NCBI RefSeq assembly: GCF_000755245.1 | Contig: NZ_BBMP01000008.1 | Coordinates: 1 to 53,714, forward strand | Direction of reading: 5' to 3' | Source: Halococcus sediminicola | GTDB taxonomy: Archaea; Halobacteriota; Halobacteria; Halobacteriales; Halococcaceae | Length of the DNA stretch: 53,714 bases | In this document: piece after piece, positions 1 to 53,714 of the stretch | Numbering within the stretch: the stretch's first letter is position 1 | Layout of the letters: each line of letters begins with the position of its first letter | Program-made: the position numbers and the translations under genes | Notes under the pieces: model-generated | What the model saw: only the letters and a program-made list of their open reading frames with translations | What the model was told of the DNA's origin: nothing | The model's database searches: none

Positions 1-162
1 TCAGCTCTAGGTCATGACTGTGTTGGCTATTGTGTGTTTGGTCAAGATCCATGTGTTAGTTGTGCACTTAGAGTTGTGCGGATCTCCGGCTTCACGTAGA
101 TATGCATGTTTACGAGTGTATTTGACTAATGCATGGTCTTATTTACTACTCTTTTTTTTTTT
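1..162. other. Foreign-looking leader sequence, probably chimeric
   Basis: This stretch is clearly poorer in GC than the DNA after position 233, carries a 12-base T run at 151-162, and has no haloarchaeal-like coding frame. It directly abuts a sequencing adapter, so it was most likely joined to the genome during library preparation or assembly. Its source cannot be told from the sequence. Confidence 0.8.
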
Positions 163-232
163 AATGATACGGCGACCACCGAGATCTACACACTGCATAT
201 CGTCGGCAGCGTCAGATGTGTATAAGAGACAG
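163..232 (+). other. Illumina P5 / Nextera i5 sequencing adapter
   Basis: Positions 163-191 are the P5 flow-cell oligo, 192-199 read ACTGCATA (an i5 index of the Nextera set), 200-213 are the read-1 adapter start and 214-232 the 19-base Tn5 mosaic end. The parts are contiguous and in library order. This is contamination left in the contig, not biology; genome sequence resumes at 233. Any frame read through it yields spurious peptides. Confidence 0.98.
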
Positions 233-324
233 TCGATGCAGCACTCGATGCCGGCCCGACGCGCCCGTGCGTAGTCGTCGGCCGAGCGCGAGACCATGTG
301 CATGTGCGGGTCGATGATCTCCAT
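232..324 (-). CDS. TatD-family metal-dependent hydrolase, N-terminal fragment
   Basis: About 30 residues are readable, starting MEIIDPHMHMVSRSADDY. The D-P-H-x-H motif near the N-terminus is the first metal-ligand pair of TatD/amidohydrolase-fold enzymes. The rest of the gene is missing because the contig enters the adapter at 232, so this is an assembly truncation rather than a natural pseudogene. It diverges from the inositol-3-phosphate synthase gene. TatD-like proteins (EboB) occur in ebo clusters together with an alkaline-phosphatase-fold protein, which fits the next two genes. Confidence 0.8.
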
Positions 325-436
325 GCCGGCAGTTGTGGGCCGAACAAACTACTATGTACTGATTGTGCTATCGTCAGTTCACACTCCAATCGCTGTCGGG
401 ACGGTTGGCGCGCGGGAGTGCCGGAAGGCACGACTC

Positions 437-495
437 GCGCGAGGGATGAGCGGAGCGAATCGGTTGGGGAGGCATGTGGGCGGTGCGGTTCTCGT
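437..495 (+). repeat. Dispersed intergenic repeat, copy A
   Basis: Begins with GCGAGGGATGAG, continues with GAGCGAATCGGTTGGGGAGG and ends in a GTGCGGTT-rich tail. The same block recurs at 9399-9458 (same orientation) and 11049-11102 (reverse complement). All three copies are intergenic. This copy lies between the divergent TatD and inositol-3-phosphate synthase genes. Confidence 0.8.
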
Positions 496-554
496 TTGAG
501 TCGGGATTCGTCGCATTGGAGCCGGCTGCTGTACTGAGCGTGAGTTCTACTCTT

Positions 555-563
555 CAAAAATAT
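555..563 (+). promoter_or_regulatory. Candidate TATA box for the inositol-3-phosphate synthase operon
   Basis: The A-rich CAAAAATAT is the only AT-rich hexamer-scale site in the otherwise GC-rich spacer before the operon. It predicts a transcript start near 585-590 and therefore a leader of roughly 100 bases before the preferred start codon. Assigned by composition and position only. Confidence 0.35.
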
Positions 564-687
564 CCGACCGACAATCACAGCGCTCGATGCCCACATCGCA
601 AAGTAAGTGTGTCTCGGAACCCTTCTCTTAGAGGATGCAGCGACGGAGTTTCGCACCGACAGGGAAACAGGGGAGCGAATTACAGCC

Positions 688-1968
688 GTGCCAGAACGGG
701 AAGCCGAGCACCACGACAGTCAGCGGGTGGTCGGGGTGAGCGCGGGCACGACCGGCGTCTGGCTCGTTGGCGCGCGCGGGAACGTCGCCACGACGGCGAT
801 GATCGGCGCGCGTGCCATCGCCCGTGGCGCGGCCGACACGACGGGGATGGTCACCGAGCGCGCGCCGTGTACGGGCCTCGACCTTCCGGGAATCGACTCG
901 CTCGTCTTCGGTGGTCACGACGTCCAGGACGGCAGCGTCGTCGAGACGGCCGAGCGCCTCGCGGAGCGCAATGGTATTCCAGGCCCCACGACGCTAGATG
1001 CCGTCCGAGAGGATCTCGCCGCAATCGACGAACGCATCGAGACCGGCACGGCACGCAACTGCGGGCAGGCGGTCACGGAACTCGCCGACGGGGGCACCGA
1101 CGAATCGCTCTCGCTGCAGGCGATCGTCGGGGACATCCAGGACGATTACGACGCGTTCCGCAAGGAGAACGATCTGGAGCGAGTAGTTATCATCAACGTC
1201 GCCTCCTCCGAGCCGCTACCGGCCGATCCCGAGAAGTACGATTCCATCGAGGCCATCGAGCGCGCGCTCGACGAGGACGAGCCGCTGCCGGCGAGTTCGC
1301 TGTACGCTTACGCCGCGCTCGCCGACGGGCATCCGTTCGTGAACTTCACGCCGAACGCCGCGAACGCGCTCGGTGGACTGCGCGAGCTGGCCGAGCGCGA
1401 GGGCGTTCCGCACATGGGCAAGGACGGCAAGACGGGCGAGACGCTGATGAAGTCCGCGCTCGCGCCGATGTTCGCCGGGCGCAACCTCCGCGTGCGCTCG
1501 TGGGAGGGCCACAACATCCTCGGAAACAAAGACGGAAAAGTGCTCGAAGACGATGCGAACAAGGCTGGAAAGTTGGCGAGCAAGGGTGGCGTGCTCGATG
1601 GCATCCTCGACGAGGACCTCCACAACCGGGTCCGGATCGACTACACGCCCGCGCTCGGCGACTGGAAGACCGCATGGGACGACATCCGTTTTCGGGGATT
1701 CCTCGACACCGACATGAAACTCCAGTTCACCTGGGAAGGCTCCGATTCGGCGCTCGCCGCACCATTGATACTCGATCTCGCGCGATTGCTCGCGTTCGCC
1801 GACGAGCGGGGCGAGTCGGGATTGCAGCGCCACCTCGCCTCCTTTTTCAAAGCGCCGCTCGGCGTCGACGAACACGACCTCTCCAAACAGTTCGGGATGC
1901 TCGAAGAGTACGTCGAAGCGCACGCCGCACAGCCGAACGCGGTCGGCGCGGAGGGCGACGATGACTGA
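688..1968 (+). CDS. ino1: Inositol-3-phosphate synthase
   Basis: Converts glucose 6-phosphate to 1L-myo-inositol 3-phosphate by NAD-dependent oxidation, aldol cyclisation and reduction. The NAD-binding glycine motif TGVWLVGARGNVAT is near the N-terminus. The catalytic block (about residues 250-285 from this start) includes GKDGKTGETLMKSALAP with conserved lysines, followed by SWEGHNILGN. The length, about 426 residues, suits archaeal enzymes. The start is uncertain: GTG at 688 is used here, but GTG at 736 would put the glycine motif where short homologs begin, and the frame is open back to 607. The stop overlaps the next start by 8 bases, indicating coupled translation. Inositol phosphate could feed phospholipids or compatible solutes; the neighbouring TatD and phosphatase genes instead suggest an ebo-like role. 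Confidence 0.92.
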   Translation: MPEREAEHHDSQRVVGVSAGTTGVWLVGARGNVATTAMIGARAIARGAADTTGMVTERAPCTGLDLPGIDSLVFGGHDVQDGSVVETAERLAERNGIPGPTTLDAVREDLAAIDERIETGTARNCGQAVTELADGGTDESLSLQAIVGDIQDDYDAFRKENDLERVVIINVASSEPLPADPEKYDSIEAIERALDEDEPLPASSLYAYAALADGHPFVNFTPNAANALGGLRELAEREGVPHMGKDGKTGETLMKSALAPMFAGRNLRVRSWEGHNILGNKDGKVLEDDANKAGKLASKGGVLDGILDEDLHNRVRIDYTPALGDWKTAWDDIRFRGFLDTDMKLQFTWEGSDSALAAPLILDLARLLAFADERGESGLQRHLASFFKAPLGVDEHDLSKQFGMLEEYVEAHAAQPNAVGAEGDDD

Positions 1969-3313
1969 CGGCGACGCGGGGCGGGCGATCGTCCTCGACG
2001 TGATCGGGCTCGAACGCGAGCACGTCGAGAGGGGTCTCGCGCCGAACATCGCCGACCTCGTTGACGACGGCGCACGCGCTGACCTCCAGTCGCCGTTTCC
2101 AGCTGTGACGCTCCCCGTTCAGAGTACGCTCGCGACGGGCCAGTCGCCCGAAAACCACGGCGACGTGGCCAACGGCGAGTACGACAGGGGGAACGACACG
2201 GCGGCGCTCTGGGAGCGCGAGCGCGAGGACAGGAATCGCCTCTGGGAGAGTGCGAGCGAGGCCGGACTCACCACCGGAGTATTCTGTTTTCAGCATCTCA
2301 TCGGCACGACGGCGGACGTCGCGCTCACGCCCTCGCCCATCGAGGACGAGGACAACAACATCCTTGAGATGAACTGCTGGACGAATCCTGATGATTTCTA
2401 CGACGAACTCGAAGCCGAGTACGGCCACTTCCCGCTGCACACCTACTGGGGTCCCGGCGCGAACGAGGAGTCGACCGCGTGGATTCTCGACGCCGCCCGC
2501 GAGGCCATCGACCGCTACGATCCCGACCTCCTCTGGATCTACATCCCGTATCTCGATTACGCGGGGCTGGCTCACGGGGCGAGCAGCGACGAACTCCACG
2601 AGGCGATCGGTGTCGCCGACGAACTCGTCGGCGATTTCCTCGACTTCTTGCGCGAGGACGAGCGCTGGGGCGACACAGTAGTAAACGTCGTCAGCGAGTA
2701 CGGCTTCAACGACGTCGACACACCCGTGTTCCCGAACCGTGCGCTGCGCGAGGCGGGATTGCTCGCGGTCCAGGATGACGGCGAAGGTGGCGAGGAGATC
2801 GACCTGAAGAGTTCGGAAGCGTTCGCGCTGGTCGATCACCAGGTGGCCCACGTCTATGCCGACGAGGACGTCGTCGACGAGGCGCGCGAGGCACTCTCCG
2901 GGCTGGATGGCGTCGAGCGGGTACTCGACGAGAAAGGAAAAGAAGAGTACGGCGTCGCCCACCCGAACGCCGGCGAACTCGTCTGCGTCGCCGAGCCGTC
3001 GGGCTGGTTCCAGTATTACTGGTGGCACGACGACGCGAACGCGCCGTACTACGCCCGCGACATGGATATCCACGCGAAACCCGGCTTCGACCCCGTCGAG
3101 TTGTTCTTCGGCGACGAGGGGCTCGTCTCGCTCGATGCCTCGAAAGTCGGTGGCTCGCACGGCCGTGCCGACGTCGACGGGTTCTACGGGCTGGGCGGTC
3201 CGGCTGCCCCCGATTCGGTGCCCGACGACGTTGACGCCCGCGCGGTCGCGCCGACGCTGACCAATCTGCTCGGTGTCGACGTGGCGATGGAATTCGAGCG
3301 CGACGCGCTATAA
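1961..3313 (+). CDS. Alkaline-phosphatase-superfamily protein (nucleotide pyrophosphatase/EboF-like)
   Basis: A 450-residue cytoplasmic protein of the alkaline phosphatase fold; no signal peptide is seen. The N-terminal IVLDVIGL corresponds to the first metal-ligand strand, and SPFPAVTLPVQSTLATG carries the likely nucleophile threonine, as in nucleotide pyrophosphatase/phosphodiesterases. LDYAGLAHG matches the D-x-x-x-x-x-H ligand motif. The usual T/S-D-H-G ligand motif reads V-S-E-Y-G-F instead, so the second metal site may be altered or lost. It overlaps the inositol-3-phosphate synthase gene by 8 bases and converges on the sugar dehydrogenase gene. Likely substrate unknown; a phosphomonoester or diester of an inositol-derived precursor is inference. 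Confidence 0.8.
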   Translation: MTDGDAGRAIVLDVIGLEREHVERGLAPNIADLVDDGARADLQSPFPAVTLPVQSTLATGQSPENHGDVANGEYDRGNDTAALWEREREDRNRLWESASEAGLTTGVFCFQHLIGTTADVALTPSPIEDEDNNILEMNCWTNPDDFYDELEAEYGHFPLHTYWGPGANEESTAWILDAAREAIDRYDPDLLWIYIPYLDYAGLAHGASSDELHEAIGVADELVGDFLDFLREDERWGDTVVNVVSEYGFNDVDTPVFPNRALREAGLLAVQDDGEGGEEIDLKSSEAFALVDHQVAHVYADEDVVDEAREALSGLDGVERVLDEKGKEEYGVAHPNAGELVCVAEPSGWFQYYWWHDDANAPYYARDMDIHAKPGFDPVELFFGDEGLVSLDASKVGGSHGRADVDGFYGLGGPAAPDSVPDDVDARAVAPTLTNLLGVDVAMEFERDAL

Positions 3314-3323
3314 AAAGCGAAAT

Positions 3324-5516
3324 CTACTCTTTGCGCCCGGACAGCAGCCGGGCCGCACCGATCGTCAGCCCCGACAACGCCGCCAGAACGCCGAACCCGG
3401 GACCCGAATCGCTGCTCGTCCCGCCCGAGACACCGCTCTCGCCGGTCGTTTGCGCCGCTTCGGTCACCGTCCGTCCGGCCGTTTCCCGTGCAGTCGCCGG
3501 CTTTGTGGTAGCGGTCGATTCGCCGATGCCGGTCGTGCCGGGAGTTCCGTTCGCGGCGGCCGTGGCGTTCGTGGTGACTGTGGCATTTCCGGTGGTCGTG
3601 GCGTTCGTGGTGGCCGTGGCGTTCGCGGTCGTCGCCGAACCGTTTGGGGCGCTCGCGTCGCCGGTGGCGGTCCCGGTCCCCTGAGATCCTTTCGACGGGA
3701 CGATGCGGTGGACCGCGCCGGTCGCCTCGTTGCCCGGGTTCGCGGTCGTCAGCACGTAGAGCCGTCCCTCGTTGTCTCGGCCCAGCGCGAGGATGTAGCC
3801 GCCGACGAACCCGCTGTCGGTGTTCGCGATGGAGAGCTCCGCGACGTCCCAGAGACCCTCTTCGGCTGGCGTGGCCGCGAGCAGCGAACCCGTCGGGGTT
3901 TCGGTCTCCTGTGTCTTGCGGAAATCGCCGAAGACGTACTTTCCAGTGAGGGCCGGAATATCGTCGCGTCCGTAACTGTAGCCGCCGATGGCCGCCGACC
4001 CGACACCCTCACCTCCCTCGCTGTGTGGGTACTCGATGACCGGCGGGATGAGGCGCTCGCCGCCGCGGACGTCGGGGGGCAGTTTGCTCGGGCACTCCTC
4101 GGGCGGGTTGCGACTGCCCTCCGGCCCGGGTTTGAAACAGTGGGTTCCCTCGCGGACGTTCCAGCCGTAGTTCTTGTCCTTCTCGACGATGTCGATCTCC
4201 TCGAAGCCATTCTGGCCGACGTCCGAGGCGAACAGTTCCCCGTCGGAGAATCCCATCCGCCACGGGTTGCGAAAGCCCCACGCGAACTGCTCGTCCAACC
4301 CCTCTTTTCCCACGAGTGGGTTGTCGTCGGGAATCCCGTAGGCCTTGTCGCCGTCTCGACCGTCGACGTCGATGCGCAGGATCGATCCCAAGAGGTTCTC
4401 GGTGACGTCCTGCCCGTTGCCGCCCTCGTTGTCCTCGTACCAGTCGCTCACGTGACCGAGGTCGGTGTCGTGTGCGCCGCCGCCGTCGCCCATCGCCACG
4501 TAGAGGTAGCCGTCGTCGGGCCCGAAGACGATCGCACCGGCGTTGTGCGTGTCGTACGGCGACGGGACTTCGAGCACCGTCCGTTCCGAGTCCACGAGAC
4601 CGCTCGACCCGTCCTCGCTCGTCTCGAACTCGGCGAGGACTTCCGTGTGCGAGAACTCCTCGGGCGTGCCCTCCCGCGATGGCGCGCTGTAGCGCAGGTA
4701 GAACCTCCCGTTCTCCTGATAGTCGGGATGGAACGCCATTCCCAGCAGCCCCATCTCGCCGGTGATCTCGGTCAGTTCGTCGCTCACGTCGATGAACGGC
4801 TCCTCGTTCAGACTCCCCGACTCGTGAACGTACACTTGCCCGAGTCGGTCGACGACGAAGTATCGGCCGTTCTCGCCCGGCGGCACGCCGAAATCGAGCG
4901 GTGCGGTGAGCGTTCCCTCCGTGAGCGTCTCGATGCGTACCGTGGGTCCGTCGCCGAAGTACGACGAGGACCCGCCCTCCCCATCGTCGCTTTCGGTCGT
5001 GGTCGCCGTCTGTGTCTCCTCGCCGAACGAGATCGCGCCGTGCATCGAAGCGCTGTGTGGCTCGCAGACGTACTCGGCCATCGCCTCTTTGGCAGTGAAC
5101 TCGACGGTCTGGGTCGCGCCCTGCTCGCTCATCACCTCGGTGCGCTCCAGTACCTCGCCATCGCCGTCGAGCAGTGCGAAGTTGTGGCCCTGGCCGTCGA
5201 TGTTCTTCCAGACGACCCGATAGTCGGTGCCGGCGTCGAGGCGGAGGGTCGGGTTGCTCTCGCCGGCTATCGAGTCGGGTTTCCGACCCTGCCAGCCGGC
5301 GATTTCGCCACCGAGGCGGATCGTTTCGGGGTCGGACTGTGCACCGGCGAGACCGACTGCGCCGACGAACGCACCGGTCGCGGCGCTCGCACGGAGGAAT
5401 CGTCTGCGGGTCGTTGCGTGCCGGTCTGTCGGTGAGTTCGTGGTCATTGCGGTTGTGGGGTCGTCGGTCGTACGCTGCTTGTCGTCTCGCTGCGACGGCG
5501 AGTCATGATGGCTCAT
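3324..5516 (-). CDS. Secreted PQQ-dependent sugar dehydrogenase with N-terminal blue-copper domain (copy 1)
   Basis: A 730-residue exported protein. A Tat signal with TTRRRFL sits near residue 37. Residues about 75-170 form a cupredoxin-like domain with a full type-1 copper set: H in GHNFALLD, then C, H and M in CEPHSASM. The glucose/sorbosone dehydrogenase beta-propeller follows (GLLGMAFHPDY with the likely catalytic histidine, RIDVDGRDGDKAYGIP, WGFRNPWRM, NYGWNVREG). A Thr/Ala/Asn-rich linker leads to a PGF-CTERM tail (GPGFGVLAALSGL, then R-K-E), expected to be processed by archaeosortase A and lipid-anchored. The ATG at 5516 overlaps the upstream stop as ATGA, which supports this start; an internal ATG at 5447 would give a more usual Tat n-region. 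Probable role: periplasmic-side aldose oxidation with electrons passed to copper. Confidence 0.9.
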   Translation of the reverse strand: MSHHDSPSQRDDKQRTTDDPTTAMTTNSPTDRHATTRRRFLRASAATGAFVGAVGLAGAQSDPETIRLGGEIAGWQGRKPDSIAGESNPTLRLDAGTDYRVVWKNIDGQGHNFALLDGDGEVLERTEVMSEQGATQTVEFTAKEAMAEYVCEPHSASMHGAISFGEETQTATTTESDDGEGGSSSYFGDGPTVRIETLTEGTLTAPLDFGVPPGENGRYFVVDRLGQVYVHESGSLNEEPFIDVSDELTEITGEMGLLGMAFHPDYQENGRFYLRYSAPSREGTPEEFSHTEVLAEFETSEDGSSGLVDSERTVLEVPSPYDTHNAGAIVFGPDDGYLYVAMGDGGGAHDTDLGHVSDWYEDNEGGNGQDVTENLLGSILRIDVDGRDGDKAYGIPDDNPLVGKEGLDEQFAWGFRNPWRMGFSDGELFASDVGQNGFEEIDIVEKDKNYGWNVREGTHCFKPGPEGSRNPPEECPSKLPPDVRGGERLIPPVIEYPHSEGGEGVGSAAIGGYSYGRDDIPALTGKYVFGDFRKTQETETPTGSLLAATPAEEGLWDVAELSIANTDSGFVGGYILALGRDNEGRLYVLTTANPGNEATGAVHRIVPSKGSQGTGTATGDASAPNGSATTANATATTNATTTGNATVTTNATAAANGTPGTTGIGESTATTKPATARETAGRTVTEAAQTTGESGVSGGTSSDSGPGFGVLAALSGLTIGAARLLSGRKE

Positions 5517-7552
5517 TGCTCCTCGCCACCCAACAGGCGGGCAGCACCGAGGGCAAGTCCGGCAAGCCCGGCGAGAATCCCGAACCCGGGACCGTCGCCG
5601 CTCACGATGCCGCCGCTCTCACCACTGCGCGCCGTGCCGGTGCTGTTGGTCGTCTCGCTCGCCGTTTCGGTCGCCGTCCGCGTCGCGGGCGGCGTCGATG
5701 TCGGTTCGGGCGTCGCGGTCGCCGTCGGCGGTCGGGCTGGCGTCTCGGTGCTCGCGGTCTCGCGTGCCTCGGCCTCGGGTGGCCGCAGGCGATGGACCGC
5801 GCCGGTCTCGCCCTTGACGCCGAGGTTGTCGGTCGTCAGCGCGTAGAGTTCGCCGTCGTTGTCGCGGGCGACACAGAGGAGGTAGGCACCGAGTTCCCCG
5901 TTCTCACCGTTCGCGATCGAAACCTCCTCGACCGACCACGAATCACCTTCGACGGGCGTCGCGGCGAACAGCGAACCGCGCGGTTTGCCGTCCTTGCTGT
6001 AGTCGCCGAAGACGTACTTCCCCTGGAGATCGGGGATCGTCGCGTTCTCGTAGATGTAGCCGCCGATGACGGCGACGCCGACGCCCTTCGTCTCGTAGGT
6101 GTGTGGATACTGGATGACGGGGTCGATGAGCGGTTCGCCGCCGCGCACGTTCGCCGGCGTGTTGGTGGGACACTGGGAACGGTAGGGGTCTGCGCCCTTG
6201 GTGGCGACGAAACACTGCCCGCCCTCGCGAACGTTCCAGCCGTAGTTGCCGCCCTTCCTGACGACATCGATCTCCTCGTACCGGCGCTGGCCGACGTCGG
6301 CGGCGATCAGCGTCTCGCCCGAGAAACCGATGCGCCACGGGTTGCGAAAGCCCCATGCGTAGTGTTCGTCGAGACCCGCCTTCCCCACGAGCGGGTTGTC
6401 CTCGGGGATCCCGTAGGCCTTGTCGCCGTCTCGACCGTCGACGTCGATGCGCAGGATCGACCCCATCAGGTTCTCCTCGATGTCCTGGCCGTTGCCGCCG
6501 AGGTTCGCGCCGTACCAGTCGTTTGGCTGTTTCGAGGATTTGAGCGCGCCGCCGCCGTTGCCGATGCCGATATAGAGGTAGTCGTCGGGACCGAAGACGA
6601 TCGCGCCGCCGTTGTGTGTGTAGTACGGCGAGGGGATTTCGAGCACCGTCCGTTCGGTGTCGGGCAGCGCTTTCGTACCCTCCTCGTTGATCTCGAACTC
6701 CGAGATGACCTGCGTATGGGTGAAGTTCTCGGGCGTTCCGGGGCGCGATTTGGCGCTGTAGTGGACGTAGAATTTACTGTTTTCCTGAAAATTCGGATGG
6801 AAGGCCAGCCCGAGCAGGCCGCGCTCGTCGATGGTCTTGATCTCGGGGAGGTTGTCGAAGTCGATGAGCTGATCGCGCACATCGAGGAACACGTCGCCGC
6901 CGCTGCCGTCGGCTCCGTACCGACGGATGACGCCGATCTGGTCGATGATGAAAAACTCCCCGCGCTCGCCGGGCGGGACTTCGAGACCGAGCGGGGCGGT
7001 GAGATCGCCGTCGACGACGGTGTCGGTTCTGATGGACGGTCCTGTGGGGAAGAATCCTTTCGGCTCGTCGGACTCGTCCTCGGTCGTCGTCTCGGTCTTC
7101 GCGCCGCCGTTCGAGAAGGTGATGTCGCCGCGCATCGAGTTGAGGTGGGCCTGACAGACGTACTCGTCCATCGCCTCGGTCGCGGTGAATTCGAGGGTCT
7201 GGGTTTCACCTTCGTTCGACATGTACTCGGTGCGCTGGAGGACGGCGTCCTCGCCGTCGAGCAGCGCGACGTTGTGCTGTGCGCCGTCGATGTTCTTCCA
7301 CGTCAGTCGGTAGGTCGTGCCGATTTCGAGTTCGAGCGTTGGGTTGATGGTGCCCTGGATCCCTGACGGTTCGCGCCCGACCCAGCCGGTCGTCTCGCCG
7401 CCGAGACTGATCTCCTGTGGCTGGGATTGGGCCTGTACACCGGTGAAGCTGCCGACGCCAGCGAGACCGGTCACGCCAGCGGCGGCGGTGGCGGCGAGAA
7501 AGCGCCGGCGCGAGGGGGCAGCGGGGTCGGTGTCGTGTATTCCATTCGTCAT
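5513..7552 (-). CDS. Secreted PQQ-dependent sugar dehydrogenase with N-terminal blue-copper domain (copy 2)
   Basis: A 679-residue paralog of the downstream gene with the same order of parts: Tat signal (SRRRFLAATAAAG at about 14-26), cupredoxin-like domain with ligands H (QHNVALLD), C, H and M (CQAHLNSM), GSDH propeller (RGLLGLAFHPNF, RIDVDGRDGDKAYGIP, NYGWNVREG), a Thr/Pro-rich linker and the tail GPGFGILAGLAGLALGAARL. It is the promoter-proximal gene of a two-gene operon; its TGA overlaps the next ATG. An AT-rich site around 7628-7640 is a possible promoter. Residue identity with copy 1 is high around the active site but low in the linker, so the pair is an old duplication. Substrate specificity cannot be read from sequence. 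Confidence 0.9.
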   Translation of the reverse strand: MTNGIHDTDPAAPSRRRFLAATAAAGVTGLAGVGSFTGVQAQSQPQEISLGGETTGWVGREPSGIQGTINPTLELEIGTTYRLTWKNIDGAQHNVALLDGEDAVLQRTEYMSNEGETQTLEFTATEAMDEYVCQAHLNSMRGDITFSNGGAKTETTTEDESDEPKGFFPTGPSIRTDTVVDGDLTAPLGLEVPPGERGEFFIIDQIGVIRRYGADGSGGDVFLDVRDQLIDFDNLPEIKTIDERGLLGLAFHPNFQENSKFYVHYSAKSRPGTPENFTHTQVISEFEINEEGTKALPDTERTVLEIPSPYYTHNGGAIVFGPDDYLYIGIGNGGGALKSSKQPNDWYGANLGGNGQDIEENLMGSILRIDVDGRDGDKAYGIPEDNPLVGKAGLDEHYAWGFRNPWRIGFSGETLIAADVGQRRYEEIDVVRKGGNYGWNVREGGQCFVATKGADPYRSQCPTNTPANVRGGEPLIDPVIQYPHTYETKGVGVAVIGGYIYENATIPDLQGKYVFGDYSKDGKPRGSLFAATPVEGDSWSVEEVSIANGENGELGAYLLCVARDNDGELYALTTDNLGVKGETGAVHRLRPPEAEARETASTETPARPPTATATPEPTSTPPATRTATETASETTNSTGTARSGESGGIVSGDGPGFGILAGLAGLALGAARLLGGEEQ

Positions 7553-7709
7553 GTATTGATCGAACCACTCCGCGGTTCCGACGGGGCGTTCGTCGGTGGT
7601 GGAGACTACGAGAAACCGGGGTCGGTATTCACTTATGGGTTGTGATACACTCAGCAGTGAGCGAAAATCGACCGACAGAACCCAGTGAGTCCTCTCGTCT
7701 CGACCCGCG

Positions 7710-9296
7710 TCAGTCGTGACGGAACGCGCGCTGACCGGTGTGGGCCATCGCGATCCCCGCTTCGTCGGCGGCCGCGATCACGTCATCGTCGTTCACGGAG
7801 CCGCCGGGTTGGACGACCGCCTCGATGCCCGCGTCGACGGCCGCCTCGATGCCGTCGGGGAACGGGAAGAAGGCGTCGGAGGCCATCACCGCGCCCGCTG
7901 CCGATTTCCCCTCGGCGTGCTCGTCGGCCTTCATCGCCGCGAGTCGTACGGCATCGACCCGCGAGACCTGTCCCATGCCGATGCCTACAGTCTCGGTGCC
8001 GTCGGCGAAGACGATGGCGTTCGATTTGACGTGTTTGATGACCTGCCACGCGAAACACATCGTTTCCAACTGCGCGTCGCTCGGTTCGCGTTCGGTGACG
8101 ATCTCTAGGTCCGCCGGTGTGATCACCTGTTCGTCACGCTCTTGGATCAGTCGTCCGCCGGCGAGCGGTTTTTCGGCGAACTGCGCCGCGTCGGCGTCGA
8201 ACTCCTCGATGTCGAGCACCCGGAGGTTGTCCTTCTCGCGCAGCACCGCGAGCGCGTCCTCGGTGTAGCCCGGCGCGAGGACGACCTCCTTGAACGACTC
8301 GACGATCTGCTCGGCGGTCGCCTCGTCGCACTCGCGGTTCAGCGCGACGATCCCCCCGAAGGCGCTCATCGGGTCGGTAGCGAGCGCATGCTCGTAGGCC
8401 GCCGCAAGTGTGTCGGCGGTCGCACAGCCCGCGGGATTGGTGTGCTTTATCACTGCGGCCGCCGGCTCGTCGAATTCTCTGACTAAGCCGAGCGCCCCGT
8501 CGGCGTCGTTATAATTGTTGTACGAGAGGTTTTTGGCACCGGGGTTCAGCTGTGGCGCATCGACGACGTTGGCCCCCGTGTCCGCGTCGGTGTAGAGCGC
8601 GGCCGACTGGTGTGGGTTCTCGCCATACCTGAGCTCCGCCGCGCGCTCGCTTCCCTGCACGCGCCGGGGCGGGAAATCACCGCGCTCGTCGTCCGTGACC
8701 CGTATCTCGCGTTCGTCGCCCTTGTCCTCGATGGTCAGTTTCCCTTCGGCGAACAGCCTGACGGCGCGCGGATAGGCTACGAACTCGGCCTCGTGAAGCA
8801 CGCGCTCCTTGAGTGACTCTTGATCGTCGTCCGCATAGACGGCGACCGGCTCCTGGGTGACGATCGGGCCGGCGTCGACCTCTTCGGAAACGAGATGGAC
8901 CGTGCAGCCGGTGACGTCGACGCCGGCATCGAGGACCTGCTCGTGGGCATCCATGCCTGGGAACGCGGGCAGCAGCGACGGATGAACGTTGAACGCTGGC
9001 GGCGCGCGCTCGACGAACTCGTCGGTGAGCACGCGCATGTAGCCGTCGAGACAGACCAGTTCGGCGTCGTACTCGGCGAGTCTGTCGAGCAGTCGTCGTT
9101 CGTGGGTCGCGCGCGATTCGTTCTCCTCGGGTTCGACGACTTCGGTGGGGATTCCGCGCTCGGCGGCCGCGTCGAGCACCGGCGCGTCGGCGTCGTTCGT
9201 CAGAACGACGCTCAGTGCCGCGCCACCGGGCGCGCGGTCGGCGATCCGAACGAGGTTGCGGCCGCGATTGCCCGCCAGTCCCGCGATCGGTGTCAT
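7710..9296 (-). CDS. purH: Fused PurN-type formyltransferase and PurH AICAR transformylase
   Basis: Purine biosynthesis. Residues 1 to about 190 are a GART/PurN-like formyltransferase domain (MTPIAGLAGNRGRN, VHPSLLPAFPG, DVTGCTVHLVSEEVDAG, with the catalytic N-H-D set partly visible as FNVHPSLL and DAG). From about residue 205 onward the AICAR transformylase part of PurH follows (LRYGENPHQSAALY, IKHTNPAGCA, SDAFFPFPDGIEAA). The IMP cyclohydrolase domain of bacterial PurH is absent, as expected for haloarchaea, where a separate PurO does that step. The ATG at 9296 gives the natural N-terminus; the frame is open for 33 further codons upstream without conserved sequence. purB lies upstream on the same strand, separated by a 198-base spacer holding repeat copy B. 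Confidence 0.9.
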   Translation of the reverse strand: MTPIAGLAGNRGRNLVRIADRAPGGAALSVVLTNDADAPVLDAAAERGIPTEVVEPEENESRATHERRLLDRLAEYDAELVCLDGYMRVLTDEFVERAPPAFNVHPSLLPAFPGMDAHEQVLDAGVDVTGCTVHLVSEEVDAGPIVTQEPVAVYADDDQESLKERVLHEAEFVAYPRAVRLFAEGKLTIEDKGDEREIRVTDDERGDFPPRRVQGSERAAELRYGENPHQSAALYTDADTGANVVDAPQLNPGAKNLSYNNYNDADGALGLVREFDEPAAAVIKHTNPAGCATADTLAAAYEHALATDPMSAFGGIVALNRECDEATAEQIVESFKEVVLAPGYTEDALAVLREKDNLRVLDIEEFDADAAQFAEKPLAGGRLIQERDEQVITPADLEIVTEREPSDAQLETMCFAWQVIKHVKSNAIVFADGTETVGIGMGQVSRVDAVRLAAMKADEHAEGKSAAGAVMASDAFFPFPDGIEAAVDAGIEAVVQPGGSVNDDDVIAAADEAGIAMAHTGQRAFRHD

Positions 9297-9398
9297 GGCT
9301 GAAGGGGATGCGCCGTGCGCAAAGTGCGTTCGGATTCGAGAGCGGTGGCTGCGGGCCATCGTTCGATGAAATTCGCGAGAAATTCGACGCCCCACACG

Positions 9399-9458
9399 GC
9401 GCGAGGGATGAGTGAGCGAATCGGTTAGGGAGGTATGTGGACTGTGCGGTTTTTGTAG
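9399..9458 (+). repeat. Dispersed intergenic repeat, copy B
   Basis: Nearly identical to copy A at 437-495 over the whole length, with one fewer G and A after GATGAG and a GTGCGGTTTTTG end. It lies in the spacer between purB and purH. The T run at its end could help termination on the plus strand, but neither flanking gene is on that strand. Confidence 0.8.
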
Positions 9459-9494
9459 CCCCTAAGAGTGGGTTCGGCCACTGACGAACAGCTC

Positions 9495-10877
9495 TCACTC
9501 CGCCGAATCGGCCAGCTCTGCCGCCAGCCCGGTGTAGCCGGCGGGCGTGAGCGCACGTAGCTCCGCACGGGTCGCCTCGTTCACGTCGAGGTCGGCGAAC
9601 AGCTCGCGGAAATCGTCGAGATCGGTGCGTCGTCCGCGGGTAAGTTCCTTCACCCGCTCGTAGGCGTCGGTGTGACCCTCGCGGCGGAGCACAGTTTGAA
9701 CCGCTTCGCCGATGACTTCGGGGTTGTCCTCCAACTCCTCGCGCATCACTCGCTCGTTCGGGACGACCTTCGAGAGGCCGGCTTGCGTCTTCCGGTAGCC
9801 GATGAGGCTGTGAGCCAGCGCCGCGCCCACGTTCCGCTTGACCGTCGAATCAGAGAGGTCGCGCTGGAGGCGCGAGGTGGTGAGGGTCTCGGCGAGAAAG
9901 GAGAGATCGCTATTGGCTTTCGAGAGGTTGCCCTCGCTGTTCTCGAAGTCGATCGGGTTGACCTTGTGCGGCATCGTCGAACTTCCCGTCTCGCCCGCGT
10001 CGCTCTCCTGACCGAGATAGCCATCGGAGACGTAGCGCCACATGTCACGGTCGGCGTCGAGCAAGATTGCGTTCGCGCCCCGGAGCGCGTCGAACAGCGC
10101 AGCGAGGTCGTCACACGGGTTGATCTGTGTGACGGGTTCGACGTGGACGAGTCCGAGCGAGTTGACGAACTCCTCGGCGAACGCCCGCCAATCGACATCG
10201 GGATAGGCGGCGTGGTGAGCGGCGTAGGTCCCGCTCGCGCCGGCGAGCTTGCCCGCGAGATCGCCGGCGGCGCTCGCGATGCGCTCGATCGCTCTCTCCA
10301 GCCGGCCGGCATAGACGGCCGTCTCCTTGCCGAACGTCGTCGGCGTCGCCGGCTGGCCGTGCGTGCGCGCCAGCATCGGGGTGTCGCCGTGCTCGCGCGC
10401 CATCGCCCCGAACGCTTCCCGAATCACATCGAATTCGGGAACCAGCACTTCCTCGACGGCGGGCTTGAGCAGCAATCGGCGCGCGAGGTTGTTGACATCC
10501 TCGCTCGTCAGCCCGAAGTGAACCCACGGCGCGACGTCCGGGTCGGGAAGCCCATCGCGGACGAAATACTCGACGGCCTTCACGTCGTGGTTGGTTGCCG
10601 AATGCTCCGCGGTTCCCTCGGTCTCGATGCGCTTGATCCTGGCTGCGTCTTCCTTGGAAAAATCCTCGTAGAGCGCTCTGAGAACCGCTCGGTCGTCGGC
10701 ATCGATCACGAGCGGGGTGGCGTCGAGGTCGGCGAGCGCGACGAGATACTCGACCTCGACGCGGACGCGAGCGCGCAGCAGGGCCGCCTCGCTCGCGTAC
10801 TCGACGAGCGGTTCGGTGTAGCGTGCGTACCGGCCATCGAGCGGCGACACGGACGAAAGCGGACCGCGGTCTGTCAT
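9495..10877 (-). CDS. purB: Adenylosuccinate lyase
   Basis: Cleaves fumarate from SAICAR and from adenylosuccinate in purine synthesis. The 460-residue length is standard. The fumarase/aspartase-superfamily signature SSTMPHKVNPIDFENSEGN is at about residues 296-314, with the flexible-loop serine in GSSTMPHK. The N-terminal LSSVSPLDGRYARYTEPL is typical of PurB, and the TxHxQ-like motif TSEDVNN / ARTHGQPATPTTFGKE is present. ATG at 10877 is preferred because homologous sequence starts within a few residues. It lies just upstream of purH on the same strand, so the two purine genes are adjacent though probably separately initiated. Confidence 0.95.
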   Translation of the reverse strand: MTDRGPLSSVSPLDGRYARYTEPLVEYASEAALLRARVRVEVEYLVALADLDATPLVIDADDRAVLRALYEDFSKEDAARIKRIETEGTAEHSATNHDVKAVEYFVRDGLPDPDVAPWVHFGLTSEDVNNLARRLLLKPAVEEVLVPEFDVIREAFGAMAREHGDTPMLARTHGQPATPTTFGKETAVYAGRLERAIERIASAAGDLAGKLAGASGTYAAHHAAYPDVDWRAFAEEFVNSLGLVHVEPVTQINPCDDLAALFDALRGANAILLDADRDMWRYVSDGYLGQESDAGETGSSTMPHKVNPIDFENSEGNLSKANSDLSFLAETLTTSRLQRDLSDSTVKRNVGAALAHSLIGYRKTQAGLSKVVPNERVMREELEDNPEVIGEAVQTVLRREGHTDAYERVKELTRGRRTDLDDFRELFADLDVNEATRAELRALTPAGYTGLAAELADSAE

Positions 10878-11048
10878 GCCTACGACTGACCCGAGTCCGG
10901 TGAAATGGGTGTCGAATCGCCAATCGCTCTCACGTGTCCGATTCGATTTTGGGTACGATGTCGTTCTTCCGAGTTACCAAATTCAGTCTCGATCAGCAGA
11001 GCGATCGTGACCGCGATACCTGACGACGATGATTCCTGCAACCGCGCC

Positions 11049-11102
11049 CTCATCCTCCCCAACCGATTCGCTCGTCGCTACACTCCTCGCTCATCCCTCG
11101 CA
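11049..11102 (-). repeat. Dispersed intergenic repeat, copy C
   Basis: On the minus strand it reads GCGAGGGATGAGCG, then about 15 extra bases, then GAGCGAATCGGTTGGGGAGG. The inner block matches copies A and B. The 307-base gap between purB and the ferritin-like gene holds this repeat and no gene that can be supported. Confidence 0.75.
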
Positions 11103-11184
11103 TAATGTCCGCGCTCGGTGCTCGCTTGGCTCGCACACGAGCGCGAGCGCGCGCCATCGGTGGGAAAACAGCCGTCGCGCCGCG

Positions 11185-11646
11185 TCAGTCGTCGTATTCT
11201 TTCCGGTAGCCTTCGAACTCGGTGAGATGCTCCTCCTCGTCGGCGAGCAGTTCCGTAGCGAGGTCCTCGGTCACGGGGTCGTCGGCTTCCTCGGCGACAT
11301 CGATGAGTTCGCGGTAGGTCTCGACAGCGCCCTTCTCGGCCTCGATGACGCCGTCGATGACGGCGAGCGTGTCGGTCGGGTCTGCGGGCGGCTGGAGGCT
11401 CTCTTGGCCCATCTCCAGTTCGAAGGAACCCTTCGGCTGACCCCCTAACTGAACGATGCGCTCGCCGAGTTCCTCGGCGTGACCGAGTTCCTCTTGGACG
11501 TCCGCACTCAGGCTGTCGGCGACCTCCTCGGCGGCGACGCCAGCGAGCGCGATGGCGTCGGTCTGGTAGTTGACCACCGTTTCGAACTCGTCGTTGCGTG
11601 CGTCGTGGAGCAGGTCGAGCACCTGCTCGTCACCCTCCATGCTCAT
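11185..11646 (-). CDS. Ferritin-like (rubrerythrin-fold) protein
   Basis: A 153-residue, all-helical, very acidic protein. Two E-x-x-H motifs (EELGHAEEL at about 52-60 and DEEEHLTEFEGY at about 137-148) plus spaced glutamates (NDEFETVVNY near 18-27, VIEAEKGAVETY near 103-114) match the di-iron four-helix bundle of ferritin-like proteins. Possible jobs are iron handling or peroxide reduction; the exact subfamily is not clear. ATG at 11646 and 11640 are both possible. It is downstream of the lysine operon on the same strand with only a 24-base gap, so it might be read through from that operon. Confidence 0.75.
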   Translation of the reverse strand: MSMEGDEQVLDLLHDARNDEFETVVNYQTDAIALAGVAAEEVADSLSADVQEELGHAEELGERIVQLGGQPKGSFELEMGQESLQPPADPTDTLAVIDGVIEAEKGAVETYRELIDVAEEADDPVTEDLATELLADEEEHLTEFEGYRKEYDD

Positions 11647-11670
11647 GGGTCGCCTTCGACCGCCGCGTTC

Positions 11671-12765
11671 TTAAGTCCCAGTCTCCCGGAAGAGCGACGC
11701 GAGCACGTCGCCGAGCAGTTCGCCCGCGCGCTCGACCTCTGGAAGACGGACGTACTCGCGCTCGGCGTGGGCCACCGGACCGTCCGCGTCGGCGAGGACA
11801 CCCGGCCCGAATACGACTGTGGGGGCCTCGGGGGCGAAATACGACGCCTCGGTCGCGGCGGTGAACGGACGTGTCTCACACTCAGCATTCCGAAACGCTT
11901 CCACTACCGCCGAATCGGACGGTGTCTCGAAGGCCTCCAAGAACGGCGTCTCGCGCTCGGTCAGCGCGAACGACACGGGCGAGTCCAGCCGTTCGCGGAG
12001 GTATTCGTCGAGCGCACGCTCGAACTCCATCGCCGTCTCGGGCGGCACGCTCCGCCGGTCGACGACGATGTCGCAGCCGGCGGGCACCCGATTGGTCGCC
12101 GTTCCACCCTCGACGACCGTCGGGGTGAGCGTCGGCTCGCCGAGGTCGGGGTGGGCCGCGAGCGTCTCGGAGTGCTCGCCGAATTCGGCGAGCGCTCCGA
12201 TGACGGGCGCAGCCGATTCGATGGCATTCTCGCCAGTGTGCGGTTCGGCGGCGTGTGCGCTCTCGCCGTCGATCGTCACCGCGCCCTCGAAACGCCCCTT
12301 TCCAGCGGTACAGACGTCCAGCCCTGTGGGTTCGCCGACGATGACCGCATCGCCGCGCGCTCCGTCGAGGCCGAGTCCGGGAACGAGCGCCGCCGCCCCC
12401 GTCGAGTAGGTCTCCTCGTCCGGCGTCACCGCGAGCGTGAGCCGTCCCCGATCGGGCTCGCAGTCGAGAAACGCCGCCATCATCGCCGCGAGTGGTCCCT
12501 TTGCATCGCAGGCCCCCCGGCCGTGGAGTACGTCATCGTCCCGCTCGGCGGGCACGTGCGGCACGACCGTATCGAGATGGGTGTTCAGGACGATGTGCGG
12601 CCCGCTGCTGCCGCGCGTCGCCAGCACGCTTCCCCCGTCGTCGACGGTCGGCTCGACGCCGTGTTCGGCGAGTCGGTCGCACAGCAGCGCGCGCATCGGG
12701 TCGATGTCCTCGTGTGAGGGAGTCTCGACGGCCGTTTCGAGGAACGCGATCGGATCGAATCCCAT
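11671..12765 (-). CDS. dapE: M20 peptidase-family N-succinyl-LL-diaminopimelate desuccinylase
   Basis: A 364-residue zinc hydrolase of the M20 family. Metal ligands are visible as LNTHLDTV (H, D), GRGACDAKGPLAAM (D) and TPDEETYS (catalytic E and ligand E). It removes succinate from N-succinyl-LL-DAP to give LL-DAP. M20 enzymes act on many amide substrates, so the assignment rests on its place as the last gene of the lysine operon. The ATG at 12765 shares one base with the dapF stop (TGATG), which fixes the start; the longer open frame upstream is inside dapF. Confidence 0.85.
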   Translation of the reverse strand: MGFDPIAFLETAVETPSHEDIDPMRALLCDRLAEHGVEPTVDDGGSVLATRGSSGPHIVLNTHLDTVVPHVPAERDDDVLHGRGACDAKGPLAAMMAAFLDCEPDRGRLTLAVTPDEETYSTGAAALVPGLGLDGARGDAVIVGEPTGLDVCTAGKGRFEGAVTIDGESAHAAEPHTGENAIESAAPVIGALAEFGEHSETLAAHPDLGEPTLTPTVVEGGTATNRVPAGCDIVVDRRSVPPETAMEFERALDEYLRERLDSPVSFALTERETPFLEAFETPSDSAVVEAFRNAECETRPFTAATEASYFAPEAPTVVFGPGVLADADGPVAHAEREYVRLPEVERAGELLGDVLASLFRETGT

Positions 12766-13622
12766 CAGTCGCCCGCGGCCTCGTCGGTTTCGACAGTCGG
12801 CGACGGCCCTCTCGAAACGCGCCCCGCGAACTCCCGTTCCGTGGGGCCGGCGAGCGTCGCACCGCGGTCGGTAAACCGAACCGCTAACCGGCCGCCCGGC
12901 GGATGCACGTCGATGGAGTCGTGCTCGGTGAGATCGAGTTCGCGCGCGACCGCCGCGACTGCCACCGCGCCGGTGCCACACGAGCGCGTCTCGCCCTCGA
13001 CGCCGCGCTCGTAGGTGCGCTGGTCGAAGCCATCCCCACGAGGACTGGCGAGCGTGACGTTCGCGCCACGCGGGAAGCGGTCGGCGTGGCGTACCGGCGG
13101 CGCGAGCGTTGCGAGGTCGGTGGTCGCAACGTCGTCGACGAACGCCACGGCGTGGGGCACGCCCGTATCGACTGCCGTCACGGACAGGTCCCCGACCGAC
13201 CCCTCGACCAGTGACTCGTCGCCGGCGAGCGGCACGGCTTCGGGCGCGAACGTCGGACTTCCCATCTCGATGGTCACCTCGTCACCGACGGTCGCGCGCC
13301 GGGTGCCCGCCTGCGTGTCGACCATCACAGTCTCGGTATCGGTGCGCTCGGCCGCCCACGCCGCCGCACAGCGCGCGCCGTTGCCGCACATCGGCGCGGT
13401 CGAGCCGTCGGGCTGGACGAGCGTCATCACCACGCGCGGCGAGGCATAGCCCGTTTCGAGCGCGAGGAAGAGCACGCCGTCGGCCCCCGTCCGCTCGCCG
13501 ACCGCGAGCCCCGTCTCGCCGTCACAGAACTCGATCGCGAGCCGCCGCCGGTCGGCGACGGGTTCGCTCGCGTCGATGATGAAGAAGTCGTTGCCAGTCC
13601 CGTGGTATTTCTCGACGTTCAT
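12765..13622 (-). CDS. dapF: Diaminopimelate epimerase
   Basis: Interconverts LL- and meso-DAP by a two-cysteine, cofactor-free mechanism. Both catalytic cysteines are visible: MCGNGARCAAAW at about residue 75 and RSCGTGAVAVAAVA at about residue 215. The N-terminus MNVEKYHGTGNDFFIID is the classic DapF start. The ATG at 13622 overlaps the lysA stop as ATGA, confirming it over the upstream in-frame ATG. Length 285 residues is normal. Confidence 0.95.
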   Translation of the reverse strand: MNVEKYHGTGNDFFIIDASEPVADRRRLAIEFCDGETGLAVGERTGADGVLFLALETGYASPRVVMTLVQPDGSTAPMCGNGARCAAAWAAERTDTETVMVDTQAGTRRATVGDEVTIEMGSPTFAPEAVPLAGDESLVEGSVGDLSVTAVDTGVPHAVAFVDDVATTDLATLAPPVRHADRFPRGANVTLASPRGDGFDQRTYERGVEGETRSCGTGAVAVAAVARELDLTEHDSIDVHPPGGRLAVRFTDRGATLAGPTEREFAGRVSRGPSPTVETDEAAGD

Positions 13623-14866
13623 GATTCGAGCCTCCCGAGGTCCGCAACCGTCTCGCGGCGCACGCACAGTTCGGAATCCGCTCCATCGAGCGCGACGACC
13701 GCCGGCCGGGGCCGGGCGTTGTAGGTGTTCGCCATCTCGTAGCCGTACGCGCCGGCGTTGCCGATTCCCAGCAGATTGCCGCGCTCCGGCGCGGGTAGCT
13801 CACGGTCGCGCCCGAGCACGTCGCTCGACTCGCAGACTGGCCCGGTGACGGTCGCTGCGACCGTTTCTCGCCCCTCGGCATCCGGCACGAGCGAGCGGAT
13901 TTCGTGGAAAGCGTCGTAGAGCGCCGGGCGGGCGAGGGTGGTCATCCCGGCATCGACGCCGACCACGGTCGTCTCGGGTGTCGGCTTCACGGTGTTCACA
14001 CGGGCAAGGAGCACGCCCGCGTCCGCGACGCAATACCGACCCGGCTCGATGCCCAGTCGGGCGTCCGCAGTGAACGCCTCGCGGGTCGCGCGAGCCAAAG
14101 CGTGGATATCGAGCGGCGGTTCGGATTCACGATAGGGAACCCCGAACCCGCCGCCGACGCTCACGGCGTCGAGAGCGATGCCCGCATCGGCGATGTCGCC
14201 AGCGAGTTCGCTCACCCGCTCGACCAGCGCGCGGTGGGCCGCGAGGTCCTCGGCGTCGAGGATGCCGCTGCCGGCGTGGGCGTGGATTCCCGCGACCGTG
14301 AATCCCCTCTCGTCGGCGTCGACGACCGCCTCCCGCGCCCGTCCGGCTGGAATCCCGAACTTCGGGTCGGTGCCCGTCCGCACCTTCGCGTGGTGACCCG
14401 CGCCGATAGCGGGATTAACGCGCACATAGACTGTGCCCGACCAGCCGCGCTCTTCGAGCCTGTCGAGCGTGTCGAGCGCGCCGATTGTGATGGTGATCTC
14501 GTTGTCGTCGGCATATTCGACCACTCTGTCGAGGTCCCTCGCCGGTGGATTGACGGCCGTGTAGCGCACGTCGGAAAACTCCGCCTCGCCCGCACGGACG
14601 ACCTCGCCCGCCGAAGCGCATTCGGCCCCGAAACCCGTCTCGGCAATCGTTTCAAGTACCGACTTTCGGGAGTTCGCCTTCACCGCGTAGTCGATATCGG
14701 CGTCCGGGAACGCCTCTCGGAGGCGTGCGGCGTTCTCGCGTACGCGCTCGACGTCGACGACGTACAGCGGCGTCTCGTACTCATCGGCGAGGTCGCGCAG
14801 GCGCGCAGCCGACCAGTCGCCGAGCCGTCGAACTGGTGGGTTCGTCGCTACGGCAGCACTCGTCAT
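13619..14866 (-). CDS. lysA: Diaminopimelate decarboxylase
   Basis: PLP enzyme (alanine-racemase fold type III) that converts meso-DAP to lysine. The PLP lysine is in DYAVKANSRKS (about residue 60), the phosphate-binding glycine region in VSVGGGFGVPY, and the substrate-side cysteine region in VTGPVCESSDVLGRD. The start ATG at 14866 overlaps the dapD stop as ATGA. Its 415-residue length matches the family. All catalytic landmarks are intact. Confidence 0.95.
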   Translation of the reverse strand: MTSAAVATNPPVRRLGDWSAARLRDLADEYETPLYVVDVERVRENAARLREAFPDADIDYAVKANSRKSVLETIAETGFGAECASAGEVVRAGEAEFSDVRYTAVNPPARDLDRVVEYADDNEITITIGALDTLDRLEERGWSGTVYVRVNPAIGAGHHAKVRTGTDPKFGIPAGRAREAVVDADERGFTVAGIHAHAGSGILDAEDLAAHRALVERVSELAGDIADAGIALDAVSVGGGFGVPYRESEPPLDIHALARATREAFTADARLGIEPGRYCVADAGVLLARVNTVKPTPETTVVGVDAGMTTLARPALYDAFHEIRSLVPDAEGRETVAATVTGPVCESSDVLGRDRELPAPERGNLLGIGNAGAYGYEMANTYNARPRPAVVALDGADSELCVRRETVADLGRLES

Positions 14867-15690
14867 CGAAGCGCCTCCTCGCGCTCGGTCGCCTCCAGCG
14901 TTCTGTCCTCGACGGCCGTCGCCACCACCGCCGGCTTGTACGCCCCGCCGTCGAAGAGGTCGTGCTCGCCAATCGAGGACTCGACGAAGCGGGTGAACGC
15001 GCGACGCTCCGGTGGCAGATGGCCGTAGACGACCTCCTCATCGACGAGGTCGTAGACCGGAATCCGCGGCGTGAGCAGCGTGTTCTCGCCGACCACCGAG
15101 TCGTGGCCGACGACGAACCCCGAGGTAACGCGACAGCCAGCACCCAACGAGACGCCCTCTTCGACGATCACGGGCGTGTTCTCGACGGGTTCGAGCACGC
15201 CGCCGATAAGTGTGTTCGCACCCAGTTTGACGTCCGCGCCGACCTGCGCACACGACCCGATCGTGTCACAGGAATCGACGAGTGTGCCGTCGCCGACGTG
15301 TGCGCCCGCGTTGACGAAGCTCGGACTCATCATGATCGCGTCGTCGCCGACGTACGCGCCGCGCCGCACGACCGTCCCGTCGGGCGTATTTCTGGTACCG
15401 CGCTCGCCGAGCTCACCGGTGGAACGGAGCGGAAGCACGTCGTGATAAGCCACGCCGCCGTACTCTCTCCGTTGGGTTTCGCGCAGACTGAAATTGAGCA
15501 GGATGCCCTGCTTGACCCACTCGTTGGCCACCCATCCGTCGCTATCCTGCTCGGCAGCACGCACCTCGCCCGCTTCGAGCGCGTCGAGGAATTCGTCGAG
15601 CGTCGCGCGCTCGTCCGTACCGGCGTCGCTCGTCGTCAATCCATCCTCCGAACGCTCCCACAGACTCTCGATATCGGACTGGAGACTCAT
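14863..15690 (-). CDS. dapD: Tetrahydrodipicolinate N-succinyltransferase
   Basis: A 275-residue acyltransferase with a left-handed beta-helix of hexapeptide repeats from about residue 100 to 215 (for example VGDDAIMMSPSFVNAGAHVG). It transfers succinyl from succinyl-CoA to tetrahydrodipicolinate, committing the pathway to the succinylase branch. The start overlaps the dapB stop as ATGA, and the stop overlaps lysA likewise. Presence of DapD and DapE together shows that the succinylase variant is used, not the dehydrogenase or direct aminotransferase variant. Confidence 0.93.
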   Translation of the reverse strand: MSLQSDIESLWERSEDGLTTSDAGTDERATLDEFLDALEAGEVRAAEQDSDGWVANEWVKQGILLNFSLRETQRREYGGVAYHDVLPLRSTGELGERGTRNTPDGTVVRRGAYVGDDAIMMSPSFVNAGAHVGDGTLVDSCDTIGSCAQVGADVKLGANTLIGGVLEPVENTPVIVEEGVSLGAGCRVTSGFVVGHDSVVGENTLLTPRIPVYDLVDEEVVYGHLPPERRAFTRFVESSIGEHDLFDGGAYKPAVVATAVEDRTLEATEREEALR

Positions 15691-16451
15691 GCGAGCACCT
15701 CCTCGAACTCGTAACGTCCGGGGTCGCGCCCGGCGAGCCAGATCGCCGCATCGAGCGCGCCCGAGGCGAACACTCCTCGACTTTCTGCGCGATGGGTGAA
15801 CGTGAGCACCTCGTCGTTGCCCGCAAAGAGCACCTCGTGTTCGCCACGGATGCCACCCGCGCGGCGGACGTGAACGCCGATCTCGTCGTCGGCACGTGGC
15901 TGGTCACCCTCGCGGCCGTAGGTTCGGTCGTGTTCCCGTTCGCTCGCCGCGTCGATACCGTCGAGCAGCGTCGCCGCCGTCCCGCTCGGTGCGTCACGCT
16001 TGCGATTGTGATGAGTTTCGGTCATCTCGATGTCGTAGTCCGAAAGCGTCCCCGTGACGTCGGCGAGTGCCTCGCCAAGCGCGTGGACCCCCTGCGAGAA
16101 GTTCGTCGCCCACAGCAGGGGGACCCGCTCGGCGCTCTCGCGGAGCGCCGTGCGTTCGTCTGCGTCGAAGCCCGTGGTTCCGGTGACGAAGCTGACGCCC
16201 GCCTCCGCACAGGCCGCGGCGTACTCAGTAGTCGAGGCGGGACCGGTGAAATCGACTACCGCGTCGGGGGTGTGCTCGGCGAGCAGCGTGGGCAGGTCGG
16301 CCGCCGCGCGCACCTGCTGGCCGGCGACGCGCTCGTCGTCGGGCGAGCGATTGACCGCGAAACGCACGTCCACATCCTCGCGGTCGGCGGCCGTCTCCAC
16401 TACTGTCGTTCCCATCGTGCCCGTTGCACCCGTGACGCCGACTGCCGTCAC
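15687..16451 (-). CDS. dapB: 4-hydroxy-tetrahydrodipicolinate reductase
   Basis: NAD(P)H-dependent reductase of the DAP pathway. The nucleotide-binding motif VGVTGATGTMG is at the N-terminus, and the substrate motif ETHHNRKRDAPSGTA (about 150-165) with the catalytic histidine and lysine region is intact. Length 254 is typical. Its ATG overlaps the dapA stop as ATGA. Confidence 0.95.
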   Translation of the reverse strand: MTAVGVTGATGTMGTTVVETAADREDVDVRFAVNRSPDDERVAGQQVRAAADLPTLLAEHTPDAVVDFTGPASTTEYAAACAEAGVSFVTGTTGFDADERTALRESAERVPLLWATNFSQGVHALGEALADVTGTLSDYDIEMTETHHNRKRDAPSGTAATLLDGIDAASEREHDRTYGREGDQPRADDEIGVHVRRAGGIRGEHEVLFAGNDEVLTFTHRAESRGVFASGALDAAIWLAGRDPGRYEFEEVLA

Positions 16452-17356
16452 CGTTCGGCCTCCAGTAGCTGCTCGGATTCGAGGTCGTCGAGGATTTCTT
16501 GAAGTTCCTCGCGGTGCTCGGCGGAGAGCCGCGAGAGCGGCGTGCGCATGCTGGGGCTCGTATGCCCTCGCATCGACAGCGCCTCCTTCAGCGGGATGGG
16601 GTTGGTCTCCCAGAACAGTGCTCGAAAGAGCGGTCCGAGTTCGTGATGGCGCTCGCGTGCAGTTGCGAAATCTCCGTCGAGCGCCGCGTGGACCATCTCG
16701 CTCACCCGTCGGGGTTCGACGTTCGCCGCGACGCTGATGGTGCCACGCCCACCGGCCGCGAGTGTCGGCAGCGTGAGCGCGTCCTCGCCCGATAGAACTG
16801 CGAACGCCGCCTCGCGCGTGCGCTCTACGAGTTCGCTCAACCGGCCGAGGTCGCTGCTCGCGGACTTGTAGCCGGCGATATTGGGGTGGTCGGCGAGCGC
16901 CGCCGCGGTGTCGATCTCGATGCTCCTGCCCGTGCGCCCGGGCACGTTGTAGATCACTTGGGGGAGATCGATGGCGTCGGCGATCGTTCGGTAGTGCTCT
17001 TCCATTCCGGCGGGTTCGGGCTTGTTGTAGTACGGCGAAATCAGGAGGAGGGCGTCCGCACCCGCATCCCGCGTGCGCTCGGCGAGAGCGAGTGCCTCAC
17101 GGGTCGCGTTCGAGCCAGCGCCCGCGATCACGGGGATCGAGACCGTTTCGACTACTGTTTCGACGACCGAAACGTGTTCGTCGTGCGAGAGGGTCGCGCT
17201 CTCGCCGGTGGTGCCGACGGGGACCAGCCCGTCGACGCCCGCCCGTTCGAGTCGTCGGGCTTCCGCGCGGAGTCGGTCGAAATCGATGCTGTCGTCCGAT
17301 GCAAATGGCGTGACCATCGCGGGGAACACGCCGTCGAGGTCGATGTCGTGTGTCAT
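16448..17356 (-). CDS. dapA: 4-hydroxy-tetrahydrodipicolinate synthase
   Basis: Class I aldolase that condenses pyruvate with aspartate semialdehyde. The Schiff-base lysine is in NIAGYKSASSDL (about residue 160), the tyrosine in QVIYNVPGRTG, and the pyruvate-binding motif VPVGTTGESATL is present. The ATG at 17356 gives MTHDIDLDGVFPAMVTPF, a normal DapA N-terminus; the longer upstream frame is not conserved. No Shine-Dalgarno sequence precedes it, consistent with a leaderless first gene. It heads the six-gene lysine operon; the 279-base spacer upstream holds its promoter, whose TATA box I cannot place firmly. Confidence 0.95.
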   Translation of the reverse strand: MTHDIDLDGVFPAMVTPFASDDSIDFDRLRAEARRLERAGVDGLVPVGTTGESATLSHDEHVSVVETVVETVSIPVIAGAGSNATREALALAERTRDAGADALLLISPYYNKPEPAGMEEHYRTIADAIDLPQVIYNVPGRTGRSIEIDTAAALADHPNIAGYKSASSDLGRLSELVERTREAAFAVLSGEDALTLPTLAAGGRGTISVAANVEPRRVSEMVHAALDGDFATARERHHELGPLFRALFWETNPIPLKEALSMRGHTSPSMRTPLSRLSAEHREELQEILDDLESEQLLEAER

Positions 17357-17635
17357 GGTGGGTCGTGTCGCTACTCGGTGGGCTGTGCGCTCGAAAACGG
17401 CACGCGACGGGAGCGCTACGCCCGCCGCGCACCACACGCCGGGCGTTTTGTGTCCGCGCGAGCAGGAGTGCCACACCCGAGACTCGCCGTCCGAGCCTGC
17501 TGGGGTGTAGCGCCTCGCATACCCGACCCACTGCGCCCGGCACACTTATCGGTTGCGTCGTGTGCGATACCTGCCGGGCGCGACGACTCGTTTCGGTGAC
17601 GAAACGCTTTAGCGGGCGGTCCGAGGAGTGCCGGC

Positions 17636-18136
17636 ATGTCGAACGTCGTGCACTCGGCCCAGCGCGTCGCGGTGCTGGTCGACTCCCAGAACCTCTATCA
17701 CACCACGCAAAGCGTGTATTCGCGCAACATCGACTACGCCGAACTCCTCGACGAGGCCGTCGACGGACGTGAACTCACTCGCGCCATCGCGTACGTCATT
17801 CAGGCGAACTCACCCGACGAGGACAGTTTCTTCGAGGCGCTCGAGAACATCGGCTTCGAGACCAAGATCAAGGAGATCAAGACCCACGCCGACGGCTCCA
17901 AGACGGCCGACTGGGACGTCGGGATGATCCTCGATGCGGTGACGCTCGCGCCCCATCTCGACAGCATCGTCATCTGTACGGGCGACGGCGACTTCTCTCG
18001 GCTCTGTTCACACCTGCGCCACGCGGGCGTCCGCGTCGAGGCGATGGCCTTCGGCGAATCGACCTCGGAAGAACTCGTCGGTGCCGCCGACGCCTTCACC
18101 GACCTCTCGGAGCGTTCCGAGCGCTTCTTACTCTAA
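17636..18136 (+). CDS. NYN-domain (LabA/DUF88-type) protein
   Basis: A 166-residue single-domain protein of the PIN-like NYN fold. The acidic active-site landmarks are visible: VLVDSQNLYHTT near residue 14, KTADWDVGMILDA near 99, and ICTGDGDFSRLCSHL near 122. NYN proteins are proposed metal-dependent RNases acting on structured RNA. Here the whole protein is just the catalytic domain, with a short C-terminal helix. It converges on and overlaps the next small gene by 4 bases. Substrate unknown. Confidence 0.85.
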   Translation: MSNVVHSAQRVAVLVDSQNLYHTTQSVYSRNIDYAELLDEAVDGRELTRAIAYVIQANSPDEDSFFEALENIGFETKIKEIKTHADGSKTADWDVGMILDAVTLAPHLDSIVICTGDGDFSRLCSHLRHAGVRVEAMAFGESTSEELVGAADAFTDLSERSERFLL

Positions 18137-18318
18137 ACCGTTCCTTCCGAGGTGCCGATGAGCAACGAGCCGACGGCCATCGCGAGCGCGGCGACGACGG
18201 CGAGCGGGACCGGCACCGCGAAACCGAGGGTCGTGGCGGGAAACGCGAACAGAAGGATGATTATCGCCCCGATGATCAAGAGCACGCCGCCCGCACCGAT
18301 CTGTGTCCGTTCGTCCAT
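18133..18318 (-). CDS. Small two-helix membrane protein
   Basis: A 61-residue protein starting MDERTQIGAGGVLLIIG, with two hydrophobic spans at about residues 8-28 and 33-54 joined by a short turn. No family is recognised. ATG at 18318 is preferred because the longer frame upstream adds basic, unconserved sequence; an AT-rich GATATAAATG element upstream (18339-18348, plus-strand reading) would place a promoter about 25 bases before this start. Confidence 0.65.
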   Translation of the reverse strand: MDERTQIGAGGVLLIIGAIIILLFAFPATTLGFAVPVPLAVVAALAMAVGSLLIGTSEGTV

Positions 18319-18408
18319 GACTGCTCCTGTGACCCACGGGATATAAATGGCTTCGAAAGCCCCGCGCCGGATGGTCGCCCTTTTGCCGGCCACCACCCGA
18401 ACGGGGAC

Positions 18409-18870
18409 ATGAACGACGTCGCACGGCTACGCACGGTCGCCGACTACCAGTTCGGCGCGGGGGCCGGACGGGCACTGTTTCCCGAAAACGGGACGTTCAC
18501 GGTGCGGCGCTCGCGGACCGGCCGGCCACAGCAGGTCTTCGCCGACGGCGAGCGCCTCGTTTCCTATGGTACTGACGGCCGCTTCACGCTCGGTCTCGCG
18601 GGCGGCGAACGACTTCGAACGACACTCGCCGCGCCACGGGGACGGGTCGTCGTCGGCGCGGAGAGCGATCCCTTCGTCAGGGAAGGCAAGAACGCCTTTG
18701 CGAAGTTCGTCCGCGAGAGTGATCCGGCCATCAGACCCGGCGACGCGGTCTGTATCGTCGACCCGGACGACGACCTCCTCGGTGTCGGACGGGCAGAACT
18801 GTCGGCGACGGCGATGGCGGACTTTTCGACTGGTGTCGCCGTCAAGACGCGCGAGGGAGCCGAAAAATAG
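18409..18870 (+). CDS. PUA-domain protein
   Basis: A 153-residue protein. The C-terminal 75 residues (ESDPFVREGKNAFAKF, RPGDAVCIVDPDDDLLGVG) match the PUA RNA-binding fold seen in archaeosine transglycosylase and related tRNA-modifying enzymes; the N-terminal half resembles the domain that precedes PUA in stand-alone archaeal proteins. No catalytic domain is present. Likely binds RNA; role unknown. It is convergent with the PAN gene, 5 bases apart. Confidence 0.75.
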   Translation: MNDVARLRTVADYQFGAGAGRALFPENGTFTVRRSRTGRPQQVFADGERLVSYGTDGRFTLGLAGGERLRTTLAAPRGRVVVGAESDPFVREGKNAFAKFVRESDPAIRPGDAVCIVDPDDDLLGVGRAELSATAMADFSTGVAVKTREGAEK

Positions 18871-18875
18871 AGGTT

Positions 18876-20087
18876 TCAGGCGAACGTCTTCGAGACCTCG
18901 TCGCTGTCCTCGTCGGTATCGATCTTCGCCCACGCCTCGTGGAAGTCCTCCATCCGCACCTCGGTCCGGTCGTCGCGGATGGCGAACATCCCGGCTTCGG
19001 TACAGATGGCCTTGATGTCCGCGCCGCTGGCCTCGGCGATGTCCGCCGCGAGCTGCTCGAATTCGACGTCGTCGGCGAGGTTCATCCCGCGCGTGTGGAT
19101 CTCGAAGATTTTCTCGCGACCCTCGGCGTTCGGCTTGGGCACCTCGATGAGTCGGTCGAACCGGCCGGGACGGAGGATCGCTCTGTCGAGCATATCGAAG
19201 CGGTTCGTCGCGGCGATGATGCGGATGTCGCCGCGCTCCTCGAACCCGTCCATCTCCGAGAGGAGCTGCATCATCGTTCGCTGGACCTCGGCGTCGCCGG
19301 AGGTCTTCGAGTCCGTTCGCTTGGAGGCGATGGCGTCGATCTCGTCGATGAAGATGACCGCTGGCTCGTGCTCGCGGGCGACCTCGAAGAGGTCGCGGAC
19401 GAGTTTCGCGCCCTCGCCGATGAACTTGTGAACCAGCTCGGAGCCGGCCATCTTGATGAAGGTCGCATCGGTCTGGTTGGCGACGGCCTTGGCGAGCATC
19501 GTCTTGCCCGTGCCCGGTGGACCGTGTAGCAGGACGCCAGAGGGTGGCTCGATGCCCACGTCGGTGAACATCTCCGGCGATTCGAGCGGTAGCTCGACGG
19601 TCTCTCGAACCTCGTTCATCTGCTCTTCGAGACCGCCGATGTCCTCGTAATGCACGCCCGGACTCTCCTGAACCTCCATCACGCGCGCTCGGACGTCGGT
19701 CTCGTCCGAGAGGTCGGTGACGATTGAGAGGGAGTTGTTCACCGCCACCCGGGAGCCGGGTTCGATCCCCTCGCGGGTCTCGTCGGTGACCTCGGTGAGC
19801 GCTTCCTGGTTGTTGCCGTGCTGTTTGATGATGACGCCGTCGTCGGTCATCTCTTGGACGGTGGCGACGAACAGCGGCGACTGCTTGAGCTTCTTGTTCT
19901 CGTGGGTGAGCCGCTCGAGTTTCTGTCGGTACTTGTTGTTCTCGGCGTTCGCATCGAGCAGTTTGTCACGCATCTCCTCGTTTTGGCTGTCGAGGATGTC
20001 GATGCGGTCTTCGAGCGATGCGATCTTCTCCTGTTGTGAGGCTTCGGTGTCGTATGGTTGGTCGACGTCGTCCACCGTATCGGTCAT
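18876..20087 (-). CDS. pan: Proteasome-activating nucleotidase (PAN)
   Basis: Hexameric AAA+ unfoldase that feeds the 20S proteasome. N-terminal coiled coil (about residues 15-70), OB domain, then the AAA module with Walker A GPPGTGKTM, Walker B VIFIDEIDAIA, second region of homology ATNRFDMLDRAILRPGRFDR. Length 403 is normal. The protein ends S-K-T-F-A; the canonical C-terminal hydrophobic-Tyr-any motif that docks into the 20S ring is therefore not seen, Phe standing in the tyrosine position and Thr before it. Haloarchaea often carry two PAN paralogs, so this could be the variant one. Confidence 0.95.
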   Translation of the reverse strand: MTDTVDDVDQPYDTEASQQEKIASLEDRIDILDSQNEEMRDKLLDANAENNKYRQKLERLTHENKKLKQSPLFVATVQEMTDDGVIIKQHGNNQEALTEVTDETREGIEPGSRVAVNNSLSIVTDLSDETDVRARVMEVQESPGVHYEDIGGLEEQMNEVRETVELPLESPEMFTDVGIEPPSGVLLHGPPGTGKTMLAKAVANQTDATFIKMAGSELVHKFIGEGAKLVRDLFEVAREHEPAVIFIDEIDAIASKRTDSKTSGDAEVQRTMMQLLSEMDGFEERGDIRIIAATNRFDMLDRAILRPGRFDRLIEVPKPNAEGREKIFEIHTRGMNLADDVEFEQLAADIAEASGADIKAICTEAGMFAIRDDRTEVRMEDFHEAWAKIDTDEDSDEVSKTFA

Positions 20088-20161
20088 TGCCCGCGATAGG
20101 GCGCACTTTCATAAGAGCGTTCGGGTCGCCACGACCGTCCGGCCCGCGCGATGGCCGCGGC

Positions 20162-21379
20162 TCAGCGCCCCTCGTAGCGGATCGGCAGCGACTCGACGCC
20201 GTAGATGAACGAACTGCGCGTCGGCGAGAGGTCCGCATCCGCGAGCGCCAGCCCGTCGAGCGAGAGGATCTCGGAGAGCGCGACCCGCGCTTCGAGGCGG
20301 GCCAGCGGCGCGCCGAGACAGTAGTGGGTGCCGTGGCCGAAGCCGAGATGGCCGGTCGGCGCGCGGTCGACGGCGAACTCGTCGGCGTTCTCGAAGGCGC
20401 GCCCGTCGCGGTTCGCCGAGCCGAGCCACGCCACGACGCGGTCGCCCTCTTCGATGGTCGCGTCGCCGAGACTCACGTCGCTGCGCGCGACGCGGGTCAT
20501 CGCCTGCACGGGTGCCCGATAGCGAAGCACCTCTTCGATGGCCGTGCCGATGGCGTTCTCGTCGCCCGCCAACTCGGAAAGGAGGTCCTGATTGCCGAAA
20601 CAGCGCACGGCGTTCGTGATGAGGTTCGTCGTGGTGATGTTGCCGGCGATCAGTAACAACATACACATCCCGAGCGCCTCCTCCTGTGGAAGTTTGCTGC
20701 CATCGGATAGCTCGGCGGTCGCGATCGTCGAGAGGAGGTCGTCGCGAGGCTCCTCGCGGCGCTGCTGGATGAGATCGAGGAAGTACATCGCCATCTCGCG
20801 CTGGCTCTGCTGTTGGCGCTCGGCCGTCTCCTCGTCGCTCGCCGCGGCGACGAGCGAATCGGACCACTCCTTGAACTGCGCGCGGTCCTCGACGGGGACC
20901 CCCAGTAGCTCGGCGATGACGATGACCGGGAACGGGTAGGACAGTTCCTCGACGAGGTCCATCTCGCCGTCGTTGGCCGCGAGCGCGTCGTCCATGAGGT
21001 CGGCCATGAGTTCGCGCAGGCGTGGCTCCAGCTCGGCGACCGTCCGCGGGCTGAAGGCGTCGTCGACGATCTCCCGGAGGTCGTCGTGGCGCGGCGGATC
21101 CTGAAACAGCATCGTGTCGAGGATGAGACCCCCTCCCTCACCCTCGGGTTCGACGAAATCGCTCGCGGTGCGCGGGTTCACCGAGAACGTCTCGTCGTCG
21201 CTGATGACTCGTTTGACGTCGGCGTGCCGGAAAACGTCCCACGAGCCGCGTGCAGCGTCGTAGCGGACGGGTGATTCCTCGCGCATCTCGCGGTACCAAT
21301 CGAACGGTTCGAGCCACGCGTCGGGTTCGGAGAGTGCCTCGGGGAACGCCTGTAATCCCTGCGGGTCTGCGGAACTCAT
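20162..21379 (-). CDS. Cytochrome P450
   Basis: A 405-residue soluble, bacterial-type P450. The heme-ligand motif FGHGTHYCLGAPLARLEAR is at about 340-358 and the K-helix E-x-x-R is visible in EEVLRYRAP. The I-helix motif reads LIAGNITTTNL: the acidic residue usually found before the conserved threonine is an isoleucine. That residue normally helps proton delivery to bound oxygen, so either a different proton path or a peroxygenase-like or reduced activity is possible. No ferredoxin or reductase gene is adjacent. It diverges from the TFB gene; an inverted repeat sits just upstream of its ATG. Confidence 0.93.
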   Translation of the reverse strand: MSSADPQGLQAFPEALSEPDAWLEPFDWYREMREESPVRYDAARGSWDVFRHADVKRVISDDETFSVNPRTASDFVEPEGEGGGLILDTMLFQDPPRHDDLREIVDDAFSPRTVAELEPRLRELMADLMDDALAANDGEMDLVEELSYPFPVIVIAELLGVPVEDRAQFKEWSDSLVAAASDEETAERQQQSQREMAMYFLDLIQQRREEPRDDLLSTIATAELSDGSKLPQEEALGMCMLLLIAGNITTTNLITNAVRCFGNQDLLSELAGDENAIGTAIEEVLRYRAPVQAMTRVARSDVSLGDATIEEGDRVVAWLGSANRDGRAFENADEFAVDRAPTGHLGFGHGTHYCLGAPLARLEARVALSEILSLDGLALADADLSPTRSSFIYGVESLPIRYEGR

Positions 21380-21384
21380 CGCCT

Positions 21385-21404
21385 GTTAGTAGCTGCCTAC
21401 TGAC
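21385..21404. promoter_or_regulatory. Inverted repeat at the P450 start, candidate operator
   Basis: GTTAGTAG, 4 bases, CTACTGAC: the arms pair at seven of eight positions. It ends 6 bases from the P450 ATG (21379), and a TATA-like GATTGATAG lies just beyond it on the P450 side (21405-21413, minus strand). A protein bound here would cover the expected transcript start. The binding protein is not identified. Confidence 0.45.
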
Positions 21405-21458
21405 TATCAATCTTTCCCGCCGTTCGAACCGTGATTTTCGCCCGATGGCGGCGGAGGG

Positions 21459-21466
21459 TTTAAATA
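21459..21466 (+). promoter_or_regulatory. TATA box of the TFB gene
   Basis: TTTAAATA preceded by the purine-rich GGAGGG, resembling a BRE-TATA pair. It predicts a transcript start near 21487-21490, at the chosen TTG start codon, implying a leaderless message. Confidence 0.7.
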
Positions 21467-21486
21467 CTGGCATCCCTTACCCATCA

Positions 21487-22557
21487 TTGTCGAAGACTCC
21501 GTTGTACCGTCAGTCAACCCACCCATCCGAGCACGCGCTCACCCACCCGATATTGGAAGGCACTACACACATCCGACAGCGAGAACCGAGCGAACAGGAC
21601 GAACGAGCCACCGAGGACGTCACCACCGACGAGACCGAGCGGGTCTGTCCCGAGTGTGGTGGCCGACTGGTCGAGGATTCGGCCCACGGCGAGACCACCT
21701 GCGCGGAGTGCGGGCTGGTCGTCTCCGCCGAGGAAATCGACCACGGTCCCGAGTGGCGCGCGTTCGATAGCGCCGAGCGCGACCGGAAGAAACGCACCGG
21801 CGCACCAACCACGAAGATGATGCACGACAAGGGGCTGTCGAGCCAGATCGGCTGGCAGAACAAGGACGCCTACGGCAACGCCCTGAGTTCGCGCAAGCGC
21901 CAGCAGATGCAGCGTCTCAGGACGTGGGACGAACGCTTTCGCACCCGCGACTCGAAAGAACGCAACCTCAAGCAGGCACTCGGCGAGATCGAGCGCATGG
22001 CCTCCGCACTGGGGGTCCCGAAGGACGTCCGCGAGACCGCCTCGGTCATCTACCGCCGCGCGCTCGCCGAGGACCTGTTGCCTGGGCGCTCCATCGAGGG
22101 CGTCGCGACGGCCGCACTCTATGCGGGCATCCGACAGACGGGTCTCCCGCGAAGCGTCGAGGAGGTCGGGGCGGTCGCGCGCGTCGACGAGATGGAGTTC
22201 AAGCGCGCCTACCGCTACATCAATCAGGAACTCGACCTCGAAATCGGCCCGCCGAACCCCAAACAGTACGTCTCGCGGTTCGCGTCCGATCTCGACGTGA
22301 GCGAGGAGACCGAACGCCGGGCGCGCGAACTGCTCAACGCCGCCGAGGCACAGGCCGTCCATAGCGGCAAGAGTCCCGTCGGGCTGGCCGGTGCGGCGCT
22401 CTACGCCGCCGGCATCCTCACTAACCGCAAACTCACCCAAGACGACGTCAGCGAGGTCGCCGAAGTCAGCAACGTCACCATCAGAAACCGCTACCACGAA
22501 CTGATGGAGGTCGCCGAGGACACCGACGCCAACGGCCCGTCCGCGGCGGCCGCCTAG
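21487..22557 (+). CDS. tfb: Transcription initiation factor TFB (TFIIB homolog)
   Basis: An N-terminal zinc ribbon (CPECGG then 14-16 residues later CAECG) is followed by the B-finger/B-reader (GPEWRAFDSAERDRK, GAPTTKMMHDKGLSSQIGW) and two cyclin-fold repeats (from about residue 150; YRRALAEDLLPGRSIEGVA and LTNRKLTQDDVSEVAEVSN). It bridges TBP-DNA and RNA polymerase. The frame has no ATG before the zinc ribbon: candidates are TTG at 21487 (356 residues) and TTG at 21556. The first is favoured because it falls where the TATA box predicts transcription to begin. Haloarchaea carry several TFB paralogs; which one this is cannot be said. Confidence 0.93.
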   Translation: MSKTPLYRQSTHPSEHALTHPILEGTTHIRQREPSEQDERATEDVTTDETERVCPECGGRLVEDSAHGETTCAECGLVVSAEEIDHGPEWRAFDSAERDRKKRTGAPTTKMMHDKGLSSQIGWQNKDAYGNALSSRKRQQMQRLRTWDERFRTRDSKERNLKQALGEIERMASALGVPKDVRETASVIYRRALAEDLLPGRSIEGVATAALYAGIRQTGLPRSVEEVGAVARVDEMEFKRAYRYINQELDLEIGPPNPKQYVSRFASDLDVSEETERRARELLNAAEAQAVHSGKSPVGLAGAALYAAGILTNRKLTQDDVSEVAEVSNVTIRNRYHELMEVAEDTDANGPSAAAA

Positions 22558-22610
22558 AGCCACACGCGGTCGACAGCAACCGTTTAGTGGTTCCGAAGCA
22601 AGGTTCGAGT

Positions 22611-23300
22611 ATGCCGAGCGCGAAGGCCGAGGACTACCTCAAGGCGATCTATCAGCTCCGGGAGGGCGAGGAGCCGGTCGCCACCTCGACCGTCGCCGAG
22701 GCGCTCGACGTCACGGCTCCGACCGTCACGGCGACGATGAAGCGCCTCGAAGGGCACGGTCTCGTCGAACGCGAGGAGTACAAAGGTGTGCGTCTCACCG
22801 AGGAGGGCGAACTGGTCGCGCTCGAAACCATCCGCCACCACCGCCTGCTCGAACTGTTCCTCGCCGAGCATCTGAACTACGACTGGGCCGAAGTCCACGA
22901 CGAGGCCGATAGGTTGGAACACCACATCAGCGAGCGCCTCGAAACCGAACTCGCCGCGACCCTCGGCGACCCGAGCGCCGACCCCCACGGAGCGCCGATT
23001 CCGAACGAGAAGTTGGAACCGACCGAAGCCGACGACGAGCCGCTCACCGAATACGAGGAAGGCGAGACGCTGGTCGTCACGCAGGTCGCCGACAGCGACC
23101 CCGACGTGCTCTCGTATCTCGCCGACGCCGGTATCCGGCCCGGCACCCGCCTCACGATCCGCGAGATCGCGCCGTTCGGGATGCTCACCGTCGCACCCGA
23201 AGAGCACGACGAAACCGTCTCGTTACCGGCCGAAATCGCCGCCGAGGTTCGTGTGCAAGCGGGCGAGCGCCCGGAAGACGAACCGGCGACCGCCGACTGA
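22611..23300 (+). CDS. DtxR/MntR-family metal-dependent regulator
   Basis: A 229-residue regulator. Residues 1-60 are the winged helix (EDYLKAIYQLREGEEPV, VTAPTVTATMKRLEGHGLVE); residues 65-125 the metal-binding dimerisation region (LETIRHHRLLELFLAEHL, DEADRLEHHISE, with the histidines and glutamates expected for Fe or Mn); residues about 150-220 an SH3-like FeoA domain. It represses metal uptake genes when Fe(II) or Mn(II) is plentiful in characterised members. ATG at 22611 is preferred over an in-frame GTG at 22587. It is directly upstream of the ABC importer genes, same strand. Confidence 0.9.
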   Translation: MPSAKAEDYLKAIYQLREGEEPVATSTVAEALDVTAPTVTATMKRLEGHGLVEREEYKGVRLTEEGELVALETIRHHRLLELFLAEHLNYDWAEVHDEADRLEHHISERLETELAATLGDPSADPHGAPIPNEKLEPTEADDEPLTEYEEGETLVVTQVADSDPDVLSYLADAGIRPGTRLTIREIAPFGMLTVAPEEHDETVSLPAEIAAEVRVQAGERPEDEPATAD

Positions 23301-23343
23301 TTCCCGCTGAACTCGGGGACTCCGTGACGACAGTTTTAATTGC

Positions 23344-23364
23344 CACTCGGTGAAATCACTCGGT
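23344..23364 (+). promoter_or_regulatory. Direct repeats before the ABC-importer operon
   Basis: CACTCGGT occurs twice with a 13-base period, the second copy ending one base before the ATG. A TATA-like TTTTAATT lies at 23334-23341. The repeats would overlap the transcript start, the position of a repressor site, but no regulator is known. Confidence 0.35.
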
Positions 23365-23365
23365 A

Positions 23366-24502
23366 ATGAAACGGCGAGGGTTCCTCCAGCGGACGAGCGC
23401 CGGGGTCGCTGGAGTGGCGCTGCTCGCGGGCTGTACGGGCACCGATAGCGGGAACGATGGCTCCGGAGCCGGCGGTTCTGGAACCACCGACGGGTCGGCA
23501 AGCGATAGCACGGCGACCACCGGAACTCCGTCGCCGAGCGGCACGTTGCGGGTCGCCACCTACTCGTCGTTCACGGGCGAGGGGACGGCCGGAAACTGGC
23601 TCAAAGCCGCCTTCGAACGGGAGTTTTCGGGAACGACCGTCGAGTTCGTCACCCCCGAAAACGGCGTCAACCAGTACGTCCAGCGCGCCGCGCAGGGCGC
23701 ACCGATCGACGCCGACCTCTATGTGGGCTTGAACACGGCCGAACTCGTTCGCGCGCGGAAGACGCTCGACGAACCGCTCTTCCGGTCGGTCGGAAAGCGT
23801 CTCGACGGTGCCGAGAGGGTCAAAGAGGCGCTGCGCATCGACCCGCAGGAGCGTGCCGTGCCCTACGACACGGGCTACATCTCGCTGGTCTATGACGAAA
23901 ACGCGGTCGAGGGGCCGAAAACGTTCGATTCGCTCCTCGAATCGCGCTACGAGAACAAACTCATCACCGAAAACGCCCAACAATCGGACCCCGGGCGCGC
24001 ATTCTTGCTCTGGTCGATCATCACGCAGGGCGAGAAGCACTACCTCGACTACTGGAAGCAACTGCTCGACAACGGCGTCAAGGTGCTCACGGACTGGGAG
24101 CCGGCCTATCAGGCGTACTCGAACGGCGAGGCCCCGATGGTCGTCTCGTACTCGACCGATCAGGTGTACTACCACGGCCCGGACGTCGACATGGCGAAAC
24201 ATCGGATCGGCTTCCTCAACGGGCAGGGCTACGCCAACCCTGAGACGATGGCGCTCTTTGCCGACGCCGAGAACCCACGGCTCGCCCGGCGGTTCATGGA
24301 GTTCGTGCTCACCGAGAAAGCCCAGTCGAAGATCGCCGTCAAGAACGTGCAGTTTCCCGCTGTGCGGGGTGTCACGCCAAGCGAGGAGTTCGCGAAGTAC
24401 GCCAAGGAACCACCCGAGGCGGTCACGCACTCCTACGACGAACTCGCGGGCAACGTCGAGACGTGGGTCGAGGAATGGTCGCGGCTGGTCGCAAGCGCGT
24501 GA
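23366..24502 (+). CDS. Thiamine-type ABC transporter substrate-binding lipoprotein
   Basis: A 378-residue exported binding protein. The N-terminus KRRGFLQRTSAGVAGVALL plus lipobox LLAGC is a Tat-lipoprotein signal; a Ser/Gly/Thr linker follows to about residue 55. The body matches the TbpA/ThiB cluster: TLRVATYSSFTGEG, VEFVTPENGVNQYVQRA, YDTGYISLVYDENAV, WEPAYQAYSNGEAPMVVSY. The tryptophan and tyrosine at the last motif line the thiamine pocket in the E. coli protein. Fe(III)-binding proteins are close relatives, and the DtxR-type gene upstream leaves that option open. First gene of a three-gene operon. Confidence 0.85.
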   Translation: MKRRGFLQRTSAGVAGVALLAGCTGTDSGNDGSGAGGSGTTDGSASDSTATTGTPSPSGTLRVATYSSFTGEGTAGNWLKAAFEREFSGTTVEFVTPENGVNQYVQRAAQGAPIDADLYVGLNTAELVRARKTLDEPLFRSVGKRLDGAERVKEALRIDPQERAVPYDTGYISLVYDENAVEGPKTFDSLLESRYENKLITENAQQSDPGRAFLLWSIITQGEKHYLDYWKQLLDNGVKVLTDWEPAYQAYSNGEAPMVVSYSTDQVYYHGPDVDMAKHRIGFLNGQGYANPETMALFADAENPRLARRFMEFVLTEKAQSKIAVKNVQFPAVRGVTPSEEFAKYAKEPPEAVTHSYDELAGNVETWVEEWSRLVASA

Positions 24503-26286
24503 ACACCCGGCGCTGGGCTGAACGGCTCGTTTTGCCGGCTGCGTTCGCACTGACTGTGGGGGTGCTGGCGGTCGTCTTCTACTATCCCGTTTTGAGCGTG
24601 CTGCGCGAGGCGGTCGTCCGGGCCGGTTCGCTGACGGCCGCCCCGCTGCTCGACGTTCTGGGTGATCCCTTCTACATTGGCGCTGCCCACTCGCTGTTCA
24701 CCGCGCCGCTTTCGGTGCCGGCCGGCGTGAGCGAGTGGATTCGAGCCGGATTCCCATCCGTCGGGTTCGGCTTGTTCGGGTTCACCGCCTATCAGGCATT
24801 CCTCTCGACGCTGGCGAGCGTTCTCATCGGGTTGCCGGGCGCGTACCTGCTCGCGCGCTTCGAGTTCCGCGGCCGACAGACGCTGCGCTCGCTAACCATT
24901 CTCCCCTTCGTGCTGCCGTCCATCATGGTCGCGGTCGGCTTCCTCGCCATGTTCGGCCAGAACGGCCTGCTCAACGATGTCCTTGGAGCGCTCGGTCTCG
25001 GGCAGGTGAACGTGCTGTTCACGCTCGAAATCATCGTGCTCGCCCACGCCTTCTACAACGCGCCGCTCGTGACGCGGCTGGTGACGACTGCGTGGGAGAG
25101 CGTCGATGCCCGGCGCGTCGAGACCGCCCGCGCGCTCGGTGCCGGTCCGTTCCGTGCGTTTCGTGACGTGGTAGTTCCCCACCTCGTTCCCGCGCTGCTG
25201 ACCGCCGCACTGCTCACGTTCATCTTTACTTTTCTGTCCTTCCCCATCGTGCTGGCCCTTGGGGGACTTCGGCTTGCGACCGTCGAGGTCTGGCTCTACG
25301 CCCGCGTACAGGACCTCGAACTCGCCGAGGCTGCGACCCTCGGGACCATCGAGACGGTGCTGTCGCTCGCGCTCACCTACCTGTATCTCCGCTACGAGGC
25401 CCGACAGACGGCCGCGAGCAGCGCCATCGCACTCGCGCGCCGACCGCTCTCGCTGGGCTGGGCCACCCTCCGCGACCCGGTTCGGCTGGGTCTCGCACTC
25501 TACGGAGTCGGGGTGCTCGTGCTGTTCGTCGGCCCGCTTGCGAGCATGGTCATCGAGAGCGTCACCGGTCCCGGCGGGTTGACGAGTGCGTACTACGAGT
25601 TCCTCCTCAACCAGCAGGCGACGACGGCCGCCGGCACGACGAAACCCCTGCCGGCGATCGTGAACTCGCTCGCCTTCGGCGTCGGAACCCTCGTGCTCGC
25701 GGTGCCGATGGGCGTCGTCGTCTCGGTGATGGCGGCACGGGGCGGAACTGGCTCGCGGGTGGCCGAGACGCTGATGAGCGCGCCGCTCGCCGTCAGCGGC
25801 GTCGTCGTCGGGCTGGGACTGCTCCAGACGCTCGTCTTCGGCACCACGATACTGGGCTATCGGTTCACCGCCGGCGGCGCGCTCGCCATCGTGCTAGCCC
25901 ACGCGGTCGCGGCCTACCCGTTCGTGACGCGAAACGTCGCCCCGGCGCTCTCCAGTGTCGATTCCCAGCTCGTGGACTCGGCGCGCTCGCTCGGTGCGAG
26001 CCGGTTCCGTGCCCTGCTCGATATCGAACTCCCCCTCGTGTGGACGGCGGTGCTCGCCGGCGGTGCGTTCGCCTTCGCCATCTCGATCGGCGAGTTCGAC
26101 ACGACGGTCTTACTCGCCGAGGGCGTCGAGAGCTACACGATGCCGGTCGCGCTCGAACGGTATATCGGGAATCGCTCGCTCGGGCCGAGCCTCGGCCCGG
26201 CGACCGCGATGGGCACAGTTCTCTTGCTGGTGACGGCCGCGAGCTTTCTGGTCATCGAGCGCCTCGGCGGGCGGTGGGAGCCGTGA
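24499..26286 (+). CDS. ABC transporter permease, fused double-domain (ThiP/FbpB-type)
   Basis: About 595 residues with roughly 12 membrane spans in two homologous halves. Each half carries an EAA-type loop (ETARALGAGPFRAFRDVVVPHL in the first, SARSLGASRFRALLDIELPL in the second) that contacts the ATPase. The GTG at 24499 overlaps the upstream stop as GTGA and gives MNTRRWAERLVLPAAF, a natural start; an ATG at 24475 is an alternative. The same GTGA junction recurs at the next gene. Confidence 0.9.
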   Translation: MNTRRWAERLVLPAAFALTVGVLAVVFYYPVLSVLREAVVRAGSLTAAPLLDVLGDPFYIGAAHSLFTAPLSVPAGVSEWIRAGFPSVGFGLFGFTAYQAFLSTLASVLIGLPGAYLLARFEFRGRQTLRSLTILPFVLPSIMVAVGFLAMFGQNGLLNDVLGALGLGQVNVLFTLEIIVLAHAFYNAPLVTRLVTTAWESVDARRVETARALGAGPFRAFRDVVVPHLVPALLTAALLTFIFTFLSFPIVLALGGLRLATVEVWLYARVQDLELAEAATLGTIETVLSLALTYLYLRYEARQTAASSAIALARRPLSLGWATLRDPVRLGLALYGVGVLVLFVGPLASMVIESVTGPGGLTSAYYEFLLNQQATTAAGTTKPLPAIVNSLAFGVGTLVLAVPMGVVVSVMAARGGTGSRVAETLMSAPLAVSGVVVGLGLLQTLVFGTTILGYRFTAGGALAIVLAHAVAAYPFVTRNVAPALSSVDSQLVDSARSLGASRFRALLDIELPLVWTAVLAGGAFAFAISIGEFDTTVLLAEGVESYTMPVALERYIGNRSLGPSLGPATAMGTVLLLVTAASFLVIERLGGRWEP

Positions 26287-27392
26287 CCGACACCGGAACC
26301 ACAGCACCGTCCGGCGTCGAACTCGAAAATATTACTGTGGAATTCGGCGGCGTCACCGCGCTCGACGACGTCTCGATAGCGGTCGCCGAGGGCGAGTTCT
26401 TCACGCTCGTCGGTCCCTCTGGCTGTGGGAAGACCACCACGCTCCGAGCCGTCGCTGGCTTCGAGACGCCGACCGCCGGCGAGATCCACATCGACGGCGA
26501 GCGAGTCACGGACCTCGCGCCCGAACAGCGCGACGTCGGCGTCGTCTTCCAACACTACGCCCTGTTCCCTCACATGACCGTCCGCGAGAACGTCGCCTAC
26601 GGGCTTCGCTTCCGCGACTCACCCGACAATCTCTCGAACCGTGAACGGGTCGACGAACTGCTCGCGCTGGTCGATATGGAGGGGATGGGCGAGCGCGAGC
26701 CGACACAACTTTCGGGTGGTCAACAGCAACGCATCGCGCTCGCGCGGGCGCTGGCTCCCGGTCCCGATGTCCTCCTGCTCGACGAACCGCTGTCGGCGCT
26801 CGACGCACGCCTCCGCGAACGCCTCCGAGTGACCATCCGTGAGATCCAGCAGGAACTGGAAATCACGACGATCTACGTCACCCACGACCAGAGCGAGGCG
26901 CTCGCCATCAGCGACCGTGTTGCCGTCGTCGACGATGGAACCATCGAACAGGTCGCCACCCCCGAAACCGTCTATCGAAACCCGAGTTCCCGGTTTGTCG
27001 CGGCGTTCGTTGGCGAGAACAACCTCCTCGATGGCGAGGTGACGTCGGCGACCCCACCGCGTGCGACTGTCGAGGGCGTCGCCATCGCGCTTCCCGAAAC
27101 GGCGTCGCTCGCCGTCGGCCAGTCGGTGACGCTCTGTGTGCGCCCCGAGGTGATTGCCTTCGGCGAGGAAAACGACGATTCTCGACCGACGAATGAATCG
27201 CACGAAAGCGGGACGACGCTGACGGCAACCGTCGAACACCGCGAGTTCCTCGGCGACGCCTACCGGGCACACTGCTCGTGGAACGGCCAGTCGCTACTGG
27301 TCAAAACCGATGGTCGCGACCCACCCGACGGCACCGTTCGGTTGCGTATCGACGCGGCGGACGTCCACCTGCTCGCGAGCGAAGTGCACTGA
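26283..27392 (+). CDS. ABC transporter ATP-binding protein (ThiQ/PotA/FbpC type)
   Basis: A 369-residue importer ATPase. Walker A GPSGCGKTTTLRA, Q-loop VFQHYALFPH, signature LSGGQQQRIALARAL, Walker B VLLLDEPLSALD, H-loop YVTHDQSEAL. The C-terminal 120 residues form a TOBE-type regulatory domain (VCVRPEVIAFG region). Translation starts at GTG 26283 in a GTGA overlap with the permease stop, so the three-gene transporter is translationally coupled. Confidence 0.93.
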   Translation: MTDTGTTAPSGVELENITVEFGGVTALDDVSIAVAEGEFFTLVGPSGCGKTTTLRAVAGFETPTAGEIHIDGERVTDLAPEQRDVGVVFQHYALFPHMTVRENVAYGLRFRDSPDNLSNRERVDELLALVDMEGMGEREPTQLSGGQQQRIALARALAPGPDVLLLDEPLSALDARLRERLRVTIREIQQELEITTIYVTHDQSEALAISDRVAVVDDGTIEQVATPETVYRNPSSRFVAAFVGENNLLDGEVTSATPPRATVEGVAIALPETASLAVGQSVTLCVRPEVIAFGEENDDSRPTNESHESGTTLTATVEHREFLGDAYRAHCSWNGQSLLVKTDGRDPPDGTVRLRIDAADVHLLASEVH

Positions 27393-27401
27393 CTCTCGAA
27401 C

Positions 27402-28058
27402 TCACTCCCGCCGAGTGCGTTCGAGATCCTCGCGCGTGTCGATGTCCGTGACTGTCCCCGCGTCGTCGGTTTCGAGCAGCGCACCGTCGCTGTCGAGGAG
27501 GATTCTCCGCCCGCCGACGTCGCCATCGACCGAGCGGAGCGCGTCGAAATGTCTCGCCCCGAATAGGACAGGGTTGCCGCGCTGGCCCTCGAAAACGGGA
27601 GCCACGGCGTCGGCCACGCCCCCCTGAAAGGTACCGACGAGCAGGTCGACGGTCGCGCTGTCGACGAACGGCATGTCGCCGGGAAGGAAGACTGCCGCGT
27701 CCACACCGCTCCCGGCGGCCGCACGCGCACCGCGCTCGACCGATGTCGACAATCCCCGTTCGTAGGCATCGTTCTCGACGAACTCGACGTCGAGGTCGGC
27801 GAGCGCGTCGCGGACGGCGCTCGACTGGTGGCCGAGCACGGCGACGATGCCCGACACTCGTGAGTCACGCAGCGTGCGGGCGGCGCGCCGGACGAGCGGC
27901 GCGCCGTCGATCTCGGCGAGGAGTTTGTTTCGCTCGCCGAAGCGCGTGCTCCCGCCCGCCGCGAGCAACACGCCGAGCACAGTCGAATCGCATCCCGAGC
28001 GCTCCGAAAGCGCCTCCCTGACTGTACTTTCGTCGATGTGGCGCAACGCCTCGCTCAT
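27402..28058 (-). CDS. MocA/MobA-like molybdenum-cofactor nucleotidyltransferase
   Basis: A 218-residue NTP-transferase-fold protein. GVLLAAGGSTRFGERNKLLA (about 30-49) is the nucleotide-binding loop and FLPGDMPFVDSATV holds the metal-binding aspartate. Members transfer CMP (MocA) or GMP (MobA) to molybdopterin; the sequence looks closer to MocA. An unusual N-terminal 28-residue extension precedes the loop. The start overlaps the moeA stop as ATGA, linking it to molybdenum cofactor synthesis. Confidence 0.85.
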   Translation of the reverse strand: MSEALRHIDESTVREALSERSGCDSTVLGVLLAAGGSTRFGERNKLLAEIDGAPLVRRAARTLRDSRVSGIVAVLGHQSSAVRDALADLDVEFVENDAYERGLSTSVERGARAAAGSGVDAAVFLPGDMPFVDSATVDLLVGTFQGGVADAVAPVFEGQRGNPVLFGARHFDALRSVDGDVGGRRILLDSDGALLETDDAGTVTDIDTREDLERTRRE

Positions 28059-29248
28059 TCGAGCACCCGATAGGGAACGACTTTCACCGACTCACCGGCG
28101 TCGAGCGAGTGCTCGGCGAGGACGATACCATCGGCCGTCGTGACGCGCGTGTTCGCGGAGACGAGACCGGGCGCGAACCGTTCGTCGTAGATCCGGAGCG
28201 CCGACTCGGCGTGACCCAGCGGAACGGCCACATCGTCGTCGAGGACGACCGGCACCGCGTATTCGAGGCCGTCGTCAGGGAGTTCGACGCGGTGGGAGAG
28301 CGCTGCGGCGATGGAGGGAAGCCGCTGCTCGCCGGTGAAGAACGGACGGGCGACGAGCACGGCGGCGGTGTGAGCCGCGAGGGGCTTGCCCGGAAAGCCG
28401 ATGGCGAGCGCGCCGTCGACGACCGCCGCCATTACGGGTCGCCCGGGGCGGAGGCGCACGCTCTCGAAGAGGGGGTCGTGTGCGCCGAGCACCGTGGCGA
28501 CGTGGTCGGCGCTGCCGACGCTCGTGCCGCCGGTCGTGAGCACTACGTCGTAGTCCTCGGCGGCGCTCTCGATGGCGTGGCGCACAGTCTCGGAATCGTC
28601 GGGCACGCTTTCGAGGACGGTCGGCTCGTGGCCCCACTCCCGGACGAGTCCGGCCAGAAACGCCGAATCGCGATCGGGCTGGCGACCCTCGTGAATCTCG
28701 GTGCCGGTCGCCACGATAGCCACCGAAAACCGCTCGTGGACGTTTACCTGATCGATGCCGACGTCGCACAACAGCGCCGCGTGCCGAGGCGCGAGTCGCG
28801 TCCCGGCCTCGAACAGCACCTCGCCCGCCCGTGCCGTGCCGCCACGCGGCGAGACGTTCGTTCCCGGCGCGAGTTCCGGTCCCGACACGTGATCGTTCTC
28901 CACGGTGGCGTCCTCGCGTTTCAGCACCGCATCGGTCCGGGCGGGCAGCGGTGCACCGGTGGCGATCCGCGCGGCCTCGCCGGCATCGAGTTCGGGGGGA
29001 GCGTCCTCGGGAAACACTTCACGGACCACCGCCGGCGATTCGTCGTCGGTTGCGACGGCGAAGCCGTCCATCGTCGCGTAGTCGTGCGGCGGTACGTCCT
29101 CGGGCGCGCGCACGTCCGTGGCGAGCGTGCGCCCGGCGAGCGCGTCGATGATCACGTCCTCGGTCGAAAGTGCATCGAGCGCCGCCGTGCGGCGGACGAG
29201 CAGCCGCTCGACCGCATCCGTGCGGGTGAGCGATTCCATTCGGCTCAT
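28055..29248 (-). CDS. moeA: Molybdopterin molybdenumtransferase MoeA
   Basis: Inserts molybdate into adenylylated molybdopterin. Conserved blocks: DYATMDGFAV near residue 55, IATGAPLP near 95, the MPT-binding DVVLTTGGTSVGSADH near 240, and GFPGKPLAAH, which corresponds to the usual G-x-P-G-N-P motif with Lys for Asn. Length 397 is normal. ATG at 29248 or 29239 could start it. Operon with the MocA-like gene. Confidence 0.9.
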   Translation of the reverse strand: MSRMESLTRTDAVERLLVRRTAALDALSTEDVIIDALAGRTLATDVRAPEDVPPHDYATMDGFAVATDDESPAVVREVFPEDAPPELDAGEAARIATGAPLPARTDAVLKREDATVENDHVSGPELAPGTNVSPRGGTARAGEVLFEAGTRLAPRHAALLCDVGIDQVNVHERFSVAIVATGTEIHEGRQPDRDSAFLAGLVREWGHEPTVLESVPDDSETVRHAIESAAEDYDVVLTTGGTSVGSADHVATVLGAHDPLFESVRLRPGRPVMAAVVDGALAIGFPGKPLAAHTAAVLVARPFFTGEQRLPSIAAALSHRVELPDDGLEYAVPVVLDDDVAVPLGHAESALRIYDERFAPGLVSANTRVTTADGIVLAEHSLDAGESVKVVPYRVLE

Positions 29249-29353
29249 ATCGGGGACGGGGCGAGCACGACCATATCGCTTCGCCCTCCGGTGTGCTGAT
29301 CGAGGCGATTATCGACCGACAGTATATCAACGGGCCCACTCGAAACGCGCTCG

Positions 29354-30121
29354 ATGGTCGGAGGGACGGCTCTCGCGGTGTCTGTCGACGGCGAGACGTC
29401 GCCGGTACTCGTCGTCGGGCTGGCGGTTGCTCTCGTGATGGTTCACCTCGGTGCCGGTCGGGTGGGACTGACCGGGCGGATTCCGCGGAGCGGCTGGCTC
29501 TCCTTCGCCGGCGGGACGTCCATCGCGTACGTGTTCGTCCACCTCCTGCCGGAACTCGAAGCCGGCGGCCGGGAGATAGCACCGGTCCGCGAGGCCCTTC
29601 CGTCGTTTCTCGAATACCACGTCTATCTCGTCGCCCTCGTCGGCTTCGTCGTCTTCTATGGGTTGGAGCGGTTCGTCACGCGGGCACGAGCGGGCGACGA
29701 GACAGCGCCCGACGGCGTATCGGGCGATGGCGTGTTCTGGATTCACGTCGGCTCGTTCGCCCTCTACAACGCGCTCGTGGGCTACTCGCTCTACGAGCGC
29801 GAGACCGCTCTGGCGGCGGTCCTGTTCGCGGTTGCGATGGGGTTTCACTTCGTCGTGAACGACGCCGGGTTCCGTCGGGACGACGAGGCACGATACCATC
29901 GAATCGGGCGGTGGGTGCTCGCCGGTGCCGTCCTCGGCGGAGCGCTGGTCGGGACCGTCGTCAGCGTCGACCGGGCGCTGCTCGCCGTCGTCAATGCATT
30001 TCTCGGTGGTGGCGTCATTCTGAACGTCATCAAGGAAGAACTCCCCGAGGAACGCGAGAGCCGTTTCGTGGCGTTCGCCGCCGGAGCAGCGGTCTACGCC
30101 GCTGTCCTCCTCGTCGTCTGA
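29354..30121 (+). CDS. Polytopic membrane protein, ZIP-like
   Basis: A 255-residue protein with about seven or eight hydrophobic spans. GGTSIAYVFVHLLPELE in span 2 and the late NVIKEELPEE loosely recall ZIP-family metal transporters, where H and E residues in such helices bind metal. The canonical H-E-x-P-H-E motif is not present, so metal transport is only a suggestion. No partner gene; it is transcribed alone from a spacer of about 105 bases shared with moeA. Confidence 0.6.
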   Translation: MVGGTALAVSVDGETSPVLVVGLAVALVMVHLGAGRVGLTGRIPRSGWLSFAGGTSIAYVFVHLLPELEAGGREIAPVREALPSFLEYHVYLVALVGFVVFYGLERFVTRARAGDETAPDGVSGDGVFWIHVGSFALYNALVGYSLYERETALAAVLFAVAMGFHFVVNDAGFRRDDEARYHRIGRWVLAGAVLGGALVGTVVSVDRALLAVVNAFLGGGVILNVIKEELPEERESRFVAFAAGAAVYAAVLLVV

Positions 30122-30225
30122 TGGCTCCCAATCGAATCCCTTGATGGGCTAGCACCATCGCCACCGTCATCGGCACTCGGCCAGCGTGTCGGGAGAGTTT
30201 TGCCGAACCGGTGTGAACGACGGGT

Positions 30226-30903
30226 ATGCCCAACGCCTGCATCGTCCGGGGGGAAATTCCGGCCGACGAGTTCGCGCTGTACGAAGCACTCAGTTCGCTC
30301 CCCGACGTCGAGTTCGAGGTCGAGCGCATCGTCCAGAGCGGCGACGAGGCGGCCATGCCACTGATGTGGATCCGCAACGCCCCGGCCGACGCCGTCGAGG
30401 AAGCCTTCGGGCGGGATCCGAGCGTCGAGGAACTCGAACTGCTGTCGGCATTCGACGACGAACAGCTCTACCGCATGCAGTGGGTCTCCGAGGTCGAGAT
30501 GGTGCTCCAGATGCTGACGAACTCCGAGGCGACCATCACCGACGCCTACGGGACGGACGGCCGGTGGTACCTCCGCGTGCTCTACCCCGACCGCGACTCG
30601 CTCTCGAAGACGGTTCGGTTCGCCGAGGACAACGGGCTGACCTTCGAGGTGCGAGCCATCCGGCAACTCGAAGGCGAACCCGCCGGTCGCTACGGTCTCA
30701 CCGAAGCCCAGTTCGAGGCGCTCGAAACCGCGCTCGAAGCGGGCTACTACGAGGTTCCCCGTCGGACCGACCAAAGCGACCTCGCCGACAGACTGGAGAT
30801 CTCCCATCAGGCGCTCTCCGAACGGCTGCGCCGGGCGACCGGCGCGCTCGTCGAGGACGCGCTGCTGGTCGGTGCGGTCGAGACGCGCCGCGACGACTCC
30901 TGA
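30226..30903 (+). CDS. Bacterio-opsin-activator (Bat)-type HTH regulator
   Basis: A 225-residue regulator: an N-terminal sensory-like domain of about 155 residues and a C-terminal Bat-type HTH (LTEAQFEALETALEAGYYEVPR, then SDLADRLEISHQALSERLRR). This architecture is common in haloarchaea; ligands and targets are mostly unknown. It is followed on the same strand by a TetR gene after 44 bases. Confidence 0.88.
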   Translation: MPNACIVRGEIPADEFALYEALSSLPDVEFEVERIVQSGDEAAMPLMWIRNAPADAVEEAFGRDPSVEELELLSAFDDEQLYRMQWVSEVEMVLQMLTNSEATITDAYGTDGRWYLRVLYPDRDSLSKTVRFAEDNGLTFEVRAIRQLEGEPAGRYGLTEAQFEALETALEAGYYEVPRRTDQSDLADRLEISHQALSERLRRATGALVEDALLVGAVETRRDDS

Positions 30904-30913
30904 CGCAAGCGAC

Positions 30914-30923
30914 AGAATATAAC
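30914..30923 (+). promoter_or_regulatory. TATA box of the TetR-family gene
   Basis: AGAATATAAC lies 25-34 bases before the ATG at 30948, the spacing of a leaderless haloarchaeal promoter. Confidence 0.55.
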
Positions 30924-30947
30924 TGCTCGCCGCCGAAGTGGGTAGAA

Positions 30948-31553
30948 ATGAGTTCGTCAGGTGCCGAACAGCCGACCGACACGCGCGAGGAGATCATGGA
31001 AGCGACCTATCGCGCGCTCTGCAAGCACGGCTACGCCAACCTGACGATGCAGGCCATCGCCGACGAGTTCGAGAAGACCAAGGCCGTCTTGCACTACCAC
31101 TACGACACGAAAGACCAACTGCTCGCGGCCTTCCTCGAACACCTCCTCGATCGGTTCACGGGTCGGCTCGACGTCGACGACGACGATCCGGACGCACGCC
31201 TCGACGCGCTCATCGACGAACTCCTCCTCGGTCTCGGCGATGGAAGCGAGGAGAACCGCGAGTTCCACACGGCGTTGCTCGAACTGCGCGCACAGGCTCC
31301 GCACAATGCCGCCTTCCGCGAACAGCTCACGGCGAACCACGACCTCCTCCGGGAGCTTCTCACGACCGTCATCGACGATGGCATCGAGCAGGACGTCTTC
31401 CACGAGGTCGACGCCGAGCGGATGGCGGTGCTGATTCTGGCGACGATGCTCGGCGGGCGCGTCCACCACATCACCCTCGACCGCGAGGAGGCGGCCCTCG
31501 ACGTGCGCGACGCCCTCGAAGCCGAAGTCCTCACAAATCTCCGAAAGGACTGA
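30948..31553 (+). CDS. TetR-family transcriptional regulator
   Basis: A 201-residue regulator. The N-terminal HTH is TREEIMEATYRALCKHGYAN, LTMQAIADEFEKTKAVLHYH, YDTKDQLLAAFLEHLL; the rest is an acidic all-helical ligand-binding domain. No efflux pump is adjacent: the downstream gene on the other strand is the third copper-PQQ dehydrogenase, 11 bases away and convergent. ATG at 30948 fits the TATA position. Confidence 0.9.
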   Translation: MSSSGAEQPTDTREEIMEATYRALCKHGYANLTMQAIADEFEKTKAVLHYHYDTKDQLLAAFLEHLLDRFTGRLDVDDDDPDARLDALIDELLLGLGDGSEENREFHTALLELRAQAPHNAAFREQLTANHDLLRELLTTVIDDGIEQDVFHEVDAERMAVLILATMLGGRVHHITLDREEAALDVRDALEAEVLTNLRKD

Positions 31554-31564
31554 AATTCCGGCTC

Positions 31565-33586
31565 TCAGCGCCGGAGACGGCGCGCCGCCAGCCCACCGAT
31601 ACCGGCGAGCGCGGCGAGCACGCCAAAGCCCGCCCCGTCGCCACTCGTTTCGGTTCCGCCCGTTTCGCTCGATGCTGCGGTCCCGTTTGCGCCACCCGAT
31701 TCGTTCGCGGTGGCTTCCGGCGCGGTCGCCGCGCCGCTCGTCGTCGTTTCGCCCGTGGCAGTCGTCCCGGTCGCGTCATCGTTCGCTGTGGCCGCTTCGG
31801 TCCGTGGCCCGGTCATCGCCGTGGCCTCGGTGGCGGTCGCGTTCGTTGTCCCGGCGGTTGCCGTTCCCGTTGTCCCCGTGGCGGTGATGCGGTTCACCGA
31901 CCCGCCGAGGTCGCCGGCGGAGGTCAGGGCGTACAGTTCGCCGTCGGCGTCGCGGGCGATGGCGATGAGGTAGCCCTCGACCACACCGCCCTCCGCGCCC
32001 TCAACCTGTAACTGCTCGAACTCCCACAGTCCCTTCCTGGTGGGGGTGGCCGCGAACAGCGATGCGCGCGGTTCGCCCTCTTTGCTGTAGTCGCCGAAGA
32101 CGAACTTCCCGTCGAGGGCGTCGATCGAGCCGTCGTAGAGATAGCCGCCGATGACCGAGATGCCGATGGTCTCGCCGTCGCGGGCGTGGGGATACTCGAC
32201 GACCGGCTCTCTGAGCGGTTCGCCGCCGCGCACGTCCGTCGGGGTTCGACTCGGACAGTTCTTCGGCATGTCGCTCAGGCTCTCGGTCCCGTAACAATGG
32301 GTGCCCTCGCGGACGTTCCAGCCGTAGTTGCCGCCCTTCACCACGCGGTCGATTTCCTCGTAGCGGTTCTGGCCGACGTCGGCGACGTAGAGTTCCCCGT
32401 CGGAGAATCCCATCCGCCACGGATTGCGAAAGCCCCACGCGTAGTGTTCGTCCAACCCCTCCTTCCCTACCAGGGGATTGTCGTCGGGGATGCCGTAGGC
32501 CTTGTCGCCGTCGCGGCTATCGACGTCGATGCGCAGGATCGATCCCAAGAGGTTCTCGGTGACGTCCTGCCCGTTGCCGCCACGATTGCGCTCGTACCAG
32601 TCGTCGGCGTGGCCCGCCCCTGCATCCCGTGGTCCGCCGCCGTCGCCGTAGGAGGCGTAGAGATACCCATCCGGCCCGAACGCGACCGCGCCGCCGTTGT
32701 GGACCTTCCGGGGTTCGTCTACTTCGAGCAAGATCCGCTCGGAGTCGGGCCGTGCGCTCGTTCCGTCCGGGGTCGCCTCGAACTCGGCGAGAATCTCGGT
32801 GTGTGAGAACTCGTCGGGGGCGTCGTCGGCGAGCGGGGCGCTGTAGCGCACGTAGAACCTGCGATTTTTGGCGAAGTTCGGATGGGGCGCGAGACCGAGC
32901 AGGCCGCGCTCGCCGGTGAGTTCGGCGAGGCGGTCGCGTACGTCGAGGAACGGTTCCTCGCGGAGTTCCGTTCCCTCGTTGAGATAGGCGACGCCGGGGA
33001 GGTCGACCACGACTCGTCGGTTCTCACCCGGAAGGAGTGCCATATCCGTCGGCACTTCGAATCCGCCCACGACCCGTTCGAGACCGATCGTCGGGCCGGT
33101 CGGCACGGCGCTCTCGGATGAGTTGGTCGTCGTCGCGCTCGCGGACCCATCCGACCCGAAGCGCACGCTTCCGCGCATCGAGGAACGGTGTGGCTCGCAG
33201 ATGTACTCGGCCATTGCCTCGCGCGCGGTGAATTCGAGGGTTTGGGTCGCCCCCTGCTCGCTCATCACCTCGGTGCGCTCGACGACCGCACCGTTCCCGT
33301 CGACCAGCGCGAAGTTGTGGCCCATCCCGTCGAGGTTCGTCCACGTGATGCGATAGTCGACGCCGGTTTCGAGATCGAGCGTCGGGTTCTCCTCGCCGGC
33401 AATGGACTCCGGCGCGCGGCCCTGCCAGCCGGCGATCTTCCCGCCGAGTTCGATGGTGCGGGTCTCCTGTGCGCGCCCGCGTCCGGCGGTGGCAACGCCC
33501 GCGAGCGCGCCGGCCGCCGTCAGCGAGAGAAAGCGCCGCCGAGTGGCCCGACTCCGTTCGTTCCGTGTGTGCTGTATCGAGTTCAC
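31565..33586 (-). CDS. Secreted PQQ-dependent sugar dehydrogenase with N-terminal blue-copper domain (copy 3)
   Basis: About 673 residues, same plan as the pair at 3324-7552: Tat signal (ATRRRFLSLTAAG), cupredoxin-like domain with H (GHNFALVD), C, H, M (CEPHRSSM), GSDH propeller (RGLLGLAPHPNF, RIDVDSRDGDKAYGIP, NYGWNVREGTHC) and a Thr/Ala-rich linker. The C-terminal tail reads GAGFGVLAALAGIGG then R-R-L-R-R: Ala replaces the Pro of the PGF motif. The GTG at 33586 is chosen because it leaves an 18-residue n-region before RRRFL; the frame is open to 33754. It stands alone, far from the tandem pair, and marks the end of the GC-rich core segment. Confidence 0.88.
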   Translation of the reverse strand: MNSIQHTRNERSRATRRRFLSLTAAGALAGVATAGRGRAQETRTIELGGKIAGWQGRAPESIAGEENPTLDLETGVDYRITWTNLDGMGHNFALVDGNGAVVERTEVMSEQGATQTLEFTAREAMAEYICEPHRSSMRGSVRFGSDGSASATTTNSSESAVPTGPTIGLERVVGGFEVPTDMALLPGENRRVVVDLPGVAYLNEGTELREEPFLDVRDRLAELTGERGLLGLAPHPNFAKNRRFYVRYSAPLADDAPDEFSHTEILAEFEATPDGTSARPDSERILLEVDEPRKVHNGGAVAFGPDGYLYASYGDGGGPRDAGAGHADDWYERNRGGNGQDVTENLLGSILRIDVDSRDGDKAYGIPDDNPLVGKEGLDEHYAWGFRNPWRMGFSDGELYVADVGQNRYEEIDRVVKGGNYGWNVREGTHCYGTESLSDMPKNCPSRTPTDVRGGEPLREPVVEYPHARDGETIGISVIGGYLYDGSIDALDGKFVFGDYSKEGEPRASLFAATPTRKGLWEFEQLQVEGAEGGVVEGYLIAIARDADGELYALTSAGDLGGSVNRITATGTTGTATAGTTNATATEATAMTGPRTEAATANDDATGTTATGETTTSGAATAPEATANESGGANGTAASSETGGTETSGDGAGFGVLAALAGIGGLAARRLRR

Positions 33587-33856
33587 GTGAGCGTTCGCTC
33601 GAAGCGAGTGGCGCTCGGAACAAAATCGTGACGACTCGCCGGCCATCCACCCCGAAAGCCGACCGAAAGCACTCGCTAAAAACCTCAAATAGCGATATGT
33701 TCCGGCTCCCATGCTGAATAGAGCGCGCGTATGCGGCACATCGTCCGCGCTCAATGCCGAGATCTACCCTGCAAGATCAGGTTAGCGAGGTCTTGACCTG
33801 CAACCGGCTGGTTCCTACGGCAATTTCATCTCGCGTAGTACCGTATGGGTAGGTAG

Positions 33857-34239
33857 ATGCCCACTATTCAGACGGACGATATTGAGACCTACTACGGGGT
33901 GAGCGGAAACGGCCCACCTATCGTCTTCATCCACGGCGCACTATGGCAGGACTCATTCGCCTTATAGGTTACAACCGTGCGAAAAGCCTCATGTTGTGGT
34001 TCGGACGCAAACTAGAGCGCGATCAGACCACGATCTCCGTCCCGACACTCATCCTCTACGGCGAGCACGAAACCTCCATAATCAATCGCCACGCCCCGAC
34101 ACTATCCGTACAAATTCCCAATTCGACCGTCCAGGAAGTCCCTGACGCAGGCCATGCTTCTCCCTGGGATAACCTCGAGTTCTTCAACAGCACAATTCAA
34201 ACGTTCCTCACGAACCAAACCTCAATCAAGGCAGAATAG
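33857..34239 (+). pseudogene. Alpha/beta hydrolase, internally deleted and frameshifted
   Basis: From the ATG at 33857 the first 36 residues read like a hydrolase N-terminus (MPTIQTDDIETYYGVSGNGP, then PPIVFIHGALW with the oxyanion-hole H-G), then TAG at 33965. In another frame from about 33970 the C-terminal part continues (VPTLILYGEHE, the acid region, and VPDAGHASPWDNLEFFN with the catalytic His). The middle, including the G-x-S-x-G nucleophile elbow and cap, is gone. A family member is normally about 260 residues; about 125 remain. Confidence 0.85.
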
Positions 34240-34307
34240 AACGACATTTGTCTTGCCAAATCTGCTCTCTCCATAGTACTGGGTGTATTGCCAAGAAAGA
34301 CGAGAAG

Positions 34308-35014
34308 CTACCGGTGGTGAACTTGTCGGAGTGCGTCGGCAGTAGCGGTTCCAGATATCCGGATGTACTTCTGAGCCGTCGCGAGATCGCTCCACCCCAT
34401 GAGAGCCTGCAAAGGAACCGGTGCTACGCCTTTATACGCGTGGTAGCTGGCCGCTGTCGCCCGGAAACAGTGGGGATAGAGATTCGTCCGGTGAGGTCGG
34501 CCTCCTTGGCAGCTTCTTCGACCCGCCGATTGACGGTCACCCGTGACCGTGGAAACCCATCGTAGCGATCAGCAAATCGCTCGATGCACAACTCGATACG
34601 AAGCGATAGGTCGAATGGAATCGACCGGGCCGAGGAGACCGTTTTCGGATGCCAGCGTGAAGCGAGGGCACTGGCGACGCTGAGGTGATTGTTGTGCCTT
34701 GCTTCCTGTCGAGTCTGACGTCGACAGTAACCACAGCCACACGGCTCATGCTGTGGAATCCGGATGAGCTTGCGGTCCCAATCGATCCATGAGATCTGGA
34801 AGTGGGCTATCTCCCCTGCACGGAGGCCGAGTCGACCACCGACGAGACAGACGAGTCGCGCTTCGAATCCCTGCGGATCCGGAAGTGCGGTACACGCTTC
34901 GAGCAGGAGTTCAAATTTGCGGTCATTCAGTACATCCTCGTGGGTATGGCGGGTGGTCAGCGCCTTCCGGTGGCGATCCGCCCACTCGTTGTTGGAGCTT
35001 GGATGGTGAACCAT
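34308..35014 (-). pseudogene. Tyrosine recombinase (haloarchaeal XerC/D-like integrase), frameshifted
   Basis: Residues 1 to about 180 are in one frame: GGRLGLRAGEIAHFQISWID (catalytic Arg), EPCGCGYCRRQTRQEA (zinc-like cluster typical of a haloarchaeal family), WHPKTVSSARSIPFDL (catalytic Lys region). Near 34475-34490 the frame shifts; the other frame gives YPHCFRATAASYHAYKG (second Arg of H-x-x-R), LQALMGWSDLATAQKYIRIS with the nucleophile Tyr, and a TAG at 34308-34310. All catalytic residues survive but in two frames, so the gene is dead or carries a sequencing error. No attachment site or tRNA is seen next to it. Confidence 0.85.
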
Positions 35015-35359
35015 CTCGTACGGACGTGCGTCGACGAGGAATGTGTCTTCCTCTCAGTGTGACGATAGCAACAATCCTTCTTACTGGATAGAGGAGCAAT
35101 TGTACAGCGACTGGTTCAATGGCGAGATCTGGTATGTAGACAAGACAATGCTCTTCGGTCTACGTAATCATTGATTGGATCGAGATACCTTCTACAACTA
35201 TCATACTCATGTTGGGTCTGTCGAGCAGTTCAAGAGAAGTGTGAGACTATGCACCGTCGGTCGAAACTCGCTACATCTCTTAGGTAGGGAAACCAAGGGA
35301 CGACGAAGTGATCAATGGGATCCGTTCAGCAAATACTTCGACCATAGTGAGGGGTCTAC
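35015..35359. other. Gap without a supported gene
   Basis: AT-richer than the first half of the window. A 43-codon frame from GTG 35043 to TGA 35174 (SSSQCDDSNNPSYWIEEQ at its start) is open but has no homolog I recognise and no promoter. Nothing else is supported. Confidence 0.5.
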
Positions 35360-35572
35360 CTACTCGCTTGTTCTTTGGCTCGGTTTGAGATCTGGAAAGG
35401 ACACCTGCCTGAATTTTTCCTGTCTACAGGTGCGGCAGGTGCGTTGACCCAATGGAACGAGGCGGTCACGATTCGTCCACTGGCCTGCGAGAATGGTTCC
35501 ACAGTTCTCACACATCAGTAGCCGATCGTTATCTGTTCTGCTGCTTTCCCGTTGCTGGTGAGAGGGCATCAA
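35360..35572 (-). CDS. Small zinc-finger protein
   Basis: A frame of 70 codons; the conserved-looking part starts at an internal ATG (35515): MCENCGTILAGQWTNRDRLV, then TCRTCRQEKFRQV. Two C-x-x-C knuckles 23 residues apart form a likely zinc ribbon. Haloarchaea have many such mini-proteins of 50-70 residues, several linked to stress or biofilm traits. Function of this one is unknown. The start is uncertain between 35572 and 35515. Confidence 0.5.
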   Translation of the reverse strand: MMPSHQQRESSRTDNDRLLMCENCGTILAGQWTNRDRLVPLGQRTCRTCRQEKFRQVSFPDLKPSQRTSE

Positions 35573-35942
35573 CAGAAGTTTCTCGCAGTTTTGCTTACCC
35601 GTTCAGGTTGAGCACTCATGCTATCTTAGTTCGTCAGCCCAACCCCACAAATAGCAAGATTCCCACGATGACCCTCCATTCGAGCAGAGCCGTCACAGCG
35701 CAAGAGGACACAATCTTGCTTCCCTTTGCTGATCACGGTCTCAGTCAGTCAAATCAGTGATGGGGTATTGTGTAGCTGAGTAGAGCGTTCAGCCGCTCTC
35801 GCTAAGTAATAGCTGTCTATGACTCTACTCCCCTCGATTCTCTCATATTTCGATCATTGAATTCAACCCTCGGATCGTCATATTAGAGCACTTGGTCAGT
35901 CAGGGGATTCCTATTCTACGTCCTGAACGGCAGTCATGATCG
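35573..35942. other. Gap without a supported gene
   Basis: About 370 bases with no convincing coding frame. On the minus strand a 25-residue hydrophobic peptide (ALLEWRVIVGILLFVGLG, ending near 35635) could be a relic of a membrane protein, but it has no start context. The rest shows nothing. Confidence 0.4.
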
Positions 35943-36135
35943 ATGCAAGAGTGTCAAAACTGTGGAGGCGAAGTCACCGATCAGTACGCACGCGTGTTCG
36001 CTCCGCCAGAGCTACACGGTGTGCGTCTATCCGAACTGTGAGGACAAACTTCGGGACGGAAAGGGTCAGGTCCGCGCATTGTGCTTCGCTGAACCCATCT
36101 CAGAGTTGGCCAGACGAGAGCTGGTAGGGATATAG
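35943..36135 (+). pseudogene. Small zinc-finger protein (DUF7563-like), frameshifted
   Basis: From ATG 35943: MQECQNCGGEVTDQYARVFA, the N-terminal knuckle of a haloarchaeal zinc-finger family. The frame stops at 36040. In a second frame the other knuckle appears: VCVYPNCEDKLRDG from about 36010. A one-base shift between about 35997 and 36010 would restore a normal ~50-60-residue protein. The last ~20 bases enter the repeat starting at 36113. Confidence 0.55.
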
Positions 36136-36178
36136 TAACTCTGGACGACATGCTGACTACACGGCGCATATTCAGCGC
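36113..36178 (+). repeat. Island repeat, copy before the phosphotransferase-like gene
   Basis: Reads CGAGAGCTGGTAGGGATATA, then ACGACATGCTGACTACACGG and a TATTCAGC end. The same order of blocks occurs at 38191-38257 with about two-thirds to three-quarters identity by eye. The pair brackets the phosphotransferase-like pseudogene and the NUDIX gene. Confidence 0.6.
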
Positions 36179-36212
36179 AGATAAAGCTACACTATGAGGC
36201 CATTCAGGTCGC

Positions 36213-37289
36213 TCAAATATACTGCGAGACGAACGCTCGGTGTTCAGCCGCACGTTCGTCACGCTCCGAGGGACTGGCGTCGCGGTACCAGAGCGGCAGG
36301 CACGCCATCGCATCGATGCGACATGCGACCCGATAGACATCCATTCGTTTGTGAGTAGTGTTATCAAACGACCATTCTGGACGCATCTCGCTATAGCCAG
36401 ATCGGAACGTTTGACGTAGCTCCTCCGTCCGGTCTGCGGGATCAACATCCAGCGTAAGGAGAAGTGATTCCGTGTTCGCGAGATTGTATGCGGGAGCACC
36501 AGCCGAGAAGATGCCCCAATCAAGGACTGCCTGTGCGTGACCGGTCGCCGACTCTACGAGGAGATTTCCACATCAATAATCATTATGACAGTATGTCGAT
36601 GGCTGGGATGTCGGGAGTTCCGGGACCGTCTCTCTGAGATACTGTTGAAGGCTCGGGACGAGGTCAGCGAACCGCGCCTTGTCGTCAGCAAGATCCGGAA
36701 AGTATCCTCCTGAAGCGAGGGTATCTACATTGTCTTCGTAGGAAGCGAGCAGCCACTCGTGGAACGAGTCATAGGCAGGAAATTCAGCGGTGTCCAGTAC
36801 AGTGAGTTCGCCGTCGACGACGCCGATCCTGCCGGTTTTGTGAAGCGGTCCAAGCATATGGAGCTTTGCGAGATTCTGCCCTGCCTCGTGAAGAACCTCT
36901 GTGCGTGCGGTCTTTGAGAGGCTGCGAACCCGCCCCTCGTAGTTTGCACCCTGAACGTGACTCATCAGATAAAATGGCGTGGGATACTCCGCGTGTTCAT
37001 CACAATACCCGTACACTGTTGGGACTGGTATCGAAGTCTCTCTGCCGACGAACGAGAGGATGCGTGGTTCAGCGCGGGCTGTTTCGGGAGCTACATGATC
37101 GGCCGTCGTTACTTTGAGGACCGTTGTCAGTGGCCCGTTCGATGCTTGAACGTCCACGCTGGCCACAAGGTCGGTGCCGCTTGCGACACGGGCAATAGCC
37201 TCTACGTTCCATAACGGCCTGAGGAAGTGGATCATCTCAACGATGGTCTCATCGCTGAGATCCTTATCGAGTGATGAACCAGCAGTCAC
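36213..37289 (-). pseudogene. Aminoglycoside phosphotransferase (APH)-like protein interrupted by one TGA
   Basis: A 359-codon frame kept open except for a TGA at 36573-36575. Before it: a kinase-like N-lobe (TTVLKVTTADH with the likely ATP-binding Lys) and STYCHNDY. After the TGA, in the same frame: CGNLLVESATGHAQAVLDWG, then a normal C-lobe through ERDERAAEHRAFVSQYI and TGA at 36213. The family motif is H-N-D-Y-R-x-G-N-L; the TGA occupies the arginine place, so a single C-to-T change of CGA explains it. The upstream part alone would lack the metal-binding Asp (LDWG). Substrate unknown; choline/APH kinases are broad. Confidence 0.85.
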
Positions 37290-37433
37290 ACGGTATGCTA
37301 CGGGCGCTCATTTAAGAGATGACCGGCGCGGTCGGAGAATGACCTAATTAACTCTCTCGACTGCGGACTATTGCTCTGTACTGAATGAGCGCTGGGATCA
37401 CCAGCACCAAGGGCTTGAGATGATACTGGCCGC

Positions 37434-37464
37434 TTGCTGAATACACCCTTTGTATGCAGCAAGC
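37434..37464 (+). repeat. Palindromic island repeat, short copy
   Basis: TTGCTGAATACACCCTTTGT followed by ATGCAGCAAG. The TTGCTGAATACA...TGTAT core is shared with 43186-43258 and 38163 onward. It lies 32 bases before the NUDIX gene. Confidence 0.55.
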
Positions 37465-37495
37465 ATTTTGGCCCACACCCGAGTAGATCAAGGAT

Positions 37496-38098
37496 ATGGA
37501 CGTTCTTCGATTGCTTGACGAGCTCCGTGTTCTGGCTCAGGCTGGCCTGTTCTGGGCGGAGCGCAACGACCATCCGTATGATAAAGAGCGGTATGAGCGC
37601 ATTCTCAAACTCGTCGCTCAACAGTACGATGAAACGTTGGAGGTACCCACAGAAGAGGCTCATGAGCGTCTCACCTGCAATCTCGGATATGTCACTCCGA
37701 ACATCGGCGTCAAGGCAGCGATCTTCGACGAGGAAGGACGGATGTTGCTGATGGAGCGCCCTGACGAACCCGTGAAGGGGACGTGGGATATCCCCGGTGG
37801 TGCGGTCGAACCGTTTGAAGGACCAGCCGAAACTGCGGTACGCGAGACATGCGAGGAAACCGGGCTCGATGTAGAGACTGTCGAAGTGGTTGACGCCTAC
37901 CCCATGGAACCCAATGCGCTCAATCCACACGGCCACGTTCTTCTGCTGTATCTCTGTGAAAAGATCGGCGGGACACTACAATTGTCGAGAGAGGGGACGG
38001 ATCTCCAGTACTGGGATATCGAAGACGTTCCCGAATGGACGCTCAAATTCCAACAACCAGCGCTTGATGCACGTCAGCGATGGGCCAAAGAGAAGTAG
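37496..38098 (+). CDS. NUDIX hydrolase
   Basis: A 200-residue protein. An N-terminal helical domain of about 60 residues (MDVLRLLDELRVLAQAGLF, seen in ADP-sugar-type NUDIX proteins) precedes the NUDIX fold. The NUDIX box is GAVEPFEGPAETAVRETCEE followed by T-G-L, a match to G-x5-E-x7-R-E-U-x-E-E-x-G-U with Thr at the first hydrophobic place. It hydrolyses a nucleoside diphosphate linked to another group, but the substrate is unknown. It sits between an APH-like pseudogene and an AAC(3)-like gene. TATA not firmly placed. Confidence 0.9.
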   Translation: MDVLRLLDELRVLAQAGLFWAERNDHPYDKERYERILKLVAQQYDETLEVPTEEAHERLTCNLGYVTPNIGVKAAIFDEEGRMLLMERPDEPVKGTWDIPGGAVEPFEGPAETAVRETCEETGLDVETVEVVDAYPMEPNALNPHGHVLLLYLCEKIGGTLQLSREGTDLQYWDIEDVPEWTLKFQQPALDARQRWAKEK

Positions 38099-38162
38099 AT
38101 CCAGCATCGGTTGATTTTCTATTTGGACGAAGAGTAACGAATTTCATCTTCAACTACCGGCT

Positions 38163-38257
38163 ATGCTGAATACACGCTCTGAATCAGTCAGGCGAGAGCT
38201 GGTAAGGATAGAGCAGTTCTTAACGACGATGCTGACCACACAGCGCGTGTCTTGCAT
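38163..38257 (+). repeat. Island repeat, copy between NUDIX and AAC(3) genes
   Basis: Begins with TGCTGAATACACGCTCTGAA (the palindromic repeat core) and runs directly into the CGAGAGCTGGTAAGGATAGA / ACGATGCTGACCACACAGCG block that also occurs at 36113-36178. It shows that the two repeat blocks can be neighbours in one element. Confidence 0.6.
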
Positions 38258-38266
38258 CCGCTGGCT

Positions 38267-38275
38267 AAATTTATA
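38267..38275 (+). promoter_or_regulatory. TATA box of the AAC(3)-like gene
   Basis: AAATTTATA, 24-32 bases before the ATG at 38299; leaderless spacing. Confidence 0.65.
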
Positions 38276-38298
38276 GTTGGCCCCGGACACGTCTCTGC

Positions 38299-39114
38299 AT
38301 GAGCGAACCGCTTCCCGAAGACCGATCTTCGGAACCGGTCACGGTCGATTCGATGGTGAGCGACCTACACGCTCTCGGCATCGAAACCGGCCACACGTTG
38401 CTCGTCCACGGGTCTCTCTCCTCGCTCGGCTGGGTCTGTGGCGGTGCGCCCGCCGTCGTAGATGCGCTCCAGTGCGTCGTAGGCGAGGACGGGAATGTCG
38501 TGATGCCGACGCATTCGCCCGGGAACAGGGATCCTTCCGATATGGAAAACCCGCCGGTTCCCGACTCGTGGTACGATACCATTCGCGAACAGATGCCGCC
38601 ATACCGACCAGCCGTCACACCGACTCAGGGGATGGGTGCAATTGCCGAGTGTTTCCGTTCCTATCCAGATGTCCACCGGAGCGACCACCCACAGGTTTCA
38701 TTCGCAGCGTGGGGCGCTGACGCTCAGTTCGTCACCGAGTATCATTCATTCAGCTATTCGCTCGGCGAGGAATCACCGCTGGCCCGTGTCTATGATCTCG
38801 GCGGCGACGTACTGTACCTCGGTACTTCCTATGCAACCAGTACCTCGCTCCATCTCGCTGAGTACCGCGCTGACCTTGATCTCGCCACGGAAACTCACGC
38901 CGGCGCGGCGCTTGTCGACGGAGAGCGTGAGTGGGTACAGTGGAAAGAAATCGATTATGATGACGGAGACTTTCCGGCCTGTGGCGAAGCGTTCGAGAGC
39001 GAGAATCCTGATGCCTTCGAGACGAGCACCGTCGGTGTCGGCGACGCTAAAATCGTCTCACAGCCGCCACTCGTGGATTTCGCGGTCGGATGGTTTGAGG
39101 CCAGTCGAGAGTGA
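38299..39114 (+). CDS. AAC(3)-family aminoglycoside N-acetyltransferase-like protein
   Basis: A 271-residue acetyl-CoA-dependent enzyme of the antibiotic N-acetyltransferase family. Landmarks: TLLVHGSLSSLGWVCGGAP (CoA-binding start), VVMPTHSPGNRDPSDMENPP, TPTQGMGAIAECFRSYP, RSDHPQVSFAAWGADAQ and YLGTSYATSTSLHLAEYRAD with the conserved His/Glu region. In bacteria these acetylate the 3-amino group of 2-deoxystreptamine aminoglycosides; archaeal ribosomes are largely insensitive to most of these drugs, so another amine substrate is likely. Start by ATG 38299 fits the TATA box. The sequence is intact. Confidence 0.92.
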   Translation: MSEPLPEDRSSEPVTVDSMVSDLHALGIETGHTLLVHGSLSSLGWVCGGAPAVVDALQCVVGEDGNVVMPTHSPGNRDPSDMENPPVPDSWYDTIREQMPPYRPAVTPTQGMGAIAECFRSYPDVHRSDHPQVSFAAWGADAQFVTEYHSFSYSLGEESPLARVYDLGGDVLYLGTSYATSTSLHLAEYRADLDLATETHAGAALVDGEREWVQWKEIDYDDGDFPACGEAFESENPDAFETSTVGVGDAKIVSQPPLVDFAVGWFEASRE

Positions 39115-39319
39115 TATGTGATTTTTTAGTCACGGCTCTGCTGTACCCAGCCTCTACCTAGGGTGAAATCCTGACAGGTTCTGACTAGATTCGTGATTGA
39201 TGCTCATCCTGCCTGCTCTGTAGTATGAGTGAATCAATAGGAGCAGGTGCGTCTCAGACCAACCAAAATTCGACGGGAGATCGCTCACTTCAGCCAGTTT
39301 CGTGACTGTAGATTCTGTG

Positions 39320-40222
39320 TCACTCTTTCGGAGCAGGTGGTTCATCGTGCCACGTTTCCCAGTTGTTAGCTATCGTGTCAGCAACAGCACGACCGACGCG
39401 ATAGGCGTTGTCACAGGACGGGCCTTGCATGCGCCACTCACTATCCACTTCGCCCGCTTCGTCGGCATTGACTGGCGGCCGGTCGAAGTTTGATGCGGCA
39501 CGGATACTGAGATAGCGATCAAGCGCACCGAACCGATCACAGGCAACGGCCGTGGCGAAGCCCTCGCACTCGGTTGTGGCGTATGTTCCCGCATCGTATC
39601 TCGAAACTAACGATTCGACTGCTGCAGCGCGGGTATGGCCATACCAGAAGTCCGCACCAGCAACGGATGTTCCAGTTTCCAATCGGGGAGGGTCAGTTGC
39701 CGGCGGTGCATCATACTTCGTCCGGTGTTCGCGGGCAGCGGCAGAATCTCGGAGATCAACGCCATCCGCCGCGCCACGGGCGGCAGTCACGAGGATTGTG
39801 TTGAGTTCATACGACTGAGACGGACCGAATCCCCACGGCTCGACGGTTGTGCCACCATCGTAGCGCATTTTCGCATCCCAATTGACGATGTGATCCGCAA
39901 GGACGACCGATCCAACGGTCCCTGCATGCGGCGAAATGCCAGCAACGCCAGCAGTAAGCAGATACGTATTATCGGTGTCAAGCGCATCAGTAGCGAGAAG
40001 CGCAGCAACGCTTACACCTGCGCGAGCCGGCCCTATCCCAGTAGCCGTGACACCGACACCGTGATCGGTGATCCATACCGGTGTGGGCACTCCCGATACT
40101 GTAATTTCGTGGGCGAACTCGTCGTAGCCATCGAGCCACCGGCCGAGCTCGCCGCTTCCGTCCGAGGCCTCATCAGGACCAAACGCCGTCAGTACGAGAA
40201 CTCGTAACGGTTGGGAAGCCAC
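39320..40222 (-). CDS. Purine nucleoside permease (NUP)-family phosphorylase-like protein
   Basis: A 300-residue protein. YLLTAGVAGISPHAGTVGSV and YLSIRAASNFDRPPVN match the NUP family, which shares the nucleoside phosphorylase fold; ATTECEGFATAVACDRFG is the acidic substrate loop. Characterised fungal members are associated with nucleoside uptake, but no membrane spans or signal peptide are seen here, so cytosolic nucleoside binding or cleavage is more plausible. Same strand as the uridine-phosphorylase-like gene upstream (206-base gap with no supported gene). Confidence 0.8.
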   Translation of the reverse strand: MASQPLRVLVLTAFGPDEASDGSGELGRWLDGYDEFAHEITVSGVPTPVWITDHGVGVTATGIGPARAGVSVAALLATDALDTDNTYLLTAGVAGISPHAGTVGSVVLADHIVNWDAKMRYDGGTTVEPWGFGPSQSYELNTILVTAARGAADGVDLRDSAAAREHRTKYDAPPATDPPRLETGTSVAGADFWYGHTRAAAVESLVSRYDAGTYATTECEGFATAVACDRFGALDRYLSIRAASNFDRPPVNADEAGEVDSEWRMQGPSCDNAYRVGRAVADTIANNWETWHDEPPAPKE

Positions 40223-40428
40223 AGCAGAAGCTGTCTACGCCGCATATTATTTCTTGTGAATCTTCGGGCTAGTGAGAGTATAGTGTAAATGGCGGAATTG
40301 GGGAACAGTTATGACACCACCCTTTGTTAGCAAGGCTCTCTTCTGTTTACGGAGAAGTCAAGAGATCACGTCTAAGGCTCCAGTCAATGATAGAATCGAG
40401 GCCGCCACCGCGGATGAGTGGAAAGAGC

Positions 40429-41223
40429 CTACGCGGAATCAGTACTTTCGAGGAGCGCATCGCGTGCTGGCACGAGTAAATCGCGCAATCCGTCCACCGA
40501 TGATTCTCTACTGGGTTCCCAATCGTTCACCATCACAAGATCAAGCGGACAAAGAAGTGCTCCAGCATCCACATCTCGGTATTCTGCGATGGAGAATATC
40601 GTCGCAGCTTCCATCTCGACAGCCAGGACGCCCTCATCACGATAATGTTCGATTTCAGCGTCCGTTTCACGGTATATCGCATCCGTAGTCCATGACGAAC
40701 CAGTCTGATGTTCCAATCCAGCAGCACCAAGAGCATTCTCCAACTGCGTCACGAGCGTACTGCTCGCGGAAGCATACATCTCGGAAGGGAGATAATGATG
40801 CGAAACACCTTCGTCACGAATGGCGCGGTTGCAGACTATCGGCTCATGACGAGCAACGTTGCCACCTAACCCACCACAGCCGCCGACAATACAGAATGTA
40901 TCAGTTCCAAAACCGATGAGCTGTTCCATAGCAATAGCTGTAGTAGGAGCGCCGATGCCAAAGTTCCCTAACACGCCGACACGTCCCTCGGTATCTGAAA
41001 GAGTATAGAATCGGTCAGGGCTAAGAATGAGCCGATCCTCACCGAGAGTTTCAATTTTGGTCTCCGCATGCTTTTCGACAATATATTCAAAGAAACCCGG
41101 CTGATAGCAGAGAACGACCGCCTCCGGAACTTCAACATCATGAGCGTCCCTTGATCTCTCCATAGCCTCGGGGGTGAGGTGTGCCGACGCACCATACTTG
41201 TCGGGGTAGTTTGGGAACGGCAT
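40429..41223 (-). CDS. Nucleoside phosphorylase (uridine phosphorylase-like)
   Basis: A 264-residue PNP/UDP-family enzyme. VGVLGNFGIGAPTTAIAMEQ (phosphate site), FCIVGGCGGLG (base site), and SSWTTDAIYRETDAEIEHYR followed by VLAVEMEAATIFSIAEYR (ribose-binding M-E, family signature). It would cleave a nucleoside with phosphate to base plus ribose 1-phosphate; the base cannot be told. ATG 41223 is chosen over a TTG at 41265. Confidence 0.9.
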   Translation of the reverse strand: MPFPNYPDKYGASAHLTPEAMERSRDAHDVEVPEAVVLCYQPGFFEYIVEKHAETKIETLGEDRLILSPDRFYTLSDTEGRVGVLGNFGIGAPTTAIAMEQLIGFGTDTFCIVGGCGGLGGNVARHEPIVCNRAIRDEGVSHHYLPSEMYASASSTLVTQLENALGAAGLEHQTGSSWTTDAIYRETDAEIEHYRDEGVLAVEMEAATIFSIAEYRDVDAGALLCPLDLVMVNDWEPSRESSVDGLRDLLVPARDALLESTDSA

Positions 41224-41314
41224 GTGGTAATCCAACTGTGCCGCTCGCTTAGATGTTCCCCTCAATCAAATGACGAACAGTCTGGTGCTGATAGCGATTA
41301 TCGGAGCAACTCGT

Positions 41315-41383
41315 AGTTTTGCGCGAACCCTTCCCAGCAGTTGGGACGTGCAGCATGCGAGATACAAGGGGGGCGTATCTTGC
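41315..41383 (+). repeat. Long island repeat, copy 1
   Basis: AGTTTTGCGCGAACCCTTCC, CAGCAGTTGGGA, then GCGAGATACAAGG...GTATCTTGCA. The reverse complement of 43186-43258 and the plus strand of 46322-46390 have the same blocks in the same order. It cuts into the HAD-like fragment that follows. Confidence 0.75.
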
Positions 41384-41467
41384 AACCCAACTAATGGAAC
41401 ACTTTCGCAGGTCCCAGAGGTAGGTTGGGGAAGTGGCAATTACCCCGTCCACATCGAAGCAGTACAT
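41384..41467 (-). pseudogene. HAD-superfamily hydrolase, N-terminal fragment
   Basis: Reading from ATG 41467: MYCFDVDGVIATSPTYLWDL. F-D-V-D-G-V is motif I of HAD phosphatases/kinase-phosphatases (nucleophile Asp plus general-acid Asp). After about 26 residues the sequence turns into the repeat at 41315-41383 and homology is lost. The remaining >100 residues of a HAD protein are absent. Confidence 0.55.
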
Positions 41468-41810
41468 TTTTGATTAACCACATGAACTATCGAACAGATC
41501 GTTTTATGACCCACCGGTTCACGGCTCGCCCGGTATTCGACCCCTTCTCGCCGCCCGCTGCCTGACGGGCCCGATAGCCGCAGCACTCGGGTTCGTTTCG
41601 CTGCCTCTCCGGTAGCCGCACTTCCTCTCGACCACACACGCACATGCCGAAACCCGCCGAGTCGCCGGCCCAGCGTCGGCGCTCGCACGACCGCGTACCG
41701 ACACACGAATCACGACCGAACCGCCCGCGCCGATGCCCGAAACTCTGGTGGGGGAACTGCCCGCCCACCCCACTCAAAGCCGTGCCGATGTCTCTGGCGG
41801 GTGATCGCTG
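41468..41810. other. GC-rich gap without a supported gene
   Basis: GC-rich again after the AT-richer island portion; open frames exist on both strands but are rich in R, G, P, C and match nothing I recognise. It presumably holds the promoter of the MFS gene, but I cannot place a TATA box. Confidence 0.4.
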
Positions 41811-43100
41811 ATGAACGCTCTCGACCGGGTGCTGTGGCACAACGCCGATTTCCGACGCTTCTTCGCCGGGCAGTTCGTCACGAACGCCGGGGACAGCCTC
41901 TACACGGTGGCGATGCTCTGGCTCGCCTTCGAGCTGAGCGGCTCGACGCTAGTCACCGGCGCGCTGAACTCGATACTGCTGTTGCCGTGGCTATTACAGG
42001 TATTCGCCGGACCGCTCATCGACCGCCTGCCGCTCGAACGCGTTCTCGTTGGCTCGCAAATGATTCAGGGCACCGTCGTGCTGGCCCTGCCGCTAGCGGC
42101 GGCGACAGGGTACTTGGACGTCGGCGTCCTGTTCGTCGTCGCTCCGGTGTTGATGCTCGCGTCGCTGCTGATGGCACCGATGGAGACGGCGCTATTACCC
42201 CGTATTGTCGACGACGAACGTCTTTCCAGCGCGAACTCGGCGCTCTCAACCGTGACGCTCGGGCTGGACATGGTGTTCGACGCGCTCGGCGGCGTCTTCG
42301 TCGCCGTGTTCGGCGTGACGGCCCTGTTCCTCGCCGACTCGGTCACATTCGCCGCCGCTGCGCTACTGTTCGCCGGTATCCGGATTGGAACCGCTTTGGG
42401 GACTGACGGGCGCACGGAATCGAGGGATGAAACGGTGGACCCGACCGTCCGTTCGGTACTACGCTCGTACGTCTCGGACCTTCGGGACGGCGTCGCGGTG
42501 CTCCGCGGGACGGTGTTCGTCGAACTGATACTGATGACTGCAGTGGCGAATTTCACAACCGGCGTCGCGCTGGCGATACTCCCGGCGTTCGGCGACGGCC
42601 TCGGTGGCCCCGCCATCTACGGTCTGCTGCTGGGTGCGCTCGGAATCGGCCGACTCGTCGGTTCGCTTGTCAGTCCGTGGGTCGAGGACGTGCGCTACGG
42701 CAGGCTGCTCCTCGCCCACGGGCTGGGTGCCTGCTGCTGGGTCGCGGCAGTCCTGGTGTCGTCGCCAGTATTCACGGTCGTCCTGTTCGGCCTCGCGTGG
42801 GTTCCCGCCGGTGTCTCGGGCGTACTTACGGCGACACTGAACCAGCGAGTGTTCCCGGCCGACCTGTTGGGTCGAGTTGCCGCGACGAAGGGTACCGTTT
42901 CTGGGGCGACACTCCCGCTGGGATCACTTATCGGTGGTGCGGTCGCTGAGGTGCTGGGAACAACGACGACGATGGCGCTGACCGCCAGCGGCTTCGCCTT
43001 CACAGCGGTCTACGTGCTTTTACGCCCGCGGCTTCGACGGCTCCCCGCCGTCAGGGCGGCCAAGCCGGAGGATTTCGACATCCAGACTGAGACGGAGTAA
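41811..43100 (+). CDS. MFS transporter (macrolide-efflux-like)
   Basis: A 429-residue protein with 12 predicted spans. The start MNALDRVLWHNADFRRFFAG, QFVTNAGDSLYTVAMLWLAF and the central charged loop at about 200-220 match drug-exporter MFS proteins of the MefA/MDR-like group. It is GC-rich compared with the flanking repeats. Substrate unknown. Positioned after the nucleoside/antibiotic-modifying genes. Confidence 0.88.
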   Translation: MNALDRVLWHNADFRRFFAGQFVTNAGDSLYTVAMLWLAFELSGSTLVTGALNSILLLPWLLQVFAGPLIDRLPLERVLVGSQMIQGTVVLALPLAAATGYLDVGVLFVVAPVLMLASLLMAPMETALLPRIVDDERLSSANSALSTVTLGLDMVFDALGGVFVAVFGVTALFLADSVTFAAAALLFAGIRIGTALGTDGRTESRDETVDPTVRSVLRSYVSDLRDGVAVLRGTVFVELILMTAVANFTTGVALAILPAFGDGLGGPAIYGLLLGALGIGRLVGSLVSPWVEDVRYGRLLLAHGLGACCWVAAVLVSSPVFTVVLFGLAWVPAGVSGVLTATLNQRVFPADLLGRVAATKGTVSGATLPLGSLIGGAVAEVLGTTTTMALTASGFAFTAVYVLLRPRLRRLPAVRAAKPEDFDIQTETE

Positions 43101-43185
43101 ATAGTCAGGTGGTGGGACCGCTCTAGTCGGCCCGCCTCGTCATCCAAACGGGGCACTACCTAATGCTGTTTCATCGTTAATCTTC

Positions 43186-43258
43186 TTGCTGAATACAGCC
43201 TCTGTATCTCGCAGGCGATATCTCCCAACTACTGGGAAGGATTTCGCGCAAAACTATA
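43186..43258 (-). repeat. Long island repeat, copy 2 (fullest)
   Basis: On the minus strand: TAGTTTTGCGCGAAATCCTT, CCCAGTAGTTGGGAGATATC, GCCTGCGAGATACAGAGGCT, GTATTCAGCAA. ATACAG-AGG-CTGTAT inside it is a perfect 6-base inverted repeat. Copies with the same blocks lie at 41315-41383 and 46322-46390; shorter ones at 37434-37464 and 38163. Confidence 0.75.
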
Positions 43259-43484
43259 GATTGCTCTGATAATTCCTATAGAACTGCTACTACCGCACCA
43301 AAAAGAGCGTATCCAACTCGAGACAGTCCCTCTGTTCATTGATTAAAATGATACCAGTGATCTCCCAAACCCATTGAGATACAATGATACTATATTATAA
43401 AACCCCGACGGTAGTGAAGTAGCCCGTTCATGCTCCGTTCACTCAGCATGGGCGCGACCTAATCGATATTCAAATACGGCGAAC

Positions 43485-43643
43485 TCAGTCACGCATCCAG
43501 ACCTGATAAGCAGTTGTTCCGATCCACAAAACGGCCAGTACGCCCAGAAGGAGTATGCTATCAGCATAGAAGGCAGATAGAAGCATGGCGATGAAAAAGA
43601 AAGCCTGTATTCCCCCGTATCCAGTAATCTCGCTATAGACCAT
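43485..43643 (-). CDS. Small membrane protein or C-terminal membrane-protein relic
   Basis: A 52-codon frame: MVYSEITGYGGIQAFFFIAM, then two hydrophobic stretches ending IGTTAYQVWMRD. The frame continues upstream about 28 codons without a start codon (RVESEIAVGLLG) to a TGA, so it may be the end of a larger lost protein. No family recognised. Composition is AT-richer than the core genome. Confidence 0.4.
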   Translation of the reverse strand: MVYSEITGYGGIQAFFFIAMLLSAFYADSILLLGVLAVLWIGTTAYQVWMRD

Positions 43644-44132
43644 TCCGAGTAGACCTACCGCGATTTCAGATTCTACCCTTTTATAGATAGCTATCCATCC
43701 AGTTTGTGAAATTAAAACTCAGACAGGCCCGCTTGCCAATCATACGATCTCTCACAACAGAGACAGCAGGCTTCCCAGAAGTTCCCACGTCGAAGTTCGT
43801 CCGCTATCTCATTCGAAACGAATTGGTGGCCTAGCGTGGCTGGAATCGTGAATCGAACGTCCATACAGACCGTAAAGACACGAACGTCAAAAAGATTTGG
43901 GCGATATCGTACGAAGAGCTATCGGAAACGTCACAAACCACTTGCAGGGGCGACGATCAGAGTGGGGAACCTCATCATCTCCGAAAAGGATGTTTGAGAT
44001 CGGGTAGGCCAGTCTTTCACAGAATACCCTGTCGACAATCAAGTGTCTACTGACAGGATAGATGGCGGCTTAGACAACTCCCGGAACCTGTTATCTCGCT
44101 TCAACCACGGGCCGTGAATTATCGAACGCGGG
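43644..44132. other. Gap without a supported gene
   Basis: About 490 AT-richer bases; frames are short and interrupted on both strands. I see no RNA gene, CRISPR-type repeat or recognisable transposase here. Confidence 0.4.
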
Positions 44133-45236
44133 TCACTGTTCCGACGATTTCTTGGTCTCTCCCGGTTCGAGGGTCGTCCACAGATCACCGTTCTCGTAGA
44201 TTTTCAGCGTTGCCGAGCCATTGTTCTCCGCACTGTAGAGCGGGCCGTTCGTCGAATACGTATCGACGCCATCCGCTCCGACGAAGCCGTATGCCCCCGA
44301 CACGTAGCCCGTATAGTCAGGATTATCGGCGGTCGTGCCGGGATTCGCTCTGTCCTCGTAGAAGAACGTCTCCGTACCGGCCTCTCCGGCTGAGAGCGTG
44401 TAGTTGGAAGCTCCGTCACCGACCGCTTCGACTTTGATCTGATTCGCTCCCTGTGGCGGTGCGTCGGGGTCAACGCGCTCGCCGTCGGTTCCTTGGCCCG
44501 CTGGCACAGTCGTGTAGAGTTCGCCATCGAGATAGACTTTCAGCGCCACATCGCCATCGTTGATGAATCGGAGCGAGGGGTCGTTCTCGACAGTCGGACT
44601 GTACTGGTAGCTATCGACGCCGTTCGCGCCGACGAACCCCTCGGAGTAGTACGGATCATCGAGGATCACGTGATCTTCATACTCGGCCGAATCCTCGGTG
44701 TCGGCTTCCTCACCCAACTCGATGCTCGGACCACTGCCGCCGTACATCCGGTAGTAGGAGCCACCTGCACCGTCCGCGACGATGGTGACGTTATACCAGC
44801 CTTCGCGCGACGAGTCCGTTTCTGTGGCTGTCTCACTCTTGGTCTCCGAATCGGTCGCTGTTGGTGTGTCGGTCGGCGTTGCTGTCTCTGTCGGCGTTGG
44901 TGTCGCGGTCGCTGTTTCGGTTGGTGTTGGAGTAGGCGTCGCTGTCGGTGTTTTCGTGGGTGTTGGCGTTGGCGTATCGGTCGGTGTGAGCGTAGGCGTG
45001 TCGAGCGCCGTTGGCGTGCTGGTCGAGAATGGAGTTGCGGATGCTGTTGGCGATGGAGTACCTGTGGGTGCCGGTGTCCCCGTCACCACCTCCGTCGTGT
45101 TGTTCGTCGACTCACTCGAACCGTTCGCAGCCGGGGTTGCCGTTGAGGACTCGCCCGGCGCTTCGGAAAGGAAACTACAGCCAGACAGCACCATTAAGAC
45201 GACCACCGAGACGACGACCAGCGAGCGGTGGTTCAC
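44133..45236 (-). CDS. Exported lipoprotein with Thr/Pro linker and duplicated module
   Basis: About 367 residues from GTG 45236. A Sec-type signal ([18 protein letters not shown]) ends in lipobox L-S-G-C. A low-complexity linker of about 110 residues, mostly T-P-T and T-A-T units, follows, likely heavily glycosylated. The C-terminal 210 residues hold two similar modules: [16 protein letters not shown]...[17 protein letters not shown] and [16 protein letters not shown]...[17 protein letters not shown]. The hydrophobic start argues for 45236 rather than the open frame to 45353. Function unknown; surface display is likely. Confidence 0.8.
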
Positions 45237-45420
45237 GGTGTTCTCACCCGCTGTTGTATGCCAATCGACGAATCCCACAAAGTCGACGTTCCATCCCTGT
45301 GAGGTAGGTTCTGAACCATTTCCTCGAATATCATACCCTTCGCATATCAGCATTGTGGGACCGCAACTAATCGTACTCGTCTCTCTGGAGACGACGATTT
45401 ATCCACCTCCGAGAGGTGCG

Positions 45421-45723
45421 ATGTGTCCGAACATCGTCCAGCGGACGATCGCAGCGGCAGACCTCGTCTCAGCACAGCTCGCCCAGCGAAACACCAGCTG
45501 TCTCCGGAACCCGCTTCAGTCACTCGGCGTCGTTCGCGAGACGGCCCTCGATGCCACCATCACTCACCATCTCGATCACGCTTTGGATGCTATCGAGAGC
45601 GGTGACCAAGAAACGTTCGAGCGTCGGTGCGAGCACGCGGGCCGACTCGCCCGCTGGCACATGCCCGAGCGCTTGAACGACGTTGAACAGTTGCTGGAGT
45701 CACATTCTGGCCGTCGAACGTGA
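45421..45723 (+). CDS. Small haloarchaeal protein, paralog 1
   Basis: 100 residues, [20 protein letters not shown], then a helical core [40 protein letters not shown]. No known domain. Shares the pattern L-x-x-P-L...T/V-A-L-D...H-x-x-x-A-x...F-x-R-x-C-x-H-A-x-x-L-A-R...H-x-P-E-R-L with the next gene. A weak TATA-like GATTTATCC lies at 45394-45402. Confidence 0.65.
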
Positions 45724-45781
45724 ACAGCGAATCCTCCGCTTAGTGTCTCCACAAGCAGTTTGTTTTCCCCAAAGGGGTGGA

Positions 45782-46123
45782 ATGAATTTGAACTGCCTGC
45801 GACACCCGCTCCGAACGCTCAAGAACGTCCACGCATCGCTGGTCGATCAAGCCATCGACGCGAACCTGCGGTGTGCAGCCGACCATGCCGCCAGCGGCAA
45901 CTACCAAGGTTTCCACCGCCACTGCGGCCATGCCGAGAACCTCGCTCGCCGGCATGAGCCCGAACGCCTCGCCGAGGTCGAACAGGTAGCGATGAAGGGC
46001 GTCGAATCGATCACGAACCCTTCCGAATCGGGTCGGCCCGAACCCACCGCACCTGCTGCCAACGCAGCGCTGGTTGAGGCTCCATCCGTTCATTCACCGA
46101 CCGATTCGAGGAGTAGCGATTAA
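45782..46123 (+). CDS. Small haloarchaeal protein, paralog 2
   Basis: 113 residues. The core (LRHPLRTLKNVHASLVDQAI, AASGNYQGFHRHCGHAENLA, RRHEPERLAEVEQ) matches the previous gene and the C-terminus has about 35 extra Pro/Ser/Thr-rich residues. ATG 45782 is chosen because homology begins there. Tandem duplication; conserved Cys-x-His-Ala and H-x-P-E-R-L may be functional (metal or protein contact), but nothing shows this directly. Confidence 0.65.
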   Translation: MNLNCLRHPLRTLKNVHASLVDQAIDANLRCAADHAASGNYQGFHRHCGHAENLARRHEPERLAEVEQVAMKGVESITNPSESGRPEPTAPAANAALVEAPSVHSPTDSRSSD

Positions 46124-46128
46124 GGATC

Positions 46129-46317
46129 ATGCGCGACGTTCTCACTCATTACGAAGTCGCCGAACAGCTCGTTGGCGAGACCGATGCCTGGTTGGCACGA
46201 GTTGCTCAAGAGTTCGCGAACGGCCGCGGGATCTTCCACGATCACGTCGACGCCTCGGAAATCGCCTCGAACATGGACCGTGAGCAGCGACGACGCTTCG
46301 AAAACGCGAATCTCTGA
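46129..46317 (+). CDS. Small protein of unknown function
   Basis: 62 residues, MRDVLTHYEVAEQLVGETDA, acidic and probably helical. It starts 5 bases after paralog 2, so the three small genes probably form one operon. No family recognised. Confidence 0.5.
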   Translation: MRDVLTHYEVAEQLVGETDAWLARVAQEFANGRGIFHDHVDASEIASNMDREQRRRFENANL

Positions 46318-46321
46318 TTCA

Positions 46322-46390
46322 CAGTTTTCCGCAAGTCCTTCCCAGAAGTTGAGAGATACATCGTGCGAGATACAGAGGCTGTATTCGTTA
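46322..46390 (+). repeat. Long island repeat, copy 3
   Basis: CAGTTTTCCGCAAGTCCTTC, CCAGAAGTTGAGAGATACAT, CGTGCGAGATACAGAGGCTG, TATTCGTT: same blocks as 43186-43258 (reverse) and 41315-41383. It lies 5 bases after the small-gene operon. Confidence 0.75.
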
Positions 46391-46453
46391 GAGGTTCAAT
46401 TCTCTTTGATTTCCTGATCACAACTTTGTCGGGAGCGACCGTCGCGGCCGTTC

Positions 46454-47359
46454 TCACCTGTCCATTCGTTCAACATCGATGACGGTCAGCATTTCGTTGA
46501 GCGTAAGCAGGATGGCGTCGGCTCCCAGTTCGACCTTGATGGTGATTCGCACCGGATCCTCGGAAACCAAACTACCACCCGAACCGCCGACGAAGCCGAG
46601 CTCGAGGTAGTCGCGGTCGCGGATGTCGACGCCGTGGTCGTTGCTGAACGAGACGACGGCGGGGTGGTCCACGACGCAGGTGCTGACGGGAAATCAGAAC
46701 GTCATCCCGCAACGTTCGCAGGAAAACCGCGCGAGCAGTTGTGTTATCTCTGCATCGTCGTCGGCGTCGGCCCGGCTTTTGAGTAACGACGCGGGGTCGG
46801 CGGGTACAGTGATGGTCATCCGTCCCCAACAATGCGGACAGGTCTCGTCACGGGCGTGTTCGAGGGTGTGTCGCGCGTCGCGGTCCGCGAGTGCGAGCAG
46901 TTCGTCCACCGAGCGGCCGACGGTCGCGCCGGGTGGCACCGTGTTGGCGAACAGCCTACTGTGGTCGGGACACTCCACCCGGATGTAGTTGGCCTCGTAA
47001 ATCGCCTCCAGCGTGGCTTCGCACGACGGGCACTGCCGGTCGACCTCACTTCGGCGGGTGTCGGTGCACTGAGTATACGTGCCCGCACGAATCGCTCCCG
47101 CGAGTTCGAGACCCGCGTTGTGGAGCACGTACTCGTCGCTACGCTTGTAGACGAAGTGGTCTCTGAGCTTATCGAGGTGGTAGTTGAACTTCCCGGCGTC
47201 TGCGACGCCGACCGCCTTACGCAGCTCGGCGAACCCCAACCCTGCCGGCCGCCACTGAGTGCGACGGTGTTTCGCCAACTCTTCGATGATGGCAAGCCGC
47301 GTCTCATGACCCAAAATCTCGAATATTTCCGACGGCGTGGATTCCGTTTCCGCACCCAT
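46454..47359 (-). pseudogene. Winged-helix regulator with zinc ribbons, interrupted by one TGA
   Basis: A 302-codon frame broken only by TGA at 46694-46696. The first part has an ArsR-like HTH (EIFEILGHETRLAIIEELAK, KFNYHLDKLRDHFVYKRSDE) and zinc-ligand pairs (CPSCEATLEAIY, CPHCWGRMTI, CERCGMTF). After the stop, in the same frame, the typical C-terminal half of this haloarchaeal family follows: HPAVVSFSNDHGVDIRDRDY, SEDPVRITIKVELG. Whether the shorter 222-residue product works is open. It is divergent from an ABC exporter, a common partner arrangement. ATG 47359 is preferred to 47407. Confidence 0.8.
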
Positions 47360-47469
47360 GCCGCCCTCTACTGGACTACCGACGAAAAACTTCGGCAAAG
47401 CTATCAAACTTCAAACTGAATTGTGGCTCCGGAAATCGTTAATATGAGTGCCAGCGACAAACAAATCGA

Positions 47470-48480
47470 ATGAACACGAACGCACCGCTCGAACGGGAGC
47501 ACACGAGCGACCGTGAAGCAACGGAGCCGGAACGGCTCGCCGTCTCGGTCGACGGACTCGAAAAAACGTATGGAAGCGGAAAAGACGCGATTCGGGCCGT
47601 CGATGACGTTTCGTTCGATATCGAACCGGGCACCGTCGTTGGTTTGCTAGGACCGAACGGTGCTGGCAAGACGACCACGATCAAGGCGATTCTCGGGCTG
47701 GTGGTCCCCACCGCCGGAGCAATGACGGTCGATGGCGTAAACGTCCACGAGGAGCCGCGGACGGCCTACCGGAGAGTGGGCGCGATGCTCGAAGGCGCGC
47801 GGAACGTCTACTGGAAGCTCACCGTTCGGGAGAACCTCGACTTCTTCGCCGCCCTGTCGGGCCGCCGGCCCGCCGCGATGGCCGACCGCCACGACCGACT
47901 GCTCGACCAGCTCGGATTCGAAGACAAAGCCGACGAGACGGTGAACGAACTCTCGCGCGGGATGAAACAGAAGGTCTCGCTCGCGTGTACCCTCGCGCGC
48001 GACGCTTCGGTAGTCTTTCTCGACGAACCGACGCTCGGGCTTGACGTCGAGAGTTCGCTCGAACTCCGGCAGGAACTCAGGCGACTCGTCGAACAGGAGT
48101 CGATGACGGTCGTCCTTTCGAGCCACGACATGGACGTGGTGCAGGCGGTCTGTGACCGCGTAATCATCATGAACGACGGCCGAATCGTCACGGACGAAAC
48201 GGTCGAAAATCTCATCGACGTGTTCCGGACGCAAGCCTACCGCGTCACCGTTGATGGCCTGTCCGCACGAGCGCGTGAGCGCCTCGAAGTCGAATTCGAC
48301 GCCGGTGGTTTCGAGGATGTCGGCGACCGGACGCGCTTCGAGGTCGCCCTTCCCGAGGGCCGGGCGCTGTACGGCGTGATGGATGCGCTCCGCGAGGCGG
48401 GCGCAGTACCGGAAACGGTGGAATCGGTCGAACCAGATCTTGAAGACGTGTTCCTCGAAGTCACCGGGAGGACCGAGTAG
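47470..48480 (+). CDS. ABC exporter ATP-binding protein
   Basis: A 336-residue ATPase of the ABC-2/drug-type (DrrA/NatA-like). Walker A GLLGPNGAGKTTTIKAILGL, signature NELSRGMKQKVSLACTLARD, Walker B VVFLDEPTLGLD, H-loop VVLSSHDMDV, then a C-terminal domain of about 100 residues. The stop TAG shares one base with the GTG start of the permease. The divergent regulator is broken by a TGA, so the pump may be deregulated. Confidence 0.93.
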   Translation: MNTNAPLEREHTSDREATEPERLAVSVDGLEKTYGSGKDAIRAVDDVSFDIEPGTVVGLLGPNGAGKTTTIKAILGLVVPTAGAMTVDGVNVHEEPRTAYRRVGAMLEGARNVYWKLTVRENLDFFAALSGRRPAAMADRHDRLLDQLGFEDKADETVNELSRGMKQKVSLACTLARDASVVFLDEPTLGLDVESSLELRQELRRLVEQESMTVVLSSHDMDVVQAVCDRVIIMNDGRIVTDETVENLIDVFRTQAYRVTVDGLSARARERLEVEFDAGGFEDVGDRTRFEVALPEGRALYGVMDALREAGAVPETVESVEPDLEDVFLEVTGRTE

Positions 48481-49322
48481 TGAGCACAGAGACCGAGAGC
48501 CAGCCGCTGGGCACGGAGGGCAGAGACCGACCGGCAGGTATGAATACGAATGGTGGATTCTTGACACTCGTACGTGCGGTGGCGAAAAAACGTGCGCTGT
48601 TGATGGTGCGCTACCCGGTGAATACGCTCTCGCAGTTCGCCATGACGTATTTCGTCTTCCTCATCATCTTCTTCGGCGGACAGGCGCTCGCGGGTGCGGC
48701 GCTCGCCGACTCCATCGAGGGCATCATCGTCGGCTACATGCTCTGGAGCGCGTCGATTACAGCCTACGCCGGGCTGGCGTGGAACGTCACCCGCGAATCC
48801 CAGTGGGGAACGCTCGAACAGCTGTTCATGTCACCCTTTGGCTTCGGTCGCGTGATAGCCGTGAAAACCGCCGTGAACGTGCTGGAGGCGTTTCTCTGGG
48901 GCATCGGTATTCTGGCACTCATGTTGCCCACGACGGGACAGTCGCTCGTCATCAAGCCGGTGACGGTGCTCGTCCTCGGGACGTTCGCGGTCGCGCCCGC
49001 CGTCGGTATCGGCTTCGTCTTCGGCGGATTGGCGATGCTCTATAAGCGCGTCGAGAACGCCTTCAATCTCGTCCAGTTCGTGCTGATTGGCTTGATCGCC
49101 GCACCCGTTGGCGAGTATCCGCTCCTCAAATGGCTCCCGCTCGCACAAGGGAGTTATCTCCTCGGGCAGGCGATGACCGAGGGCGTCCGTCTCTGGGAGT
49201 TTTCCGCGATGGAATTGGCGGTGCTGGTCGTCACCGCCGTCGGCTATCTCGGCATCGGCTATCTCGCCTTTCACCGGGCACAGCGGCGTGCGCGGCGCAA
49301 GGGAGTGATGGGTCACTACTGA
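48480..49322 (+). CDS. ABC-2-type exporter permease
   Basis: A 280-residue membrane protein with six predicted spans (for example FAMTYFVFLIIFFGGQALAG and VAPAVGIGFVFGGLAMLYKR). ESQWGTLEQLFMSPFGFGRV is the conserved permease-ATPase coupling region of ABC-2 proteins. GTG 48480 overlaps the ATPase stop; an ATG at 48540 is an alternative start. Substrate unknown. Confidence 0.88.
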   Translation: MSTETESQPLGTEGRDRPAGMNTNGGFLTLVRAVAKKRALLMVRYPVNTLSQFAMTYFVFLIIFFGGQALAGAALADSIEGIIVGYMLWSASITAYAGLAWNVTRESQWGTLEQLFMSPFGFGRVIAVKTAVNVLEAFLWGIGILALMLPTTGQSLVIKPVTVLVLGTFAVAPAVGIGFVFGGLAMLYKRVENAFNLVQFVLIGLIAAPVGEYPLLKWLPLAQGSYLLGQAMTEGVRLWEFSAMELAVLVVTAVGYLGIGYLAFHRAQRRARRKGVMGHY

Positions 49323-49449
49323 CCTCGATATCGGAACGGTCGGTTTCTCCGACTCGTGGGCCCGCCACACTCAGGATGGAGGCAGGTGGAGTGATAGGGC
49401 TGCTTGAAGTCGTTCGTACTACAAACTGAACAAACGTCCGGCCTGCCCG

Positions 49450-49556
49450 TCACCTCGGCGTTGGCTCGCCGTCGTGATCCAGTTCGTAGCCGTCCCGGTT
49501 TCGCGGACGAAATATGAACGGAGCTTCGTCAGGTGATAGTTGAACCTGCCCGCGGT
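49450..49556 (-). pseudogene. Remnant of a winged-helix regulator
   Basis: RFNYHLTKLRSYFVRE on the minus strand is the same HTH motif as KFNYHLDKLRDHFVYK in the regulator at 46454-47359; after a frame change N-R-D-G-Y-E-L-D-H-D-G-E follows and ends at TGA 49450. About 35-40 residues remain of a protein that is normally much longer. Confidence 0.6.
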
Positions 49557-49774
49557 CGATGATTGGGTGCGGCAGTAGTTCAAGGGGATCAGGTCGGTAA
49601 CCAAGGTGACCGATACGCGCTCTCTATCCCGAATACCGGTTTCAACAAGACAACAACCTGTGATATGAGAACTCCGAAGATCAATGTTACAGGCTGGTTC
49701 CCCAATCTGTGGACTAGCGAATACAGATATATGGCAAAGATGGAGTTTTACTGTCTGGCCACGAGAGAACTTCT

Positions 49775-50392
49775 GTGGAACTGGATGATAACCATCGTGG
49801 CTGGGCCGAACGCTCAGGAGAATTCTCGCCGGCATACTACGCCCAGCTCGGCGCGAACAAAGTAAGTGAGATCCTCGCTTCTGTGTGTGAGTACTACCTG
49901 CCAGAGGACGCCGCGATTCTCGAAGTCGGCTGTAGCTCTGGCCGCCATCTCACCCACCTTCGTGAGAACGGATTCAGCGATCTCACTGGTATCGACATCA
50001 ACGACGAATCATTTGACGTGATGGCCGACCAGTATCCCCAACTCGCTGCAACGGGCACGTTTCGAACTGGGATGATCGAAGAAATCGTCCCTGAGTTCCC
50101 CGACAACGCCTTTGATCTCGTCTACTCGGTAGAAACGCTTCAGCACATTCAACCGCAGAACACGTGGGTATTCGAGGAGTTGGCTCGCATCACCAGTGAC
50201 CTGCTGATAACCGCTGAGAACGAAGGTAACAGCCCACAGCGTGGCCGAGCGGATACGAATGTGAGCTACGTCAGCGGCGAGTTTCCGCTCTACTACCGGA
50301 ATTGGAAGCGAACATTCTCTGATCTTGGCTTCGCCCAACTCTCATGCGAACCAAGCAAGCGCGATACTATTCGCACATTTCGGGCACCCTGA
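49775..50392 (+). CDS. Class I SAM-dependent methyltransferase
   Basis: A 205-residue Rossmann-fold methyltransferase. Motif I is ILEVGCSSGRHLTHL (about 47-61), then LTGIDINDESFDVM and FDLVYSVETLQHIQPQNTW. The N-terminal FSPAYYAQLGANKVSEIL resembles small-molecule methyltransferases that cap sugar or polyketide groups. GTG 49775 starts it. No operon partner; substrate unknown. The spacer 49557-49774 shows nothing I can support. Confidence 0.85.
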   Translation: MELDDNHRGWAERSGEFSPAYYAQLGANKVSEILASVCEYYLPEDAAILEVGCSSGRHLTHLRENGFSDLTGIDINDESFDVMADQYPQLAATGTFRTGMIEEIVPEFPDNAFDLVYSVETLQHIQPQNTWVFEELARITSDLLITAENEGNSPQRGRADTNVSYVSGEFPLYYRNWKRTFSDLGFAQLSCEPSKRDTIRTFRAP

Positions 50393-50577
50393 CCCCGAGA
50401 AGGCGCAACTACAGAATAGAAGCTATCGCTCTCGGTTGGCTTCAAACCATCTGACAGCGAAATCCACGAGCACCAGCTGTGAGGAGAGCCTGGCATCGTC
50501 GACACCGATGGTGCCTGTCTTGAAAACGTCGGGTATGTCTCGCTTCGAGAACTGCTGAACGGTATCGTATAGGTTAC

Positions 50578-51591
50578 TCACGGGCGAATGACGAGCTTTC
50601 CGAACGCATCCCGACTCTGCATATCAGCGAACGCTTGTCCCGTCTCATCCAGCGTATACTCGTCCCCGATGACTGGATCGACCACGCCATCTGCCGTGAG
50701 GCCAACGAGCGTTTCGAGATCCGGTTGGGTGCCCATCGTGCTGCCGATGACGTGCTTGTGGCCCAAGAACAACCGCGGGATGTTGATCTCCGAGGTGCCG
50801 CCCGCGGTGCGTCCACACACGGCCATTCGACCGCCCCGTCGGAGGAGTTTGAGCCCCAGTTCCGTATACTCGCCGCCGAGGTGGTTCAGGACTGCGTCTG
50901 CCTCCCCGATCTCGGTCGCTACCTCCCGAATCTCGTTGGGGTTACTCGATTCGATGACGTGATCCGCACCGATCTCGGCCAACTGGTCGGCTTTCGCGGA
51001 CGAGGTCGTCGTCCCGATCGAACGAGCTCCGAGAGCGTCAACAAGTTGGATGCCAGCAACGCCGACGCCGCCGGTTGCTCCGGGGATGAAGACGAGATCG
51101 TTCGCCCCGACATCCGCGCGGCGGAGCATATGATAGGCAGTCATGTACGCGGTCGGGAGTGCGGCCGCGTCGGTGAAATCTACCGAGTCTGGAAGCTCGA
51201 CGAGCCGATCGGCCTCGATGAGCGCTTTCTCTGCAAGCCCGCCGTGATACAGGCTGAACTGTTCGCAGAGGTTCTCGGGGCCCTCGCGACAGTACCGACA
51301 GACACCACACGTCTCGTTCGGACAGAGCACTACCCGATCGCCTGCTGAAACTGTGTCGACGTCGGTTCCCGTGTCGGCGACCTCGCCGGCGACATCGAGG
51401 CCACTCACGAATGGGAGATCATCTGTATCAACCATCGCCGAGTCGCCTTCAAAGATCCAGAGGTCGTGGCGATTGATCGACGCTGCCGCGACGTCGAGAA
51501 CGACTTCAGTCGGGTTCGGCTCAGGATCATCAGTCTCCTGGACAGTAACGTTGTCGGGACCGTCGAAGCCGGTGAATGCAGCAACGCGCAT
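50578..51591 (-). CDS. Zinc-type medium-chain alcohol dehydrogenase-like protein
   Basis: A 337-residue MDR-family oxidoreductase. NAD(P) site VFIPGATGGVGVAGIQLVDA; structural-zinc cysteines in CPNETCGVCRYCREGPENLC (about 90-109). The catalytic-zinc residues are not seen: the usual C-x-S-D region reads INRHDLW and the usual G-H-E region reads SGLDVAGE, as in quinone-oxidoreductase-like members. It probably reduces an enone or aldehyde without catalytic zinc. Confidence 0.88.
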   Translation of the reverse strand: MRVAAFTGFDGPDNVTVQETDDPEPNPTEVVLDVAAASINRHDLWIFEGDSAMVDTDDLPFVSGLDVAGEVADTGTDVDTVSAGDRVVLCPNETCGVCRYCREGPENLCEQFSLYHGGLAEKALIEADRLVELPDSVDFTDAAALPTAYMTAYHMLRRADVGANDLVFIPGATGGVGVAGIQLVDALGARSIGTTTSSAKADQLAEIGADHVIESSNPNEIREVATEIGEADAVLNHLGGEYTELGLKLLRRGGRMAVCGRTAGGTSEINIPRLFLGHKHVIGSTMGTQPDLETLVGLTADGVVDPVIGDEYTLDETGQAFADMQSRDAFGKLVIRP

Positions 51592-51813
51592 GGTCGGATG
51601 ACGACGGCACCACGGAGTAGGCTTTCGCCCTCATTACGGTCACCACGATATTGCAGCACGAAATTTTACAGGCGTTCTCCGACAACCTCCTCGTATGGCT
51701 GAACTCATACAGCGAACTGCAACAGCAATCGACTCAATCTGACAACCGGATCTTTGTGCTGGCACTGCAAGTGTTTTGCAACCAGGTTGGTTACGAGTGA
51801 ACGACCGGAATTG

Positions 51814-53019
51814 ATGGACGCGTTCCCTTCTCTACAACAGGAAATAGGCGCACTGTGGTCCGATGGAAAAGGAAAGAAGCTGATTGCAATCGCTCTCGGA
51901 TGGGGGCTCTTGAACGGAACTCGGATGATCTATCCAGTGTTGCTGCCATCATTGAGCGAGAGCTTCGGTCTCACGCTCACCACTGCTGGCCTGTTAGTAA
52001 CGATTATCTGGGTCACCTACGCGATCGGTCAGGTCCCAAGTGGCGTTCTGGCTGATCGATACGGTGAGCGGACGATATTGACAACAGGGCTGATGATCGT
52101 CGCTGGTGCCGTATCGTTGGTGGTTCTCGCTCCGACGACGTGGAGCCTGTTCGCTGCAACCGGATTGATCGGTGCCGGGTTGTCTCTGTATCCAGTCGCA
52201 CGGATCACTGCCCTCTCGGATCTCTACCCTGATCGTATCGGTCGTGTGCTCGGAATAACGATGGCAGCGGGTGACACTGGTCAGACAGTCCTGCCGTTAG
52301 TCGCTGGCGTCCTCATCGGTCTCACGTGGCAGGTAGGTCTCGTCTTTGTCGTGCCACTCCTCGCAGTTGTTGCAATCGCTGTCTGGCGAGTTCTCCCACC
52401 AACCGTCCCGTCTGACACAACAAGCACGGAGCTGTCTCTCCAGCGGGCAACGACTGTTCTCCGAGAACTCTACCATCCGACATTGGTGATCATGGCGATT
52501 ATTTTGTTTCTGTATATTGGTGTTCTACAGACGTTTTCGGCGTTTTATCCCACGTATCTGATCGATGAGAAGGGATTCTCTTCGACGACAGCAAGCGCGT
52601 TGTTCAGTCTGTTTTTCGCGTTCGGCATCGCTGCCAAGCCGCTTGCTGGCGTCGCATACGATGTGATTGGTATTCGGCGCTCGCTGCCGATCGTACTCGG
52701 CGGAGCCATCATCGGGTTTGCTCTGCTGCCGTTTCTCAGCAATTTCTGGTTGCTCGCAGGGGACACGGTTCTGATCAGTTCGATGCTTGGTTCGGGCGCA
52801 ATCACTCAGTCGTATCTCTCGGAGACGATTCCCCCGGAGATAGAGGGTACTGGACTGGGAGCTGTCCGGTCAAGCGCTTCTTTGTTGGCTTCTACAGGTC
52901 CGGTTCTCTTCGGCGCGGTCGCCGAACGTGGTTTCTTCGACGAGGGCTATCTCTCGTTGGCGCTCCTCATGGGGGTTGTTACGCTACTCACCCTCCGACT
53001 TCCTGGCGAAACGGATTAG
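51814..53019 (+). CDS. MFS transporter
   Basis: About 401 residues from ATG 51814 with 12 spans. IGQVPSGVLADRYGERTIL is the loop 2-3 motif A (G-x-x-x-D-R-x-G-x-R) of MFS proteins. SYLSETIPPEIEGTGLGAVR in the C-half is a typical repeat of it. Substrate unknown. Codon use is less GC-biased than in the core genes. Confidence 0.88.
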   Translation: MDAFPSLQQEIGALWSDGKGKKLIAIALGWGLLNGTRMIYPVLLPSLSESFGLTLTTAGLLVTIIWVTYAIGQVPSGVLADRYGERTILTTGLMIVAGAVSLVVLAPTTWSLFAATGLIGAGLSLYPVARITALSDLYPDRIGRVLGITMAAGDTGQTVLPLVAGVLIGLTWQVGLVFVVPLLAVVAIAVWRVLPPTVPSDTTSTELSLQRATTVLRELYHPTLVIMAIILFLYIGVLQTFSAFYPTYLIDEKGFSSTTASALFSLFFAFGIAAKPLAGVAYDVIGIRRSLPIVLGGAIIGFALLPFLSNFWLLAGDTVLISSMLGSGAITQSYLSETIPPEIEGTGLGAVRSSASLLASTGPVLFGAVAERGFFDEGYLSLALLMGVVTLLTLRLPGETD

Positions 53020-53088
53020 AGCGGTTTGAGTTCGAAGAACTGTCGTTCCGGCCGTAGTGTTTTGTGCCAGGAGTACCTACATAGAAGT

Positions 53089-53400
53089 GTGTCAGGAGAC
53101 GATTTCAGTTCGATCACGGGCCTGCCGGAAGAACTCAACATCGAGGATGACCTTGAGCGCTCGGAACAGCAGATTTCAATTCGAGTGGACGAACGGCGCT
53201 ATGGCAAGGCCATGACCATCGTCGAAGGCCTCGATCTGCCGGAAAGCGATGTTTCGGACCTCGCATCCGAGTTGAAGAGCCAGCTTGCCACTGGCGGAAC
53301 GGTTGATGACGGCCGCATCGAATTACAGGGCGACCACACCAACCGCCTGCCCGACCTGCTTGAGGAACGCGGGTTCACCGTCGGAGCTACACCCGGCTAG
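53089..53400 (+). CDS. SUI1/eIF1-family translation factor paralog
   Basis: 103 residues. ISIRVDERRYGKAMTIVEGL, then LKSQLATGGTVDDGRIELQG and HTNRLPDLLEERGFTV are the SUI1 domain. Archaeal eIF1 normally begins with cysteines in a C-x-x-C-G-L-P-x-E-L-C-x-C pattern; here the region is SSITGLPEELNIEDD, with no cysteine at all. GTG 53089 matches the natural N-terminus (MSGDDFSS). It likely scans or checks start codons, or is a specialised paralog. Confidence 0.88.
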   Translation: MSGDDFSSITGLPEELNIEDDLERSEQQISIRVDERRYGKAMTIVEGLDLPESDVSDLASELKSQLATGGTVDDGRIELQGDHTNRLPDLLEERGFTVGATPG

Positions 53401-53489
53401 GTCGATTCGTTATGCGGAGCCCTACACGAAAGTCAGACTGTTGAAACTGGTTTGATGTGCTTTATTGAAAATGCGGTACGGGAGTACGA

Positions 53490-53714
53490 TCATAGCGTCT
53501 CGGCGAGCTTCTTGATGTTGTTGAGCGCGAACATGAGAACGATTTCACGAAATTGACGATACCAGAATCGCGAACGCAGGGCGGAGTCCTGCGTTCGCTT
53601 GACCGTCGAATAGGACGTCTCGGACATCCATCGCTGGGTGTAGCCTTTTGCTCGGATGAGCGCGTTGTTCGCAACAGCCATCGATCTCGATCCTTGGTGA
53701 TGAACGAGGTAATT
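53490..53714 (-). mobile_element. IS5-like transposase, C-terminal fragment at the contig end
   Basis: The minus-strand frame enters from the contig end (NYLVHHQGSRSMAVANNALI) and ends STVKRTQDSALRSRFWYRQF, R-E-I-V-L-M-F-A-L-N-N-I-K-K-L-A-E-T-L, TGA at 53490. The R-x-R-x-W-Y-x-x-F-R-E-x-V-L pattern and N-N-I at the end are typical of IS5-group transposases. The catalytic D-D-E core lies outside the window. An internal ATG (53681) is not the true start. The right end of the element should lie between 53401 and 53489. Confidence 0.75.

Follow-up and report, generated by a model that had tools for sequence, protein, structure and literature searches.

The ebo module is widespread, and its presumed product is a lipid-linked cyclic sugar alcohol. 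In the canonical ebo clusters read on plasmids of Azospirillum, Mycetohabitans, Aureibacter, Deinococcus, Ketogulonicigenium and Salipiger the cyclase is EboD ('3-dehydroquinate synthase'), and inositol-3-phosphate synthase (INO1) is absent. In Streptomyces the cluster runs INO1, SCO3242 prenyltransferase, sugar isomerase, EboA, TatD, EboE and phosphatase and lacks EboD, and by local HMM search clusters of Embleya, Nonomuraea and Gemmatirosa are similar to this INO1-type form. Directly upstream of the INO1-type cluster of Streptomyces camelliae lies a ScyD/ScyE-family protein (L046:2096-3298), a family that takes its name from scytonemin genes. On a planctomycete contig (L019:880-4518) an EboD/dehydroquinate-synthase-like ORF, INO1 and a TIM barrel stand side by side, and both cyclase types may coexist there. 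The product proposed for ebo is an isoprenoid-cyclitol (PMC5133447), and in Nostoc the ebo genes are required for export of a scytonemin precursor, for which a cyclitol-lipid carrier was proposed (PMC6282210). No report of ebo in archaea or of INO1 in ebo was found in the literature searched, most subscription papers lying outside that search.

In the 53,714-nucleotide stretch of Halococcus sediminicola DNA analysed here (contig C8; the window), the initial annotation had seen at the contig end a partial ebo-like locus of a TatD hydrolase, INO1 and an alkaline-phosphatase-fold protein, with INO1 in the cyclase place. Positions 1-232 of the window are an artefact and its first genomic base is 233 (Table 1). 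The adapter is made up of P5 (AATGATACGGCGACCACCGAGATCTACAC), an 8-bp index, TCGTCGGCAGCGTC and the mosaic end (AGATGTGTATAAGAGACAG), the last base of which is 232; the exact matches comprise 29 bp of P5 at 163 and 19 bp of mosaic end at 214. Adapter and non-genomic sequence were also seen at the end of contig C1 (L005, about 18024-18159), and the ORFs called within the adapter-bearing ends of both contigs are artefacts. A search of the same genome for TatD gave matches at the extreme ends of contigs C26 and C1. C26 terminates within TatD and overlaps the window from base 233 by 9 bp (TCGATGCAG), 9 bp being the length of the Tn5 target site. In alignment with Halococcus thailandensis (L012), C26 covered positions 1-7463 and the window, starting from its base 233, covered 7455-16593, each with ~85-86% identity. 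The overlap and this collinear placement indicate that C26 and the window contig are probably neighbours, contig joins being read throughout from overlap and synteny. On C26 the genes run TatD-TIM1-UbiA-TIM2, closely packed: the part of TatD missing from the window, one UbiA protein and a pair of xylose-isomerase-like TIM barrels. The contig thereby supplies the UbiA homologue and the sugar-isomerase-like genes that had been predicted to lie past the contig end. The full haloarchaeal cluster has six genes, with TIM2-UbiA-TIM1-TatD divergent from INO1-phosphatase, and half of it lies at the window end.

Table 1. Features at the start of the window
Feature	Position	Strand	Remarks
Non-genomic stretch outside adapter	1..162	.	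5' of complete P5 adapter; Halococcus alignment begins only at 233
Nextera P5 adapter (P5, 8-bp index, read-1 sequence, Tn5 mosaic end); assembly artefact	163..232	+	exact matches
EboB-like TatD-family gene, 5' end, about 30 codons	233..324	-	remainder on C26, L004:17537-18253 -
Intergenic region between divergent TatD and INO1 operons	325..735	.	divergent layout kept in most haloarchaeal clusters
Inositol-3-phosphate synthase (INO1)	736..1968	+	PF07994 + PF01658; frame open from 607, start codon uncertain
EboF-like type I phosphodiesterase / alkaline-phosphatase-fold enzyme	1961..3313	+	PF01663, E 3.7e-48

The assignment of the first complete gene as INO1 held: both Pfam domains scored over their cut-offs (PF07994, E 1.5e-46; PF01658, E 1e-32), the closest solved protein was the Archaeoglobus INO1 1u1i (E 1.9e-93, full-length alignment), and at the positions where the 3qvw/3qvx chains have alanine substituted for lysine the window protein keeps lysine. 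It therefore has both domains and the catalytic lysines of INO1. In a tree, haloarchaeal INO1 formed one clade and bacterial ebo INO1 fell outside it. For the TatD hydrolase (PF01026) the family was named correctly, its 30 residues matching without a difference the N-terminus encoded by an intact TatD-family gene on C1 of the same genome, but the window contains no more of it than some 30 codons (324-233, minus strand), a piece that gave no Pfam match when searched alone. In an alignment with bacterial EboB the motif EPAFWxG was present in 42 of 44 TatD sequences, and it was not in the other TatD-like protein of the genome (L001). The TatD protein belongs to the ebo subgroup of TatD-like metallo-hydrolases, the EboB of the ebo operon (PMC5133447). 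An ordinary DNase was considered and rejected; the metal site is complete, yet the family residues group with EboB. The alkaline-phosphatase-fold protein was likewise recognised correctly, and it shares the residues SEYG, DHQxAHxY and KPGxDPxExF with bacterial EboF. SEYG was found in 40 of 43 aligned phosphatases, at a place where solved relatives carry SDHG, and the phosphodiesterase paralogue of the genome itself (L010) has SDHG and misses the shared EboF residues, placing the window protein as a phosphodiesterase of the ebo subgroup, EboF (PMC5133447). A structure prediction for the phosphatase from a 7-sequence alignment reached a mean pLDDT of 40 and was left out of the evidence.

The best NCBIfam model for the UbiA protein was EboC (NF035940; 178 bits, E 2e-52), followed by the SCO3242-family prenyltransferase (166 bits); the curated EboC cut-off is 250, and in all haloarchaea searched the score lay under it. 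In the UbiA tree the haloarchaeal proteins formed one clade (98/97), which grouped with bacterial ebo UbiA and apart from four UbiA paralogues of the genome itself; support for this grouping was moderate (92/84) and the outgroup branches were long. Tested against EboE (NF035939), a long xylose-isomerase-like TIM barrel that had been expected past the contig end together with EboA, TIM1 scored 29.6 and TIM2 23.8 bits for a cut-off of 250; both barrels matched sugar epimerase/isomerase and inosose-dehydratase models. EboA did not turn up either, EboA_domain (NF035938) scoring above cut-off in 0 of 116 Halobacteria and giving no match in the cluster loci. Searched with bacterial EboD, a sugar phosphate cyclase related to dehydroquinate synthase, 20 haloarchaeal loci had no such ORF and had INO1 instead. 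Since EboA, EboD and EboE were each tested and fell short, we rejected a classical strict ebo operon and filed the cluster as an INO1-type ebo-like variant.

The same genome holds a second, diverged copy of the cluster (L005:14416-16345 and L011), split between C1 (TatD, TIM1, UbiA and TIM2, the reading frame of the last interrupted by apparent frameshifts) and C9 (INO1 and phosphatase). One TatD base, C in the window and T in C1 and C9, favours the pairs C8+C26 and C9+C1. The TatD of the second copy is almost identical to that of the first despite the divergence of the rest, which suggests gene conversion at TatD between the two copies and would account for the assembly break. Genes for secreted-type PQQ/GSDH beta-propeller dehydrogenases flank both copies (window 3324-5516 and 5513-7552, both on the minus strand; L005:7594-14285); they make up four of the nine in the genome, and among haloarchaeal clusters a sizeable minority has such genes as neighbours. 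Several clusters adjoin BMP-type sugar/nucleoside ABC transporter genes (L005:1-4627, L033:1-3953, L016:11275-15052).

The distribution of the cluster was followed in genomes of species representatives. Among 116 Halobacteria, INO1 and the EboC-type UbiA occurred in the identical 10 genomes; among 391 Halobacteria, INO1 was found in 52, EboC-type UbiA in 54 and both in 49 (Fisher p about 1e-52, p values ignoring shared ancestry). At genus level, 18 of 86 genera had both, with one discordant each way, and several genera mixed positive and negative species, INO1 and UbiA having mostly been gained or lost together. In 44 of the 49 genomes with both, the distance between the two genes was 1.4-3.2 kb, in agreement with the gene maps, so that clustering, a feature of the ebo operon, extends to these loci; they were on separate contigs in the source genome, G255 and G327, and far apart in G020 and G249. 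Nearly all of about 35 haloarchaeal loci read directly had the same gene set; gene content was also taken from plasmid annotations of Halocatena, Natronococcus, Haladaptatus and Halobaculum, and UbiA was found in every intact cluster read. The initial annotation had held that an ebo-like locus would be contradicted if the neighbours of INO1 orthologues in other haloarchaea included no UbiA or ebo-type genes; both adjoin INO1 there. Across 294 genomes of the phylum an EboC-type match was seen in 5, every one in the same order. Every gene singly belongs to a common superfamily, and unrelated housekeeping genes could have been grouped by chance at a contig end; we rejected this reading, the probability of which is negligible, as it is refuted by the conservation of a gene set that is kept across 18 genera and is common to actinobacterial and Gemmatirosa clusters. 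The cluster is almost certainly a real, conserved, ebo-related unit.

Three genomes had INO1 only: in G262 the rest of the cluster is there, truncated at a contig end, and in G208 and G383 INO1 has no cluster around it. The same holds for Halomarina, where it lies amid glycosyltransferases. Five genomes with UbiA only keep the other cluster genes, INO1 being absent in three (cleanly missing from L056, L058 and L060) and an N-terminal remnant in two (L057:6398-6508, L059:6050-6268). INO1 can therefore be lost from the cluster, which means that INO1 is dispensable or that inositol then comes from another source. Haloferax volcanii, the INO1 gene of which is HVO_B0213 (PMC8305020), scores for the EboC family. 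One reading extends to the cluster what is assumed for this gene: INO1 would just provide inositol-phosphate for archaetidylinositol-type polar lipids, its neighbours being incidental. In a 2021 review HVO_B0213 appears among genes for polar-lipid headgroups, haloarchaea have been reported to contain inositol lipids (PMC8305020), including one tentative phosphatidylinositol (PMC10704169), and INO1 without the cluster in G208, G383 and Halomarina fits such a role. However, INO1 is present in just 52 of 391 Halobacteria, in 49 of these 52 with an EboC-type UbiA, and its adjacency to UbiA is kept across 18 genera. This narrow distribution and the tie to EboC-type UbiA, evidence from outside Haloferax, favour a role within the cluster over supply of polar lipids, which we consider unlikely.

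On balance we lean towards the cluster being an INO1-type ebo variant that makes a prenylated inositol-derived lipid, a prenylated-cyclitol pathway. The sequences show which genes are present, that they are conserved and occur together, and to which families they are related; each enzymatic step, the order of the steps, the product and any carrier or export function are inferred. INO1, in the place that EboD holds as sugar-phosphate cyclase in canonical ebo clusters, would cyclise glucose-6-phosphate to inositol-phosphate, and the EboF-like enzyme would take off the phosphate or cut a phosphodiester. Reshaping of the cyclitol would fall to the EboB-like hydrolase and the xylose-isomerase-like TIM barrels, and the membrane UbiA/EboC-like enzyme would attach a geranylgeranyl-type chain to it, so that the product would be a membrane-bound isoprenoid-cyclitol. 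Against this pathway stand the absence of EboA and EboD, the scores of EboE and UbiA under their cut-offs, the loss of INO1 from five clusters and the occurrence of INO1 alone in G208, G383 and Halomarina.

The matches of the TIM barrels to epimerase/isomerase and inosose-dehydratase models would also suit IolE/IolI-like enzymes of an operon for sugar or inositol breakdown, with UbiA as a passenger and with sugar ABC transporters and PQQ dehydrogenases nearby, and BMP-type ABC transporter and GSDH-type dehydrogenase genes do lie beside several clusters. Yet INO1 produces inositol-phosphate and does not degrade it, UbiA is in every intact cluster read and has relatives in bacterial ebo clusters, and the flanking transporter and dehydrogenase genes differ by lineage whereas the six cluster genes do not, leaving breakdown quite unlikely. 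By analogy with the role proposed for ebo in scytonemin synthesis, the cluster might provide a cyclitol-lipid carrier that exports an aromatic or other precursor, in line with the need for ebo genes in precursor export in Nostoc (PMC6282210) and with the secreted-type GSDH genes next to some clusters. However, no candidate cargo or transporter is conserved beside the cluster, and EboA, required in Nostoc, is absent from it. To our knowledge haloarchaea have no scytonemin genes, which we count against such a carrier, and we regard precursor export as improbable.

Returning to the prenylated-cyclitol pathway, we suggest tentatively that some haloarchaea may make a new prenylated inositol-derived membrane lipid, carrier or protective, by a dedicated pathway, and that the cyclitol step of ebo may have been swapped between the unrelated cyclases EboD and INO1, a cyclitol being the common ebo chemistry. 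An archaeal ebo cluster with a cyclase of known product, inositol phosphate, would narrow ebo chemistry towards inositol-type cyclitols. It also gives the scattered haloarchaeal INO1 a partner and a testable role, for which Haloferax volcanii is a tractable archaeon.

As a single enzyme, INO1 of the window compares with that of Archaeoglobus fulgidus (1u1i), a full-length homologue with the same catalytic lysines, a match that by itself says nothing of an ebo-like cluster in that organism. With the eboA-F operon of Bacteroidetes, cyanobacteria and eustigmatophyte plastids (PMC5133447, PMC6282210) the haloarchaeal cluster shares an EboB-like TatD, an EboC-like UbiA, an EboF-like phosphatase and a xylose-isomerase-like TIM barrel, all clustered; it differs in having INO1 for EboD, no EboA, two shorter TIM barrels for EboE and an archaeal host. 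The plasmid cluster of Gemmatirosa kalamazoonensis (L036) likewise combines INO1 with TatD, phosphatase, UbiA and a TIM barrel and has no EboA by local HMM, but is bacterial, with an EboE-type protein on the opposite strand and one short TIM barrel. The INO1-type clusters of Streptomyces (NBC_01592, S. camelliae), Embleya and Nonomuraea have EboA, a true EboE and an SCO3242-type UbiA in one operon, against two divergent operons in haloarchaea. They are alike in INO1, which takes the cyclase place there as it does here, in a UbiA-family prenyltransferase, TatD, phosphatase and sugar-isomerase TIM barrel and in lacking EboD, and the haloarchaeal proteins are 46% (INO1), 44% (TatD, against that of Streptomyces ebo) and 40% (phosphatase) identical to their actinobacterial counterparts. 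The haloarchaeal form is without EboA and a scored EboE, but by gene content it is nearest to the INO1-type clusters of bacteria.

Follow-up and report, generated by a model that had tools for sequence, protein, structure and literature searches.

Among the nearest known counterparts of the proteins analysed here are the six-bladed propellers of sGDH (1CQ1/1C9U), YliI (2G8S) and PaeASD (3A9G), with which they have in common a catalytic His, an Arg-Asn pair and a calcium-loop Gly (Gly247 of sGDH). They differ from sGDH and the aldose sugar dehydrogenases (ASDs) by an altered carboxylate clamp, altered NPQ and EHGP motifs and the addition of a copper domain. In sGDH, His144 is responsible for base catalysis, Arg228 and Asn229 contact the quinone, and Lys377 and the C-terminal arginines contact the PQQ carboxylates (PMC6881810, PMC6881789). 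A PQQ-type propeller on a tethered one-electron carrier is known from the secreted pyranose dehydrogenase of Coprinopsis cinerea (CcPDH), where an AA12 domain is joined to an AA8 cytochrome b. As in our fusions, some canonical PQQ residues are missing from CcPDH. However, its carrier is heme b instead of copper, the protein is fungal, and AA12 retains one C-terminal arginine and has its own histidines for PQQ. Fungal CcSDH/AA12 is a strong PQQ binder although several canonical residues are absent from it (PMC4133262), so that loss of some of them is compatible with PQQ use. In an engineered ASD-cytochrome b562 fusion, the heme is reduced by glucose (PMC12011955). The closest precedent for a tethered cupredoxin is the copper nitrite reductase of Hyphomicrobium (2DV6), which like the fusions carries a type-1 copper domain on a redox enzyme; the copper at its N-terminus is about 24 Å away from the core, and the part this copper plays in electron transfer is debated (PMC7201279). 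NirK-plastocyanin fusions exist in haloarchaea (PMC11237513). The catalytic part of the tethered nitrite reductases is a copper enzyme that receives electrons, whereas the propeller of our fusions would give them. Halocyanin is a haloarchaeal one-electron carrier (PMC8305020). Like plastocyanin and amicyanin, it has the same H, C, H, M ligand set and cupredoxin fold as the fusion copper domain, but these three proteins are free and the fusion domain is tethered.

The stretch of DNA analysed (the window, 53,714 nucleotides) is one whole 53.7-kb contig of the 3.76-Mb haloarchaeal genome of Halococcus sediminicola. An initial annotation had proposed that positions 3324-7552 encode two tandem PQQ sugar dehydrogenases carrying their own type-1 copper acceptor. 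Two fusion genes that overlap by ATGA are indeed present there:

5513-7552, minus strand: P0001, upstream fusion gene, 679 aa (Tat signal, cupredoxin, GSDH propeller, PGF-type C-terminus)
3324-5516, minus strand: P0002, downstream fusion gene, 730 aa, same architecture as P0001, alternative in-frame ATG at 5447
5513-5516, minus strand: ATGA stop/start overlap of P0001 and P0002, also in H. morrhuae and H. thailandensis
7427-7513, minus strand: Tat signal region of P0001 (SRRRFL), TIGR01409 at cut-off
5337-5411, minus strand: Tat signal region of P0002 (TRRRFL), from the sequence motif
7109-7420, minus strand: cupredoxin of P0001, ligands H93 (7274-7276), C133 (7154-7156), H136 (7145-7147) and M140 (7133-7135)
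5019-5333, minus strand: cupredoxin of P0002, ligands H111 (5184-5186), C151 (5064-5066), H154 (5055-5057) and M158 (5043-5045)
5777-7042, minus strand: GSDH six-bladed propeller of P0001; H313, R403 and N404 correspond to sGDH His144, Arg228 and Asn229
3687-4955, minus strand: GSDH propeller of P0002, from Pfam and the residue alignment
5516-5593, minus strand: PGF-type C-terminal tail of P0001, from the motif; archaeosortase A in genome
3327-3416, minus strand: PGF-type C-terminal tail of P0002, TIGR04126 (PGF_CTERM) 15.2 bits, cut-off 24.5

The closest named relatives of the pair are found in Halococcus morrhuae and H. thailandensis. The overlap is kept in both, and makes translational coupling of the two genes plausible. 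In P0002, a second in-frame ATG lies 69 bases inside the first, with the same 69 bases in the two relatives; the exact start is thus uncertain and coupling is only plausible. Equal amounts of the two proteins, which had been deduced from the overlap, are an assumption. An artefactual or chance origin of the pair is ruled out by the synteny and by the conservation of the copper ligands across species.

In both proteins the Copper-bind family (PF00127) scores above its gathering score in a Pfam search. None of the 46 fusions compared, which come from Halococcus and other haloarchaeal genera and include 38 distinct cupredoxin domains, departs from the H/C/H/M ligand set; such conservation is far beyond chance, and the ligand loop always reads C-x2-H-x3-M-x-G. 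This loop is intermediate between those of amicyanin (x2) and plastocyanin (x4). In a profile of 15 domains, the fusion ligands align with the copper ligands of both proteins. The isolated domain is modelled with a pLDDT of 87 as a cupredoxin fold, whose best match is the N-terminal copper domain of Hyphomicrobium nitrite reductase (2dv6; Z 11.0, rmsd 2.4, 92 aligned), followed by auracyanin and then azurin. The ligand alignment and the predicted fold together make a convincing case for a predicted type-1 copper site in the cupredoxin half. The four residues were expected to cluster, and both the alignment to solved copper proteins and the fold search are consistent with this.

The export signals that had been assigned to each protein are also recognisable. 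Both carry the RRRFL Tat motif, with P0001 alone passing the TIGR01409 cut-off. The PGF-CTERM anchor is a tentative assignment: the motif is present, preceded by a Ser/Thr-rich stretch that separates it from the GSDH domain in P0001 and P0002, and archaeosortase A (ArtA) has a strong match in the genome, but the TIGR04126 model stays below cut-off in P0002 and gave no reported match in P0001. All the Halococcus fusions end in [PA]GFG. The PGF tail is found mainly in the Halococcus group; acidic or Ser/Thr/Asn-rich tails close many of the other fusions.

The catalytic half of each protein belongs, as annotated, to the GSDH family (PF07995; 104.7 and 103.7 bits in P0001 and P0002 against a gathering score of 25, E about 1e-29). 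The two-domain model of P0001 has a pLDDT of 84 and a low-confidence interdomain linker. Its propeller matches Hedgehog-interacting protein (HHIP; Z 37.5, rmsd 2.8, 346 aligned), aldose sugar dehydrogenases (Z about 36) and sGDH (Z about 31). When solved structures are ranked by sequence, HHIP comes first and sGDH next; HHIP is thus the nearest solved propeller by sequence and is tied with the dehydrogenases by fold. HHIP binds Hedgehog and is not an enzyme. It has no copper domain and no Arg-Asn pair, His-Asp being aligned there, whereas the fusions keep R403 and N404.

The cofactor site was compared by aligning 41 fusions to sGDH (sequence verified) and YliI, with sGDH numbering. The equivalents of His144, Arg228, Asn229 and Gly247 are kept in all 41. 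The PQQ carboxylate clamp formed by Lys377, Arg406 and Arg408 is gone from the window proteins, these positions being S519, Y557 and L559 in P0001. Lys377 is absent from every fusion compared, and the Arg406 position is occupied by Phe, Tyr or Ser. At position 408, 18 fusions keep Arg, and the remaining 23, among them those of the window, have Leu or Ile. Gln231 is replaced by Trp, Phe or Tyr, Gln246 mostly by Val or Ala, and Pro248 by Gln; the substrate residues Gln76 and Gln168 of sGDH are replaced as well. New residues are invariant in the clade, namely His279, His342 and Trp346 (P0001 numbering). Classical haloarchaeal ASDs of other genomes retain GHRNPQ, mostly EHGP, and both arginines. 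By its sequence, the fusion site resembles a quinone-binding site in which the clamp has been remodelled, and PQQ is a possible occupant. The PQQ dependence put forward initially is thus supported in part, by the quinone-proximal residues; the lost clamp of the window proteins, the presence of HHIP among the nearest structures and the missing pqqC speak against it.

The initial annotation had asked whether the genome encodes PQQ synthesis. No match to pqqC was found in the H. sediminicola genome (95.5% complete), nor any above cut-off among 293 haloarchaeal genomes, while the identical search found the gene on a Rahnella plasmid used as positive control (E 1e-117). pqqE was discarded as a marker, as its model gives sub-cut-off matches in 14 of 14 control genomes and is uninformative. 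Some prokaryotes take up external PQQ (PMC4133262), so that the lack of synthesis genes does not exclude its use. Many haloarchaea without detectable pqqC have GSDH proteins of the classical ASD type in which the set of PQQ residues is complete (loci L126-L140), and this suggests PQQ scavenging within the haloarchaea.

Further copies, overlooked in the initial annotation, are found in the same genome: a fourth fusion on another contig, and a third one in the window:

31565-33586, minus strand: third cupredoxin-GSDH fusion, open frame to 33754, likely GTG start near 33586

A TetR-like regulator gene is convergent with this third gene and adjoins it (window 30938-33586), and H. thailandensis and H. 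morrhuae have the same arrangement (L017 7999-8610; L025 7954-8676). A third contig of the genome encodes a GSDH protein without a copper domain. In a separate cluster on contig C1, two more frames join the cupredoxin module to GSDH. One (L011 3462-7889) has 1476 residues, with 3-keto-disaccharide hydrolase and malectin domains, and carries the module close to its C-terminus; the other (L012 11575-14514) has 980 residues, with ThuA, and carries the module as an insertion in its GSDH region. Both encode giant secreted proteins, that of L011 with a dockerin-type domain in addition. The module is thus joined to GSDH propellers in three arrangements in one genome (N-terminal, inside and C-terminal), and this recurrence suggests that nearness to the propeller is under selection. 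By our count, 58 of 293 haloarchaeal genomes, about one in five, have a match that covers both domains (E about 1e-84 or better), and the fusion is present in every one of the 10 genomes sampled from the same genus, often in three to five copies. When 113 propellers are placed on a quick tree, those with the copper label cluster strongly, but the label needs about five changes. These may be gains or losses, and a single fusion event is uncertain; one row (L022) was counted there as lacking the cupredoxin, although the domain sits just upstream, outside the frame used. This fusion copy, on a plasmid of Haladaptatus halobius (L022 6079-7788), is spread over more than one reading frame and is perhaps a pseudogene. 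Public databases name such proteins 'PQQ-dependent sugar dehydrogenase' or 'plastocyanin'. No description of a cupredoxin-GSDH fusion was found in the open-licence literature, a scope that leaves out most subscription journals.

We consider that the fusions are best explained as oxidoreductases, quinoprotein-like and exported, in which a tethered copper domain accepts single electrons and supplies the halocyanin pool; to this reading we give slightly better than even chances. It is based on domain order, copper ligands, propeller fold, quinone-proximal residues and export signals, as read from sequence and predicted fold; from these we infer the cofactor identity, the substrate, the interdomain electron transfer and the downstream acceptor. 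The protein would be exported by the Tat route and then anchored at the cell surface. Its GSDH propeller would oxidise a sugar, or a compound resembling one, by means of a quinone-type cofactor, for which externally acquired PQQ is the first candidate. The tethered type-1 copper domain would accept electrons singly from this cofactor and deliver them to the halocyanin pool, from which they would reach a terminal oxidase. Halocyanin-like proteins are encoded in the H. sediminicola genome. The 3-keto-disaccharide hydrolase and ThuA domains joined to the module and GSDH point to sugar chemistry and favour an oxidoreductase, as do the quinone-facing residues that the fusions keep, in contrast to HHIP and its lost Arg-Asn pair. 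The distance of about 24 Å between copper and core in the closest tethered-cupredoxin precedent counts against it, and so do the loss of the clamp residues in the window proteins and the lack of pqqC in the genome. The last two observations would also suit a propeller holding no redox cofactor, an HHIP-like module that binds surface glycans or some other ligand or acts as a scaffold for them, next to a cupredoxin acting as an independent electron carrier or copper binder. The rank of HHIP by sequence and its tie with the dehydrogenases by fold agree with such a module. However, the fusions never vary in the His, Arg and Asn that face the quinone or in the calcium-loop Gly, HHIP has lost the Arg-Asn pair, and CcSDH/AA12 binds PQQ strongly without several canonical residues (PMC4133262); we therefore regard a propeller devoid of redox function as unlikely.

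Two other rivals share the oxidoreductase reading and differ from it in cofactor or electron path, so that the confidences given to all these explanations overlap. Both domains may be active with another quinone or redox cofactor in the remodelled pocket. The lost clamp, the new invariant His279, His342 and Trp346, and the absence of pqqC above cut-off from the 293 haloarchaea would be in keeping with a cofactor other than PQQ, but no candidate for it is at hand, some fusions retain Arg at position 408, and the complete PQQ set of GSDH proteins in other haloarchaea makes PQQ use without synthesis already likely in the group. The probability of another cofactor is low. The same holds for a quinone-type dehydrogenase whose copper is not the direct acceptor, the cupredoxin being instead a docking or recruiting domain or exchanging electrons with other molecules. 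The distance of about 24 Å and the debated role of the tethered copper in Hyphomicrobium nitrite reductase (PMC7201279) would fit an indirect role, and the low-confidence linker of the model leaves the domain geometry open. Yet the module is found N-terminal to, inside and C-terminal to GSDH propellers, which suggests that proximity has been selected.

More tentatively, the fusions may form a haloarchaeal copper-quinoprotein class: sugar dehydrogenases that are exported, contain their own type-1 copper acceptor and have a remodelled cofactor site (a new hold on PQQ or another quinone), in hosts without PQQ synthesis. If active, they would be a natural case of dehydrogenases that release electrons through copper, a counterpart of the heme-tethered fungal enzyme, and would show how haloarchaea could link surface sugar oxidation to respiration through copper halocyanin. 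They would test how far GSDH propellers can alter their cofactor site; the database names imply PQQ without evidence for the cofactor in the fusion clade. Salt-stable fusions could also serve in mediator-free sugar electrodes.

Two genes on the opposite strand border the pair:

607-1968, plus strand: myo-inositol-1-phosphate synthase, neighbour of the pair
1961-3313, plus strand: PF01663 phosphodiesterase, EboF-like, abutting the pair

The order purB, purH/formyltransferase fusion, tandem pair, phosphodiesterase, inositol-phosphate synthase is common to H. morrhuae and H. thailandensis. In relatives it continues beyond the synthase with TatD, an AP_endonuc_2 TIM barrel, UbiA and a second TIM barrel. 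The bacterial ebo cluster (PMC5133447) is similar to this neighbourhood, but contains the cyclase EboD at the place taken here by inositol-phosphate synthase. Halorussus ruber and one further genus likewise have a fusion gene in or beside an ebo-like cluster, but most fusion loci lie elsewhere, and the neighbourhood is no more than a lead on the substrate. Among the commonest shared neighbours, taken from nine loci with shared synteny and partly annotated neighbours, no halocyanin or oxidase was recognised. In the ebo-like cluster (window 607-3313; L142 2022-8488; L021 424-9634; L158 5-10485) both TIM barrels are xylose-isomerase-like; in this window the cluster is truncated by the contig end. 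Finally, a GSDH gene of the same clade without a copper domain is found in Salinimicrobium (Bacteroidota), near ebo-type genes for a phosphodiesterase, UbiA and TatD (L072 7472-12870).
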